Positions 1-64,000 of a stretch of DNA of 64,000 nt are shown here, piece by piece. Position 1 is the first letter of the stretch; every line of letters begins with the position of its first letter. The notes under the pieces are model-generated. The model had not been told where the DNA came from, did not search any database, and saw only the letters and a program-made list of their open reading frames with translations. The DNA comes from Panorpa germanica (lineage: Eukaryota > Arthropoda > Insecta > Mecoptera > Panorpidae), in NCBI GenBank assembly GCA_963678705.1, contig OY783208.1:17309486-17373485 (forward strand), written 5' to 3'. Made by a program: the position numbers and the translations under genes.

Positions 1-165
1 TTGATAGAGCCGTTTTCGCGCTGCCATACAAAATTCAGTACCAAACATATAAGAATATAAGAATATAAACATATAAGAATAGATTCAAACAGTTGGAACA
101 TTATAATATAGGATGATGATGATGATAAGAATATAAGCAAACAAACATACACCTCGGATATTATA
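1..165 (-). mobile_element. Helitron-like unit, 5'-end fragment
   Basis: In minus orientation this is the 5' part of the family described at 5559-6356: the 'gagccgttttcg' block followed by ATATAAGAATATAA-type repeats and a 'cattataatatagg' end. It runs off the window at position 1. Confidence 0.5.
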
Positions 166-177
166 AATAAGATAGAT

Positions 178-1414
178 AGAGTTTACTCCCGTCTTTTTGG
201 CGTGTATGATTTGAATCCAATAAAATAATTCATAATTAAGTTTCATATTTAATTCTATTTTTAAATTGAAATAATAAATAAACTCGCACAATACATTGAC
301 ACATATAAATTGACTAAAAGAATATATTTTTTTCAAGAAAATATAAAATATTTTCAATTTATTCGTTATTGGACCAACTTTTTTTCAATCGTTGTACCTC
401 TATATTGTTCTTATACTCGGTTTATCACCCCCCACTCTAATGTTGCACTTAAGAAAATGTATTTTTTTTTAAATTTTCGTAATAAATATGTCAATCTGCA
501 GATTGACGCAGATGCAGATATCTGCATACTAAATTTCAGGTTTTTATTTATATTTTAGCATTAGTACCTCCCACAAACCTCCGCTACTGAACGAGTTTGT
601 CAAATTTTAGCACGGGGATCTATTTTGTTTGTATCTAAGAACATATATTCTAAACTATAGCCTTTCATCTCTATATATTTTATATTTCTGGTTTTTGGCC
701 CCCACCGCCCGCCGCCACTGGAAATTTGCAATTTTGTTTAATTTTCCTTTAATTACTATCTATATAGGGCCCATGTTCCAAATTTCAACGTTCTAGCTCT
801 ATTGCGACATTGCCCCCAAAAAATCACGCCGCTACTGAATTAAAATTTTGGTAATCCAATTATTGGCAAACATGCGCAATTAGTGTCTCCATACATACCC
901 TAAGTTTAAATACTACTTTTTCAATATTTCCATCTTTTACTGTCTCAACTCCCGCCGCCACTGGAAATTTAGGGCTGTTTATTTTTTTTCATTAATTACT
1001 GTCTACAGCGAGCCTATATATTAAATTTGAACATCCTAACTCTATTCTAACATTGCCCCCGGAAATTTGCGCCGCTACTGAACTCAAATTTCAAATTTCC
1101 AACTTTTGGCAAATGTGCACAATTATGATCTTAATACACAAACTAAATTTCAGTTTTTCATCTTTTCTAGTTCGTCAGATATTTGCAAAAGTATTTTTTC
1201 AAATTTTCCAGTTTTTCCAAAATTACGGGTTTCCAGGAAATTCAGGGAAAAATCCGGGGACGCCAAAAGTCTTAGAATTTTTTTCTCTACGAAATAGCAA
1301 ACTTTCAAAAACATTGACGGAGCCGTTTTCATTCTACCATACGAATTTCAGCAACAAACAAACATATAAACATATAAACATATAAATATACACCTGGGAC
1401 ATTATAATATATGA
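178..1414 (-). mobile_element. Helitron-like unit, minus orientation
   Basis: The 3' end is near 178-200 (degenerate 'gagtttactcccgtc', half of the hairpin lost) and the 5' end near 1390-1412 ('cacctgggacattataatata'). The internal part 560-1250 is the reverse complement of about 3180-3880, including the paired 'cgccgccactgg' motifs. No long ORF; the open frames are shadows of a shared repeat. Confidence 0.5.
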
Positions 1415-2202
1415 CTAGCTTTTACCCCCGTCGCAAGCGACGTTTGTTTTTTGTGAGTGGCTTGAATTTCAAGTCAAAATTTAATTTTTAAATTGAAATA
1501 ATAAATAAACTCGTCCTATATTGATTTAACATTTAATAACAATTAATTTTTCATACAAACTGACTAAGAAAATACATTTTTTATATCAAAATAAAAAAAT
1601 ATTTTGAATTTATGCGATATTTGAACAACTTTTTTTCAAAATTTGGGATTTTTTTTTCGATTCGTAAATAAGTTGCCAAGGTTAGCCTATATACAAAATT
1701 TCAAATTTCTAGCACAATTTTTACTCTCGGCAAATACTGCGCCCCAATAAAATTTTAAAATTTTGAATTTTTTTTTTATTAATAATGTACTTAATTATTC
1801 TAGAATCCAGAAAATGAATTTTCTTCAAAGTTCCCTACCGGGCCCCCGATATTCTTTAACCCCCCCTTTTTCAATTTTTGAATTTCTAATTTTTGATAAA
1901 TGTCAGCATTGAATACCTTAATACACATGCAAAATTTCAAATTTCTATCTTATACGAATTAAAAGTAATACAGCAAAAAAGGGATCACTTTTCTTCCAGT
2001 TTTTCCAAAATTACGGGTTTCCAGGAAATTCAGGGAAAAATCCGGGGATGCCAAAAGTCTTAGAATTTTTTTTTCTACGAAATAGGAAATTTTTAAAAAC
2101 TTCCCTGGAGCCGTTTTCGAGATGCCATACAAAATTCGAACCAAACATATAAACACATAAACATATAAGAATATAAATATACACCTGGGACATTATAATA
2201 TA
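1415..2202 (-). mobile_element. Non-autonomous Helitron-like element, minus orientation
   Basis: Read on the minus strand it ends in CTAG (1415-1418) with T beyond it, preceded by the perfect hairpin CGTCGCTTGCGACG (1429-1442). Its 5' side carries 'tattataatgtcccaggtg' (~2180-2202). Hairpin, CTRR end and A/T insertion site are the Helitron hallmarks. About 790 bp, no coding capacity. Its mirror copy is 6357-7148. Confidence 0.65.
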
Positions 2203-3033
2203 CTTGAGTTTACCCCCGTCGCAATGCGACGTCTTTTTGGCGTGTATCATTTGAATCCAATAAAATAATTCGTAATTAAATTTCATATTTAACTGTTCTA
2301 TTTTTAAATTGAAATAATAAATAAACTCGCGCACATATACACACATATAAATTGACTAAAAAAATATTATTTTTTTATCAAAATAAAAAATATTTTCAAT
2401 TTATGCGTTATTTGACCAACTTTTTTTCAAAATTTGGGATTTTTTTTTTCGATTCGTAAATAAGTTACCAAGGTTAGCCTATAAACAAAATTTCAACTTG
2501 CTAGCACAATTTTTACTCTCGGCAAATACTGCCCCCGTGCCCCCCAATAAAATTTTTGAAATTTAAAATTTTTTTTTATTATTAATATACTAAATTATTC
2601 TAGAATCCAGAATATGAACTTTCCCCAAATTTCCCTACCGGGCCTCCGAATTTCTTCAACCCCCCCCTTCTTCAATTTTTGAATTTCTAACTTTTGAGAA
2701 ATGTCAGTATTGAATACCTTAATACACATGCAAAATTTCAACTTTCTATCTTTTACGAATTAAAAGTATTACAGCAAAAAAGGGTTCACTTTTTTTCCAG
2801 TTTTTCCAAAATTACGGGTTTCCAGGAAATTCAGGGAAAAATCCGGGGACGCCAAAAGTCTTAGAATCTGTTTCTCTACGAAATAGGAAATTTTCAGAAA
2901 CATTGACGGAGCCGTTTTAGGAGCTACCATACGAATCGCGTAAACATATAAGAATATAAGAATATAAACATATAAGAATATAAACATATAAGAAAATAAA
3001 CATACACCTCGGACATTATAATATAGGATGATA
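2203..3033 (-). mobile_element. Non-autonomous Helitron-like element, minus orientation
   Basis: The 3' end reads CAAG on the minus strand (2203-2206) with hairpin CGTCGC-ATT-GCGACG at 2217-2231. The 5' side has 'cacctcggacattataatata' near 3005-3027. Mirror copy of 5559-6356. ATATAAGAATATAAACAT repeats fill 2940-3000. Confidence 0.55.
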
Positions 3034-3092
3034 AATATACACCTGGGACATTATAATATATGATGATATATATATATTTCCGGTAACAAAAT

Positions 3093-5558
3093 CTGTATGG
3101 TATCTTCTAAACGGCGCCTACAAAGTTTTTTAAATTTTGATATTACGTAAAGGACGAATTTCTAAGACTTTCTACGTCCCTGAATTTTCCCCTGAATTTC
3201 CCTGGAAAAAATTATTCTGGAAAAACTGGAAAATTTGAAAAAATACTTTTGCAAATATCTGACGAACTAGAAAAGATAGGAAACTGAAATTTGGTATGTG
3301 TATTGAGATCATAATTGTGCACATCTGCCAATAGTTGGACATTTAAAATTTAAGTTCAGTAGCGGCGCGAATTTCCGGGGGCAATGTTAGAATAGAGTTA
3401 GGACGTTCAAATTTAATATGTAGGCTCGCTCTAGAGTGTTATTAATGAAAAAAAATAAAGAGCCCCAAATTTCCAGTGGCGGCGGGAGTTGAGTTAGTAA
3501 AAGCCAGAAATATTGAAAAAGTAGTAATAAAACTTAGGGCATGTATTGAGACACTAATTGCGAATGTTGCCAATAATTGGATTACCAAAATATTAATTCA
3601 GTAGCGGCGTGATTTTTTGGGGGCAATGTTGCAACAGAGCTAGAACGTTGATATTTGGAACGTGGGCTCTATATAGAGTGTCATTAAAGACAAACTATAG
3701 AAAACTGCAACTTTCCAGAGGCGGCGGGCGCTGTGGGCCAAAAACCAGAAATATGAAATATATAGAAATAAAAGGCTATAGTTTAGATTATATGTTCTTA
3801 GATATAAATAAAATAGATCCCTGTGTTAAAATTTGACAAACTTGTTTAGTAGCGCAGGTATGTGGGGGGGGTAATAATGCTAAATATAAATACAAAGCTA
3901 AAATTTAGTATGCAGATATAGATTGACAAATTAATAACGAAAATATAAAAAAAAAATCCTTTTCTTAAGTGTAACACTAGAGTGGGGAGTGATAAACCGA
4001 GTATAAGAACAAAATAGAGGTACAACGATGATATTTTGCATGTAGAATATTAAATAGAAGCACAATAGTTCTCTATAAGTTAGATAGTCAAATTACATTC
4101 AATAGTAGAATTGAATTGATTTTTGGAGCGTTCGTTGTGCTGTGAAATCGAACAGGAGTGAGAGGTATAGGGGGGAAATAGTTAACAGCCCCAAATATCA
4201 AATTAAAAAAATAGAAACTACGCATGTGCATATTTGCGAAAAATAAGTTTAACCTTAGTAGCGGCGTGAAATTGGGGAAGTGGGGGCGGAAAAGGCTTTG
4301 CCAAAGAGCTCAATTTTAAATTTCGATCATTTATAAAAGTAGATAGTAGTAATAAAGGTTATAAAAGTAGAGAGAATTGTTATGAGCAAAATAGATTGTT
4401 ATGCCTAAAATTTGTCAATTTTATTTCAGGAGCGGGAATTAATGGGGAGGACAATATTATATCGTAAATATAAATACAAAAATTAGAACGTAAGATTACA
4501 GTGCAGTTTTAATTATGTAAATGAATTGCTGTAATATTGAATTGGTAGTGCCTGATTGGAGGAGAGGGTGGCGCCGGGGTTCAGGACACCAAGTAACGGT
4601 GGTCTTAGAAGAAGTAGCGATAGATTATAATGGCTCTGGAAGATAACCGTGTTGTAGAATATGTGCTTTGGTGCTGGAAATGTGGGCGGCGGTTCAGGGG
4701 ATTAAATTGAAAGTACAATAACGGGAAGGATAAGGGCTAGAGATGAGATGATTAGGAGCGAGCCGCTAGGCTTTCTTAAAAACATAAATGAATTGATGTA
4801 ATTAGTAGGTTTACATTGAAATGAGTGAAAATTAATTTTATCAAGCATTTATCTTTTCGAATAATTATTAAAAAATAATATACTTCTAAGGATGAAATTT
4901 AGTGTGTAGGTTGCCAGTAAAGTATTAATTATGAAAACTAATTGTTAAGAGTATTAGTACGCAGGAGGTAAAAGCGCAAGATTGTTTAATGATTGCGGTA
5001 AAAGGGGCGATAGAACAGTGCCGTTATGTGCGATGATTCTCAGGTTGGCTGTGGTGTTGCAAGTGGGCGCATTGTGGCAGAGGTGCAGAGGAATACAATT
5101 GAAAGTGCGAGAATGATACAGAGCATGGAGCCAAGAGGTGATGATTAGTATTACGGGGCGGGCCAGTGGACATTTTTCAATACTGCGCTTTATTAGGGTA
5201 AATAATAATTTTACACAGAGAGGAGGAAACGAAGGATTATTTAATTATAGTGCTAAAGCGGGTGCGCTGTGAATGTACTCTAAGGACCGACGATGCTCAG
5301 GAAAGAAGCGATACAGAGTGCTGAAGGAAAAAGGCGCTCCATGGCTTATGGGCGGGGGCACTGGAGACTGGTCAATACAGTGCTTTATTACTGTAAATGA
5401 AAGAATTATAACAAAATAAAAAAAAAAAGTTTAAAAAAGATATATTATAACGAAAATTACTTAAAAATAATATTTTGCATTATTTTCAATTTAGCAAATA
5501 AATTTATTTATTCACAAATATTAAATACACGTCGCTTTGCGACGGGGCGACGCGCTAG
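3093..5558 (+). mobile_element. Long Helitron-like element, plus orientation
   Basis: It starts in the 'gtatggtatcttctaaacgg' block shared with the short units and ends CTAG (5555-5558) followed by T, with hairpin CGTCGC-TTT-GCGACG at 5530-5544. The body (3100-5460) has repeated 'agtagcggcg' motifs and purine-rich DNA but no open Rep/helicase ORF, so it is a non-autonomous or decayed long variant. Confidence 0.55.
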
Positions 5559-6356
5559 TATATTATAATGTCCCAGGTGTATATTTATATTCTTATGATC
5601 TTATATTCTTATATGTTTATATGTTTGGTTCAAATTTTGTATGGCATCTCGAAAACGGCTCCAGGGAAGTTTTTGAAAATTTCCTATTTAGTAGAGAAAA
5701 AAATTCTAAGACTTTTGGCGTCCCCGGATTTTTCTCTGAATTTTCTGGAAACCCGTAATTTTGGAAAAACTGGAAAAAAAGTGATCCCTTTTTTGCTGTA
5801 TTACTTTTAATTCGTAAAAGATAGAAAGTTGAAATTTTGCATGTGTATTGAGCTATTTAATGCTGACATTTCTCAAAAATTAAAAATTCAAAAATTGAAA
5901 AAGGGGGGGTTCAAGAAATTCGGGGGCCCGGTAGGGAACTTTTGAGAAAGTTCATATTCTGGATTCTAGAATAATTAAGTATATTATTAATAAAAAAAAA
6001 TTCAAAATTTCAAAATTTTGTTTGGGGGCAGTATTTGCCGAGTAAAAATTGTGCTAGAAAGTTGAAATTTTGTATATAGGCTAACCTTGGTAACTTATTT
6101 ACGAATCGAAAAAAAAAATTCCAAATTTTGAAAAAAAGTTGGTCAAATAACGCGTAAATTGAAAATATTTTTTATTTTGATAAGAAAAATATATTTTTTA
6201 GTCAATTTATATGTGTCAATGTATTTGTGCGAGTTTATTTATTATTTCAATTTAAAAATAGAACAGTGAAATATGAAATTTAATTACGAATTATTTTATT
6301 GGATTCAAATGATACACGCCAAAAAGACGTCGCATTGCGACGGGGGTAAACTCAAG
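5559..6356 (+). mobile_element. Non-autonomous Helitron-like element, plus orientation
   Basis: It abuts the CTAG end of the preceding element. It begins 'tatattataatgtcccaggtg', has ATATGTTTATATG repeats, the 'ctcgaaaacggctccaggg' block, and ends with hairpin CGTCGC-ATT-GCGACG (6328-6342) and CAAG (6353-6356). The 60-80 aa open frames inside recur in several frames and copies and are not genes. Confidence 0.6.
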
Positions 6357-7148
6357 TCTATTATAATGTCCCAGCTGTATATTTATATTCTTATATGTTT
6401 ATGTTTTTATATGTTTGGTTCGAATTTTGTATGGCATCTCGAAAACGGCTCCAGGGAAGTTTTTAAAAATTTCCTATTTCGTTGAGAGAAAAATTCTAAG
6501 ACTTTTGGCGTCCCCGGATTTTTCCCTGAATTTCCTGGAATCCCGTAATTTTGGAAAAACTGGAAAAAAAGTGATCCCTTTTTTGCTGTATTACTTTTAA
6601 TTCGTATAAGATAGAAAGTTGAAATTTTGCATGTGTATTAAGGTATTCAATGCTGACATTTCTCAAAAATTAGAAATTCAAAAATTGAAAAAGGGGGGGT
6701 TAAAGAAATTCGGGGGCCCGGCAGGGAACTTTGGAGAAAATTCATTTTCTGGATTCTAGAATAATTAAGTATATTATTAAAAAAAAAATTCAAAATTTTG
6801 AAATTTTATTGGGGGGCACGGGGGCAGTATTTGCCGAGTGTAAAAATTGTGCTAGAAAGTTGAAATTTTGTATATAGGCTAACCTTGGCAACTTATTTAC
6901 GAATCGAAAAAAAAATCCCAAATTTTGAAAAAAAGTTGTTCAAATATCGCATAAATTCAAAATATTTTTTAATTTGATATAAAAAATGTATTTTCTTAGT
7001 CAGTTTGTATGAAAAATTAATTGTTATTAAATGTTAAATCAATATAGAACGAGTTTATTTATTACTTCAATTTAAAAATTAAATTTTGACTTGAAATTCA
7101 AGCCACTCACAAAAAACAAACGTCGCTTGCGACGGGGGTGAAAGCTAG
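6357..7148 (+). mobile_element. Non-autonomous Helitron-like element, plus orientation
   Basis: Begins TC-tattataatgtcccagctg directly after CAAG and ends CTAG (7145-7148), T at 7149, with hairpin CGTCGCTTGCGACG at 7121-7134. This is the best-preserved terminus in the array and defines the family. Confidence 0.7.
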
Positions 7149-7189
7149 TATAAAGTATAATATAATATATAGTGTAAAGTATAATATAA

Positions 7190-7987
7190 TATCTTAGTTT
7201 TTTCTTAATTAATAAGTTGAGTTACTTTTTTATGTGTAATGGATGGTGATGTGGGCCTGGAGGAGGGCACTATCCCAGTAAACATTTTGGAGCATTTTGG
7301 AGTCACTTTGACATCATATTGAAGATGCGTATGATTTTTTTGTCATGAAAGAGTTCATTTTTAGTTTACTTTCTCACAATCGTTCATATGAAATGTCTGT
7401 TTTATCGGCTACAGATGACAGAACCACTCCACCTGTCGGAGTACAATTGAAGATAAAGTTGATGCGAACTATAATTGAAGTGAAATAGTGATAGAAACGT
7501 CACTAAATAGGGCACTTCACTAAATGTTTACTGGGATGTGATCCTCCACATAACGTAACTATGGATGACGACAGTGTTACAGTAAAAGTGAGCAAATACA
7601 ATAGCAACAATAATTATAGCACCTATAAGGCCATGGTAGTATCACAACAAGGACAACAAAACTTCTTTAGCTCACTAAAGCTAGCAGAAATAATTTGCAC
7701 AATAACGAACACAAAAAACATCACAGAAATCAAAAAAATTGGACCATTGGGCCATTGTACAATGTTTAACAGCAGAAATCGCAAATAAGATTGTGAGTGA
7801 TCCGATTTTAAAACATAATAAATTTGAAGCATATACCCTACTTCTGGAACACAAAAACTGCAATTATAAAACAAGACTTAGATTACACTGAGCAAACTTT
7901 AATAAATAACATCGAATGTAACAATTTTATAATTACTTAAGTTTAAAGACTTAACTGGAAAGTAATTACTGATAATGGTATTAAGTC
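7190..7987 (+). mobile_element. 5' fragment of a jockey-type non-LTR retrotransposon (ORF1 start)
   Basis: Collinear with 24862-26180: the untranslated leader, an ORF1 start at 7561 (MDDDSVTVKVSKYNSNNN, open to 7788, then frameshifted) and the 'cttagattacactgagcaaac' block. The element stops near 7987 before the zinc-knuckle region, so it is a truncated relic. A MITE sits in its leader. Confidence 0.6.
7273..7536. mobile_element. 264-bp MITE with 15-bp perfect terminal inverted repeats
   Basis: TCCCAGTAAACATTT at 7273-7287 is the exact reverse complement of AAATGTTTACTGGGA at 7522-7536. The related element at 24940-24960 has no insert at this point, giving an empty-site comparison. The flanks suggest a 2-3 bp AT/TA target duplication; the superfamily is not settled. 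Confidence 0.7.
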
Positions 7988-8754
7988 AGAATTTTGGGGA
8001 AATAATTTGATTTGATTAAATTGACAATTTAAATATTAATAAATAAAAGGGTATTTCTTTTATTTTAGGTATAGTTTTGTGGAATTTTGTTAAAATAAGT
8101 TGATTTATTAAAAGTAATAACCATTTGACTATATATTTAAGGTGTGAAGTTCAAATATTAAGAAATAAAAGGGTTAGTAAATGAGGGCATATTCGTACAT
8201 GACAATTTTTACAGGGTTGAATAAAGAAAAATAGTTTTATGTTAAATGCAATGGTATATATTTTACGATATGGGATATTTATGAAAAGAGTTTTGATAGT
8301 TTTTGATAGAATTTTTTTGGAAAATAAGTGGAATTATTAAAAGGTCGGATATAAAAAGTTTTTGGACATGGACATTTTTTTAGGACAAATAATGGGGTTA
8401 TAATCGTTTGGGAATTTTTAATTGGGGTACTATAGATGTTTCAGTGGAAGATAGGTTTTTGTATTTTTGTGTAAAAGTAAATTTAAAGCAGTTATGGGAA
8501 TTGGAAAAGTGTCAGATCGCGTTAAAGTCTCTATATAAAATACATAATAAAAATATGCCAAAGAATTAATGAAAAATACTTGACAGAAATACGAAATGAG
8601 AAACGTTGAACAGTTAAAAATATGAACATGAAAAATACGAATAACTTTTAAAAGTTGATGCACTAATAATAAATATTAAAAACAAGCTTTAAACTCAAGG
8701 TCGTTTGAATTTATGTGTTTTTTGCCTAAATCACGCAAACTTTTTACATTTTTC
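7988..8754. other. Unassigned AT-rich stretch
   Basis: No supported gene, RNA or element was seen. Open frames here are short, AT-driven and without splice or start context. Confidence 0.5.
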
Positions 8755-9118
8755 CAGGGCTTGACACAAGACGAGATAATGCGATACTTTCAAAAATTTC
8801 GTCTCGGTCCCGTCTCGTAATCGATTGTCTCGTCTCGTCTCGTCATCAAATTTTTGAAATCCCTTGTTGATAATTTTTTCTATAACATAACAGCATTTTT
8901 TAATTTTCTATACACCTTGATAAAAATTACGATTGAATACGATTAAAAAATTACCTGTTCAGCAAACATATACATTTTTTTAATTTTTTTTTTGAGCAGA
9001 TAAGACTGACTTTTGAATCGAAGTTGATTTGCCATACACTTCTTCGTAGGCCTTTGGATGAATACTTAATAAATGTTTTTTCGAGACGAGAAAAGTTTCG
9101 TGCTCGAGTAAATCCCTA
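8755..9118. mobile_element. Possible hAT-like non-autonomous element with GTCTC-rich ends
   Basis: It starts CAGGGCTTGACACAAGACGAG and ends with the complement of TAGGGATTTACTCGAGCACG; the ends share AGGG.TT.AC. Flanks CATTTTTC and CTCTTTTC match at 6 of 8 positions, a possible worn 8-bp target duplication. Internal GTCTC runs lie at 8800-8845. Confidence 0.3.
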
Positions 9119-9409
9119 CTCTTTTCATTATTAAATTACCTTTAAATCTTACTAACTGTGTCATTCTCTTACGTGTACTTTCCTCTTCTTGAGATAATGA
9201 TGATGACGTTGTAACGTTCTTTGGTTTGACGTCCAATTTTAATCAGTGTCGTCGGGAAAACTTAAAAAAATATTTATTATTTGTTAAACATTTTGACAAC
9301 TACGAACATTGTAATAGGTAGATATTCCTTCTTTAAGAATCACTAAACCATTCGGTTTATTTCGAATCTAAGTTTTAAGCGCACCATCGCTTAGATTTTA
9401 CGCAAACAA

Positions 9410-10010
9410 TTATACTCTATATCCTTTTTTCTTCAAAGATCCTGCACATCCTTTCCTTTTCCCCTTTCGTATTCCCTTCTTTGCGGATTTCTTCCACCAC
9501 CAATCTTAAGAACTCCCTCTCTGTATTTTTCATTTTACCCTTACACCTAATCACTCTGGTTCTTGCCTCTACCCTCAAATTGCTCCCCTTCACTCCTTCC
9601 ATTGCATACTATTCCGGTGTGAATTTATCAATGCCTAACACACATTTTAAATACTTTGCCTGAACCACCTCCTGCTTCCTTTATTCTTCCACTTCCATAT
9701 TTCTGCCCCTTACATCATCATCTTCCAAATTAATCCATTATATAGATACGTCCTTCTTTTGCTGTCCATTCTGCTAATCTTTCTTTTCTCTACAGTGCCC
9801 TTCTTTAAGCTTCTTCCCCATTGTTTCTCTTGAATACATATCCAAAATATCTAATTTCCATTACCTCTCTTACCTCGTCGTCCTTTCATCTTCATATTCC
9901 TTTCGATTTTCACCATCCTCCTTTGATATTTTTACCTTCTTTGCGTTCATTTCCATGTTTTTCTTTTCTAGCCAGCAATGAAACAATGTAGACGCCATTG
10001 GGTGTTTGCA
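9410..10010 (-). mobile_element. Non-LTR retrotransposon RT C-terminal relic
   Basis: Minus-strand translation, with frameshifts, gives the conserved piece 'REVMEIRYFGYVFKRNNG' followed downstream by '..EIWKWKNKGSRRW..', the post-palm region of non-LTR reverse transcriptases. It is related to the relics at 16.9-18.3, 34.5-35.8 and 47.2-47.9 kb. Broken by stops. Confidence 0.5.
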
Positions 10011-10062
10011 CATAATTCTATAAACACCGTTCTCTTCTTAATTAAACGATATTAATTAGAAA

Positions 10063-10804
10063 TGTACATTGTCTTGCGTCATTCATTTAAATGAAACAAT
10101 TATTAATCACTTTGAACATGCAACTGATCATAATTTGTACACCGGAATTATTCCGCCTTCTGTAGCTGACCGCTGTTTTAAGAGAAGACCACCGTGAAGT
10201 GATGCGAATGCGTCAGCAACACACAGTACCAACTGTAACGCATTTAAAAACCCTACATTGAAAGCGGGAATTTTAAATCGTTAAAACACAATATTATAAA
10301 AGATATTAACAATTGAAATTGTTGATATTTGATGTCATGACGTCATGAGAAAATGCTTTTTTGCATGGATGTATATCTACAAAGTATTAGCTATTAGCTA
10401 TTTAACAGAAGAGTCGTTGTCGTTGGACACCCAACAGTCAACGACTATTTAATGAAATAAAGTAAATGCCGAAAGACCGTGAAAAATAAATAATTTTAAT
10501 TTGAAATATTCATTGCATTAAGTCTGAGTCACTTTTCGTTTTATTTTTGTAATTTACTTAAATATTCCATCAACTTATTAAAAACCATTAAATGCCATTC
10601 GGGTGTCACGGTTTCTCGATTACCGTGACATGCCCGTTACATTGTTTAAATTGCCTGCACTTTACTAATTGCGTGCCCAACATTATTCAGTATTTTCTCA
10701 CAGAGTGAAGTTCGGTGTTTTCCTGCGGGTTCTCAAAGTGAAATAATCTTAGTAAAGCTTTTTACATTTTCCAAATAAATTACAACAATTCTAAATAACT
10801 GAAG
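10063..10804 (+). promoter_or_regulatory. Conserved upstream block of copy 1 with AP-1-like TGAGTCA
   Basis: This stretch is repeated upstream of copy 2 (from ~28110) and in part upstream of both first exons of copy 3. TGAGTCA at 10525-10531 lies 280 bp before the ATG. An inverted pair TCACGGT (10606-10612) / ACCGTGA (10622-10628) follows. TCAGT at 10687 could be an initiator; no TATA box was seen. That TGAGTCA binds AP-1/bZIP factors is general knowledge; use here is inferred only from conservation. Confidence 0.45.
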
Positions 10805-11739
10805 ATGAAGATGTTAATCCTTGTCATCTTCATCGGAACTTGTGCCTCAAATACCAACGCTACGGTGAGTTTTTTTACTTTTATTTGTTTGCTTTGACAT
10901 TATTCGCTCTTGTGTTTAGCACTAGCTATCTAGGTTCGACGTGTACTTCCTGGAGACTTCTCTTTTCTTGAGGAGCACTGCTTGGTGCACCATTTCTTAT
11001 TTTCTTAAGTAATTTTCCACTTGTAGACGTGGCATAGCTTTATGTTTTTGTAGTAGCGACCCTCCATGGCAGATGTCAGCTGGGTGGTGATCAGCATCTG
11101 ATTTATTGAATATTTTGGAGCTTATTTGTTGTAAACGTATAGCTTAGTCTAGAATTTTGTGAAAATCAAAAAATTGCTCGAAATATTGGTATTTTGTGAC
11201 AGCTGACGTCACTCTGTTGCATAACAGAGATGACAATATGTTTAAGGAGTAGAGGCATGTATAATTTCTATAAAACAGTACTATACTCTACTATACATAA
11301 GGTTTACAACTAGTATCTCTAATACCCAGGTATTTTTAAATAAGTCGCAACATTCTAGAAGACGGTACCAATTGAAATAGTCATTTTTGTCCCTCTACTG
11401 AATTTTAACCTATAGATTTTTGTGATGACTAATTTTGGGTCGAGAAAATTCAAAAAAAGAAAAAGCGGCAAAACAGAAATTTAAATTTTAAATAATTATG
11501 TGTTAATAAAAAGGGCGATAGACATATTGTCAGAGATATACATTTTTTAAATACATATACTTAAAATGCAAATACTTATTTTCTATTTTGTATCTAAATA
11601 CCTTTTAAGAATATACTATTTTATATGTTATTTAAAAACGTTTACAAACCTATTTTCAATTTGGAAAATGCAAAATACTTTTTTTATTTTTCTCACTTCA
11701 TAGTCTTTATCCGTTAACATATTTTTTTTACATTATAAT

Positions 11740-12440
11740 GTTCCAAGTGTTTTTTTATATGTATATTTGCTTACGCGACAAATATGGTAGCTCGAAAACG
11801 GCTGCATGCATCTTTTTCATATTTCCTATTCATAGAGAATAAAATTGCGTTCTCGGATTTTTACCTGAATTTCCTGGAAATCCATAATATTAGAAAAACT
11901 AGAAAAAACCAACGGATACTTTTTGCTGTATAACTTTAAATTTGGAATATATAAAGAGTTAAAATTTGAGAATTAAAAATTCAATAATTGAAAAAGGAAG
12001 CGTTGAGAAAATTAGGGAGCCCGGTACGGAACTTTGGAGAAAGTTCATATTTTGGAATGGGTAATAATTAAGTTTATTATCAATAAGCAAAATTCAAAAA
12101 CAAAATTTTATTTGGGGGCACGAAGCAATTGTCTTAGAAATTTAAAATTTTGTATAAAGCCTAATTTTGTAATCTAATTTACAAATCGAATTTTTTTTTT
12201 CCGAATTAAAAAAAAAGTTTATCTAATAACGTATAAATTTTGAATAGTAAAAAATAATTATATTTTGCTGCAAGAAATATTTTATTATAGTCAGTTTATA
12301 TGAAAAAAATTTTTATTTTAATAAAGAACGAGTTAAATATATCTATTTAAAAATGGAAATTATATTTGAAATTATTTTACGAATTATTTTACTGAATTCA
12401 AATAAAACATATGAGGCAGACTTTGCGATGGAGCAAAGAG
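11740..12440 (+). mobile_element. Helitron-family relic in intron 1 of copy 1
   Basis: Matches the 5559-6356 unit in order: 'cattataatgttccaagtg', the 'ctcgaaaacggctgcatgc' block, 'tttcctggaaatcc', 'tttatttgggggcacg' and the region before the 3' hairpin. The terminus is lost. The same relic lies in intron 1 of copy 2 but not copy 3. Confidence 0.55.
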
Positions 12441-12839
12441 GTCGCTTTACAAAGTGTGAGAGAGGGTGACAAGCATGGGTTGGTGGAATTATAATGATAC
12501 CTCATCAACGAAAAATGAAAGATACATTGTTTGAAGAAATAGTGATATTAAAATCTTTGAGATAAAAAGCATTAATATTAGATATATAAAAAGTATTCTA
12601 TTTTCTCAAAAGTATTTTTAAAATTCGTATTTTGCATTTTGCATTTTAAAATTTTAGAAAAGCATTTGTGTACATGTCTGGTTATAGTAGCCTATGCTTG
12701 TTTATAAACTCAAAAGATCTGACCACAAAAAATCATCTTCGTCTTTTAGTCAATTGAGTTATCAACTTGGTGGTATCCTTCTGACTGGACAACGACTGTG
12801 TATACGACCACTGATTCTACAACCACTGAGTCACCAACA

Positions 12840-13075
12840 ACGGAGACGACAACTACAGAGTCTACAACCACTGAGTCGACAACCACCGAATCTACAACTA
12901 CTGAGTCAACAACCACTGAATCTACAACCACTGAGTCAACAACCACAGAGTCTACAACCACTGAGTCGACAACCACTGAATCTACAACCACTGAGTCAAC
13001 AACCACTTAATCTACAACCACTGAGTCGACAACCACTGAGTCAACTACAACTGAGTCTACAACAACTCAGACAAC
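12840..13075 (+). repeat. 15-bp coding minisatellite (TTTES) in exon 2 of copy 1
   Basis: This is the same 15-bp unit as in copy 2 but a shorter array of about 14 units. The codon at 13008-13010 is TAA where neighbouring units have GAA or GAG, a single G-to-T difference. After the stop the frame stays open to the exon end at 13140 (...NYPSDDYCPIEEIKT). Confidence 0.9.
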
Positions 13076-16000
13076 AACCCTGCCAGCTCCGCCAAATTAT
13101 CCATCCGATGATTATTGCCCCATAGAAGAGATAAAAACTTGTAAGTGAATAACTGGTTTTAAAGGACCCCCAATGTGTCACTGTTAACGGCATCTTAACA
13201 GGTAGATTTAAATACGGAGTTCCTGTAGCCAAAAGACAATTCCCCTACGTTGCCTTTCTGAAGAGCAGAAATGCGCATAAAGTCCAGTACTGCAGCGGAA
13301 GTCTAATTCATCCTCAATGGGTGCTCACTTCCGCTTATTGCACGCTCCCGTAAGTAAAATGTCAGATTTGGTATTACTTTAGGTTGGTAACAAGTCACAA
13401 CTAAAGTAACTCATTTTTCAGTGACTCAAAAGTTGAGGTCATCCTGGGGGCCCTCGTTCCGTTCGATGAAAAAGATACGGAGCGAGTGGTTGTGCAATCT
13501 GAAGTTGTCTACATCCACCCTGAATATCTTCCTCGTTATAAGAATCCTAAGAACGATGTAGCGCTGATTAAATTGTCCATACCGGTGACATCAGGTAAGA
13601 TCAAGTAATTCAATAAACTTCTGAGCGTTGTTCACTGTGCTGATTGTTGCAGATGCTATCATCCCCATTGTAATGAAAAGAGACTCTGGACCAATCTCTA
13701 ATGATAACATCACCTTTGCAGCATGGGGAGAAGTTGGCTACGGTAAGTTTATTGATTTACTGAGTTTATTTAGAAGGACCATGAAAACTAAGTAACAATG
13801 GATGTTCGAAAATATTTGCACCACTGACAGGGTCTCGAAGCTTCTATTGATACTACTGGCATTAGTAAAAATCAGTAATTCCATGTTACCAGTTCCGTTC
13901 CCTTTCAGGAAGGTACATTTCCAAACAAAATCAAGGTTGCCCATCGCTAAGCGACGTCTGTTTTGTATAGATTGCTAAATTGTAGTTTACAAAGAATGGA
14001 ATTTGATAAGCAAATAATAGAATTATTAAAGACAATTATTTAAATTTTTGGAAAATGTTAAAGTAGATTTATAAGTTATATAATTAAAATTGAAAAAAAC
14101 AATAATTATTTCAGAAACGCTGACCTACACTTCAAACAATGTGATGTATAAAGGTCCATGTAGATGTCAAGACACGGATAAAAATATTGCTCTTTATGAA
14201 GATGCTGCCGGTGATAATGAATTCTTTTGCTGTATCTCAGCAGAACACTTTTGCTTTGTAAGTATTACAGTTACTTTTTACGCGCGATGGTTTTGCTGCA
14301 GATAATAAATTTATTCAAATCTGTAATTGATGAATTAATCTGTAATATTTTCCTTCTTCTAGATTCACAACGGGGGTGGTTTGGTCATTGATGGCGTTCT
14401 AGTAGCAGTAATGAGCATGCGGTGTTATTCCCATTGCCGCGACCATGAAGGAATCTTCACTAACGTCTACAACCAACTTCAGTGGATCAGCAACACCTTA
14501 AATACAGGTTGGCCCTAACTTATTTTAGTATATTAATCGAATATTTGATCAGATGGGCAAATCAGATTCATCCCAGGTTGTTTGAAATCGTATTTTAACA
14601 ATTGGGTTATCATCTACTTCTACACTTTTATGTCTCTCTATTCACTTCGTCTACTTTGTATCTGCTTCGCCTCTTTCCACTTTCTTAAATCTTTGTCTTT
14701 TTTTAACAGTTCTTTATAATTTTTTTGTTCTTATCTTTTTTGCTCACCTACACAATCTACTGGACCTTCCCATATCGTATTCTCATTATCTCTTTCTCTG
14801 GCGATTCTGTGCATTGTTCTGTACCTTGAATTACGTTAATATCTTTTTTTCTCATTTCCTCTTGTATCTCTCATTCCATTTAAATTATTCTTTTGCCATC
14901 CTTTCCTCCTATTGTAGCCTTACATCTGTTTTATTCTGTTGTACTTCCAAGATTCTTCGTTCTTAGTCCCACCTTCTCTACATATTCCACCTTCTTCATT
15001 TTTAACCTATTACCGTCTTTGGTACGGACTGTTATATAACGAAGTTCCAAAGAGATACCATACTTATACGTCAAAAATTATTTAATGCTGCGTGCTTTCA
15101 ATTTACAATTCTAATTTTCCTTAACTCTTCCTTTTCTTCTTTTTGCCATCTCTCTTGGTTCTCTCAATAATTCTTGCACCGCTTGGGTTGCTTCCAGAAG
15201 TTTTTTAGCCGTTATTGTCCCTTTGTGCTACGAAATTTAAAATTAAAAAAATATACTCAGAGTCGATGATATCTACTTTCATCTATTTTGTAACGAATAT
15301 CAACATTGCAAATCTAAACTATTGTAACTTTGTTTAGCAGGTTGCATTACAGACTCTAAAGTTTACGGAGCGTGCAGTGATATTTCCGGTTTCGTTTCTG
15401 GAGTTTATCTAATTCAACCCAACAACGATGTGGACCTGTTTGAAGTTTTTTGCGAACTTCGAGTGGACGGCGAGAAGTGGACGGTAATTAATCTGACGAT
15501 ATTTCCTTCTAAGACATGTCACCCTTATTTGCAGGGTCTTCCTTACAGGATCGAGGTGAAAATCCTAAGGATTAGTTTCGTTTAACATCGAACGGATTTA
15601 CTTATCCAAGTGATCTAAAGGCAATGAGTAACATCTTGCTAAACATAAAATGTGGATATTACCTTAAATATTTTTCTTGATAAGAAATCATTTTTAGATA
15701 ACTTTAAGATTTATTTTCTCAAACCTAATGAAGATATTTTGCAGGTCATCCAGCAGCGCTTCAACAATTCCGTTGACTTTTACAGAAACTATGCTAACTA
15801 CACGATGGGATTTGGGCCGATATCTGGAAACCATTGGCTGGGATTGGAAAAAATTCACCAGGTGGAATCACGATTTGTTCTTATCCCTATGTCATGACTT
15901 TCAGTAATGCCAACTGTTAAAGAAATGTGATCACAGTTTATCTGATACTTTCAGTTGACGAAAAATGGCGACCATGAACTCCTGGTGGAATTGCAGGCCC

Positions 16001-16899
16001 ACAACTTAACGAGAGGATACGCACAGTACAGTACGTTTAAGGTTGACTCCGTAGGAACAGGATTCAAATTAACGATCTCTGGTTACAGCGGAAACGCAGG
16101 TAGGTCCATTGTTTATTTCACAAGTTTATTCCTGTACTGACTTCAAGTGCTCGTGATGGACTGATCTTACCTTTATAAAGTGACATTATCAGAAGTGCCG
16201 TAGATTCAGTGCCGGATAAGGGCATGTGTTAAAGAAACAACAAAATATTTATCTTTCATTAAATATTTATAAATTTCTTTTATGATTAAAATGTTTTATT
16301 GTCTAAGTCACCTTGTAATTTTTGTACATCACATTAACTTGAATCATTTTGTTTCAGTTATTCATTCATTTTTTATAGTTTATAAAAGCATGTTCATTTT
16401 TCGCAATAGTATATTTCAAATAAAGGATTAAACAATTATCAATGGTTTTACAAAAGAAACATCAGCAAACTTATACACATTAAATTGGGTGTTTACTTAA
16501 TTGTATAAAATATAGACACCCAAACCTAAACAACATGTGTTAGGTAAATGATAATTAATTGATCCAATATTCTCTAGTAAACAAGAATTCCATGAAACAG
16601 TTAACACAACTGATAAATCAATATATATAGCTCTCAATTAATTAAACTTTAAAACGAAAAATGACCACATTCGATATCTCAAGATGAATTAAGAGTATGA
16701 AAAGGCATAATTAAAATATGTGTGAAATACGTATCCTACGATAATAGTCAATAATCGATAACACGATTATCGAAGTAATTAAATAAATTGAAAATAAATA
16801 AAGTAATGTTTTGAAAAAGAAATATTTTTTGAGGTTTACGTTGGGTTTCACAACTTAACTGGCGCTGTGTCTGTAAATTTACAAAGAACTCCGTGAACC

Positions 16900-18330
16900 T
16901 AGCAAGGCCAGTGATGAACTTTATAAAGGAAGGGAAGAAATTTTAAACTACATCCAAATATATTATTAATTTATTGTAATAATTTTACCATTAGGCAGTA
17001 CATTTTTCTACCTTAAATCATTACATTACATATCCCTGTGATTAATTACATACTATCTTCCTATTCCCACTTCTTTCAAAAGAAACAATACAAATACATA
17101 ACAAAATATTTACATTTAAACCTCTACTGGTTCTCTCTTCTTGCTACTCTCTCTTATGTTTCTACTCTTTCCTTGCTCCATCTCTTTCCCTCCGCCATTC
17201 ACCTCTTCCGTACAATGCCTCCCTTTAATAACTGCACAATCTTCTTTTCACTTTTTACTCTTTTTCTTGTATGTATTCCGTTATCTCTCTCTCTCATAAA
17301 TCTTCTTTTATTGTTTTTGTATTTGTTATTATGAAGTTTTTACATTCTTTTCTGCTGCTGTATCTCTTTGTTTCTGCTTCTTAGTTCGTCTTTCACCATT
17401 GTGCCTTTCTTCCTCTTCTGGTGCTATACTGTTTAAAGTACTCCTTTCCACTTTTCGTTCCTCCTCTTCTATTATCCGTTCCTTCCGCATTTCTTATTTT
17501 CTACTAGAAATTAATTGCCCTTCTTTCTGATTCAATCCTATTTTGTCATTTTTCACCTCTTTCAATACAATATCTCGAATTACACCTGTCTTGCAATAGT
17601 ATTTATTTAACATACCTCTCCTGGATTGTTTCCAATTTCTCTTGCTCCCTCTACCCCATATATCTGTTCCGTATATCATCATACTCGTTATTATTATATC
17701 AAACATCCAGAGCATATTTTGTATCTCCCCACCAAACAACTTTTCTCTTACTCTCCACACCCTTCTCATAGCTAAATCTGCCCTCTTCGCTATCTCTCTT
17801 TTATCTGCACTTCTTTTCTGTGGTTTGTTTTTAAATGTGTACCATAGATGCCTAAATTCCTATACCTTCTCAATGTCATCTATTTTACATTTATACTTTC
17901 TCTTTATCCTTTTTTTGCCTTTTTTAGAATATCATACTTTTCCTTTTTTCCGTATTTATCTTTAGCCCTTTCCTGTCTAGGTATTTCCCAAGCCGTTCAA
18001 TCATCTCCTTTAACTGTTCTTCCCTTTTCGTCAAAATGACTATGCGTCTGCGTAAGGTAAGGCACAGTTTTTTTCGATCACCACCCTTCTGTCTTGACCT
18101 CTTTCCAATACTTCCTCCATATTAGATATGTAGATCGAAAATAGCGCGGGGCTTAAAGGGCAACCTTGTCTCACATCTCTGTATATCTAGTATTTTTCGT
18201 TCATTAATTCTCGAAGCTCTTTTCAGTGTTCATTAGAATATTCCACCTATAAATTTTTAACTTCGTGTCTGTTTCGCTTTTTATATATAGGAATTATTAT
18301 TCCTTCTCTCCAGCTTGTTTGTAAGTGTTC
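16900..18330 (-). mobile_element. Non-LTR RT relic in intron 10 of copy 1
   Basis: Minus-strand open piece at 17494-17769 (FDIIITSMMIYGTDIWGRGS) corresponds to the post-RT region, and 18000-18180 corresponds to the YADD region seen better in copy 2 (35370-35612). Multiple frameshifts and stops. The plus strand is polypyrimidine-rich, which makes long false ORFs. Confidence 0.55.
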
Positions 18331-18359
18331 TTCTTTTCATCTAAGACCTAAAGTTTAAC

Positions 18360-19260
18360 AGAAGTCAACTTAAGCGACAGCATCTGTTGACGTGGTCAAC
18401 TATGTGTTAGGCGCAGTATTATGTCAAAATAATTACTTGTTGTCCTACACCAATAGAACACTAGACCAGTTTGAAGTAAATTAATCCACGATGAAAAATG
18501 AAATGCTTTCCATCTTTCGTCCAATCAACGGACATTGCACCTGTATCAATTGTCATTAGAGCAGAAAATGTAGAATTTAATGCTCCACCACCTGTTAATC
18601 TACAACAAACCCCAGTAGTTGTGTTCCAATGCGAATCGAACAATGACAAATAGAAGATTTCAAAGAGCTGCTTAAGTAGTAACTTATGCAGAATAACAAA
18701 CTATCGAGGAATGCCTCGATAACTAGAAGCATAAAAAAAAATACGAATAAAAGCTAGATGAAAAACCAATGGCACACATGAGAAGGTTACAAACCAAAGG
18801 CGTTACGGACCCTGCAACACTGCCTATTACAGACAACCCATCAGAAAGAAACTGCTGTTCATACATTGTTTGGGGATAGTTTTATAGCGATGTATTTAAG
18901 TAAATAATTAGTATATTCTTATTCATCGCTCATTATAAGTATATGAACTGTCATAATTAAGGTACCATTGAAGGTACCAAATAATTTTTACCAGCAAAAC
19001 AACTCTACGTGTATTGGACAAACGTCCGAATCCTTTGCAGACATTATCGACCTAACAAAGCAATGCACCCTTCAAGGATATGACAAGATAAGACGAATTG
19101 GAAGGTGCTACCCGTGAAGAGCATCAAAGGAATACAACAGCTGGACCTGCATAACATCAACCAGAACAAATTTAAACAAATAGGAAGACTGTACCAGAAT
19201 TTAAAACCCATAAAGAACATAGAATTAAGTAATAAACACGTGCAGTTAATAATGCTGCAG
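18360..19260. other. Decayed coding-like sequence in intron 10 of copy 1
   Basis: Short open pieces with protein-like composition: plus strand 18500-18653 (VSIVIRAENVEFNAPPPVNL, then QQTPVVVF) and ~19110-19261 (KSIKGIQQLDLHNINQNK). 35830-36240 in copy 2 is homologous to the first. Frames are broken. Most likely a transposon relic of unknown type rather than an exon. Confidence 0.25.
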
Positions 19261-21722
19261 TAATTAAACTATGTGTCCCTAAAGTAATAGGTTTAACTTA
19301 GATATTTCCTAAGAGACAAAGAACGAGAAAATTAACAAAACAATTAACTTTAAATACAATCAGAGGACAATAAATTAGAATAGAGGAGTTAAGTAAAGTA
19401 AAGGAGTTAAGTTTGCTCCTGGAAACAGCAATTCCAGGTAACTGATGAACCATTTATTTAAAATATCAATTAAAGTTTGGAACAACATTCAGCATCTCAA
19501 GATGAAGCAATAGTATTAATTAGAAATGGCTCAATCGCTGCTGCTTAAGATTTAGACGCATAAGAGTTAATTCAATAGTTGCCCTAATTCACAGAGAACT
19601 GTAAATTACATAAGCCAATTATTCTAACGAAAAAATTAAATCAATGTTAAATTAAATAAAGGAATATTTTGGAACTTAATTAGAAAACTGAATGTCCTGT
19701 AGACCATAGGCCTGCCCATTTGGTGGACCTCGAAAAGAAACTGAATTACTTTTGAATTCAGTGGTAAGAGTAGCATTGGGTGCAATCAACAAATTATAAT
19801 AATAAAAAGAACATTAGTCGACGTAAAAACGCTGTACACGAGTGTACACATCATATGGAAAACAAATAACAACAGCTAGAAAATGAAAGATAAATGCAAA
19901 TGCCATTGTTTCTTTTTTCACATTTCTATTGATTTTCTAAATAATTGACCGGTTTGTTATTTGATAATAAATTGTTTTTAAAATATTATTTTTGACATCA
20001 TATAGTTTTATGTTCTTGAAAATATGATCTTCTATGGATGTAATTGTTATATGGAGTAACGCAAAAAAACATTAAACTTAACTGCTGAAATGCTATATAA
20101 CTAATCCTGGGATTGACTCTTTCAAATCCCGAATTCCCGGGATTTTGAATATGTTTTAAGATTGTATTCCCTAATTGTAGCCGACTCCAGCCGTACGGGC
20201 CGTGATAAGCGCAAATTACGAGATTCCAACGGACTGAGATATCTGGTGATAAGTTTAAAGGGCGGTGTTGTGGGCCGTACCTTAAAAAAGTTGCAATATT
20301 CCAGAAGAAATTAACAATTTTAATAGTTATTTTGGTCCCTTTTTTCGTTTCAGGGATTAACATTTATAAAAAACACTAATAATATGACGTCACATCAGTT
20401 TCACACCCTCTTTCCTTTTAACAATTGACGTCACTCGTATACAACAAACTTTACATGAGATAGCAAGTAGCTAGCTGTCTGGAGCAACGCATAAAATATT
20501 GATATTATAAATAGGATTAACAAGAATAAATAAAATCGATTACTTATTATTCTACAGACCTCTATAAGAATATTTAAAAATTAAAGAAAATAATTGAAAA
20601 TATTTCACAACTCAATTGCATTAAAATTATGTCCCCCTTTCATCACTAGACAAACCGAGCAACATCGGGTATTTGGAGTTGATGCCAAATAAACTTAACA
20701 CATAACACGCTTTGTGACGTGAACGTGTTATTAAATTGTAAATTATTGATTAAGTAATGTGGTTGAGGACGGAGCACGGAGTACGGAACACGTTGTGTTT
20801 AACTTTGGTAAAAAATTTAAATTAATTGACATTGAAAACAACAGAAAGTTTTATATTTTGTTTCCCCGTTGTCCATTGGTTGTAAAATAATTCCCCTCCG
20901 TTGCCCCGTCCCTTCGTGAATATGTTAACAACGGATGGTTGTGGTTGTGTGTGCCCAGTTGTTGGATTGTAAGTACCGCAGTGTTCTTGGTATTGTTTCA
21001 GGCGACTCGATATACAAAACCGGCTCCAGCTATGACGGCTGGTACCTGAACGGAATGAAGTTCACTACGTACGATAAGGACCAGGATAAGGCGCCGCATA
21101 ACTGTGCTGAGGAGCGGCACGGAGGCTGGTGGTATAATTACTGTGGTGCCAGGTAACTATCTCCACCTGCGACTGCGTCACGTGATGGTTCTCTGGAGTG
21201 TAAAATAGCCACCTCTTCCGTACCATTCGTACTATCCCTCTTTTACTTTAATTAAGGTAGTTGTGCCGCGACACTAATTTCTATACCTGTCCTACTCTTT
21301 CTATTACACGTCCTATATATAGGTTAACTTTTCTACGTTAATATTACATTAAGAAAAATATTCGTTTGACACAAATTTACTTTTATGTTCGCCGGCTGAT
21401 AAAGGTAGTTTGATTAGATAAAATAAAAATATGTAGCAACTATGTAGATACTCCCATCGCTTTGTTGCGGATTTAGATTTTTGCAATTTGTAATTTTCAG
21501 TGAATTAACTAAAATATATTTCAGTGCAGAGGTCATGGCAACATTCAGTTGTTGTCAGTTGGTAACCCTGATCCATTTATGTTCATCGGCTGTTTTTGTG
21601 TTGGTACTATTCTAACGTTGTGTTTTACTTCCAGCAATTTGAACAGTCCATACCATGATACGGCTGTGGATGATTTTTGTCATTTATTGGAGTTGTTTGC
21701 AACAAAACACATTCTCATCTAG

Positions 21723-24700
21723 AGTCGGTAAAGATCAAAAGAAACACATGATCGCAAACGCGAGCGCTGAATCTTGATGGTGAGGGGGATGGTCTTATGC
21801 TATTGTTAAAAATTCTATAGAGTAACGAAACATTGCTCGACATTGAAATCTTCGAGTTTTCAATCAGAGTCGTGTGTGTACGGCCTTAGTCAATTTGGTT
21901 TGAATACGCAGTTTTAGTTTCTGCATACATTTGCTCTTCGCCTCGCAGTCGATACAAGAAAGCTGAAACATGAAATGAATATACTTTTATCTCTTTCTAC
22001 CCAAACAAGCAAATTGACATCGCATTATAACATAAAAAATATGACTCTTGCTTTGACATGAGTATATCTCTGGAGTATATTTGTACAGTCTGTGTATTTA
22101 ATTGTTTGTGATATATTTTTATAAACATACGTTTCTATATATCTTCTTCCGATTTGCATCTTAATATTAACAAAGCAGTTAATAATATATAAGCATTTTC
22201 AGATCTGAAGTATTATGCAAGCAAAGGATTTATATTATATTATTTATTTATTTTTAATTTGTTATTGTAATAACTTTTTATTTTTTTCCAATTTTTTTTT
22301 TATTTCATTCTGTACTAATATTATTAATTAAATTTAATATAAAAAATACAATAACCTGTTTTATTTCCCAATTTTAATTCCGCTATGAGTAGGAGCGAGA
22401 AGGTATTATCCGCGCGCATGAGAGTGAGTGAGACATAAACCTTCATTACCTTATACCTGGAAAATGGTCGTCTAGTCAAGTTAGCAGGTAGGCATACGAT
22501 CATTGTACATACTAACACTACTCAATCTTATAAATTTTGTTCTTCGGAAAATTAGTGATGTCTGCCGGTTCTGGGATCTCACTCTATGAATAATTTAATA
22601 TAATAGTTGAAGTGTGATTTGCGGGTTGCATGCTATATGCTATAGGCGCATCCTGTAATAAACTGCAAAAGAAACGAAACCAAACCATATTAACATAATA
22701 TTGTAATATTTAATAATAATAATAAATAGTATTAGTGTATTATTTGAAACATGAAATATATGAATTTATTAAAATATATTTTAATAAATAAATGTTTTAT
22801 TTCCAAAGCCACGACGTATTGAATAATAGCACATTAAACTCGCAAATATAAATTTGTTAATTACTTTCGGCTCTCAGAAAGTAGACTATAATTTGAAAAC
22901 GTATAAAAAAAATAAAGTTGCATGTTCAAACCAAGAAGAATAAAAACAACGCAACCGTGTTTCCTTTGATCTTTATCGACTCCAGATGGGACTTTGTTAT
23001 GTGCAAACAACTGCAATAAAAAACAAAAAAGTTGTAAAAACTGTCTAGTTGGTGTAAACATTGATACAACTTTAAAAATAAACGACTTTTTGTTCCAGTT
23101 TTATGCAACCGTCTATCTGGTGTGAAACCGGTATTATGGGTCTGTTCAATGCGGATATTCTGTTGCCGAAATACGGAATTGTTGCAAAGAAAGTGCAACT
23201 CATTGCAACGTTGCATAATACTGCAACTGTCTATTTGGTGCGAAACCGGCAGTAGGCCACACTTAGCTTAGTTCCAAGGACTATTAATTGTAAGTAATAA
23301 GGTATAATCAATGTATAATTATTTTAATTCACTGCGAGCGTTTTTGTTGAGAGTTGGCTATCAGGACCTCAAATGTTCAATTATTTTAAAATAAAGTCGC
23401 AATATTACAGGAGAAAGTACCAATTAAAATAGTAATTTTTGTCTCTCTACCCCTTAAATATATTGCCATCTCTGTTAAGCAGCAGAGTGTAAAGAAGATG
23501 TATCAGAAATTCAACCAGTTAATAAAAGTATTTGTAAAGTTTTTAAAAATGAGTGGCAAAAAACTAAAAAACGAATACGGCACTGTGTGGTTGTAAAACG
23601 AAAAATGAATCACTATTGTACCAGGAAAAGCGATTGTTGAAGTTTTATATTTAGTGTGGGAAGATTCAACTCAAAAAACCAATTCGGTAGAACAAGTTAA
23701 AATTTGATCTTTAGATGGTAAGTTTTATGATACTTTTATATCTTATAATACACCTACAATATATATCTGTTGAAATCTTGAAATCCTTATTTTTCAATTT
23801 TTAATTTTTGTTTTAGATAATATGGAGATAAATGGAATAAATGTTGACCTTGGAAAATGGAATTTATCGAAAGTAAATAATTATATAACTGATATAATCT
23901 AATTTAAAATGATCCAATTCGTTTAATTAAATTGTTTAATTAGTTTTTAAAAAACTTGCAGAACTTGCAAATTGCCGAATGCCTGACAATGAAGTTATCG
24001 AATGGAAAAAGTTCATTAAGAATGTGAATATAACATTAAACAATAAAAAAGGCAAAGTGTAATTAAGCGACTAAAACTAGAATCTATACATCCTCAGAAA
24101 TACCACTAGTGAGCAAAACAGGCACATTATCTCTAGGACACTCAGGAAGCATTATAGATACATTAGCGCTTCGTCCGGTCGCAAAGTGACTTTATATAAC
24201 ATGTGTTTAAATTTAGACTTATTTGTTACATTGGACTTAATACAAAATATTATTTTTAAGTAATATTTTCTAATATATATGTTTTCTAAAATTCATGTTG
24301 CTTTATTTTGTTCTAATCTTACCATTTATCCCAATCAAGCCCTGTATTAAAAAATGTCCAAGAGCGGCCGGCCCCTCTTACCTCTTGCCTCCATAGCTCT
24401 CTATCGTTCTCTTACATTAAATTTAATTTCATAGCACTGCCGCCTCAGAGCGCCTATTTCCAGCAACACGGCAAAGGGATGTCATTGACAAAAGTAAAAT
24501 ACTTCAGAAAAAAAAGTGTAAAGTTAAGATCGTATAGAAAATTCTAGAGGTCATTTATAACAATTTCTTTATTACTACTGACATCTACACATATATCTTA
24601 CATTGTAAAAGTAATGTAAAGTAATTCAAATGGTTAACTTTGACACAGGAACTGTTTTTATAATAGGCAGTCTACACTGACACCCTTTTTCCACCTAAGA

Positions 24701-24861
24701 AATTAAGATATTTTGTTACAAAGAATTAAACTCGAAAGTTTGGATCTAGCAGTTAGATACTGGCATTTATAAACAATGAAATTAATTAAAATATATATCT
24801 TATTTTTTCTCGTTTCAAAAATACCGATTTAGTTTGTTTTATTTTTCATATTAATAAGTGG
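21723..24861. other. Intergenic DNA between copy 1 and the non-LTR element
   Basis: No gene recognised. 23050-23255 holds three diverged copies of a motif like 'gtctatttggtgcgaaaccgg'. 23393-23455 carries a dispersed repeat ('agtcgcaatatt...gtaccaat') also found at 11340, 20285, 29350 and 42880. 23815-23871 and 23961-24062 look like tiny exon pieces with acceptors (LANCRMPDNEVIEWKK ending TAA), too short to assign. Confidence 0.4.
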
Positions 24862-25294
24862 AGCTACTTAACATTATTTTTTAGTTTTGTGCTCTTTTTT
24901 TGTGTGTAATTGGTGGTGATGTGAGCCCTGGATGAGGGCATTATAGTGACCCTCCACATAACAATACAGTAACTATGGATGATGACAGTGTTTTAGTAAA
25001 AGTGAGCAAATACAATAGTAACAATAATTAAAGCACCTATAAGGTCATCATGATAGTATCACAACAAGGGCAACAAAACTTCTTTAGCTCGCTAAAGCTG
25101 GCAGAAATAATTTGCACAATAAGGAACACAAACAACATCACAGAAATAAAAAGAATTGGAAAAATAGGGCCATTGTACAATGTTTAACAGCAGTAATCGC
25201 AAATAAGATTGTGACTGATCCAATTTTAAAGAATCATAAATTTGAAGCATATACCCTACTTCTGGACCACAGAAACTGTAATTATAAAACAAGA

Positions 25295-26072
25295 TGGTGT
25301 GAGCCGATGTAGTATCCGGTTCGAAGGATCAAAATGGTGTGTAGCTATATCTAGTCTGAGTTGTAAGGTCAGACTCTCTGTGTTTTAAGTGTTTAGTTTG
25401 GACTGGTTCCTAGTAAACAGATATTCACTACACACAAAGGTGCATATAGAGTTTTCTATATGCTTAGAGTTCTTCTAAAGAGGCTAGTAACTTTGCAAAT
25501 GATAACACTTGTTGATTTCACTTAAAATACATTTATTAATAAACCAAGTTCTTGAATTACACACTGCAGGGCTAAACATGAGCGTTAGCCTATATATGTC
25601 TTTCTCTAATGTGTTTTTCTAATTTAAAATAATTTAATTGAGTTTATAATACATCAATCGAGTAATGATCACAAAAGAGCGTATATTCTAGTTGAAACAC
25701 GAATTTTATATCAGCGTTTGTAGTTTCTAAATTAAATATAATAGAATTGGATTTATATTATAAAGCACGTGTGTTTCCTAGGATCTACGAATTCTATCTA
25801 ATTATTACATGCGTTTTAGCTAAACCCTTGGAGTGGGGATAGCACAGGACAGACGTGTTCTGACACGTCTTAGCGTGAGCTCGGACAAGCAGCCCTTGGC
25901 GGCTTGTGCGGTCGTGACATTATTTGTATGTATTGGTGAATAATATCTTATTACTAGCAATATTCATGAAATCTTAAATATAACAATAACATTTATAATA
26001 TCAATACTTCATCTTAAAACTAACAATAGTAAATTAAGATTACACGTTTAGAAACTATTTCGTTTCTAACCA
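25295..26072. mobile_element. Solo LTR (778 bp) with CAAGA target duplication
   Basis: Begins TGGTGTGAGC and ends TTTCTAACCA, so TG...CA with TGGT/ACCA short inverted ends. It is flanked by CAAGA at 25290-25294 and 26073-26077. The sister retroelement at ~7863-7880 has one uninterrupted CAAGA there, an empty site. No internal retroviral-type genes remain. The LTR superfamily is not determined. Confidence 0.8.
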
Positions 26073-27082
26073 CAAGACTTAGATTACACTGAGCAAACAT
26101 CAATAAATAACATCGAATGTAACAATTTTAAAATTACTAAAGTCCAAAGACTTAACAGGAAAGTAATTACTGATAATGGTATTAAGTACGAACCATCTAC
26201 AACTCCTAAACTGTTTTTCGAAGGTATAAATTTACCTGAATATGTTTTTTATGGATAGTACGCCTAGCTGTTGAACCATACATACAACCAACTGTACAAT
26301 GCTACAAGTGTCTAAAGTATGGCCATAGCTCTACCAAATGCCGTTCTCAAACGCAGTGTCAACATGCACAGCTAGAACTGCAAGGTGCACAAATTTTAGC
26401 GGTAACCACCAAACAACAGATAAAGACTGCACTGAGAGTTCAAAATAAAATTAAACAAGTTATGTCTGATTATAATTTAAGCTACCATGAGGCTCGCGAC
26501 GAAGCAGCTGGAAGGCAAAACACTGACCCTCTCCGAAACTATAATGAGATCTTTCCATATATGGCAGGCTCAACAGGGAATGATAATATAACTCCTACAT
26601 TCAAGTTAAACGCATTAACAAGACGTGGCAATTAAAAATCAACAAGCAGTAATCCTCCAACATCCAAAACTCAAAATAAAATATTTAATTTTCAATTTTT
26701 TTATTCTATTTCTTCAACATCTGACACCAGCAAAGAATCTTTAGAAGATGCTGACTTTTTAGCATGCATCTTAAATATTGAAAAGGAACTACAGGATTTA
26801 ACCGAAACTAAAAAAACAACAAATCTTAAAAATTCTAAAACAATCAAAACTAATAACATCACAGAAATAAATAACTAGCCTAAGCCTAGTGTTCAAAAAA
26901 TATTAAACAAACAAATATAACAATAGACAATGACAGTGAAAATATTAAAAACAGATTGCGAATTAAGCTAAAACATAAAATAAACAAGTGTTAAAACAAA
27001 CCATTCAAATAGAATACTTATTAATAATTTAATAAAAATTTATCTATACCTCAATGCTCCTGTCAAAATTAAATTTAATTCC

Positions 27083-27913
27083 ATGGAATTTAAACGGTTT
27101 TTTTACCGATTAGAAAACTTTCGAAGAGTTACAGTAGATTACAACCCCATTATAATATGTTTGCAAGAAGCAAATTTTAAGCCAATACAACCGAAACGAA
27201 TATTAAAAAATGCAATATATTCCGAATTTGATGACGATACGGCAATATTGGCATCGCATAATGATCCAGCTAATGCTTCGACTATGCTACAGAAAAATCT
27301 AGGCAAACTTTCTTTATGGATGAAGGACTGGAGAATCAAGGCCAGCGAATCAAAATCAATACATGTCACATTCACATCTAGACAGGGAAACTGCCCAAGT
27401 ATTGCTTTAAACAATGTCAATATACCGCAGGCTCACAATGTGAGGTACCTGGGAATACACCTAGACAGGAGGCTTACTTGGAAGAAGCACATATGTACTA
27501 AAAGAAAGCAACTAGGTCTACAACTGCGGAAGATGTACTGACTGATTGGACGGAAGTCACAACTTAGCACAGAAAACAAACTCCTGCTCTACAAAACCAT
27601 ACTTAATCCGGTATGGTCATATGGCATACAACTATGGGGTACTGCATCTACCTCAAATATTGAGATACTTCAAAGATTTCAGTCCAAAATGCTAAGGATT
27701 GTCACGACTGCACCATGGTTTATACCTAATCACATAATTCATCGAGACCTGGATATACCTACAGTAAAAGCAGAAATAGTACTTAGAACCAAACTATACA
27801 AGGAGAAAATAATGGAACATCCAAACAATTTGGCCAGCTGTCTAATGTCCAATATTTCCGCAGTACGCAGACTGAAAAACAAGTTACCTCAGGAACTACT
27901 AGCAGATCTATAA
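27083..27913 (+). pseudogene. ORF2 relic: endonuclease N-terminus fused by deletion to RT C-terminal half
   Basis: The first ~40 residues resemble the start of an APE endonuclease (RVTVDYNPIIICLQEANFKP). The frame then jumps directly into the RT palm (FDDDTAILASHND) and the thumb (VRYLGIHLDRRLTWKKHI; MLRIVTTAPWFIPNHIIHRD). The catalytic middle of EN and the first RT motifs are missing. A stop follows at 27539-27541 and the frame resumes at ~27542-27913. Non-functional. Confidence 0.65.
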
Positions 27914-28109
27914 ATCTATAAATAAATAGAATCTAGGATCTATTTAAATTGAGGGATGAGTCGATGGGCATATCCTGCGCAAGACATTTTTTTTTTTTTT
28001 TGACAATCCTATCACTGAATGTCCTATAGGCAGGACAGATTGTAATAATCTTAGGCAATAAAACAAAAAAAAAAATATTCCGAAAAGATCGACTTACGGA
28101 ACATACTAG

Positions 28110-28821
28110 TAATATACATTATCTTGCGTCATCCATTTGTATGAAACAATTATTAATCACTTTGAACATGCCGCTGATCACAATTTGTACCCCGGGCTTA
28201 TTCCGCCTTCCGTAGCTGATTGCTGTACTAAGAGAAGACCACCGTGAAGTAATGCGCATGCGTTAGTAACAAACAATACCAACTGTAACGCATTTAAAAA
28301 CTTTTCATTAAAAGACAATATTATAAAATATATTAACAATTTAAGTAGTCGATATCTGATGTCATGACGTCACGAGAAAATGCTTTTTTGCATGAATGTA
28401 CATCTGCAAACTAATAGCTATTAGCGATTAAACAGTATAGGATATCTAACAGTCAACGACTACTTTGATTAAATAAAGTAAATAGCCAAAGACCGAGTAA
28501 AATAAATAATAGTAATTTGAAATATTCATTGCATTAAGTCTGAGTCACTTTTCGTTTTATTTTTGTAATTTACTTAAATAATCCATCAACTTATTAAAAA
28601 CCATTAAATGTCATTTGAGTGTAACGGTTTCTCGATTACCGTGATATGGCCGTTATATTGTTTAAATTGCCTGCACTCTACTAATTGCGTGTCCAACATT
28701 ATTGAGTATTTTCTCATAGAGTGAAGTTCCTTGTTTTCTTGCAAGTTTTCAAAGTGATTAAATCTCAGTTAAAGTTTTTACATTTTCAAAACAAATTACA
28801 ACAATTAAAAAAAAAAGTAAA
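28110..28821 (+). promoter_or_regulatory. Conserved upstream block of copy 2
   Basis: Homologous to 10063-10804. TGAGTCA is at 28541-28547, 281 bp before the ATG. The left arm of the inverted repeat is degraded here (AACGGT...ACCGTGA). The block begins just after the poly(A) end of the non-LTR element at ~28075, so the left edge of the duplication unit is near 28100. Confidence 0.45.
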
Positions 28822-31800
28822 ATGAAGGTGATACTCCTTGCCATCTTCATCGTATCTTGTGCCTCAACCACCAACGCTACGGTGAGTTTTTTTACTTTTA
28901 TTTGTTTGCTTTGACATTATTCGCTCTTCTGTTCAGCACCGACTAGGTTCTAGGTTCGACGTGGACTTCCTGAGGACTTCTCTTTTCTTAAAGAGCGCTG
29001 CCTGGTGCATCATTTCTTGTTTTCTTAAGTAATTTTCCAGTTGTAGATGTGGCATAGATTTATGTTCTTGTAGTAGCAACCCTCCACGGCAGATGTCAGC
29101 TGGGAGGTGATCAGCATTTGATTTATCTAATATTTTGAAACTTTTTTGTTGTAAACGTAGCTTAGTCTAGAATTTTGTGAAAATCAAAAAAGTGCCCGAA
29201 TTATTGGTATTTTGTGACAGCTGATGTCACTCTGTGGTATAACAGAGATGACAATTTAACATTTAATGTTTAAGCGGTAGAGGCATGTTTAATTTTTATA
29301 AAACTGTACTATACATAAGGTTTACAACTAGTATCTCTAATATCCGGGTATTTTTAAATAAGTCGCAACATTCTAGGAAGCGGTACTAATTGAAATAGTC
29401 ATTTTTGTCCCTCTGCTGCATTGTTAACTTATAGATTTTTGTACTAATTTTGTGTCGAGAAAATACAAAAAAAAACGCAAAACAGAAACTTAAATTTTAA
29501 ATAATTATGTGTTAATAAAAAGGGCGATAGACATATTGTCAGAGATGTGCATTTTTCAAATACAAATACTAAAAATGCAAATACCGATTTTCTATTTTGA
29601 ATATAAATACCTTTTAAGAATATAAACTTTTACAAACCTATTTGCAATTTGAAAAACGCAAAATACTTTTTTTTAATTTTTTCACTTCATAGTCCCTTTC
29701 AGATCCATAATCATTATTTTTCTATATTATAATGTTCCAAGTGTCTGTTTATAAGTTTATTTGTTTACGCGACTCGTATGGTGGCTCGAAAACGGCTGCA
29801 TGCATCTTTTTCTTATTTCCTATTCATAGAGAATAAAATTGCGTTCTCGGATTTCCTGGAAATCCAAAATATTAGAAAAACTAGAAAAAAACAACGGTTA
29901 TTTTTTGCTGTATAACTTTAAATTCGAAATATATAAAGAGTTAAAATTTGAGAAAATTAGGGACCCCGGTACGGAACTTTGGAGAAAGTTCATATTTTGG
30001 AATGGGTAATAATTAAGTTTATTATCAATAAGCAAAATTCAAAAACAAAATTTTATTTGGGGGCACGAAGCAATTGTCATAGAAATTTGAAATTTTGTAT
30101 AAAGCCTAATTTTGTAATCTAATTTACAAATCAAAATTTTTTTTCTGAATTAAAAAAAAAGTTTATCTAATAACGTATAAATTTTGAATATTAAAAAATA
30201 ATTATATTTTGCTGCAAGAAATATTTGATTATAGTCATTTTATATGAAAAAAAAATTTATATTAATATAGAACGAGTTAAATATATCTATTTCAAAATGG
30301 AAATAAAATTTGAAATTATTTTACGAATTATTTTACTGAATTCAAATAAAACATATGAAGCAGACTTTGCGATGGAGCAAAGAGGTCGCTTTACAAAGTG
30401 TGAGAGAGGGTGACAAGCACAAGTTCGTTGATTTATAATGAGACCTCATCAACGAAAAATGAAAGATACATTGTTTGAAGAAATAGTGGTATTAAAATCT
30501 TAAAGATAAATAGCATTTATATTAGAAACATAAAAAGAATTCTATTTTCTCAAAAGTATTTTTAAAATTCGTATTTTGCATTTTGCATTTCAATTCTTTT
30601 GAAAAGCATTTGTGCACATCTCTGGTTATAGTAGCCTATGCTTTCTTATAAACTCAAAAGATCTGACCACAAAAAATCATCTTCGTCTTTCAGTCGATTG
30701 AATTATCAACTTGGTGGTATCCTTCTGACTGGACAACGACTGCGTATACGACCACTGATTCTACAACCACTGAATTGACAACCACTGATTTACCACCAAC
30801 GGAGACGACAACCACAGAGTCTACAACCACTGAGTCGACAACCACCGAATCTACAACTACTGAGTCTACAACCACTGAGTCTACAACCACTGAGTCGACA
30901 ACCACTGAATCTACAACCACTGAGTCAACAACCACTGAATCTACAACCACTGAGTCAACAACCACTGAATCTACAACCACTGCGTCGACAACTACTGAAT
31001 CTACAACCACTGAGTCGACAACCACTGAATCTACAACCACTAAGTCGACAACCACTGAGTCGACAACCACTGAATCTACAACAACTGGGTCGACAACCAC
31101 TGAATCTACAACCACTGAGTCAGCTACAACAAAGTCAACAACAACTGAGACAACAACCCAGTCAGCTCTGCCGACATATCCATTAGATGATTATTGCCCT
31201 AATGAAGAGATAAAAACTTGTAAGTGATTAATTGGTTTTAAAGAACCCCCAATGCGTCCCTGTTAATGGACTACTGTCTTTTTAGGCGGGTATAAATACG
31301 GAGTTCCTGCAGCCAAAAGACAATTCCCCTACGTTGCCTTTCTGAAGAGCAGAAATGCCTATAAAGTCCAGTACTGCAGCGGAAGTCTAATTCATCCTCA
31401 ATGGGTGCTCACTTCCGCTTATTGCACGCTCCCGTATGTAAAATGTTTGATTTACTCTTTCTTTAGGTTGGAAACAACTCACAACTAAAGTAACTCATAT
31501 TCTAGTGACTCAAAAGTTGAGGTCATCCTGGGGGCCCTTGTTCCATTCGATGAAGAAGATCCGGACAGAGTCGTTGTGCATTCTGAAGTTGTCTACATCC
31601 ACCCTGGGTATCTTCCGTTATATAAAAATCCTAAAAACGACGTGGCTTTGATTAAATTGTCTAAACCAGTGACATCAGGTAAGATCATCAGATTCTGTAA
31701 TTCACCAAACTCCTGAGCGTCATTCATTGTGTTGATTGTTGCAGATGCTATCATCCCCATTGGCCTAAAAAGAGACGCTGGACCAATCTCTAAGGATAAC

Positions 31801-34800
31801 ATTACCTACGCTGGATGGGGAGCAGTTGGCTACGGTAGGTTTACTGGTTTACTAGGGATATTTAGAACGACCATACAAACTAAGTAAAACAGGAAGTGTA
31901 AAAATATTGGCACCACTGACAGGGCCTCGAAGATTCTATTGGCACCACTGACATGAGCAAATATCAGTAATTTTATGTTACTGGTTTCGTCCCCTGTCAT
32001 TAAAGTATATGCCCAAACAAAATTCTTGCTTAAGAGAAAATCTGGGCAGCATTCATAAAGGATCGATGTAGTAGAATCGAGTAATAATAATATCGAAGTT
32101 ACCCGTCGCTAAGCGACGTCTGTTGTGTATAGGTTGCTAATTTGTAGTTTACTAAGACTGGAATTTGATATGCAGACTGTAGAGGGGTCTAAAACCTTCC
32201 AAGTGGTACTACGTTTTATTTACATTTAATAAATTAATAAGTGAATTATTTAAATTTTTGGAAATTGAAAGAAACAATAATTATTTCAGAAACAATGACA
32301 TTCCCCAAAAATATTTGGATATATAAAGGGCCATGCGAATGTAAAAGCGAGGACGATATAAAGGAGTATAAAGATGCTGCCGGTGATAGTGAATTCTTCT
32401 GCTGTAGCTCAACAGAAAACTTTTGCTTTGTAAGTGCCCAAGTTACTTTTAACTCGCGATAGTTTTGTTGCAGATAATAAATTTATTTAAATCTTTAATT
32501 ATTACATTAATCTGTAATATTTTCCTTCTTCTAGATTCACAACGGGGGTGGTTTGCTCGTTGATGGCGTTCTAGTAGCAGTAATGAGCATGCGGTGCTTT
32601 TCCCATTGCCGCGACGGTAACGGAATCTTCACTAACGTCTACAACCATCTTCAGTGGATCGGTAACATATTGAATGCAGGTAGGCCTTAACTTACCTTTG
32701 TATATTATTCAATTATTTAATCAGATGGGAAAATCAGTTTCATCCCAGGTTGTTTGAAAACGTATTTTAACAATTGGGTTATCATCTACTTCTACACTTT
32801 ATGTCTCTTCATTCAATTCGCCTACTTCGCATCTGTTTTGCCCATTTCCACTTTCTTTAATCTCCGTCTTTTTTTTAGCAAGTTCTTTATTTTTTTTTGT
32901 GTTTGTCCTTTTTGCTTACCTACACAATCTACTGGACCTTCCCGCATCGTATTCCTATTATCTTTTTCTCTGTGCATTCTATGCAATGATCTCTATCTTG
33001 AATTGCGTCTAATATCTTCATTTCTTAATTCCTCTTGTATCTCACATTCCACTTAAATTGCTCTTTCGCCATCCTCTTCTCCTGAAGTACCCCTACATCT
33101 GTTTTATTCTGTTCTACTTCCAAGATTCTTCGTTCTTATTGCCATCTCACAACATATTCCACGCTCTCCTCTTTTAACCTACTGCCGTTTTTGGTACGGA
33201 CTGTTACACAACAAAGTTTCAAACAGATGCCATACTTATTCGTCAAATATTATTTAAAGCTGCCTTCTTTTCAATTAACAATTCTAATTTTTCTTAAGTC
33301 TTTCTTTACTTACTTTTTCCATCTCTCTGGTGTCTCCCAATAACTCTTGCGCCGCTTGGGTTGCTTCCAGAAGTTTGCTAGCCGTTCAGTTATTGTTCAT
33401 TTATGCAACGAAATTTAAATTTAAAAAAAAAGATATACTATAATGCGATGAACTCAGCTTTTTGCAATTTTATAACGAACACATTGCAAATTTAAACTCC
33501 CGTAACTTTGTTTAGCAGGTTGCATTCCAGACTACAAAGTTTACGGAGCGTGCAGTGATATTCCCGGATTCGTTTCTGGAGTTTATCTAATTCAACCCAA
33601 CAACGATGTGGACCCGTTTGAAGTTTTTTGCGAACATCGCGTGGACGGCGAGAAGTGGACGGTAATTACTCTGACGTCATTTCCTTCTAAGACATGACCT
33701 CTTACTTGCAGGGTCTTCCTACCAGGATCACGGTTAAAATCGTAACGATTAGTTTTGTTTAACCGATCGGATCTACTTATCCAAGTGGTCTAAGAGCAAT
33801 GAGTAACATCTTGCTAAACGTAAAATGTGGATATAACCATAAATATTTTTCTTGATAAGAAATCATTTATATAGAACTTTTATTTATTTCCTGGAAATGT
33901 AATGAAGATATTTTGCAGGTCATCCAGCAGCGCTTCAACAAGTCCGTTGACTTTTACAGAAACTATGCTAACTACACGATGGGATTTGGGTCGATATCTG
34001 GAAACCATTGGCTTGGACTGGAAAAGATCCACCAGGTGGGATCACGATTTGTTCTTATCCTTTTGTCATGATTTTCAGTAATACTAATTGTCAAAGGAAA
34101 TGTGATCACAGTTTAACTGTTACTTTCAGTTGACGAAAAATGGCGACCATGAACTGCTGGTGGAATTGCAGGCCCACAACTTAACGAAAGGATACGCCCA
34201 GTACAGTACGTTTAAGGTGGACTCCGCAGGAACAGGATTCAAATTAACGATCTCTGGTTACAGCGGAAACGCAGGTAGGTCCAATGTTTGTTCCGCACGT
34301 TTATTCCTGTACTGATAATCGTCAGTAATCGATAATACAATAATCAAATAAATTTAAAAAAAATAAAATAATGTTTTGAAAAAGAAAATATTTTTTGAGG
34401 TTTAAATTAGTTTCCACAACTTAACTGGTGCTGTGTCCGTGAATTTATAAAGGACTCTGTGTAACTAGCAATGCCAGTGAAGCTATATCTAAATATATTA
34501 ATAATTTATTGTAATGTTTCTGCCATTAGGCAGTGCATTCTGCTGGCTTAAATCATTAACTTACATATCATTGTGATTAATTACAGACTGTCTCACTATT
34601 CCCAATCCATTCAAAAAGAAATACATAATAAAACATATACATTTAAACTTCTCCTGCTTCTCCCTTCCTGCTACTCTGCCTCCTGATTCAACTCTAACAT
34701 TGCTTTTCTTTTTTTGCTCCACCTCGGTAACTCCGACATTAACCTCTTCTCTACACTGCCTTGTTATTATGAACTTTTTCTATTCTTTTCTGCTCCTCTA

Positions 34801-37800
34801 TGTCTCTGCTCCTTAGTTCATCTTTCACCATTGTGCCTTCTTCTCTTCCTTTCTCTGCCTCTTCTGTCGTCATTCTGTTTCCTTTTCATTCCTCCTTCTC
34901 CACTATCATTTCTACTCTTCTCCCTTATTTTCCTTAGGATTTCTTCTTTCGCATTTCTCTTTTTGTATAAGAATCTAATTGCCCTCCTTCTTATTTCGAT
35001 TCTTATTTTGTCCTGTTTCACCTTCCCATATATCTCGGCGTGCACATGTCCAGCCCTAATATTCATTTAACATATCTCTCATGGATTCTTTCTAATTTTT
35101 CTTGTTCCCTAAATCCTCATATCTATGTTCCGTACATCATCATACTCGTATTAGTCTATCAAACATCCAGAGCCTCTTTTGTATATCCTCACCTTTTCAC
35201 CTAATCTTTACACCATTCTTATCTCTTAACCCGCTTTCTTCGCTACCTCTTTTATCTGCACTTCTTTTCCGTGGTTTGTTTTTAAACGTGTAACATGGAT
35301 TCCCATAGCTTCTCAATGTACATCTACTTTTACATTTCCACTTTTTCTTTATCCTTTTTCTTCCCGTTTTTAGAACATCACACGTTTCGTTTTTTCCGTA
35401 TTCAGCTTCAGCGCTTTTCTGTGTAGGTATCTCCCAAGCCGTTCTATCATCTCCTTCAATTGTTCTTCCCTTTTCGCCAATATGACTATGTCGTCTGCGT
35501 AAGCTAAGGTCCTTATTTTTCTGTTTTCTCCGATTACCATCCTTCTCTTTTGACCCCTTTCCATTACTTTCTCCATATTAGATATGTCGATTGAAAATAG
35601 CGCATGGCTCAAAGAGCAACCTTGCCTCAGATCTCTGTATATCTAGTACTTTTCGTCTTATTAATTCCCAAAAGCCGTATCCCGTGTTCATTAGAATATT
35701 TCCTCTATAGTTTTTAACTTCGTGTACGTTTCCCTTTTCATTTATTGGAATTATTATTCCTTCTCTCCAGCTTTTTGTAAGTAGCCTTCCTTCCATTTAA
35801 AACTTAAAGTTTAACGTAAGTCAACTTAAGTGACGGCTTTTTGTTGACGTGGTCAACTATGTGCTAGGCGCAGTATTATGTCAAAATAATCACTTGTTAT
35901 CCTACATCAATAGAACACTAGACCAGTTTGAAGTAAATTAATCCACGATGAAAAATGAATTACTTTCTATCTATCGCCCAATCGACGAACATTGCATGAG
36001 TATCAATTGTCATTTGAGCAAAAAAATGTAGAATTTATTACTCTACCACCTGTTAATCTAAAACAAACCCCAATAGCTGTGTTCCAATGCAAATCGAACA
36101 ATCACAAATAAAAGATTTCAAAAAGCTGCTTAAGTGGTAACACATAAAAACAGAATTACCCCTATGGAATAACATACTATCGATGAATGCCTCGATAACT
36201 AGAAAACTAAAAGAAAAATACAACAAACAGCTAGATGAGTGTAACCCTCCTTCTTTTTATAGTAGTTTACATTATTTTAAGAGAACCATTATATCTTACT
36301 CTCCTGCGAAGGGTTCTTTATGGTGAACTGTTTCACCTTGTGTCAGATGACCGAGTTAATTATGACTGTTTTATATTCTAACAGGACTTAATAATTCTTC
36401 TAATAATATTATAAATATGTATTAGACTTTACTATCTCTGCAACGAACTATCACTTTATCGTACCGGTTAGAACAATGTATACATTAACACTTGTTATTC
36501 TTTATTCAACATTCAACTATTTAATACATTTAATTACTTTATTGGAAAATTGACAATTTTTTTTAATAATTCTTTAGTAACTTTCTTAACCAAACGGTCA
36601 TAGTGACGTGGTCTTTTAACTTCTGGGGACCGACTGCCTAGGCTTCCCATTTTTCTAGGTTTATATAGTTTAAAAAGTCTTTGTTCGAATATATAATCTC
36701 ATTTGAACTCTAGCTATGTTTATTTTAAATCCAAATATGGTTTCGTCAACACTTCTTTGAATTTTGATATATGGCTATAATATAAACAATATTTGAAACT
36801 CTCCGTGCTATGAACAAAAAGTTTAGTTAATGAATATTTCTTTTGAAAGTTAATGTTAATACTACAGCGCCAGTTTGACGACTAATACAAATTATAATAA
36901 TATGCGTTATGGTTTTCTTGATAAAGAAATAGTTAGTCTAAATATTACGCCACCAGTTAGCGTCTTAAAATCATTAAAAATCTACGTTTTAGTTTAAATA
37001 TGAACCTTTACACTGGTTCCTAAATAATTAGTAATAACATACCCCGGTTAAGATAGACACTTGAAATAACAAAAAATGCCGGAGAGCCAAATATTGGTGA
37101 AGAGCTGGGGTTTACCATTACAAATAAAGTTTTAAAAGTCTCCATCGATTCTATGTGTGCTTCAAAAGTTATTCGGGGTCAAAGGTCAAAATTTAAGGTT
37201 TTTTAGATTTTTCTCGAAAACGGTAAGTTTTATCAAAAAAAAAACCTCAAACCAAAGTAGTAGATCTTAAAATTCTCTACAAAAATAGTCCTTATGATTT
37301 TTTTCCTAAGAGTTACCATTCCTGAGATATCGCGATTTTAACAGTCGCGATTCTCAGATACATGATATGCATACATTTCCATGCCACCTGTGAGGTAGTG
37401 TACTTGGCGCGTTTTTTTTACCGTGGTTTCACCTGTAGGCTTACTCCACTAACTGTCATGACAATTTTAGGATAATTTAAGACTATTCAACACTTGTATC
37501 GAGTATACTATCAAGTTCATTTTTTATACATCTTTTATAATTTATAATTCAATTTTACAAATTTCTAAATATTTCAATAATCACTAAATTATTTTGAATC
37601 ACTTAACAAGAATTTAGTATTAACAGGAAAAGTTTTAACCACATCTGATATTTCTCTATTGAATTAAGACTATGTAATAAAAACGAATTAGATACGTTAA
37701 AATGAACAGGTTTAGTAGTCCATGGGCATTTAATATCTCAATCCGGCACTGCATAGATAATAAATAATAATCCACCGCCTGATAGAAGTTCAAGGATGAT

Positions 37801-39405
37801 TCTGTGGTTGTATTACGGTTGTTGACAGGAAATTGTTTGTTGTTTCAAGTTTTTATGATTTTGTTATTTTTAACATATATGTAGCATGTGGTGTCGTGAC
37901 ACCATAGCTGTTCATTGGTCAATGACACAACATAAATATCGTGACTAGCCCTCTACTACTTATTCCTTATTCTACAGACTTCTTTAAGAATATTAAAAAG
38001 AAATTAAGAATCAAATAGAAAATAATTAACAACCCAATTGTTTTAAATTATGTCCCCCTTCCATCACTAGAGAAACCGGGCAACACCGGGTATTAGGAGT
38101 TGAAAACTAATAGACTTAACACATAACACACTTTGTGATGTGAACGTGTTAACTATGGATAGTTGTTGTTGTGTCTGTCCAGCTGTTGGTTTCTTTGTAC
38201 CGCAGTGTTCTTGTTATTATTTCAGGAGACTCTATGACCTACAACAAAGAAAACCTGTGGACCACAAACGGAATGAAGTTCACTACATTCGATAAAGATC
38301 AGGACGAATGGGCGGACGGTAGCTGCGCTCACTACTACCAAGGAGCCTGGTGGTACAATTGGGGTTCGATCAGGTAACTATCTCCACCTGCGTCTGCGTC
38401 ACGTGACGAGTGATATGACCATACTATAAACTGTAAGGTTGCCACCTCATCGGGCGCCCGGGCCTATACACATTATCTCTAGGTCACTGGTTTACTTATT
38501 CCTACTCCGGTTTTGCGAGTTCTGTCACAAAACACACAATTATTCATTTCCATGTTACAGCATTTTCTCCTCGGCAGTTCAGAAATATGAATCCGTTAAA
38601 TATTCAAACTTTTATCAAATTTTAACATATTTATTAAACTAAAAATAGGACATTATACTTAAACTAGTAAAACATTTTGGAACTTTTGCTTTAATTAAAG
38701 TAGTTTTGCCACGACACTAATTTCTATAGCTGTCCTACTCTTTCTAATACACGCCCTATAATTAGGTTAACTTTTTTACGTAAATATTATGTCAGATTCC
38801 ATTAGGAAAAAAATTTGTTTGACATAAATTTAAAAGTAAGTAACACTTTTTATGCAAGATTATAAAATGTTACATATTAAAGTAATATATTAGCAAAAGA
38901 TTTTATGTGTATGTTACATTTATTTAATGACAGTGTAACAATATTTTTTTAAACTTCGCTAAAAAATTAAAATATAACAATTTTTTTTTTTATTTTAGAA
39001 TTTGACGCGATTTTAAAAACAAGGCATTATTTGCCTGAAGTTAATTTATTTTATTTGAATTTGGTTTATTATATTTATATCATTAAGAAATTCTAGCACT
39101 TTTTGAATTTTTTCTATATTGTTTGAAACTATGTCCTTAATTTATGATTTTCAGTGAATTGACTAAAATATATTTCAGTGCAGAGTTCATGGCAACATTC
39201 AGTTGTTGTCAGTTGGTAACCTTGATCCATTTATGTTCACCGTCTGTTTTGTGTTGGTATTATTCCAACGTTGTGTTTTACTTGCAGCCTTTTGAATAGT
39301 CCATACCTTGATACGCCTGTGGAAACACGCCAGGCAATGCACTGGAAACACGACTTCAACCGCCGCGCCTTAAAGACTGCAAGAATGTTAATCAGAAAAA
39401 AATAA
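28822..39405 (+). CDS. Copy 2: secreted mucin-linker / inactive trypsin-like (SPH) / fibrinogen-related domain protein, 650 aa
   Basis: Twelve exons: 28822-28881, 30694-31219, 31286-31433, 31506-31678, 31745-31834, 32290-32429, 32535-32679, 33519-33661, 33919-34035, 34130-34274, 38226-38373, 39288-39405. All introns are GT-AG and the frame is open to TAA at 39403. Residues 1-20 are a signal peptide (MKVILLAIFIVSCAS...). Residues 21-195 begin SIELSTWWYPSDW and carry TTTES repeats. Residues ~196-427 match the trypsin fold (QFPYVAFL, CSGSLIHPQWVLTSAYC, NDVALIKL, AGWGAVGYG, GIFTNVYNHLQWI). Residues ~428-650 match a fibrinogen C-terminal domain (SGVYLIQP, FEVFCE, VIQQRF..SVDFYRNY, WLGLEKIHQ, DKDQD, GAWWYN, LKTARMLIRKK). 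Catalytic His is Tyr241, Asp290 is kept, Ser is Asn382, and no R-IVGG activation site is present, so catalysis is not expected. The likely role, by inference from insect SPHs and FREPs, is extracellular recognition or scaffolding. This is the best-preserved copy. Confidence 0.85.
29728..30412 (+). mobile_element. Helitron-family relic in intron 1 of copy 2
   Basis: Collinear with 11740-12440 with only scattered differences and small deletions, at the same place in the intron. This shows the insertion predates the split of copies 1 and 2. Confidence 0.55.
30775..31150 (+). repeat. 15-bp coding minisatellite (TTTES) in exon 2 of copy 2
   Basis: Roughly two dozen tandem 15-bp units of the type TCTACAACCACTGAG encode Thr-Thr-Thr-Glu-Ser with scattered single-base variants (TTTAS, TTTKS, TTTGS). 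This is a proline-poor mucin-like segment that is probably O-glycosylated and extended. It separates the signal peptide and a Trp-rich N-terminus from the protease-like domain. Such arrays expand and contract by slippage or unequal exchange, which fits the difference in length among the three copies. Confidence 0.9.
32104..32118 (-). repeat. Helitron-type hairpin relic in intron 5 of copy 2
   Basis: CGTCGC-TAA-GCGACG perfect hairpin, the same stem as the Helitron 3' ends, without a CTAG beyond it. Also present at 44130-44144 in copy 3 and degraded (CATCGCTAAGCGACG) near 13939 in copy 1. Confidence 0.45.
34480..35800 (-). mobile_element. Non-LTR reverse transcriptase relic in intron 10 of copy 2
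   Basis: Minus-strand open pieces: 35796-35578 (WREGIIIPINEKGNVHEVKN, an RT N-terminal motif) and 35612-35370 (IRTLAYADDIVILAKREEQL, the YADD catalytic motif), then 35066-34818 from the C-terminal part. The pieces are in different frames, so the copy is dead. Same family as 9410-10010. Confidence 0.65.
36240..38150. other. Remaining intron 10 of copy 2
   Basis: No gene. A segment from ~36232 to ~37050 is absent at the matching place in copy 1 ('gctagatga' junction) and may be an insertion whose ends I could not define. 37100-37330 has a repeat-like 'ggggtcaaaggtcaaaatttaagg...ctcgaaaacgg' block. 37800-38170 is shared with 48710-49090 in copy 3. Confidence 0.35.
38980..39132 (-). mobile_element. 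Short 3'-end relic of a retroelement in intron 11 of copy 2
   Basis: The T-run at ~38980-38991 and the following ~140 bp match 49904-50070 in copy 3, the 3' end of the minus-strand RNase-H-bearing retroelement. The rest is deleted, and the flank resumes at 'aatttatgattttcagtg'. Confidence 0.6.
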
Positions 39406-39427
39406 AAACTTTAAATCCTAATATATA

Positions 39428-39446
39428 TCTCTCTCTCTCTCTCTAA
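39428..39446. repeat. (CT)n microsatellite just after copy 2
   Basis: Pure TC run in the likely 3' UTR; a counterpart lies at 54461-54481 after copy 3. AATAAA at 39401-39406 overlaps the copy 2 stop codon and may serve as the poly(A) signal. Confidence 0.6.
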
Positions 39447-39649
39447 TTAAGGCAAATGCATTAATGCAATTTGCATTAGGGCAAATGTCGATTCAGTCGA
39501 TATTTAACTATGTAATATATTTTTCTGTTGTCAGGATGTTAAAGAATCACATAATTTGTTTAATACATTTATTTAATAAAATAATAACGATGATAATAAT
39601 ACAATAAGGTTACAATATAAACTTTGGTGTTTCATTTACAAATACAGAA

Positions 39650-40531
39650 CAATGAATGAACTAAGAGAAATTGAAATAACCAGCCAAATTACAAATTGGT
39701 TAATGTCATATTTAGAATTGAGATCTATTTATGTGAGAAATGAAGATAATTTAATAGGACCATTTACGTGAAATAGAGACCTACCTCAAGGATCTACTCT
39801 TAGTACACTGTTATACACAATATATTCTAAAGACATTTCTAAATTAAAAGACGACCACTCATTTATTTTACAATTTGCAGATGATATTGTTTTATATAGT
39901 ATAGGCCCATCCATAGAATGTTTAAGGAAGAGAATTAATAAGAAATTATGCAAATTAAGAGACATATTAGACAAAATTGAATTAGAAATCTCAGTAGACA
40001 ATCTCAAGCTGTCATATTTACTAGACACAAAATTATATCAAATGTGAGGATAATATATTATAACAAAAATATTATTATATTAAATAGAGCAAAATTATTA
40101 GGTATTTGGTTTGACTGTAAATCTACTATGAGCTTTGAAATTGATAAAATTATACTTAAATAAAAAGATACTTAAGTCTAGTTGGAAGTAAATGGGGAGC
40201 TCATCTTATCTTTTTACTGCAAGTTTATTAAGGAGTTATAAGTTCACATTTAGAATATTTAAGTATATTAATTAGTACAGGTTCCAAATCAAGATTATTA
40301 AAATTGAAAAAAATTCAATACAGAAGTTTAAGAATCGTTTTAGATTGCATGACTTCAACTCCAACTCATATACTTCAAGCTGAATTTATTATAGCTCCAT
40401 TGCAATTTAGAAACCAAATAAATTTTATGTTTAATGTGAATCATTATCGAAATATTGCAATAAATAAGGAAATTTTTTTAAAGCTAATGTATTCAACATT
40501 AACTTTTACTTTTGTTCGATATTTGGTTTAA
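39650..40531 (+). mobile_element. Jockey-type RT relic between copies 2 and 3
   Basis: Plus-strand translation shows DLPQGSTLSTLLYTIYSKD and LQFADDIVLYS, the RT motifs B/C, and later KIQYRSLRIVLDCMTSTPTH of the thumb. It contains an in-frame TGA at ~39769 and several frameshifts. It is truncated at both ends; homology to the copy 3 downstream flank stops where it begins (~39660). Confidence 0.65.
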
Positions 40532-41124
40532 GGGGGCCAATATATATATATATATATATAAATCAATGTAAAAATCGACCCCTAAAAAATGAGTTCACAA
40601 CCCAATTGTAAGATAATGAACAAACCCTCTGAAAAATGTATAAATTTAACACTTACATCATGCTATGCTAGAATTATCTATAGAATTTAAGAGACGCTCT
40701 TTAGTTGAAAATAAAACGCTGTTAAAACAACCGGTTAATATCCCAAGTAGCGCTTCCGTGTAGCTGAAACATTTAAAGCATAAAATTTTATCATGGGGGC
40801 CATCTATAAATCAGGCGTCACACAAATTTTATGCTTTTTGAAGTTTAGAACTTTATTAAAACAACACATTATTTGTAAAATAAATAATCCCAAAATAACA
40901 GAAATAAGTAAATGTCACTGTTAAAGAGAGAAAGTAAACAACAAACAAATTAATACCACAAAAACTATTCCATTATATTTTTAGTAATGAAACATACCTG
41001 GTGCTATTAGGATTCTTAACATGTTCAATAAGAATTAACCAAACTTCCAGGCATGTTAGGTAGCACTCCACGCTGTGGTAATTCACTTGGACGTGTATTG
41101 ATAACCTCAAATTGTATGGAGCGC
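40532..41124. other. Intergenic DNA before copy 3
   Basis: An (AT)n run at ~40541-40560, then 'aaaatcgacccctaaaaaatgag', a dispersed block also seen at ~57338. No gene seen. Confidence 0.4.
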
Positions 41125-41624
41125 GGGAAATTTAAATCGTTAAAACACAATTTTATAGAAGATATTAACAATTAAGAAAATGATCTTTTGCATGGATGTA
41201 TATCTGAAAACTAATAGCTATTAGTTATTAAACAGTACAGGGTGTCCAACAGTCAACGACTGCTTTAATTAAATAAAGTAAATGTACATAGACCGTGAAC
41301 AATAAATAATTTTAATTTGAAATATTCATTGCATTAAGTCTGAGTCACTTTTCGTTTTATTTTTGTAATTTACTTAAATAATCCATCAACTTATTAAAAA
41401 TCATTAAATGCCATTCGGGTGTAACGGTTTCTCGATTACCGTGACATGTCCGTTACATTGTTTAAATTGCCTGCACTCTACTAATTGCGTGGCCAATATT
41501 ATTCAGTATTTTCTCATAGAGTAAAGTTCGGTATTTTCTTGCGGGTCTTTAAAGAGAAAGTGATTAAATTTTAGTGAAACTTTTTACATTTTAAACGAAT
41601 TGTGAGAATTAGAAATAATTTAAG
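41125..41624 (+). promoter_or_regulatory. Conserved upstream block of first exon A of copy 3
   Basis: Homologous to the proximal part of the copy 1 and 2 upstream blocks, starting near 'gcgggaaatttaaatcg'. TGAGTCA is at 41341-41347, 284 bp before the ATG at 41625. Confidence 0.4.
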
Positions 41625-41684
41625 ATGAAGGTGTCAATCCTTGCCGTCTTCATTGTAACTTGTGTCTCAACCACCAACGCTACG
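41625..41684 (+). CDS. Alternative first coding exon (signal peptide) of copy 3
   Basis: ATG at 41625 encodes MKVSILAVFIVTCVSTTNAT, followed by the donor gtgagt at 41685, the same phase and length as the first exons of all copies. It lies 930 bp upstream of the second first exon at 42555. Each is preceded by its own copy of the conserved upstream block. Both could splice to exon 2 at 43160. Either copy 3 has two promoters or one of the two is a non-functional duplicate. The predicted signal peptide is slightly different from that of exon 42555 (MNVLIIAIFIVTSAS). Confidence 0.6.
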
Positions 41685-42059
41685 GTGAGTTTTTTACTTT
41701 TATTTTTTGCTTTGACATTATTCGAACTCCTGTTCAGCACCGGCTATCTAGGTTCGACGTGGACTTCCTGGGAACTTCCTGCGGACTTTTTTTTTCTTAA
41801 GGAGTACTGTTTGGTGCACCATTTTTTTTTTCTAGTAATTCTAAGTAATTTTTTAGTTGCAGCCGTGGCATAGCTTTATGTTCATATAGTAGCGACTCTC
41901 TACGGCAGATGTCACCTGGGTGGTGATCAGCATCGGATTTATTGAATATTTTGAAGCTTTTTTGTTGTAAACGTCGATTTGGTTTAAAAAATTTTTTAAA
42001 TTGACCAAAATATTGCTATTTGAACTTTAAAATTTGACTCTTTCCGATTTAACTTTAAA

Positions 42060-42554
42060 AACACTACATTGAACATGGAAAACTTAAATCGTTAAACCAC
42101 AAATTTATGGAACATATTAACAATTGAAATAGTAGAAATTTGATGTCATGACCTCATGAGGAAGTGCTTTTTTGCATGAATATATATCTAACAGTCAACC
42201 ACTACTTTAATTAAATAAAGTAAATGGCCAAAGACCATGAAAAATAAATAATTTTAATTTGAAATATTTATTGCATTAGGCCTGAGTCATTTTTCGTTTT
42301 ATTTTTGTAATTTATTTAAATAATCCATCAACTTATTAAAAACCATTAAATGTCATTCGAGTGTAACGGTTTCTCGATTACCGTGACATGCCCGATACAT
42401 TGCTTAAATTGCCTGTACTTTACTAATTTCGTGACCAACATTATTGGGTATTTTCTCACAAAGTGAAGTTCGGTATTTTCTTGCGGGCTCTCAAAGTGAC
42501 AGTTAGACTTCTTATATTTTCTAAACAAATTGCAACAATTCTAAATAATTTAAA
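42060..42554 (+). promoter_or_regulatory. Conserved upstream block of first exon B of copy 3 (local duplicate)
   Basis: A second copy of the same upstream block. TGAGTCA at 42283-42289 lies 272 bp before the ATG at 42555. The sequence between exon A and this block resembles the start of intron 1 of the other copies, so the promoter plus exon 1 was duplicated as a piece. Confidence 0.4.
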
Positions 42555-45500
42555 ATGAATGTGTTAATCATCGCCATCTTCATCGTAACTAGTGCCTCAA
42601 CCACCAACGCTACGGTGAGTTTTTTACTTTTATTTGTTTCTTTTGACATTATTCGCTCTTCTGTTCAGCACCGGCTATCTAGGTTCGACGTGGACTTCCT
42701 GGGGACTTCTCTTTTCTTGAGGAGCGCTGCTTGGTGCACCATTTCTTATTCTCACTCTGTTGCATAACAGATATAGCAATATGTTTAAGGGGTTGAGGCA
42801 TGTGCTACTTTCTATAAAATTGTGCTACTTATTTATAAAGTTTACTTTCAGGATCTCAAATATATAGTTATTTTTAAACAAGTCGAAACATTCTAGGAGA
42901 CGGTACCAATTGAAAGAGTCATTTTTGTCCCTCTACTAAATTGTTAATCTATGGGTTTTTGTACTAATTTTGTGTCGAGAAAAAACTAAAAAGTTTTAAG
43001 CGGCAAAACATAAATTTAAATTTTAAATAATTATGTGTCGATTGATTTTTAAACAAATAAAAGAGGCAATAAACACATAGGTATATATGTTTACCTATAT
43101 ATCAAATTGGTAAACATATATAAATTCAAAAGATCTAACCAGAAAAAACTGTTTTTCAGTCAAAAACCACTAAGTCCACAGTATCTATGACCTCTCAGCC
43201 TACAGACTTCAAAATCCTGTCGCAGTCAGTCTCGTATTCATCAGATGATTATTACCCTATTAAAGAAATAAAAACTTGTAAGTGATTAATTGGATTTAAA
43301 GAACCCCCAATGCGTCCCTGCTAATGGACTACTATCTTTATAGGCGGGTATAAATACGGAGTTCCTGCAGCCAAAAGACAATTCCCCTACGTTGCCTTTC
43401 TGAAGAGCAGAAATGCCTATAAAGTCCAGTACTGCAGCGGAAGTCTAATTCATCCTCAATGGGTGCTCACTTCCGCTTATTGCACGCTCCCGTATGTAAA
43501 ATGTTTTATTTACTCTTTCTTTAGGTTGGAAACAACTCACAACTAAAGTAACTCATATTCTAGTGACTCAAAAGTTGAGGTCATCCTGGGGGCCCTTGTT
43601 CCATTCGATGAAGAAGATCCGGACAGAGTCGTTGTGCAATCTGAAGTTGTCTACATCCACCCTGGGTATCTTCCGTTATATAAAAATCCTAAGAACGACA
43701 TGGCTTTGATTAAATTGTCTAAACCAGTGACATCAGGTAAGATCATCAGATCCCGTAATTCACCAAACTCCTGAGCGTCATTCATTGTGCTGATTGTTGC
43801 AGATGCTATCATCCCCATTGGCCTGAAAAGAGACGCTGGACCAATCTCTAAGGACAACATTACCTACGCTGGATGGGGAGCAGTTGGCTACGGTAGGTTT
43901 ACTGGTTTACTAGGGATATTTAGAACGACCATACAAACAAAGTAAAACAGGAAGTGTAAAAATATTGGCACCACTGACATGAGCAAATATCAGTCATTTC
44001 ATGTTACTGGTTTCGTCCCCTGTCATTAAAGTACATTCCCAAACAAAATTCTTGCTTAAGAGAAAATCTGGGCAGCTTTCATAAAGGATCGATGTAGTAG
44101 AATCGAGTAATAATAATAACGAAGTTACCCGTCGCTAAGCGACGTCTGTTTTGTATAGGTTACTAATTTGTAGTTTACTAAGACTGGAATTTGATATGCA
44201 GACTGTAGAGTGGTCTAAAACCTTCCAAGTGGTACTACGTTTTATTTACATTTAATAAATTAATAAGTGAATTATTTAAATTATTGGAAATTGAAAGAAA
44301 CAATAATTATTTCAGAAACAATGACATTCCCCAAAAATATTTGGATATATAAAGGGCCATGCGAATGTGAAAGCGAGGACGATATAACGGAGTATAAAGA
44401 TGCTGCCGGTGATAGTGAATTCTTCTGCTGTAGCTCAACAGAAAACTTTTGCTTTGTAAGTGCCCAAGTTACTTTTAACTCGCGATAGTTTTGTTGCAGA
44501 TAATAAATTTATTTAAATCTTCAATTGTTACATTAATCTGTATTGTTTTCCTCCTTCTAGATTCACAACGGGGGTGGTTTGCTCGTTGATGGCGTTTTAG
44601 TGGCAGTAATGAGCATGCGGTGCTTTCCCCATTGCCGCGACAATAACGGAATCTTCACAAACATTTACAAACACCTGCGATGGATCGGTAACACCTTGAA
44701 TGCAGGTTGGTCTTAACTTTTTTTAGAATATTATTCAAATATTTAATCAAATTTATCCCAGGTTATTTGAAAACGTCTTTCAACAATTATGGTTTATCTA
44801 CTGTGTTATCTTAGAGCGGCCCTTATTTTTAAAGTTAAAATTTTTTTTGCGGCACCCTCCCATTTGGTGCCAATACCTAAAAATATGATCTGTGTAAAAT
44901 TTTAGGTCAATCGGATAACGGGAAAACGTGCCTCAAGAGCCTCGAAAATTGAAAAATCACAGATTTTCTTTTAAAATTCTTATATCTTGAGAAATACTAA
45001 TTTAATGCAAAAACTTGTTACGCAAAAGTTGTAGATCTAATAAAAATACATATTTAATCATCTATTACTTTTTCTCGTATAACTAACAATTTTCGAGAAA
45101 TACGTGAAAATCACGATTTTATATATTTATTTTACAAAATATTTATTATACACAGAAAAGTGTATAATAAAATAATATAATTAAATAATATAGTATAATG
45201 TATTTAATTATTATTTCGCAAAATAAAAAATAATTTTAAAAAATGTATGGGATTTTTTAATTTTCCGGGCTCTTGGGGCACCCTTTCCCTTTATCCGATT
45301 GATCTGAAATTTTACACCTATTATTTTTTCATGCAATGGAACCAAACTGAGGGGTGCCGCAAAAGAAAAACTCAAAAATAATTTTCACTAAGAGTAAATA
45401 TGGGCCACTCTCTGTTATCTGTTTCATTACTTTCGTCTATTCTCCACCTGTTTTGCATCGTTGCACCATTTTACTCCATTTAGTTCCTACCTTCCTCGTC

Positions 45501-48500
45501 TGCTACCTTTCAACAAATCCTTCATGTCCATTTTTGTCTCCATCTTCACTGCGCCCTCTCACAATCTAGAGGACATTCCCTCATTGTATTCTAAAAGTTC
45601 CAAAGGGATCGCGTACTTATACGTCAAATATTAATTAAAGCTGCATCCATTAGGCCATTCCTTTCTATTGACACCCGTTCTTTTAATTTGCAATTTTAAT
45701 TTTTCTTAAGTCTTCCTTCTGTTGTCATTTCCATCTCTCTGGTGTCTCCCAATAATTTTAGCACCTCTTGCTTTGTTTCCAGAAGTTTCTTAGCCGTTCA
45801 GTTATTGACCATTTTTGCTACGAAATTTAAATTTTAAAAAGATATACTCAAATGTAATAACCTCAGCGTTCAGTTTTCCAATTTATAACGAACACTAACA
45901 TTTCAAATTTAAACTCCCGTAACTTTGTTTTGCAGGTTGCATTCCAGACTCTAAAGTTTACGGAGCGTGCAGTGATATTTCCGGATTCGTTTCTGGAGTT
46001 TATCTAATCCAACCCAACAAGGATGTAGAACCGTTTGAAGTTTTTTGCGAACTTCGCGTGGACGGCGAGAAGTGGACGGTAATTACTCTGACGTCATTTC
46101 CTTTTAAGACATGTCCCACTTGCTTGCATCCTAACGATTGCTTTCGTTTAACACTGATCGAATCTACTTATCTAAGTGTTCTAAAAGCAATGAGTAACAC
46201 CTTGCTAAACATAAAATGTGGATATTACCTTACATATTTTTCTTGATAAGAAATCATTTTTATATAACTTCAAGATTTATTTCCTTGAAATGTAATGACG
46301 ATATTTTGCAGGTCATCCAACAGCGCTTCAACGGGTCGGTTGACTTTTACAGAAACTATGCTAACTACACTATGGGATTTGGACCAATGTCTGGAAACCA
46401 TTGGCTGGGATTGGAAAAGATCCACCAGGTGAGATCACGATTTGTTCTTATCCTTATGTCATGACCTTATGTCATGACTTTATCCTTATGTTATGTCATG
46501 TGATCACAGTTTAACTGTTACTTTTAGTTGACGAAAAATGGCGACCATGAACTCCGGGTGGAATTGCGGGCCCACAACCTAACGAGAGGATACGCACAAT
46601 ACAGTACCTTTAAGGTTGATTCTGCGGAAACAGGATTCAAGTTAGCGATATCTGGTTACAAAGGAAGATCAGGTAGGTCCAATGTTTATTCCACACGCAA
46701 GACTTACTGTACGTGGCTCACAAATTTGTTTGACATTCGGGAGATGTTTAGTGAGATGGATTGATCTTCTGTATACCGACTCTGGATGTTTTCAAAGTGA
46801 CATTATTAGAAGTATCGGAGATACATAGCCGCAATAAAGCGATAATCAAATAATTCATTAATCTCTAGTAAACAATAATTTCACGAAACTGTCAACACAA
46901 CTGACAAATCAATTTATTTAGCTACTAATTAATTAAACTTTAAACCAACAAATGACCACATTCGTTATCTTATGATGAATCAGGACTATGAAAAGGCATA
47001 ATTAGGACTTACATGAAATACGTATCCTACGACAATCGTCAATAATCAAATAAATTTAAAATAAATAAAGTAATGTTTTGAAAAAGAAAATATTTTTTGT
47101 GGATTATGTTGGGTTCCTTAACTTGAAGAAAGTTGAACCTATGTCCGAATATATTATGAATTTATTGTAATGTTTTTACCATTAAATTTTACATTCTTCT
47201 GCTTTAAATGATTAAATTATATATTATTGCCATTAGTTACATACTATCTCCCTATTCCCCACTTCTTTCAGTAGAAACAATAAAAATATAAAACAAAACT
47301 TTTACATTTAAACCCCTACAGCTTCTCTCTTCTTGCTACTCTCTCTTCTGTTTCTACTCTTTTCTCGCTCCATCTCTCCACCTCCGTCATTCACCTTCTC
47401 TCTACATTACCTCCCTTTAATAACTGCACAATCTTTTTTCCCCTCCCTTCAATAACTCACAAATCTTCTTGTATTTTTATTGTATTTGTTATTATGAATT
47501 TTTTCCATTCTTTTCTGCTGCTGTATGTCTCTGTCTCTGTTCGTCTTTTACCATTGTGCCTTCTTATCTTCTTCTCTTTGCCTCTTCTGTCGCCATTCTG
47601 TTTCTTTCAAAGTACTCCTTTCTTCTTTTCGTTCCTCCTTCTCCACTATCCGTTCTACTCTCCTCTCTTATGTTTCTTAGAATATTTCCTTTCGCTTTTC
47701 TTATTTTATACTAGAATCTATTTGCCCTCTTTTTTAATTCGATTCTTATTTTGTCCCTTTTCACCTCCTCCACTACCATATATCTCGGCGTGCACATGCC
47801 CAGCCGTATTATTCATTTGACATATCTCTTCTAGAGTCTTTCCAATTTCTCTTGCTGGCTCCACCCCCATATCTTTGTTCCGTACATCATCACCTCGATA
47901 TTAGTCTATCAAACATCCAGATCATCTATTGTATATATTCACTTCAATTTTTCACTATTGAATTTAGACGATGTAATAAAAATGAATTAGATACTTTAAA
48001 ATGAACAATAAATGAAGTAGTCCATGGGCATCTAATATCTCAATCCGGCACTGCATAGATAATAAATAATCATCTACTGCCTGATAAAAATTCAAGGTCA
48101 TTGAACAAGTGCGGCTGTTTGGGGAGTTTGGACCTTATAGAGATCTATAGGCTGGCTAGGGCGTATCTGCGATCTGTCGGCGGTATCCAAGTTCTCGAAC
48201 GGCAAATGTCGCTCAGTTCCTTTCAATAGCTTAGGGTGCGCACAATTTTTTATGAAGGACTTTTTTAGATTACATTTATTTTAAAACTACACTATTGAAT
48301 TACATATAAATTTATTAAATATTTTAATTGATAAAAATACTAGTTACGACACTAAGTAAATGTAACTCGCGGTTTAAGTTATTTATAATAATATGTGTAA
48401 TTATTATTTTCTGTTTATGCACCAAAAATTATGCGTGCTCTCGGTTTAAAAGTTGAGTTAATAAGACCGAAATACGTAGAACATATACGTAGTGTCGTCT

Positions 48501-51500
48501 AGTAGAAATGGATCGTGAAACAAAGGATGTTTACATAAGCAAGATTAGGGTTTGCTCACATAGAGAAGTATATATGTTGTATATAAAAACAAATAGGCAT
48601 AAAATATAAATGAATTAAAACAAAGAAATCTTAAAACTAACATTAATTAAAAATAAAGGCAAGATATTGATATACAAATATGAATATTGCATGCATTTAT
48701 GAACAGCGGCGTTGATTCTGTGGTTGTATTACGGTTGTTGACAGGAAATTGTTTGGTGTTTCAAGTTTTCATGATTTTATTATTTTTAACATATATGTAG
48801 CATGTGGTGTCGTGATACCACACAACGCACGCTGTTCATTGGTCAATGACACAACATAAATAACGTGACTGGCCCTCTACTACTTATTCCTTATTCTACA
48901 GACTTCTTTAAGAATATTAAAAAGAAATTAAGAAACAAATAGAAAATAATTCACAACCCAATTGTTTTAAAATTATGTCCCCCTTCCATCACTAGAGAAA
49001 CCGGGCAACACCGGGTATTAGGAGTTGAAAACAAATAGACCTAACACATAACACACTTTGTGACGTGAACGTGTTAACTATGGATAGTTGTTGTTGTGTC
49101 TGTCCAGTTGTTGGTTTGTTTGTACCGCAGTGTTCTTGGTATTGTTTCAGGAGACTCTATGACCTACAACAAAGAGAACCTGTGGACCACGAACGGAATG
49201 AAATTCTCTACATTCGATAAAGATCAGGACGGATGGAAGGACGGTAGCTGCTCTGATTACTACCAAGGAGCCTGGTGGTACAATTGGGGTTCGATCAGGT
49301 AACTATCTCCACCTGCGTCTGCGTCACGTGACGAGTGATATGACCGTACTCTAAACTGTAAGGTTGCCTCCTCATCGGGCGCCCGGGCCTAGACACATTA
49401 TCTCTAGGTCACGGGTTTACTTATTCCTACTCCGGTTCTGCGAGTTCTGTCACAAAACACACAATTATTCATTTCCATGTTACAGCATTTTCTCCTCGGC
49501 AGTTCAGAAATATGAATCCGTTAAATATTCAAACTTTTATTAAATTTTAACAAATTTATTAAACTAAAAATAGGACATTATACTTAAACTAGTAAAATAT
49601 TTTAGAACTTTTGTTTTAATTAAGGTAGTTGTGCCGCGACACTAATATCTATAGCTGTCCTTCTTTTTCTAATACACGCCCTATAATTAGGTTAACTTTT
49701 TTACGTAAATATTATGTCAGATTCCATTAGGAAAAAAATTTATTTGACATAAATTTAAAAGTAAGTAACACTTTTTATGCAAGATTATAAAATGTTACAT
49801 ATTAAAGTAATATATTAGTAAAAGATTTTATGTGTATGTTACATTTATTTAATGACAGTGTAACAATATTTTTTTAAACTTCGCTAAATAATCAAAATAT
49901 AACTTTTTTTTTTTTTTTATTTATTTTGGAATTTGAGGTGATTCCAACAACTAGGTCATATTCGCCTGAAGTTAATTGATTTTAATTAAATTTTGTTTAT
50001 TTTGTTAATATCATTAAGAAATTGCAGCAATTTTTGATTGTTTTTTCGGGATTGTCTGAAAGTATGTCCTTTAGTTCACCACTGATGTTGTGTTTTGTTC
50101 TTTGCGTTTGATATTGTGGGCAGGTTATTAGTAGATGATGGACTGTTATTTGCGTCTGACAGTTGCTGCACTGCGGATCTGTTGTTTTACTGAATAAATT
50201 TTGCTGCGTCAATATCGTATGTCCTGTTCTTAGCCTGATGATGACTTTTTCGAATTGTCTAATGCTTTGATAAGAAGTGTCCCACTTGTTTTTATTTACC
50301 CTAATTAATCTCAATTTGTTGTTACTTATTTGCGTCCAGCACTGGTTTTGAATTTTCCTCATACCATTTTTATACCTTTCTATTAAAACTAAGTATAATA
50401 AGGCAGATATTGGAGTTTCTTCTATAGCCAACTTGGCAGCTTCATCTGCTGACTCGTTCCCCGATATAAGACAATGGCCAGGTATCTACATCAGTTTAAT
50501 GTTGTTTTCTTTAAAATGCTTAAATTAAATTGTATTTTTGTAACGATAGGGTTGATTTTTGCCTTTCTATTATTAGTGATAGCTATTATAGCAAGTTTTT
50601 ATTTATAATGTACTCAATTGAGGAGCTTATTGCCAAGAGTTCAGCTGTATAATTATTGTTAATATTTAAGAGTTTAAATTTAAAACTGTTTTGGTCGGTT
50701 ATAAGCGCAACGTTGTATCTGGTGCTTTTGATCCATCTGTATATATTATTTCATAATTTTTGTAGTTGTCTTTAATTTCGTTAAACAATTGTCTGTATGT
50801 CTCCCGTGAAGTAGAACTTTTTCTGGAAAGTTGGCTATATTTTGTTATATTAATAACTGAGACTAGATTCCATGGGAGCAATGTATTTTGAACAGGTAAC
50901 TTTATCGTGTCTGATGAAGTATCTATATTTATGTTTACTTCTGCTATTATATCTTTAATCAGAAGACTAAAAGGTAACAAAATTAAGAGCTAAAAAACAT
51001 AATATCATGTGCTGGATTATTGGGTGTAGTTTAAATCCTTATATCATATTTTAAAATATTTAGTTCTCTTTTAAGATTTAATGGTATTTCTCCAGTTTCG
51101 GCTAGTAGACTTGGTATCGGGGTAGTCCTGAATGCGCCAGTAGCTAGTCGTAGGGTTGAGTTTTCTATTACATTTAATTTTTTCAAGTATCTTTTTTTTG
51201 CTGTGGATAGTATGATGCTGCGACTGTAGTTGCTAGTTTTTTGATGACATTATCTGGCTAGAAGAAATCAAAGTATGTTGCGGTAAATATATGTTGCATA
51301 TTATAACGGTTTAAGTTGCGATAATTTGTAAATCCGTTTGTAGAACTATCTCCCTAAAATAAAAGTTTTCATGGATGACAGTCGTCACTCCCCCTGATGC
51401 CTGCAATCCTAGAGTGCACTGGCGTAGCTAGGTATGAGCGAGTCGGTGCAGTGCACCTTGGGCCCTCAGACTTTTGTAACTTATATTTATATTTTAACGG

Positions 51501-54442
51501 TTTCACCGTGTAGTAATACTCTTAGTAAATAGTTATTCCCGACAATGCTTACAAAACTTTTAAAACAAAAACATAAACAATAACAAAAATTCTAAATGGG
51601 AATAAATTTTTTTCATTGAGAGTGTATTTCATACTCACTTGTGTACAAATTTATCGCTGAACATGAGGGAGGGGGGAAGCATGGACCAGGCAAGGGTCTA
51701 AGTCTATTTCTAGAGTTGTTTATGTTGAGATTAAGCTGAAACAAAAGTAGCTGCAGGATTGTACTTAGAGTCTTAGAGCGTAATATCGCTTACAATATAC
51801 AGAAAAGGCAGATGTTTATTTCCTTTGGTCTACTATTAAAACATCATAATAATTGATCTGGATAAGATAGAAGAAGTGACATAAGTGCACATAATTTGGT
51901 GCAAAATAGTGTACCCACTAGTGAAGAAAGTAGGATATTGCAGTCCGCATATTTGCCACCCTTGCCTTCGGATAGGGGTCAGCATTACACTCGGGATTAA
52001 ATGTCTTACTTTCTTCCTTCGGTGTGTAATATACTATTAATGTTTTATATACAACTAGCTGTCCCGGCCACGCGTTGCTGTGCCTAACGTTTTTGTCAAA
52101 TTACATTACATAGCGCCATTTATTGAATATTTCCTCAATCTAGTCAACAGAATATTTACTCAATCTAGTCAACAGATGTCGCCATCATCGTCGCCAGATG
52201 TCATATGTCATATACAGATAATTAATAGACAATAAGATAATTTTGCAATCATAAATTGAGATGTAAGCTATCCTATCTTTCAAGTTGGATGAAACTGCAC
52301 ACGGTGTACAAATTTGATTAAAATCGGTTAAGTAGTTTAGGAGTCCATCGCGGACACACAACGTGACACGTAATTTATATATATTAAGATAAATGTTTTA
52401 CATACATACATGCATACATCTTTTGATTTACTTCGTTTTATTGATTAATACCAATAATATAAATCCAAGTATACATTCCTAAACTCTTCACCTAGGCGAT
52501 CACTAAAGCTCACACAAGATACATATGCACATACATGTAGTAAGTAGTTTTGCTGTGTCATTCAGTGCATAATAAAGAGCTGATGATAAACTAATAGCTT
52601 TGTACCTTTAAAGTATTTATATATATTTATAACTGACTTGAAAAACCTAAACAGTTCAGTTTGGGGCCCAGATTTTTTTTTGCACCGGGGCCCTTGGTTA
52701 CCTGGCTACGGCACTGCTAGACTGTATTCCTGTGTATAAGCCACATAATAAGTAATATTAAAGTTTTTTTCTGGGGTCAAGTGAGATTCTTGTATTGCAA
52801 TTACGCATGGTTCATGTTGTTTAATTAAATGTTTAATTTCTGTTATTTTTTATTGCTCCATTGAGGTTCCACTGAATAAAACAGATGTTATTGTTTACCT
52901 AGTTATATATCTAGTAATTCCGTTTCTGTGTCGTTCGAGTTCTTATCTTATTTGTTTATTAGTTTTGTAAATTTTACTTTTATGTTACTGTTTTGTAATT
53001 TAGGGGTTAATGGGTTTTTCGCAAATTTCTCTAGAATTTAATTATATTGCTGTTCCCTCGTGATCCTTGTATACATTTTTTTAAGTTATTAAATACATTA
53101 CGAAATCTTTTGGGTACTATTTCATTGTCTTTTTTAGGGTCTCCAACTTTGTATCTATTTCAGATAATTCTTTTTTAATATTACTGGGTTTCACTTTTTT
53201 TGATTATTGTTTGGAAACAGGGGTCTGAGTTTTATTATTATCATTTTTTATTGTTGTTGTGTTTATTTCTCAGAGACTAGTATCCAGCTCAGATAAAGAC
53301 GAAATTGGCCGTTTTAAAGAAGAAGATTTTAATTTTCGATTACGTGGCGTTATTTTTACTTTGTTTGTTATTGTTAACTGAAGGTATTGGTAATATAGTA
53401 ATGGTGGATATATTACCGTCTTCTATTTGGTTATTCGAGTTGTTGGATCAGTTTCCGGGCAGTAGATGGGTTTTGAAAAAATACGTCACCGTCATATTCT
53501 ATAGTGATTGCTTTTGGTAGATCCTCTTGTTTTTCAATGTTTGAAAAGAATTGCCTGTTGAATGTTCTCACATGTTCGAAGCTAATATTATTCATACCTG
53601 CTCCTACAAATGTCACTTCTGATATTGGGTATAGTAAGTATTTCTTTAATTCTTTTTCTATTTCCGAGTCACGGCCACCTGATGTGATCATTGTTCTTGC
53701 AGTTGAAATTAGGCGTCTTATGGGTATAGTTTTTCCAAGCACATCCATGCTGCTATGTTTGCTATTAGTGTATCTACATCATATTTTGATAAGAGATACA
53801 CAAAGATTCTATTTTGAGATCATCTGGACGCACAGAGAATGGATTTTGAATCAATGATTTTGAATGAGGATACCTCAGGTGATAGAATTATGCCTCGATT
53901 TTTTTTTTGAAATGTAGCACTTTCTTTACTTAATATTATTTAAGTTGTTGGTTGAGAGAGGGCTTCAACGAAGCTCTTTTTGGTCGATGTGTATCAGCAC
54001 AGTGTTCACTGTTTTTGAATGTTATTTCGACTCAGCACCAGAAATGCTCTAGAAAGAAGTCAGTTACGTTTTTTGTTCACCGGATGATTTAAAGCAGATT
54101 TATTAGATTAAATAAGAGAACATGCACCTACCCAATGAAACTCCCATCGCTTTGTTGCGGATTTAGATTTTTGCAATTTATGATTTTCAGTGAATTGAAT
54201 AAAATATATTTCAGTGCAGAGTTCATGACAACATTCAGTTGTTGTCAGTTGGTAACCCTGATCCATTTATGTTCACCCTTTGCTTTTGTGTTGGTATTAT
54301 TTTAACATTGTGTTTTACTTGCAGCCATTTGAACAGTCCATACCTCGATACGCCTGTGGAATCACGCCAGGCAATGCACTGGAAACACGACTTCAATCGC
54401 CGCGCCTTAAAGACAGCAAGAATGTTAATCAGAAAAAAATAA
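42555..54442 (+). CDS. Copy 3: SPH / fibrinogen-related domain protein without mucin repeat, 514 aa
   Basis: Exons: 42555-42614 (or the alternative first exon 41625-41684), 43160-43277, 43344-43491, 43564-43736, 43803-43892, 44316-44455, 44561-44705, 45936-46078, 46312-46428, 46528-46672, 49151-49298, 54325-54442. Every phase matches copy 2 and the frame is open to TAA at 54440. Exon 2 is only 118 bp: it starts SKTTKSTVSM and has no TTTES array, and the DDYC motif of copies 1 and 2 reads DDYYP, losing a cysteine. The protease-like domain again has Tyr for His (Tyr105), Asp kept (Asp154) and Asn for Ser (Asn246). The FReD is complete to LKTARMLIRKK but has WWYNWG where the family usually has a Cys. 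Exon 3 is identical to copy 2 and exons 4-7 are nearly so, suggesting recent duplication or gene conversion. The last intron is 5 kb and full of nested transposons, so transcript support is desirable. Confidence 0.8.
44130..44144 (-). repeat. Helitron-type hairpin relic in intron 5 of copy 3
   Basis: Same CGTCGC-TAA-GCGACG stem as 32104-32118, in the same intron position. Confidence 0.45.
44812..45412. mobile_element. 601-bp hAT-like non-autonomous transposon in intron 7 of copy 3
   Basis: Flanked by a perfect 8-bp duplication TGTTATCT (44804-44811 and 45413-45420). Ends TAGAGCGGCCC and GAGAGTGGCCC (inverted) match at 9 of 11 positions, and both continue inward to 'tttgcggcaccc'. Eight-bp duplications fit hAT. 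No coding capacity. Absent from copies 1 and 2. Confidence 0.75.
47200..47945 (-). mobile_element. Non-LTR relic in intron 10 of copy 3
   Basis: Collinear with 34540-35190 of copy 2 and 17030-17720 of copy 1 (the polypyrimidine-rich 3' part, plus strand). The RT catalytic region is not present; the sequence changes near 47945. Confidence 0.45.
48060..48700. other. Unassigned segment in intron 10 of copy 3
   Basis: No gene or element recognised. This piece separates the shared blocks ending at ~48110 and starting at ~48712, both of which are contiguous around 37800 in copy 2, so it looks like an insertion of about 600 bp. Confidence 0.35.
51417..52716. mobile_element. 1.3-kb hAT-like element nested in the retrotransposon
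   Basis: Ends CACTGGCGTAGCTAGGTA and, inverted, CAGTGCCGTAGCCAGGTA (15 of 18 identical). Flanks CTAGAGTG (51409-51416) and CTAGACTG (52717-52724) form an 8-bp duplication with one mismatch. The inner TIR repeats 'gggccc' and 'tgcacc'. No transposase ORF. Confidence 0.7.
52055..52389 (-). mobile_element. 335-bp non-autonomous Helitron nested in the hAT-like element
   Basis: On the minus strand it starts TCTTAATATATATAAATT (TC end, A before it), contains 'aaccgattttaatcaaattt' and ends CCGGGACAGCTAG with T beyond. TC...CTAG inserted between A and T fits Helitrons. This family differs from the one at the left end of the window. Confidence 0.6.
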
Positions 54443-54460
54443 AAACTTTAAATCTTAATC

Positions 54461-54481
54461 TCTCTCTCTCTCTCTCTCTCT
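54461..54481. repeat. (CT)n microsatellite just after copy 3
   Basis: TC run in the likely 3' UTR of copy 3, counterpart of 39428-39446. Confidence 0.6.
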
Positions 54482-54782
54482 TTAATTAAGGCAAATGCAT
54501 TAATGCAATTTGCATTAAGGCAAATGTGGATTCAGTCGATATTCAACTATGTTATATATTTTTCTGTTATCAGGATGATAAAGAATCACATAATTTGTTT
54601 AATACATTTATTTAATAAAATAATAACGATGATAATAATACAATAAGGTTACAATATAAACGTTGATATTTTATTTACAAATACAGAACAATGAATGAAC
54701 AAATTATCTTAAATTCTAGTTATTATATACTTAGTCCTGCATTAGTTTTTAACCAGTTTTAATTGGTTTATGTTTATTACTC

Positions 54783-54790
54783 TATAAAAG
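54783..54790 (+). promoter_or_regulatory. TATA-box candidate TATAAAAG
   Basis: TATAAAAG with 'ttagtcc' a short distance downstream; AATAAA follows at ~54974 and an ORF at 55282. The arrangement could be an LTR-type promoter with its poly(A) signal, but I could not define LTR ends. Confidence 0.25.
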
Positions 54791-55281
54791 CGTTTAGTCC
54801 GTAGTAGCTGGCAATTTTGATAAGCACATTCCTTCACCTGGTGGTCACTATTATAATTGTTTTAACATTTGACTTACTTTCCGATCACGATATACATTTA
54901 GTAATTACATTTTACGACTTGTTTTGTTTACTAGCTCGTGTGTTTAAGTAACACTTACTTTGTATGCTTAATATGAATAAAAAATTATAATATATATATA
55001 TATAAAAATAATAATATAAAATATATAAAAAAAAATAATTATATTGTTTTTAAATATTAGGTGGATCACATGTAAACGGACATTTATCAACACCACCTAG
55101 ATACAAAGCCTAACAGCGTTTTGTCGAAAATGCTGTAACGCCACGCGTTGGAGTCTACTATGTGACAAACTAGCTTACCATATAGTTCAGTTGTAGTCTT
55201 AATTTAAAACAAAAACAAATTATGTGCTTTGTTAATTTAAAACGTGACAATTTAATTGTGATTTTAGTAAATTAGTAAATT

Positions 55282-55611
55282 GTGAATTTAGTGAAATATA
55301 GTGTAATTAAAATTAATAAACCAAGTGCCAACAATTACAGAAGTTACAGAAACTTCAGAAACCCAAACTTAAATGCAGCTATAATTCGAAGTATTCAAAG
55401 TGCTAATACTTATACCAGTGCAAGAGAAATAAAGAATTTGGAAGATATTTTAAAATGTATAAAGCATCATGATCTTCCTGGTTATTGGCAGGATTACCAA
55501 AATACATCTATACTCTATGTATACTATAACAGCAGATTCTGCACCGGTGTCAATGAGTTAAAATTTAAATATATCTTGCAAGGAAAGTTTCAAACTGATG
55601 ACAGCCCTTGA
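55282..55611 (+). other. Unrecognised 109-codon open frame
   Basis: Open from a TTG-containing start region to TGA at 55609; first real ATG is inside. Peptide pieces such as SAREIKNLEDILKCIKHHDL and PGYWQDYQNTSILYVYYNS look like a folded protein with Lys/Glu-rich helices. No family recognised. It could be a gag-like remnant of an element promoted from 54783. It may have been interrupted, since related-looking open pieces continue to ~55,900. Confidence 0.25.
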
Positions 55612-55964
55612 AGACATGCAGGTTTGGAAAATACGGACAGTTTGCTGGAGCTTAGTTTAATATTTCAATGCGATAATTACTTGAATGTGAACAAAAATTA
55701 CGTCTGCAAACAATTTTATAACTATTCCATCATGGTTCCTTACAAAAATTAGAATATTTAGGCAATTTAGAAACTACAGGTATACAAGAATAATCGCTGT
55801 ACCCCCTCTGACGGCCTTCATAATACTTTTTATACGACGTTTGCCGAGGCGCAAGTCGTGCTATTACACAGTGCTACCACAGTACTAACATATGTTCTCT
55901 CGAACACTGTGTGACTACTGTCCAACCGCTCTCTGATACGAGATTGCTAAATTGTTTGTAGGGT

Positions 55965-56234
55965 GTGTAACAAGATTTTGTTAAACTTCGCTAAATAGTG
56001 ACAGTTTTATTAGATGAAATAAAGAAATGAGCAACAACCGAAAGTACTCACATCGCTTTTTCGCATTTTCAGTGAATTGACAAAAATATATATCAGTACA
56101 GAGTTCATGGCAATATTCAGTTGTTGCCAGTTGGTAAACCCTGATTTATTAATGTTCACCTGTTCTCTGTTTTTATGTTGGTACTATTCTAAAGTTGTGT
56201 TTTACTTGCAGCAATTTAAACGGTCGGTACAACA
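55965..56234 (+). pseudogene. Relic of a fourth SPH-FReD gene: end of intron 11 and start of exon 12
   Basis: Matches the last intron of copies 1-3 ('ttttcagtgaattgac...gagttcatggcaatattcagttgttg') and the acceptor tttacttgcag at 56210-56211. The exon then reads S-NLNGRY, closer to the usual fibrinogen-domain SNLNG.Y than any of the three full copies. It is cut at about 56234 by Helitron-like sequence. No other exons of this copy were found. Confidence 0.6.
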
Positions 56235-56392
56235 AAAATCCGAGGATGCCAAAAGTCTTGGAATTTTTTTCTTTTCCTTTTCCTGGATCCGTTTTTGTTT
56301 TACCATTCGAATTTAAGCCACATATAAGTTTATAAGAATATAATTATAGAAGAATATACCCTGCAACATTATAATATAGGATACATATCCGT
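56235..56392 (-). mobile_element. Helitron-family 5'-end relic joined to the exon 12 relic
   Basis: Contains 'aaatccgaggatgccaaaag', 'ggatccgttttt', 'catataagtttataagaata' and 'cattataatatagg', in the order of the minus-oriented units at 2030-2200. Confidence 0.5.
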
Positions 56393-58190
56393 CAATTATT
56401 GGATATTTAATAAAATAATAAGGCCAATATACGTTTAATAACCAATATTCAATAAAGAACAAACAGATGGTCTACCGACCTTAATCCTAATGTTCTCAAA
56501 TTTCTTGATTTCTTCCGCACACTTCTTCTCAACTCTTTGAAAGTAATTTTAAAAATATTCCACTAGAAATAGCTGAACAGTTTAAGAAGAACTGAATAGT
56601 GATAAGGAACAAATAAAACGCCAACAGCAAGTGTTAATACATGTACAATACGGTTACTTGCGTTTTGATATGTTGACCTTTTGACCACAGATAACAGGCG
56701 GTCTGATTATAATTCACTAGTAGTCAAGGTCCTTGTGTCCTATGTCTTAATTTCTGGCTTGTGTCCTATATCTTAATTTCTGTAAAACTGTTTTTAATAA
56801 CTCCTTATATGTTAGGAGAAATTAACAATTAAAAAAGTCATTTTGTTTGTTTAATTATTAAAGGGATTTAACTTTGTACAACATTCCAAGACATGTGACC
56901 TCACAACCGGTAGTTGCTATCTCTTTTATCCAACAGAGCGTAAAACAGATAGCATATTCATCACAGAATTCTGACAAGTTTACAGCTCATAAATCTCTGC
57001 TATATGTTTTTATATATCAAAATATGAAATATTATTTACAGCTGTTCGGAGGAACAATAAAGTTTTAATATTTTGTCTGCCGTAACAAGGTTAATTAAAA
57101 TGAAAACTAATTATTATTTACAACAGCTACAAAACATTACCACTGCACTGACCTAATAGACAAATAACTGACCTATGCCACTACATGTTACGTCATAAAA
57201 ATGGTCGACATTTCTAGCGCTAAAACTATACAATTCAAATTTTTAATGGGTATATTTTCGTCAAAATTTAGATATTTAATAAAATAAAAACGCAAATACA
57301 CATTTATTAACATTTATTGCAATCAACAATTGAAAAATCGACCACTATAAAATGAGGGCACAAGCCTATTTTAATTTTGAACTCAATGTATAGCTATATC
57401 AAATTTGAATTTCAAATTCAAGGCGAGACTCGGGATACAAAGCATTTGGTTTGTTTCTTGACTGTACCCTGCGGTCCTGCACTACCATAAAAGGGCTAAC
57501 ACTGGTGAATTAAGAAATTGTTCAATTCATTTTAAGAAATTCAATTAATTTCAAATTAAAAATTTATTTAACAAACTTAAATTACGTAGGTCTTAACTTT
57601 TGTTAAACTTTAGTCATGTAAGTAAAAGTGGTGTAAAAGGGGGGTCATGAGGTTGTCCGCATCCGGATCCCCTGTAAGGCAGACCGGGCCTACGTAAGAA
57701 CCAGCGCAGCGTGTTGGTTAAGGCTGCACCTACACTGCAACTTTCTACTAGCAATGCTGATCTTTTTAGTAACGAGTTTTGGAGTTGTTTCGCATTAGCA
57801 CACTTTATAAAATAAATGCGACCACACCCTACTGCATAACTCGGACACAGCAAGTAGTTTGAACCAGTGTGTGAGCTCCCTTACACGTTAGTTGCGTAAT
57901 GGCGGTCTGTGTTCGTTGTTCGATGGACGCACGGAGCGGATCTGATACCGCATTTCCGTTTTGATTAGAAATGAATCAAATCGGACTGTGAAATCATATT
58001 TTAAAATTGGATTTTTTACATTTTTATTAAAATTTATCGATCGTGCAGTTCATGAATAAGACAAGTCAAAATGTTGAGTTTTGAAAAAACAACGATATAA
58101 ATATTCGAGTTGTCTGAGTATTGAATCAAATGGGGGATACAAGTCTGCATTACCCCAAATTAACTAATTGGACATTTGAGGTCCTGATAG
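56393..58190. other. Unassigned intergenic DNA
   Basis: AT-rich, with a short GC-richer patch at 57630-57960. Open frames there (for example minus 57853-57614) have no start or splice support. A dispersed block 'aaaaatcgaccactataaaatgag' at ~57333 matches ~40570. Nothing else supported. Confidence 0.4.
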
Positions 58191-58199
58191 CGAACTTTA

Positions 58200-58350
58200 T
58201 CAATATACTATACTTATCAATATACTGAGTATGGCGCGATTTTATAGAAACGACGACCATTATAATCATACATTCTAATTTAAAAATAATTCAAATTTGA
58301 AACTACAAATTATTTTATTTAACGTCGCTTCGAGACAGGCTGAACGCTAG
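58200..58350 (+). mobile_element. Worn Helitron-like 3' end
   Basis: CGTCGCttcGAGACAG at 58323-58338 is a decayed version of the family hairpin, followed by CTAG at 58347-58350 and T. A second 5' start ('tatattttaatggtcaggtg') follows directly, repeating the back-to-back arrangement at 5558/5559. Confidence 0.5.
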
Positions 58351-58374
58351 TATATTTTAATGGTCAGGTGTATT

Positions 58375-59923
58375 TGTTGACATATTTGGCTCAAAAATAA
58401 GACCATTTATGGTTTTTCTGTGACAAGTATATCAGCAGATAAGAAATACATGTTATTACAAATAAAAAGTAGGAACTAAAAATAATTGTTGAAATGTTTT
58501 TCATAAAATAAGATTTTTATTTGAAACGTATAAATATAATATAAACTACTGTCAGTTAATCCAAGTTTAATATAAACTAAGCTTAACTAAAAATAAAGAA
58601 AACCTACATTAGAACAAAGGCCATATTCCATGCATAAGCCATGTTTATAACTCCCTCAGTGCCAGGGAATATAGTTTCTGATAGTTATTACCATTACTGA
58701 ATATCGAATTCGGTTAAAAACAAACAACAACGAATTACAAAGAAACAGCAAACTAGTATTACAGACTTAAAATTAATAATAATAATAAGAATTAATAATA
58801 ATAATTAACCAGCATAAAAGTAACTTCATTTAAACTAAGAACTAAAAAGTGTAATTTTGAATTAAACTAAATAAACGCTCTTTTAATAAATTTATATTTT
58901 TTTTGTTAATTCGGCCGACGCAGAAGTTAACTCACCTTGCTACCAAACACCCTGTATAAGTGACGTCAAATTTCAAATTTATTTTTTGTCGTGTTCTCTC
59001 AACTTTAACCAATAATACTGCCTGTCTCTTAATTTAAAGCGATATAATAAATATCACATAGTGGTGTGTACATGTTTAGAGTGTACAACAATCGTCATAA
59101 AGCACACAAAAATGCACTAGTCTTTTTATAAATTAAAAAAGAAAAGGTATAGCTATCTCCATCTATATTGTAAAATACAACTACGAACTAAAATTACTCA
59201 GCGACATGTTATTTATTATTTAGATAGTATTTTTATTTTTCACTAATTTGAACTTTTAAATATTTAAAGAAACAGAAGCGCCAGTATAGAAATACTAGAT
59301 AACTAGAAGATAAGAAATGAAAAAGATTCGTTAATTTCTTATCTACGTTTTATTTGATAACTAAACCAATTATTTTGACTAAATAAAAGAAAAGAAAATT
59401 AAATAAAAAATGGTTCTTATAAAATATTCTTTAATTTATTTCAAAATAAAGGAAGAGAAAAACATTGTATATAGTTTAATAATAAGAGCGTGGTGCGCTT
59501 AAATTTTCTAAAATTTATATTTTATTATAAATAATCATTTTACTAGTATTATGCTATCTTATCTAAATTATCTATATGTTACATAATCTAAACATTAATA
59601 TTATCATAAAATGTTGTTAGTTAGGCCCCATTTCCACTCCATGAATTTTAATGTTAATTTAAGGTTTTAACCTAAAACGCAAGCTTCAGCTTTTGAAATA
59701 TAAAGAAATAAAATTAATTATATTAAATACAATAATTTATATTCACTAAAGATAGTAATAATTACAAAATCATGTATATTACTGACGCATGACGCATGGT
59801 AAGTTCAAAATTACATTTAAGGTTAAAACTTTAAATTAAAACTAAATACAGAGAGTAGGAAAGGGGTATTAGTTTAACTAAAAATAAATAAACGTTGGAC
59901 TCAAAATAAAGCCATGTTAGTCG
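58375..59923. other. Unassigned DNA downstream of the LRR gene
   Basis: Very AT-rich. It probably includes the 3' UTR of the minus-strand LRR gene near 59923; a poly(A) signal could not be chosen with confidence. No other feature supported. Confidence 0.4.
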
Positions 59924-62355
59924 TCAGTCAATTTCCTCGTAATGATTCTCCTCGGGCTCGTTGTCCTTTTGTTCCAGACATTGGGGCCCTGAAACATTCG
60001 AAAAATACATCAACTTATAGTAGTGAACATACATAATTAACACTACCTTACTTTCTTTGTATTTATATTTTTAAATTATTGTTTAATTGTTGAATTTGAG
60101 CTTTAGGTAACAATGTTACACAATGTGCTTGTAAAAGCAACTAATTGACTTTTCAATAATTAGGTTCAATTCACGTTTGGCGTTCTCTAATTACATACCT
60201 GGAATATCAGGCAGGACCGCTAAATAGACGGGTTGTGGTCGAACTTCGTCATAACGAGGACGGAACCTCGGGTAATGATATATTGGAGGATTTGCCACGG
60301 TGTCGTAAACTGGAAACCGGAGGTAGTGATAATATGGAGCCGATCTGATGTCATCATAAAGCTCATCTAACATAACTGCATCGTTGATATTTCGATTCGG
60401 GTTCGTCCTTCTTCGTTGCTTGCACACAAACAAAATGGCAGCAATTACTGAAAAGGAACAGGTTTTTTATGTAGTAATTATTATTATTATGAGTTAGGAA
60501 CACTTAATTATGTTCCAATTATGTTTCGTACTCAATAAATTTGAAATTCATTTTATTCTGGATGTACAGAACATCGACCTGGAACATAAAACGCATGTCA
60601 TCCCCACTTTCTGAGCTCTTCCTGAATCAACATTGTAGGCACTCGCAAATTGTTAGGAGGGTTGCCTATTCTACAATTAAGATAAAAATTGTTGTAATTC
60701 TAACCTGCAAATACACCAACAGCAGCCAGTGCAACCGAAGTAACTATTATCCATGTAGTGTTGTCTTTTTCATTCGGATCTGATCTTTTAACGGGCGGTA
60801 ACACCGTCCCATTTTCGGTTGTTGTTTCATTGCCAGTTGGGTTTCCTTTTCCGTTCATGGTCTCATCACGACTGATGTTAACTACAACTGTTTGCTGCTG
60901 TCCAATGTTAAGAAATTCTACATGACGCAAATCAAAATTTTGAATTTGCTTTACTGAGTCGGCATTCAAGTAATTCCGGCTTAAATCAATATCGTTCAAA
61001 TCTGGTTGCGTTTTTTGTAAAGATTTGTTGCTATGCGTTAAATTGTAATATCTAAATTGATTAGAAGATAAATCTACTATTCGCAGCATCCCTTGACTTA
61101 CAGAGCCACAGAATTTATCCAGTGCTATCCCATGAAGTTCGTTATGAGATAAATCCAAATTTGTTAAACTATCCGGTATACACAGAGGAAAACTTTTAAT
61201 TTTGTTCTTCTTTAATAACAATTCTTGAAGGTTAATTAAATGTTGAAACGATTCGTCAAGGTGAGTCAAGTTGTTGTCACTTAAATGTAATACTTCTATG
61301 TTCTTCTGAGTTATGGCTGCTAATTCGATAGATTGTAATTGATTGTGTTGTAACAAAACACGTCTCAACTTTTCTAATTTATTAGATAAATTTAAATTTT
61401 TTAATAAATTAAATCCTACGCCTAAATATTCTAATTTAGGTGCGTGATCAAGAAAATATTCAGGTAAAATCGTTATTGAGTTATGATCCAACCTGACTTC
61501 AGTCAATTTGGGCAACCACAAGGAGACAACCGCAGGAGATGTGATTTTGTTATGCGATAAATCTAAACTAGTCAATGCTTCTAGAATTGCAAAACTGTAA
61601 ATCTTATTTATTAAATTATTGGATAAATCTAATCGCTTTAAATTCACCAACCAGATGAACTGATCTCTTGTTACAGTCGTGAAATTGTTATGACTTAACA
61701 ACAATACTTCCAGTTTGGACGACTTACCGAAAGCACTTCTTGGTTCAATGTTAGCAATCTGATTTTTATTTAAATTTAAAGTAGTTAAATTCGGACAACC
61801 GTGGAATGCCCTAAACTTTATTGCACGGATTTTATTCACACTTAAGTCAATGGATTTCACGTTCTCTAAGTTTATAAAAGTGTTATTACTTAATTTTGTG
61901 ATATGATTATGAGATAAATTCAGTTCTGTTAACAGTGTTAAGTTAGTCAGCTTAACTTCCTTAATTTCATTTTTTGCCATGTCTAACAGCTTCAAACTAT
62001 TTAAATTATAGAACACTTTTGGGCCGATCTCTTGAATGCCAACTCCATTAAGTGTTATGCGACTTAAGTTCATCAATCCAGTGAAGGCGCCGTCCTCAAT
62101 GGTGGTCATTTTACCACTTAGATACAGATCTTCGAGGCTAGTGAAGTTTTTGAAAGCACCGCTGTTTATTTTTTCAACATATACATTAGACACATCAATC
62201 AGAATTATATTGAATGGGTGTTCAACGTTCCAATCGATTGGTATATTTTTTGATTTGTTTGCATCATCGAACGAAATAAATAAATCGAAAAACTCTTCCT
62301 GAGCGTTCACACACCCCACAATTAAAATTAACAGGCCTAACGGTAAGCGGAACAT
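59924..62355 (-). CDS. Leucine-rich-repeat single-pass membrane protein, 654 aa
   Basis: Three coding exons on the minus strand: 62355-60705, 60447-60199, 59988-59924 (stop TGA). Phase 1 GT-AG junctions join them. An in-frame ATG also exists at 62430, but the one at 62355 starts a clean signal peptide (MFRLPLGLLILIVGCVNA), so it is preferred. Residues ~30-500 are a long run of extracellular LRRs (LxxLxLSHNxI type) with many N-glycosylation sites. A Thr/Asn-rich stalk follows, then a membrane segment spanning the first splice (WIIVTSVALAAVGVFA-VIAAILFVC), the stop-transfer KQRRR, and a ~95-residue tyrosine-rich tail with PPIY. No TIR domain is present, so this is not a Toll receptor. The closest general class is insect LRR-TM adhesion/recognition proteins; the specific family was not recognised. 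No upstream non-coding exon was identified. Confidence 0.85.
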
Positions 62356-62430
62356 TTTGATTTTGTTTAAGAAAAGTTTCCTTTTATTGACAATGTCAAG
62401 TCCGTCACACGAGGACACTATACAATACAC

Positions 62431-62826
62431 TATACCACACTGTAATGCTTAAGAGATGCTGCTTAGATGGGCCAGGCTCTATTAACTAATTCTACTTCTT
62501 ATTTTCTGAAACGTTATTCCATTGAGCTCCATCGGGTTATCGCTATCGCATTTCCTTTGGTTAATTATTTTATTTATTTTTGCGTCCGTTTATTTTAATA
62601 CCGTCAAATTTCTTAAAAGGCAGGCCCGAACAAAAGCGAACCCCGGGCCGTCCGAACCACAAAATATTATTTGAATGTACTTTGTTATTTATTGCATTGC
62701 ACAAATTTGTACAGGAAAGAACAAATAATATATATTAACGTCAATCGGCTAGTATTTAGGTTTATAGACTAATAAAAAATATAATATCAAAACTTTATGT
62801 GTTAGTAATATCTGACGCTTCACTAG
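62431..62826. other. Spacer between two minus-strand transcription units
   Basis: Should hold the promoter and 5' UTR of the LRR gene and the 3' flank of the exon at 62940-62827. No TATA box seen. A block 'tttattgcattgcacaaatt' (~62690) recurs at ~63420. Confidence 0.35.
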
Positions 62827-62940
62827 TTACACTCTAATCTCTTTTACACTCTGTTGTACAAAGGAGTTGGCATATCCTGGATCTGAAAAGAGTGCAGCAA
62901 TCGAACCTAACTTCTTCACTTTATCTAATGTGATAATCTC
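62827..62940 (-). CDS. Probable terminal exon of an unidentified minus-strand gene
   Basis: On the minus strand a good acceptor (ctgtattttag) at 62941-62942 is followed by 37 open codons and TAA at 62829-62827. The peptide begins EIITLDKVKKLGSIAALF and ends SFVQQSVKEIRV. Its composition is ordinary globular protein, unlike random AT-rich translation. No upstream exon with a matching phase 0 donor was found between 62941 and the window end, so the gene is partial here. The family was not recognised. Confidence 0.4.
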   Translation of the reverse strand, partial: EIITLDKVKKLGSIAALFSDPGYANSFVQQSVKEIRV

Positions 62941-63472
62941 CTAAAATACAGCGAGTTATTAACAAATAATTGGATACTTGATATCAATATATTGCACAGT
63001 TTTATAGAAATTAAGACATGGGACACTTCCCCATTAAACTAATTCTAATTTTATACGAATAACTTAAATAATTTTCCTTTAAAACGCAGATTCACAGTGT
63101 TAAAATTATTCCTAATTTTAATAAAAATTTGATAGACAAATACGAAATAAAAATAAGTTATTAATTTTTGTTTTAAGACGAATTGTTGTCTGAATTTGTT
63201 AAACAATTTGCTATGAAAATGCACCGCAATATAATGCAATTTTTAATTGCGGTCATTTTGACAAACGTTTTCTACAAGTTTCCGTTTTAGATGCCATTGC
63301 TTAAGTTAAAGTTTTTAATCTTTAAAATATTTTTAAATGATCTAATCAGAGGCTGCGTGAATAAAAGAGGGGCCCGGTGCATCGTTAATATAGGGAACAT
63401 TTCGTTTAATAAAATAATAATTTATTGCATTGCACAAATTGGTATAGCAAGGACAACGTGCGGTACCCCAAA

Positions 63473-63625
63473 TTACGAACTTAAATCGTTCTTTGAGTTC
63501 GTTCGTAAGAATAATGTAAACCCAATGAATCCGTTCCACCACTTGTCTTCTTCATTTTCGCCATCTTTAATACGCGGGTCTTCATAACGCAGATTTATTC
63601 CAACTTCTTGTTTCCATGTGATTCC
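63473..63625 (-). other. Coding-like open stretch without start, minus strand
   Basis: Fifty open codons between an upstream TGA (63628-63626) and TAA (63475-63473). The translation includes VGINLRYEDPRIKDGENEED and then KWWNGFIGFTLFL. The charged then hydrophobic pattern looks like real protein, but no ATG and no convincing splice site in phase with the exon at 62940 was found. It may be an exon of the same unidentified gene or part of a mobile element. Confidence 0.25.
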
Positions 63626-64000
63626 TCAAATTTCATGGTATTAGATACATTAAAATAAGCGAGCTCCATTAATTAAGTTAGCAAGTGGACACCCCTAACA
63701 ACTTACACAATGAACTCGACCTAATTTTAAGACATACATGCGTCGATGAGATGGCACTACTAATTATTTAATGTAGAGTGAGAGGCATAATGACACCCTT
63801 GCAACATTTTGAGATTCAACATATGGCGTTCTGGAGAACAGGACACATGAGATGACTATATAGCGTCTGTTTGCGAGCTCGAACTAATTTGGAAGGACAA
63901 ATGTGGCCCATTAAGATTTAGCGGGAGTCAAATTTTGTGCATCAACCGATATACATCTGGAAGCTGGTCGATTATCAGGTTCCGAATTCCTGAGCATCGC

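Follow-up and report, generated by a model that had tools for sequence, protein, structure and literature searches.

A predicted family of secreted proteins joining a dead trypsin domain to a fibrinogen-related domain in the scorpionfly Panorpa germanica

The window, a stretch of 64,000 nucleotides on chromosome 5 of Panorpa germanica (Mecoptera), contains three tandem copies of one gene, here called A, B and C, two of which are intact. Coordinates given without a chromosome are those of the window, and the features described in it lie on its plus strand. Copy B (28822..39405) has 12 exons that splice into a single frame of 650 amino acids, open from the ATG at 28822 to the TAA at 39403-39405, and its introns are of the GT..AG type in 11 cases out of 11. 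Every exon, as well as the junction between exons 7 and 8 (32679/33519), fell where an earlier sequence-only reading of this DNA had placed it. The domain order is a putative signal peptide, a Thr/Ser/Glu repeat, Trypsin and Fibrinogen_C. Exon 1 (28822..28881) carries the start codon and the putative signal peptide (MKVILLAIFIVSCASTTNAT), judged by eye rather than with a prediction tool, and similar first exons are found in other copies. Exon 2 (30694..31219) encodes a mucin-like linker rich in Thr, Ser and Glu, where a TTTES array is formed by a 15-bp tandem repeat of 28.4 units (30733-31158), and it ends in phase 1.

The trypsin fold starts in exon 3 (31286..31433), continues through exon 4 (31506..31678), exon 5 (31745..31834) and exon 6 (32290..32429), which is the trypsin exon that diverges most across copies, and reaches its C-terminus in exon 7 (32535..32679), which ends in phase 1. 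The block of exons 3-7 is symmetrical, with phase 1 at each end. In an HMM search of the 650-aa product, PF00089 matched residues 201-421 (7.3e-24, profile 4-220 of 220) and PF00147 residues 446-648 (5.9e-52, profile 15-219 of 221), both far above the cut-off, which bears out the two domains that had been read from the sequence. An alignment to kallikrein-7 showed that His57 is changed to Tyr (TSAYC instead of TAAHC in exon 3), Ser195 to Asn and Asp194 to His (HNGGG in place of DSGGP in exon 7), and that Asp102 is retained in the exon 4 motif NDVALIKL. Judged by these residues, the protease half of copy B is a catalytically dead S1A serine protease homologue. The Ser195 motif is absent from all 18 distinct copies in which exon 7 is visible, and His57 from 14 of 15 with exon 3 visible. 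At an E-value of 0.001 Pfam gave only Trypsin and Fibrinogen_C in copy B, with no CLIP domain, no CUB-EGF-CUB-CCP modules before the protease part and no collagen family before the FReD (fibrinogen-related domain), and an NCBIfam scan gave one weak match below its cut-off.

The FReD begins in exon 8 (33519..33661), which has a phase-1 acceptor, and is continued by exon 9 (33919..34035), the best conserved of all exons (mean amino acid identity 0.90), exon 10 (34130..34274), exon 11 (38226..38373), which covers the putative calcium and ligand-site region, and exon 12 (39288..39405), with the C-terminus and the TAA stop. Since it matches nearly the full profile length, copy B is a FReD protein, and three further copies match PF00147 at 8.8e-55 to 1.2e-56. 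Lectin-type FReDs have an acidic calcium-site loop of the DxD type, and FDKDQDEW in exon 11, a candidate for such a loop, aligns to FDRDQDLF and LDRDHDVY of solved FReDs. The WWY motif is flanked by a Cys pair that presumably takes part in the binding site. Copies B and C read SC..WWYNWG and have lost the second Cys, and because of this loss copy B was not assigned to the lectin-type FReDs; in the wider family both Cys are retained in 10 of 13 fully visible exon 11s. The earlier claim of a signal peptide, TTTES repeat, trypsin fold and complete FReD in one frame thus holds for the frame, the domains and the length of the FReD, but not for an intact binding-site pair.

Exons 11 and 12 are the most divergent of the FReD exons across copies. 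In exon 11, dN exceeds the divergence of the upstream intron in 47 of 47 pairs, the intron figures being confined to the pairs that could be aligned, out of 91 in all. The synonymous divergence of exon 11 is likewise high, 0.58, so its diversity may be due to exon exchange more than to amino acid selection, and we do not claim positive selection as the only driver.

Copy A (10805..21720, the end placed by hand at about 21720) has the same exon order, but a TAG interrupts the frame within the TTTES array and exon 12 is diverged and shortened; by these features it is probably a pseudogene. Copy C (42555..54442) is an intact 12-exon paralogue of 514 amino acids, whose exon 2 (43160-43277) lacks the TTTES array. 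Upstream of it lies an additional exon-1-like sequence (41625..41684), either an alternative first exon or a remnant. Complete copies are also present outside the window, at chr5:24.76 Mb and chr1:1.13 Mb. In total, B, C, L018 and L041, four copies spread over two chromosomes, gave complete open 12-exon models, each with both Pfam domains above the cut-off, and the last three have the same exon order, phases and splice sites as copy B. The matches listed for the trypsin type of copy B merge into at least 86 loci, for some of which the fusion or intactness was shown. At 30 of these 86 a listed FReD match follows on the same strand no more than 12 kb downstream, at 5 such a match lies only upstream and at none on the opposite strand, while random placement gave a mean of 1.6 neighbours and a maximum of 6 in 500 trials. 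When 20 regions were chosen around FReD matches, 9 had trypsin-type exons upstream on the same strand (for L010 this was just the exon 7 end) and 11 had none inside their 10 kb; all four regions chosen by trypsin matches had FReD exons 8-10 downstream. Copy B therefore has relatives elsewhere in the genome and does not stand alone. The proposed fusion of a pseudoprotease with a FReD stands, in one frame and with its Thr/Ser-rich linker, but as the product of a multigene family and not of a single gene.

Other modules occupy the same place at sister loci. At L009 and L014, the only sister FReD loci where Pfam found Sushi, phase 1-1 Sushi-like exons are joined to the same FReD exons. These genes, together with L028 by its FReD type, share the FReD exon borders and the phase-1 junction of copy B, but have Sushi-like modules where copy B has the trypsin block. 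At L015 the FReD is joined to exon 1 and exon 2, the second of them Thr-rich, without an intervening trypsin block, a trypsin-free gene able to keep its frame.

The distances of the trypsin half and the FReD half are correlated among 13 copies (r 0.61, p 0.0002). When single trypsin exons (3-7) were paired with single FReD exons (8-10), p was below 0.05 in only 7 of 15 pairs, which implies that the copies are patchworks. A chance in-frame join of two unrelated genes was rejected, as the order, phases and splice sites recur on two chromosomes and the halves co-vary. Pooled dN/dS was 0.18-0.55 over exons 3-12, a range biased towards low values since the script omitted exons with stops; on average, these exons are under purifying selection.

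The splice between exons 7 and 8 is predicted from sequence and supported by the comparison between copies. It is conceivable that one locus gives several products, ending after exon 7 (in GRP*, GWP* or similar) or skipping exons 3-7, with the fusion itself rare or absent. The exon 7 donor, NAG/GT[TA]GG, would allow this, since it is weak, the lowest of nine donors scored with a matrix trained on the other donors (mean 1.6, with exon 6 close at 2.0), and an in-frame stop follows three codons later in 12 of the 14 copies that were modelled, copy B included. Skipping of exons 3-7, the symmetrical phase 1-1 block, would also preserve the frame, as the trypsin-free gene at L015 illustrates. On the other side, the donor GT is retained in 14 of 15 copies, with GC in L012, and the start of intron 7 is conserved at 0.80, within the 0.76-0.92 of the other intron starts measured, which gives no indication that the stop is under particular constraint, and a conserved terminal exon at exon 7 is unsupported. 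Intron 7 (32680..33518 in copy B) has no AATAAA or ATTAAA in 6 of 14 modelled copies (B, L018, L020, L027, L040 and L041) and 1 to 15 in the other eight, and in L020 it is only 219 bp long. In none of the 14 modelled copies is there an in-frame start codon directly 5' of exon 8, an exon that is poorly modelled in L017 and L027. This and the short intron of L020 also led us to reject a separate FReD gene whose hidden first exon in intron 7 would run directly into exon 8, and less firmly one with a separately spliced first exon in the longer introns. We consider it unlikely that the locus works mainly through such separate products. The recurrent stop beside the donor hints that a fusion can arise next to a former terminal exon.

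It is very improbable that the family is mostly an expanding segmental repeat that carries a dead gene and in which functional copies are few or absent. Copy A with its stop and diverged end would fit, as would the partial-looking loci L010, L017 and L027, and open frames were checked in a minority of the 86 listed loci, but there are four complete open copies, and the pooled dN/dS is below 1 even if the omission of exons with stops favours that result. A more serious alternative, although a doubtful one, is that the same genes make a non-immune mucin-lectin secretion, in saliva or nuptial gifts, in the gut lining, or in egg or seminal fluid, and that the fast change of exon 11 reflects sexual or dietary conflict. 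Scorpionfly males produce salivary nuptial gifts, the Thr/Ser-rich arrays vary in length, with a second one in L016 and L039, as would suit a mucus-like secretion, and nothing in the analysis links the family to immunity; a literature search on Panorpa saliva and immunity found, by title, no Panorpa paper. Against this, insect FReD proteins are generally treated as immune, and the long mucin part is not essential, because intact copy B has the array and intact copy C lacks it.

With moderate confidence, we favour a multigene family of predicted secreted proteins for innate recognition, each with a signal peptide, a Ser/Thr-rich spacer, a dead trypsin domain and a FReD. Exon shuffling may have brought the trypsin block to the phase-1 junction that holds Sushi-like modules in the sister genes. 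The FReD would bind a surface ligand, with a specificity that varies across copies chiefly via exon 11, and the spacer would hold it apart from the pseudoprotease half, which could neither be activated nor cut and might give partner proteases or cofactors a surface for docking or regulation. The likeliest setting would be the haemolymph or an epithelial surface. Insect FReD proteins are mostly discussed in the context of immunity, and by this analogy an immune role of the copy B protein, which the earlier reading had put forward as a possibility beside one in gut or mucus recognition, is plausible. More tentatively, the loci, at least 86 among the matches listed, may form a germline repertoire of single-chain lectin-pseudoprotease receptors, in which exchange between copies diversifies the ligand-site exon, and the effector, whether dead trypsin, Sushi module or nothing, is interchangeable at a shared phase-1 intron.

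So far the family has been observed only in Panorpa. In a protein search with residues 186-650, eight of the nine best matches were Anopheles FReD proteins with 42-46% identity, and none of the best 120 of 218 matches had a Pfam trypsin domain. The trypsin part of copy C gave a single match, to a protein from Megaselia (30% identity) in which Trypsin accompanies PF12032, a CLIP family. Neither set of listed matches contained the trypsin-FReD pair, in agreement with the earlier impression that the architecture had not been described. No description of a trypsin-FReD protein was found in the available portions of the literature, mostly non-subscription and including PMC11871716, PMC11464959, PMC9835746 and PMC8418000, and a literature search on Panorpa and fibrinogen yielded work on Anopheles but none on fibrinogen-related genes of Mecoptera. 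If the genes are expressed as predicted, a domain pair undescribed in these searches would have been expanded into a large insect family. Such a family would be a natural test of two things, the part played by a dead protease tethered to a recognition domain and the diversification of insect recognition by swaps of modules and ligand-site exons.

The FREP/FBN proteins of insects, expanded in mosquitoes, resemble the Panorpa family in their single C-terminal FReD and lineage-specific expansion, but the latter adds a pseudo-trypsin and a Ser/Thr-rich spacer before the FReD. Secreted serine protease homologues such as masquerade, PPAF-II and Anopheles SPCLIP1 have likewise kept the trypsin fold and lost catalytic residues. 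In these three the partners are CLIP or other non-FReD domains, and where CLIP-domain homologues have an N-terminal CLIP, copy B has none. The FREPs of Biomphalaria, a large diversified family, have also changed their N-terminal partner, but to Ig and not trypsin, and belong to another phylum. A possible working analogy is vertebrate ficolin with MASP or MAp44, where a FReD is united with a protease or a protease-derived regulator. These are separate proteins that carry collagen, CUB and CCP parts, whereas copy B would be one chain with a dead protease and none of these parts, and with a Thr/Ser/Glu repeat and a trypsin fold where ficolin has its collagen-like stalk. Should the repertoire reading be true, scorpionflies would possess a covalent counterpart to the ficolin-MASP partnership.

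All twelve exons of copy B, the gene under study (28822-39405, plus strand), were located and their borders checked singly; every intron is of the GT..AG type, and the reading frame is open as far as a TAA, which gives a protein of 650 aa. The sequence-only reading, that one 12-exon frame joins a trypsin fold to a fibrinogen-related domain (FReD), was thus borne out, and Pfam finds both domains in the product: residues 201-421 match Trypsin (7.3e-24) and residues 446-648 match Fibrinogen_C (5.9e-52). The trypsin half had also been read as dead, which agrees with the alignment to kallikrein-7: His57 is replaced by Tyr, Asp102 is kept, Ser195 is aligned to Asn and Asp194 to His. With these active-site changes the domain is expected neither to catalyse cleavage nor to be activated as a zymogen in the normal way. 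Two reverse-transcriptase-like open stretches, with YADD/FADD motifs among them, were seen by eye among the ORFs, one in intron 10 (35373-35796, minus strand) and one just past the gene (39772-40528, plus strand), which suggests remnants of non-LTR elements.

The two halves could instead belong to separate genes that meet at intron 7, the intron joining trypsin and FReD. The exon 7 donor is the weakest of the nine scored (after exons 3-11) with a matrix trained on the other donors, and lies at the 86th-99th percentile among all GT sites of the window, and the exon 6 donor is nearly as weak. A stop three codons past this donor in 12 of 14 modelled copies also speaks for two genes; the intron start that holds it is no more conserved (0.80) than other intron starts (0.76-0.92). 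Single trypsin-FReD exon pairs are correlated at p < 0.05 in just 7/15 cases, whereas the distances of the whole halves correlate (r 0.61, p 0.0002, 13 copies), as do those of exons 7 and 8 (r 0.46, p 0.005, 12 copies). Further points in favour of one gene are that the donor GT is kept in 14/15 copies, with GC in L012, that no in-frame start was found directly before exon 8 in the modelled copies, and that intron 7 is just 219 bp in L020. On the same side, AATAAA/ATTAAA is absent from intron 7 in 6/14 modelled copies, copy B included, the intron 7 figures being rough for L017 and L027, where the exon 8 models scored poorly, and for L016 and L039, where the exon 8 start was re-set upstream. The paralogue L015 (L015:3170-9905, C5:16.74 Mb) also counts for one gene: a signal exon of the same kind and a long Thr-rich exon 2 run in frame into FReD exon 8 with the trypsin exons absent between; the exon 2 donor is weak, yet the sole frame-keeping one within the stretch searched. 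Taken together, we find it quite probable that the fused architecture is the main gene structure.

A protein-to-DNA search found three tandem copies in the window (G000:C5:17309486-17373485). Copy C (42555-54442) has 12 exons and is intact; it encodes 514 aa, and its exon 2 is short and lacks the TTTES array. In copy A (10805 to about 21720) the array is interrupted by a TAG, and exon 12 is diverged and shortened. Copies B and C have zero coding differences in exon 3 and a dS of 0.44 in exon 10, a patchwork which points to gene conversion. About 0.9 kb ahead of copy C exon 1 lies another signal-peptide exon that resembles exon 1 (41625-41684) and has a donor of its own. A repeat block occupies 1-7200, with direct and inverted copies of about 75-93% identity among the self-matches listed.

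The architecture recurs in the genome, which was searched as 464,208,970 bases in 249 contigs; the genome note gives 464,228,243 bases, 254 scaffolds and an N50 of 22,111,551 (PMC11464959). The trypsin half of copy B gave 291 exon matches, and merging the 150 listed leaves at least 86 trypsin-type loci, defined by at least one matching exon and for most of which an open frame or FReD is not established (66 on C5, 13 on C1, two each on C10, C136 and C4, and one on C7). The FReD profile gave at least 226 matches (150 of 998 candidates scored), 150 of them listed. Among the matches listed, 30 of the 86 loci are followed on their own strand by a FReD no more than 12 kb away, 5 have one upstream only and none has one on the opposite strand, and random placement gave a mean of 1.6 and a maximum of 6 in 500. 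The pairing is undercounted, since it was scored among the listed matches of both kinds and copy B itself is absent from the 30. FReD matches are very numerous on chromosome 5 at about 5-24.8 Mb, and occur also on C8, C16 and C10.

Trypsin-type exons stand upstream on the same strand in nine of 20 ten-kb regions chosen around FReD matches (L010, with the end of exon 7 only, L012, L016, L017, L018, L020, L021, L022 and L027); the other 11 have none within their own 10 kb. In all four regions chosen by trypsin matches, FReD exons 8-10 follow downstream. L018 (C5) and L041 (C1) hold complete open 12-exon frames, each with both Pfam domains. Among loci picked by similarity to copy B, duplicates removed by hand, the Ser195 motif is lost in 18/18 distinct copies and His57 is Tyr in 14/15. 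The exception, L035 (C5:17.14 Mb), retains the histidine (TSAHC) and lacks Ser195, which makes the loss of the serine the more widely shared change.

Sister genes on chromosome 5 have Sushi (CCP)-like modules ahead of the FReD, where the trypsin block would stand (L009:4020-5164 and L014:2796-5757); L028 is grouped with them by its FReD type. Of six such stretches scanned in L009 and L014, three were above the Pfam Sushi cut-off, one was just below, and two gave no match, one of these being the FReD-adjoining module of L014. The candidate Sushi-like exons are phase 1 at both ends and joined in phase 1 to FReD exon 8, and the trypsin block is also phase 1 at both ends. The simplest account would be that Sushi and trypsin modules were swapped by exon shuffling at phase-1 introns. 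In L016 and L039, exon 8 opens with a further Thr/Ser repeat.

The exons are on average constrained, with pooled dN/dS of 0.32, 0.40, 0.48, 0.39 and 0.24 for exons 3-7 and 0.31, 0.18, 0.25, 0.55 and 0.39 for exons 8-12 (from 7 to 15 copies for each exon, leaving out candidates that contain a stop). Mean amino-acid identity is lowest in exons 6 (0.55), 11 (0.60) and 12 (0.62). In a wider copy set, dN was set against the divergence of the upstream and downstream introns, taken from alignable pairs only: 0.065 against 0.205 and 0.134 for exon 3, 0.115 against 0.108 and 0.143 for exon 4, 0.121 against 0.234 and 0.277 for exon 7, 0.197 against 0.258 and 0.228 for exon 8, 0.121 against 0.246 and 0.173 for exon 9, and 0.178 against 0.142 and 0.193 for exon 10. 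Exons 11 (0.318 against 0.106 and 0.107) and 12 (0.300 against 0.090 and 0.132) stand out, since their dN is far above the divergence of the flanking introns. However, dS is likewise higher than the divergence of the neighbouring introns for exons 4 and 7-12, and the intron values are therefore probably underestimates. In each of the 47 alignable pairs, out of 91 pairs from 14 copies that include three of Sushi-FReD type, the dN of exon 11 was above upstream-intron divergence. In nine copies, exon 11 distances were uncorrelated with those of exons 8 (r 0.13), 9 (r 0.10) and 10 (r -0.10) and tracked those of exon 4 (r 0.49, p 0.005) and exon 6 (r 0.50, p 0.009). Both exchange between copies and diversifying selection may have contributed to this diversity.

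Proteins of the copy B type are presumably secreted and would bind a ligand through the FReD, while the pseudoprotease half may have a docking or regulatory role. An immune or mucosal setting is plausible, and for immune recognition we see an even chance. A search of copy B residues 186-650 against about 5.8 billion proteins gave 218 matches, of which the best 120, those listed, all carry Fibrinogen_C and none PF00089, and the portions of the literature searched yielded no description of the domain pair. Distant fusions could escape, because both protein searches need shared 5-residue words and have length limits. The trypsin part of copy C had a single match, at 30% identity, to a protein of Megaselia that carries both Trypsin and PF12032, and the FReD of copy B can be aligned to ANGPTL2, FIBCD1, MFAP4 and the ficolins.
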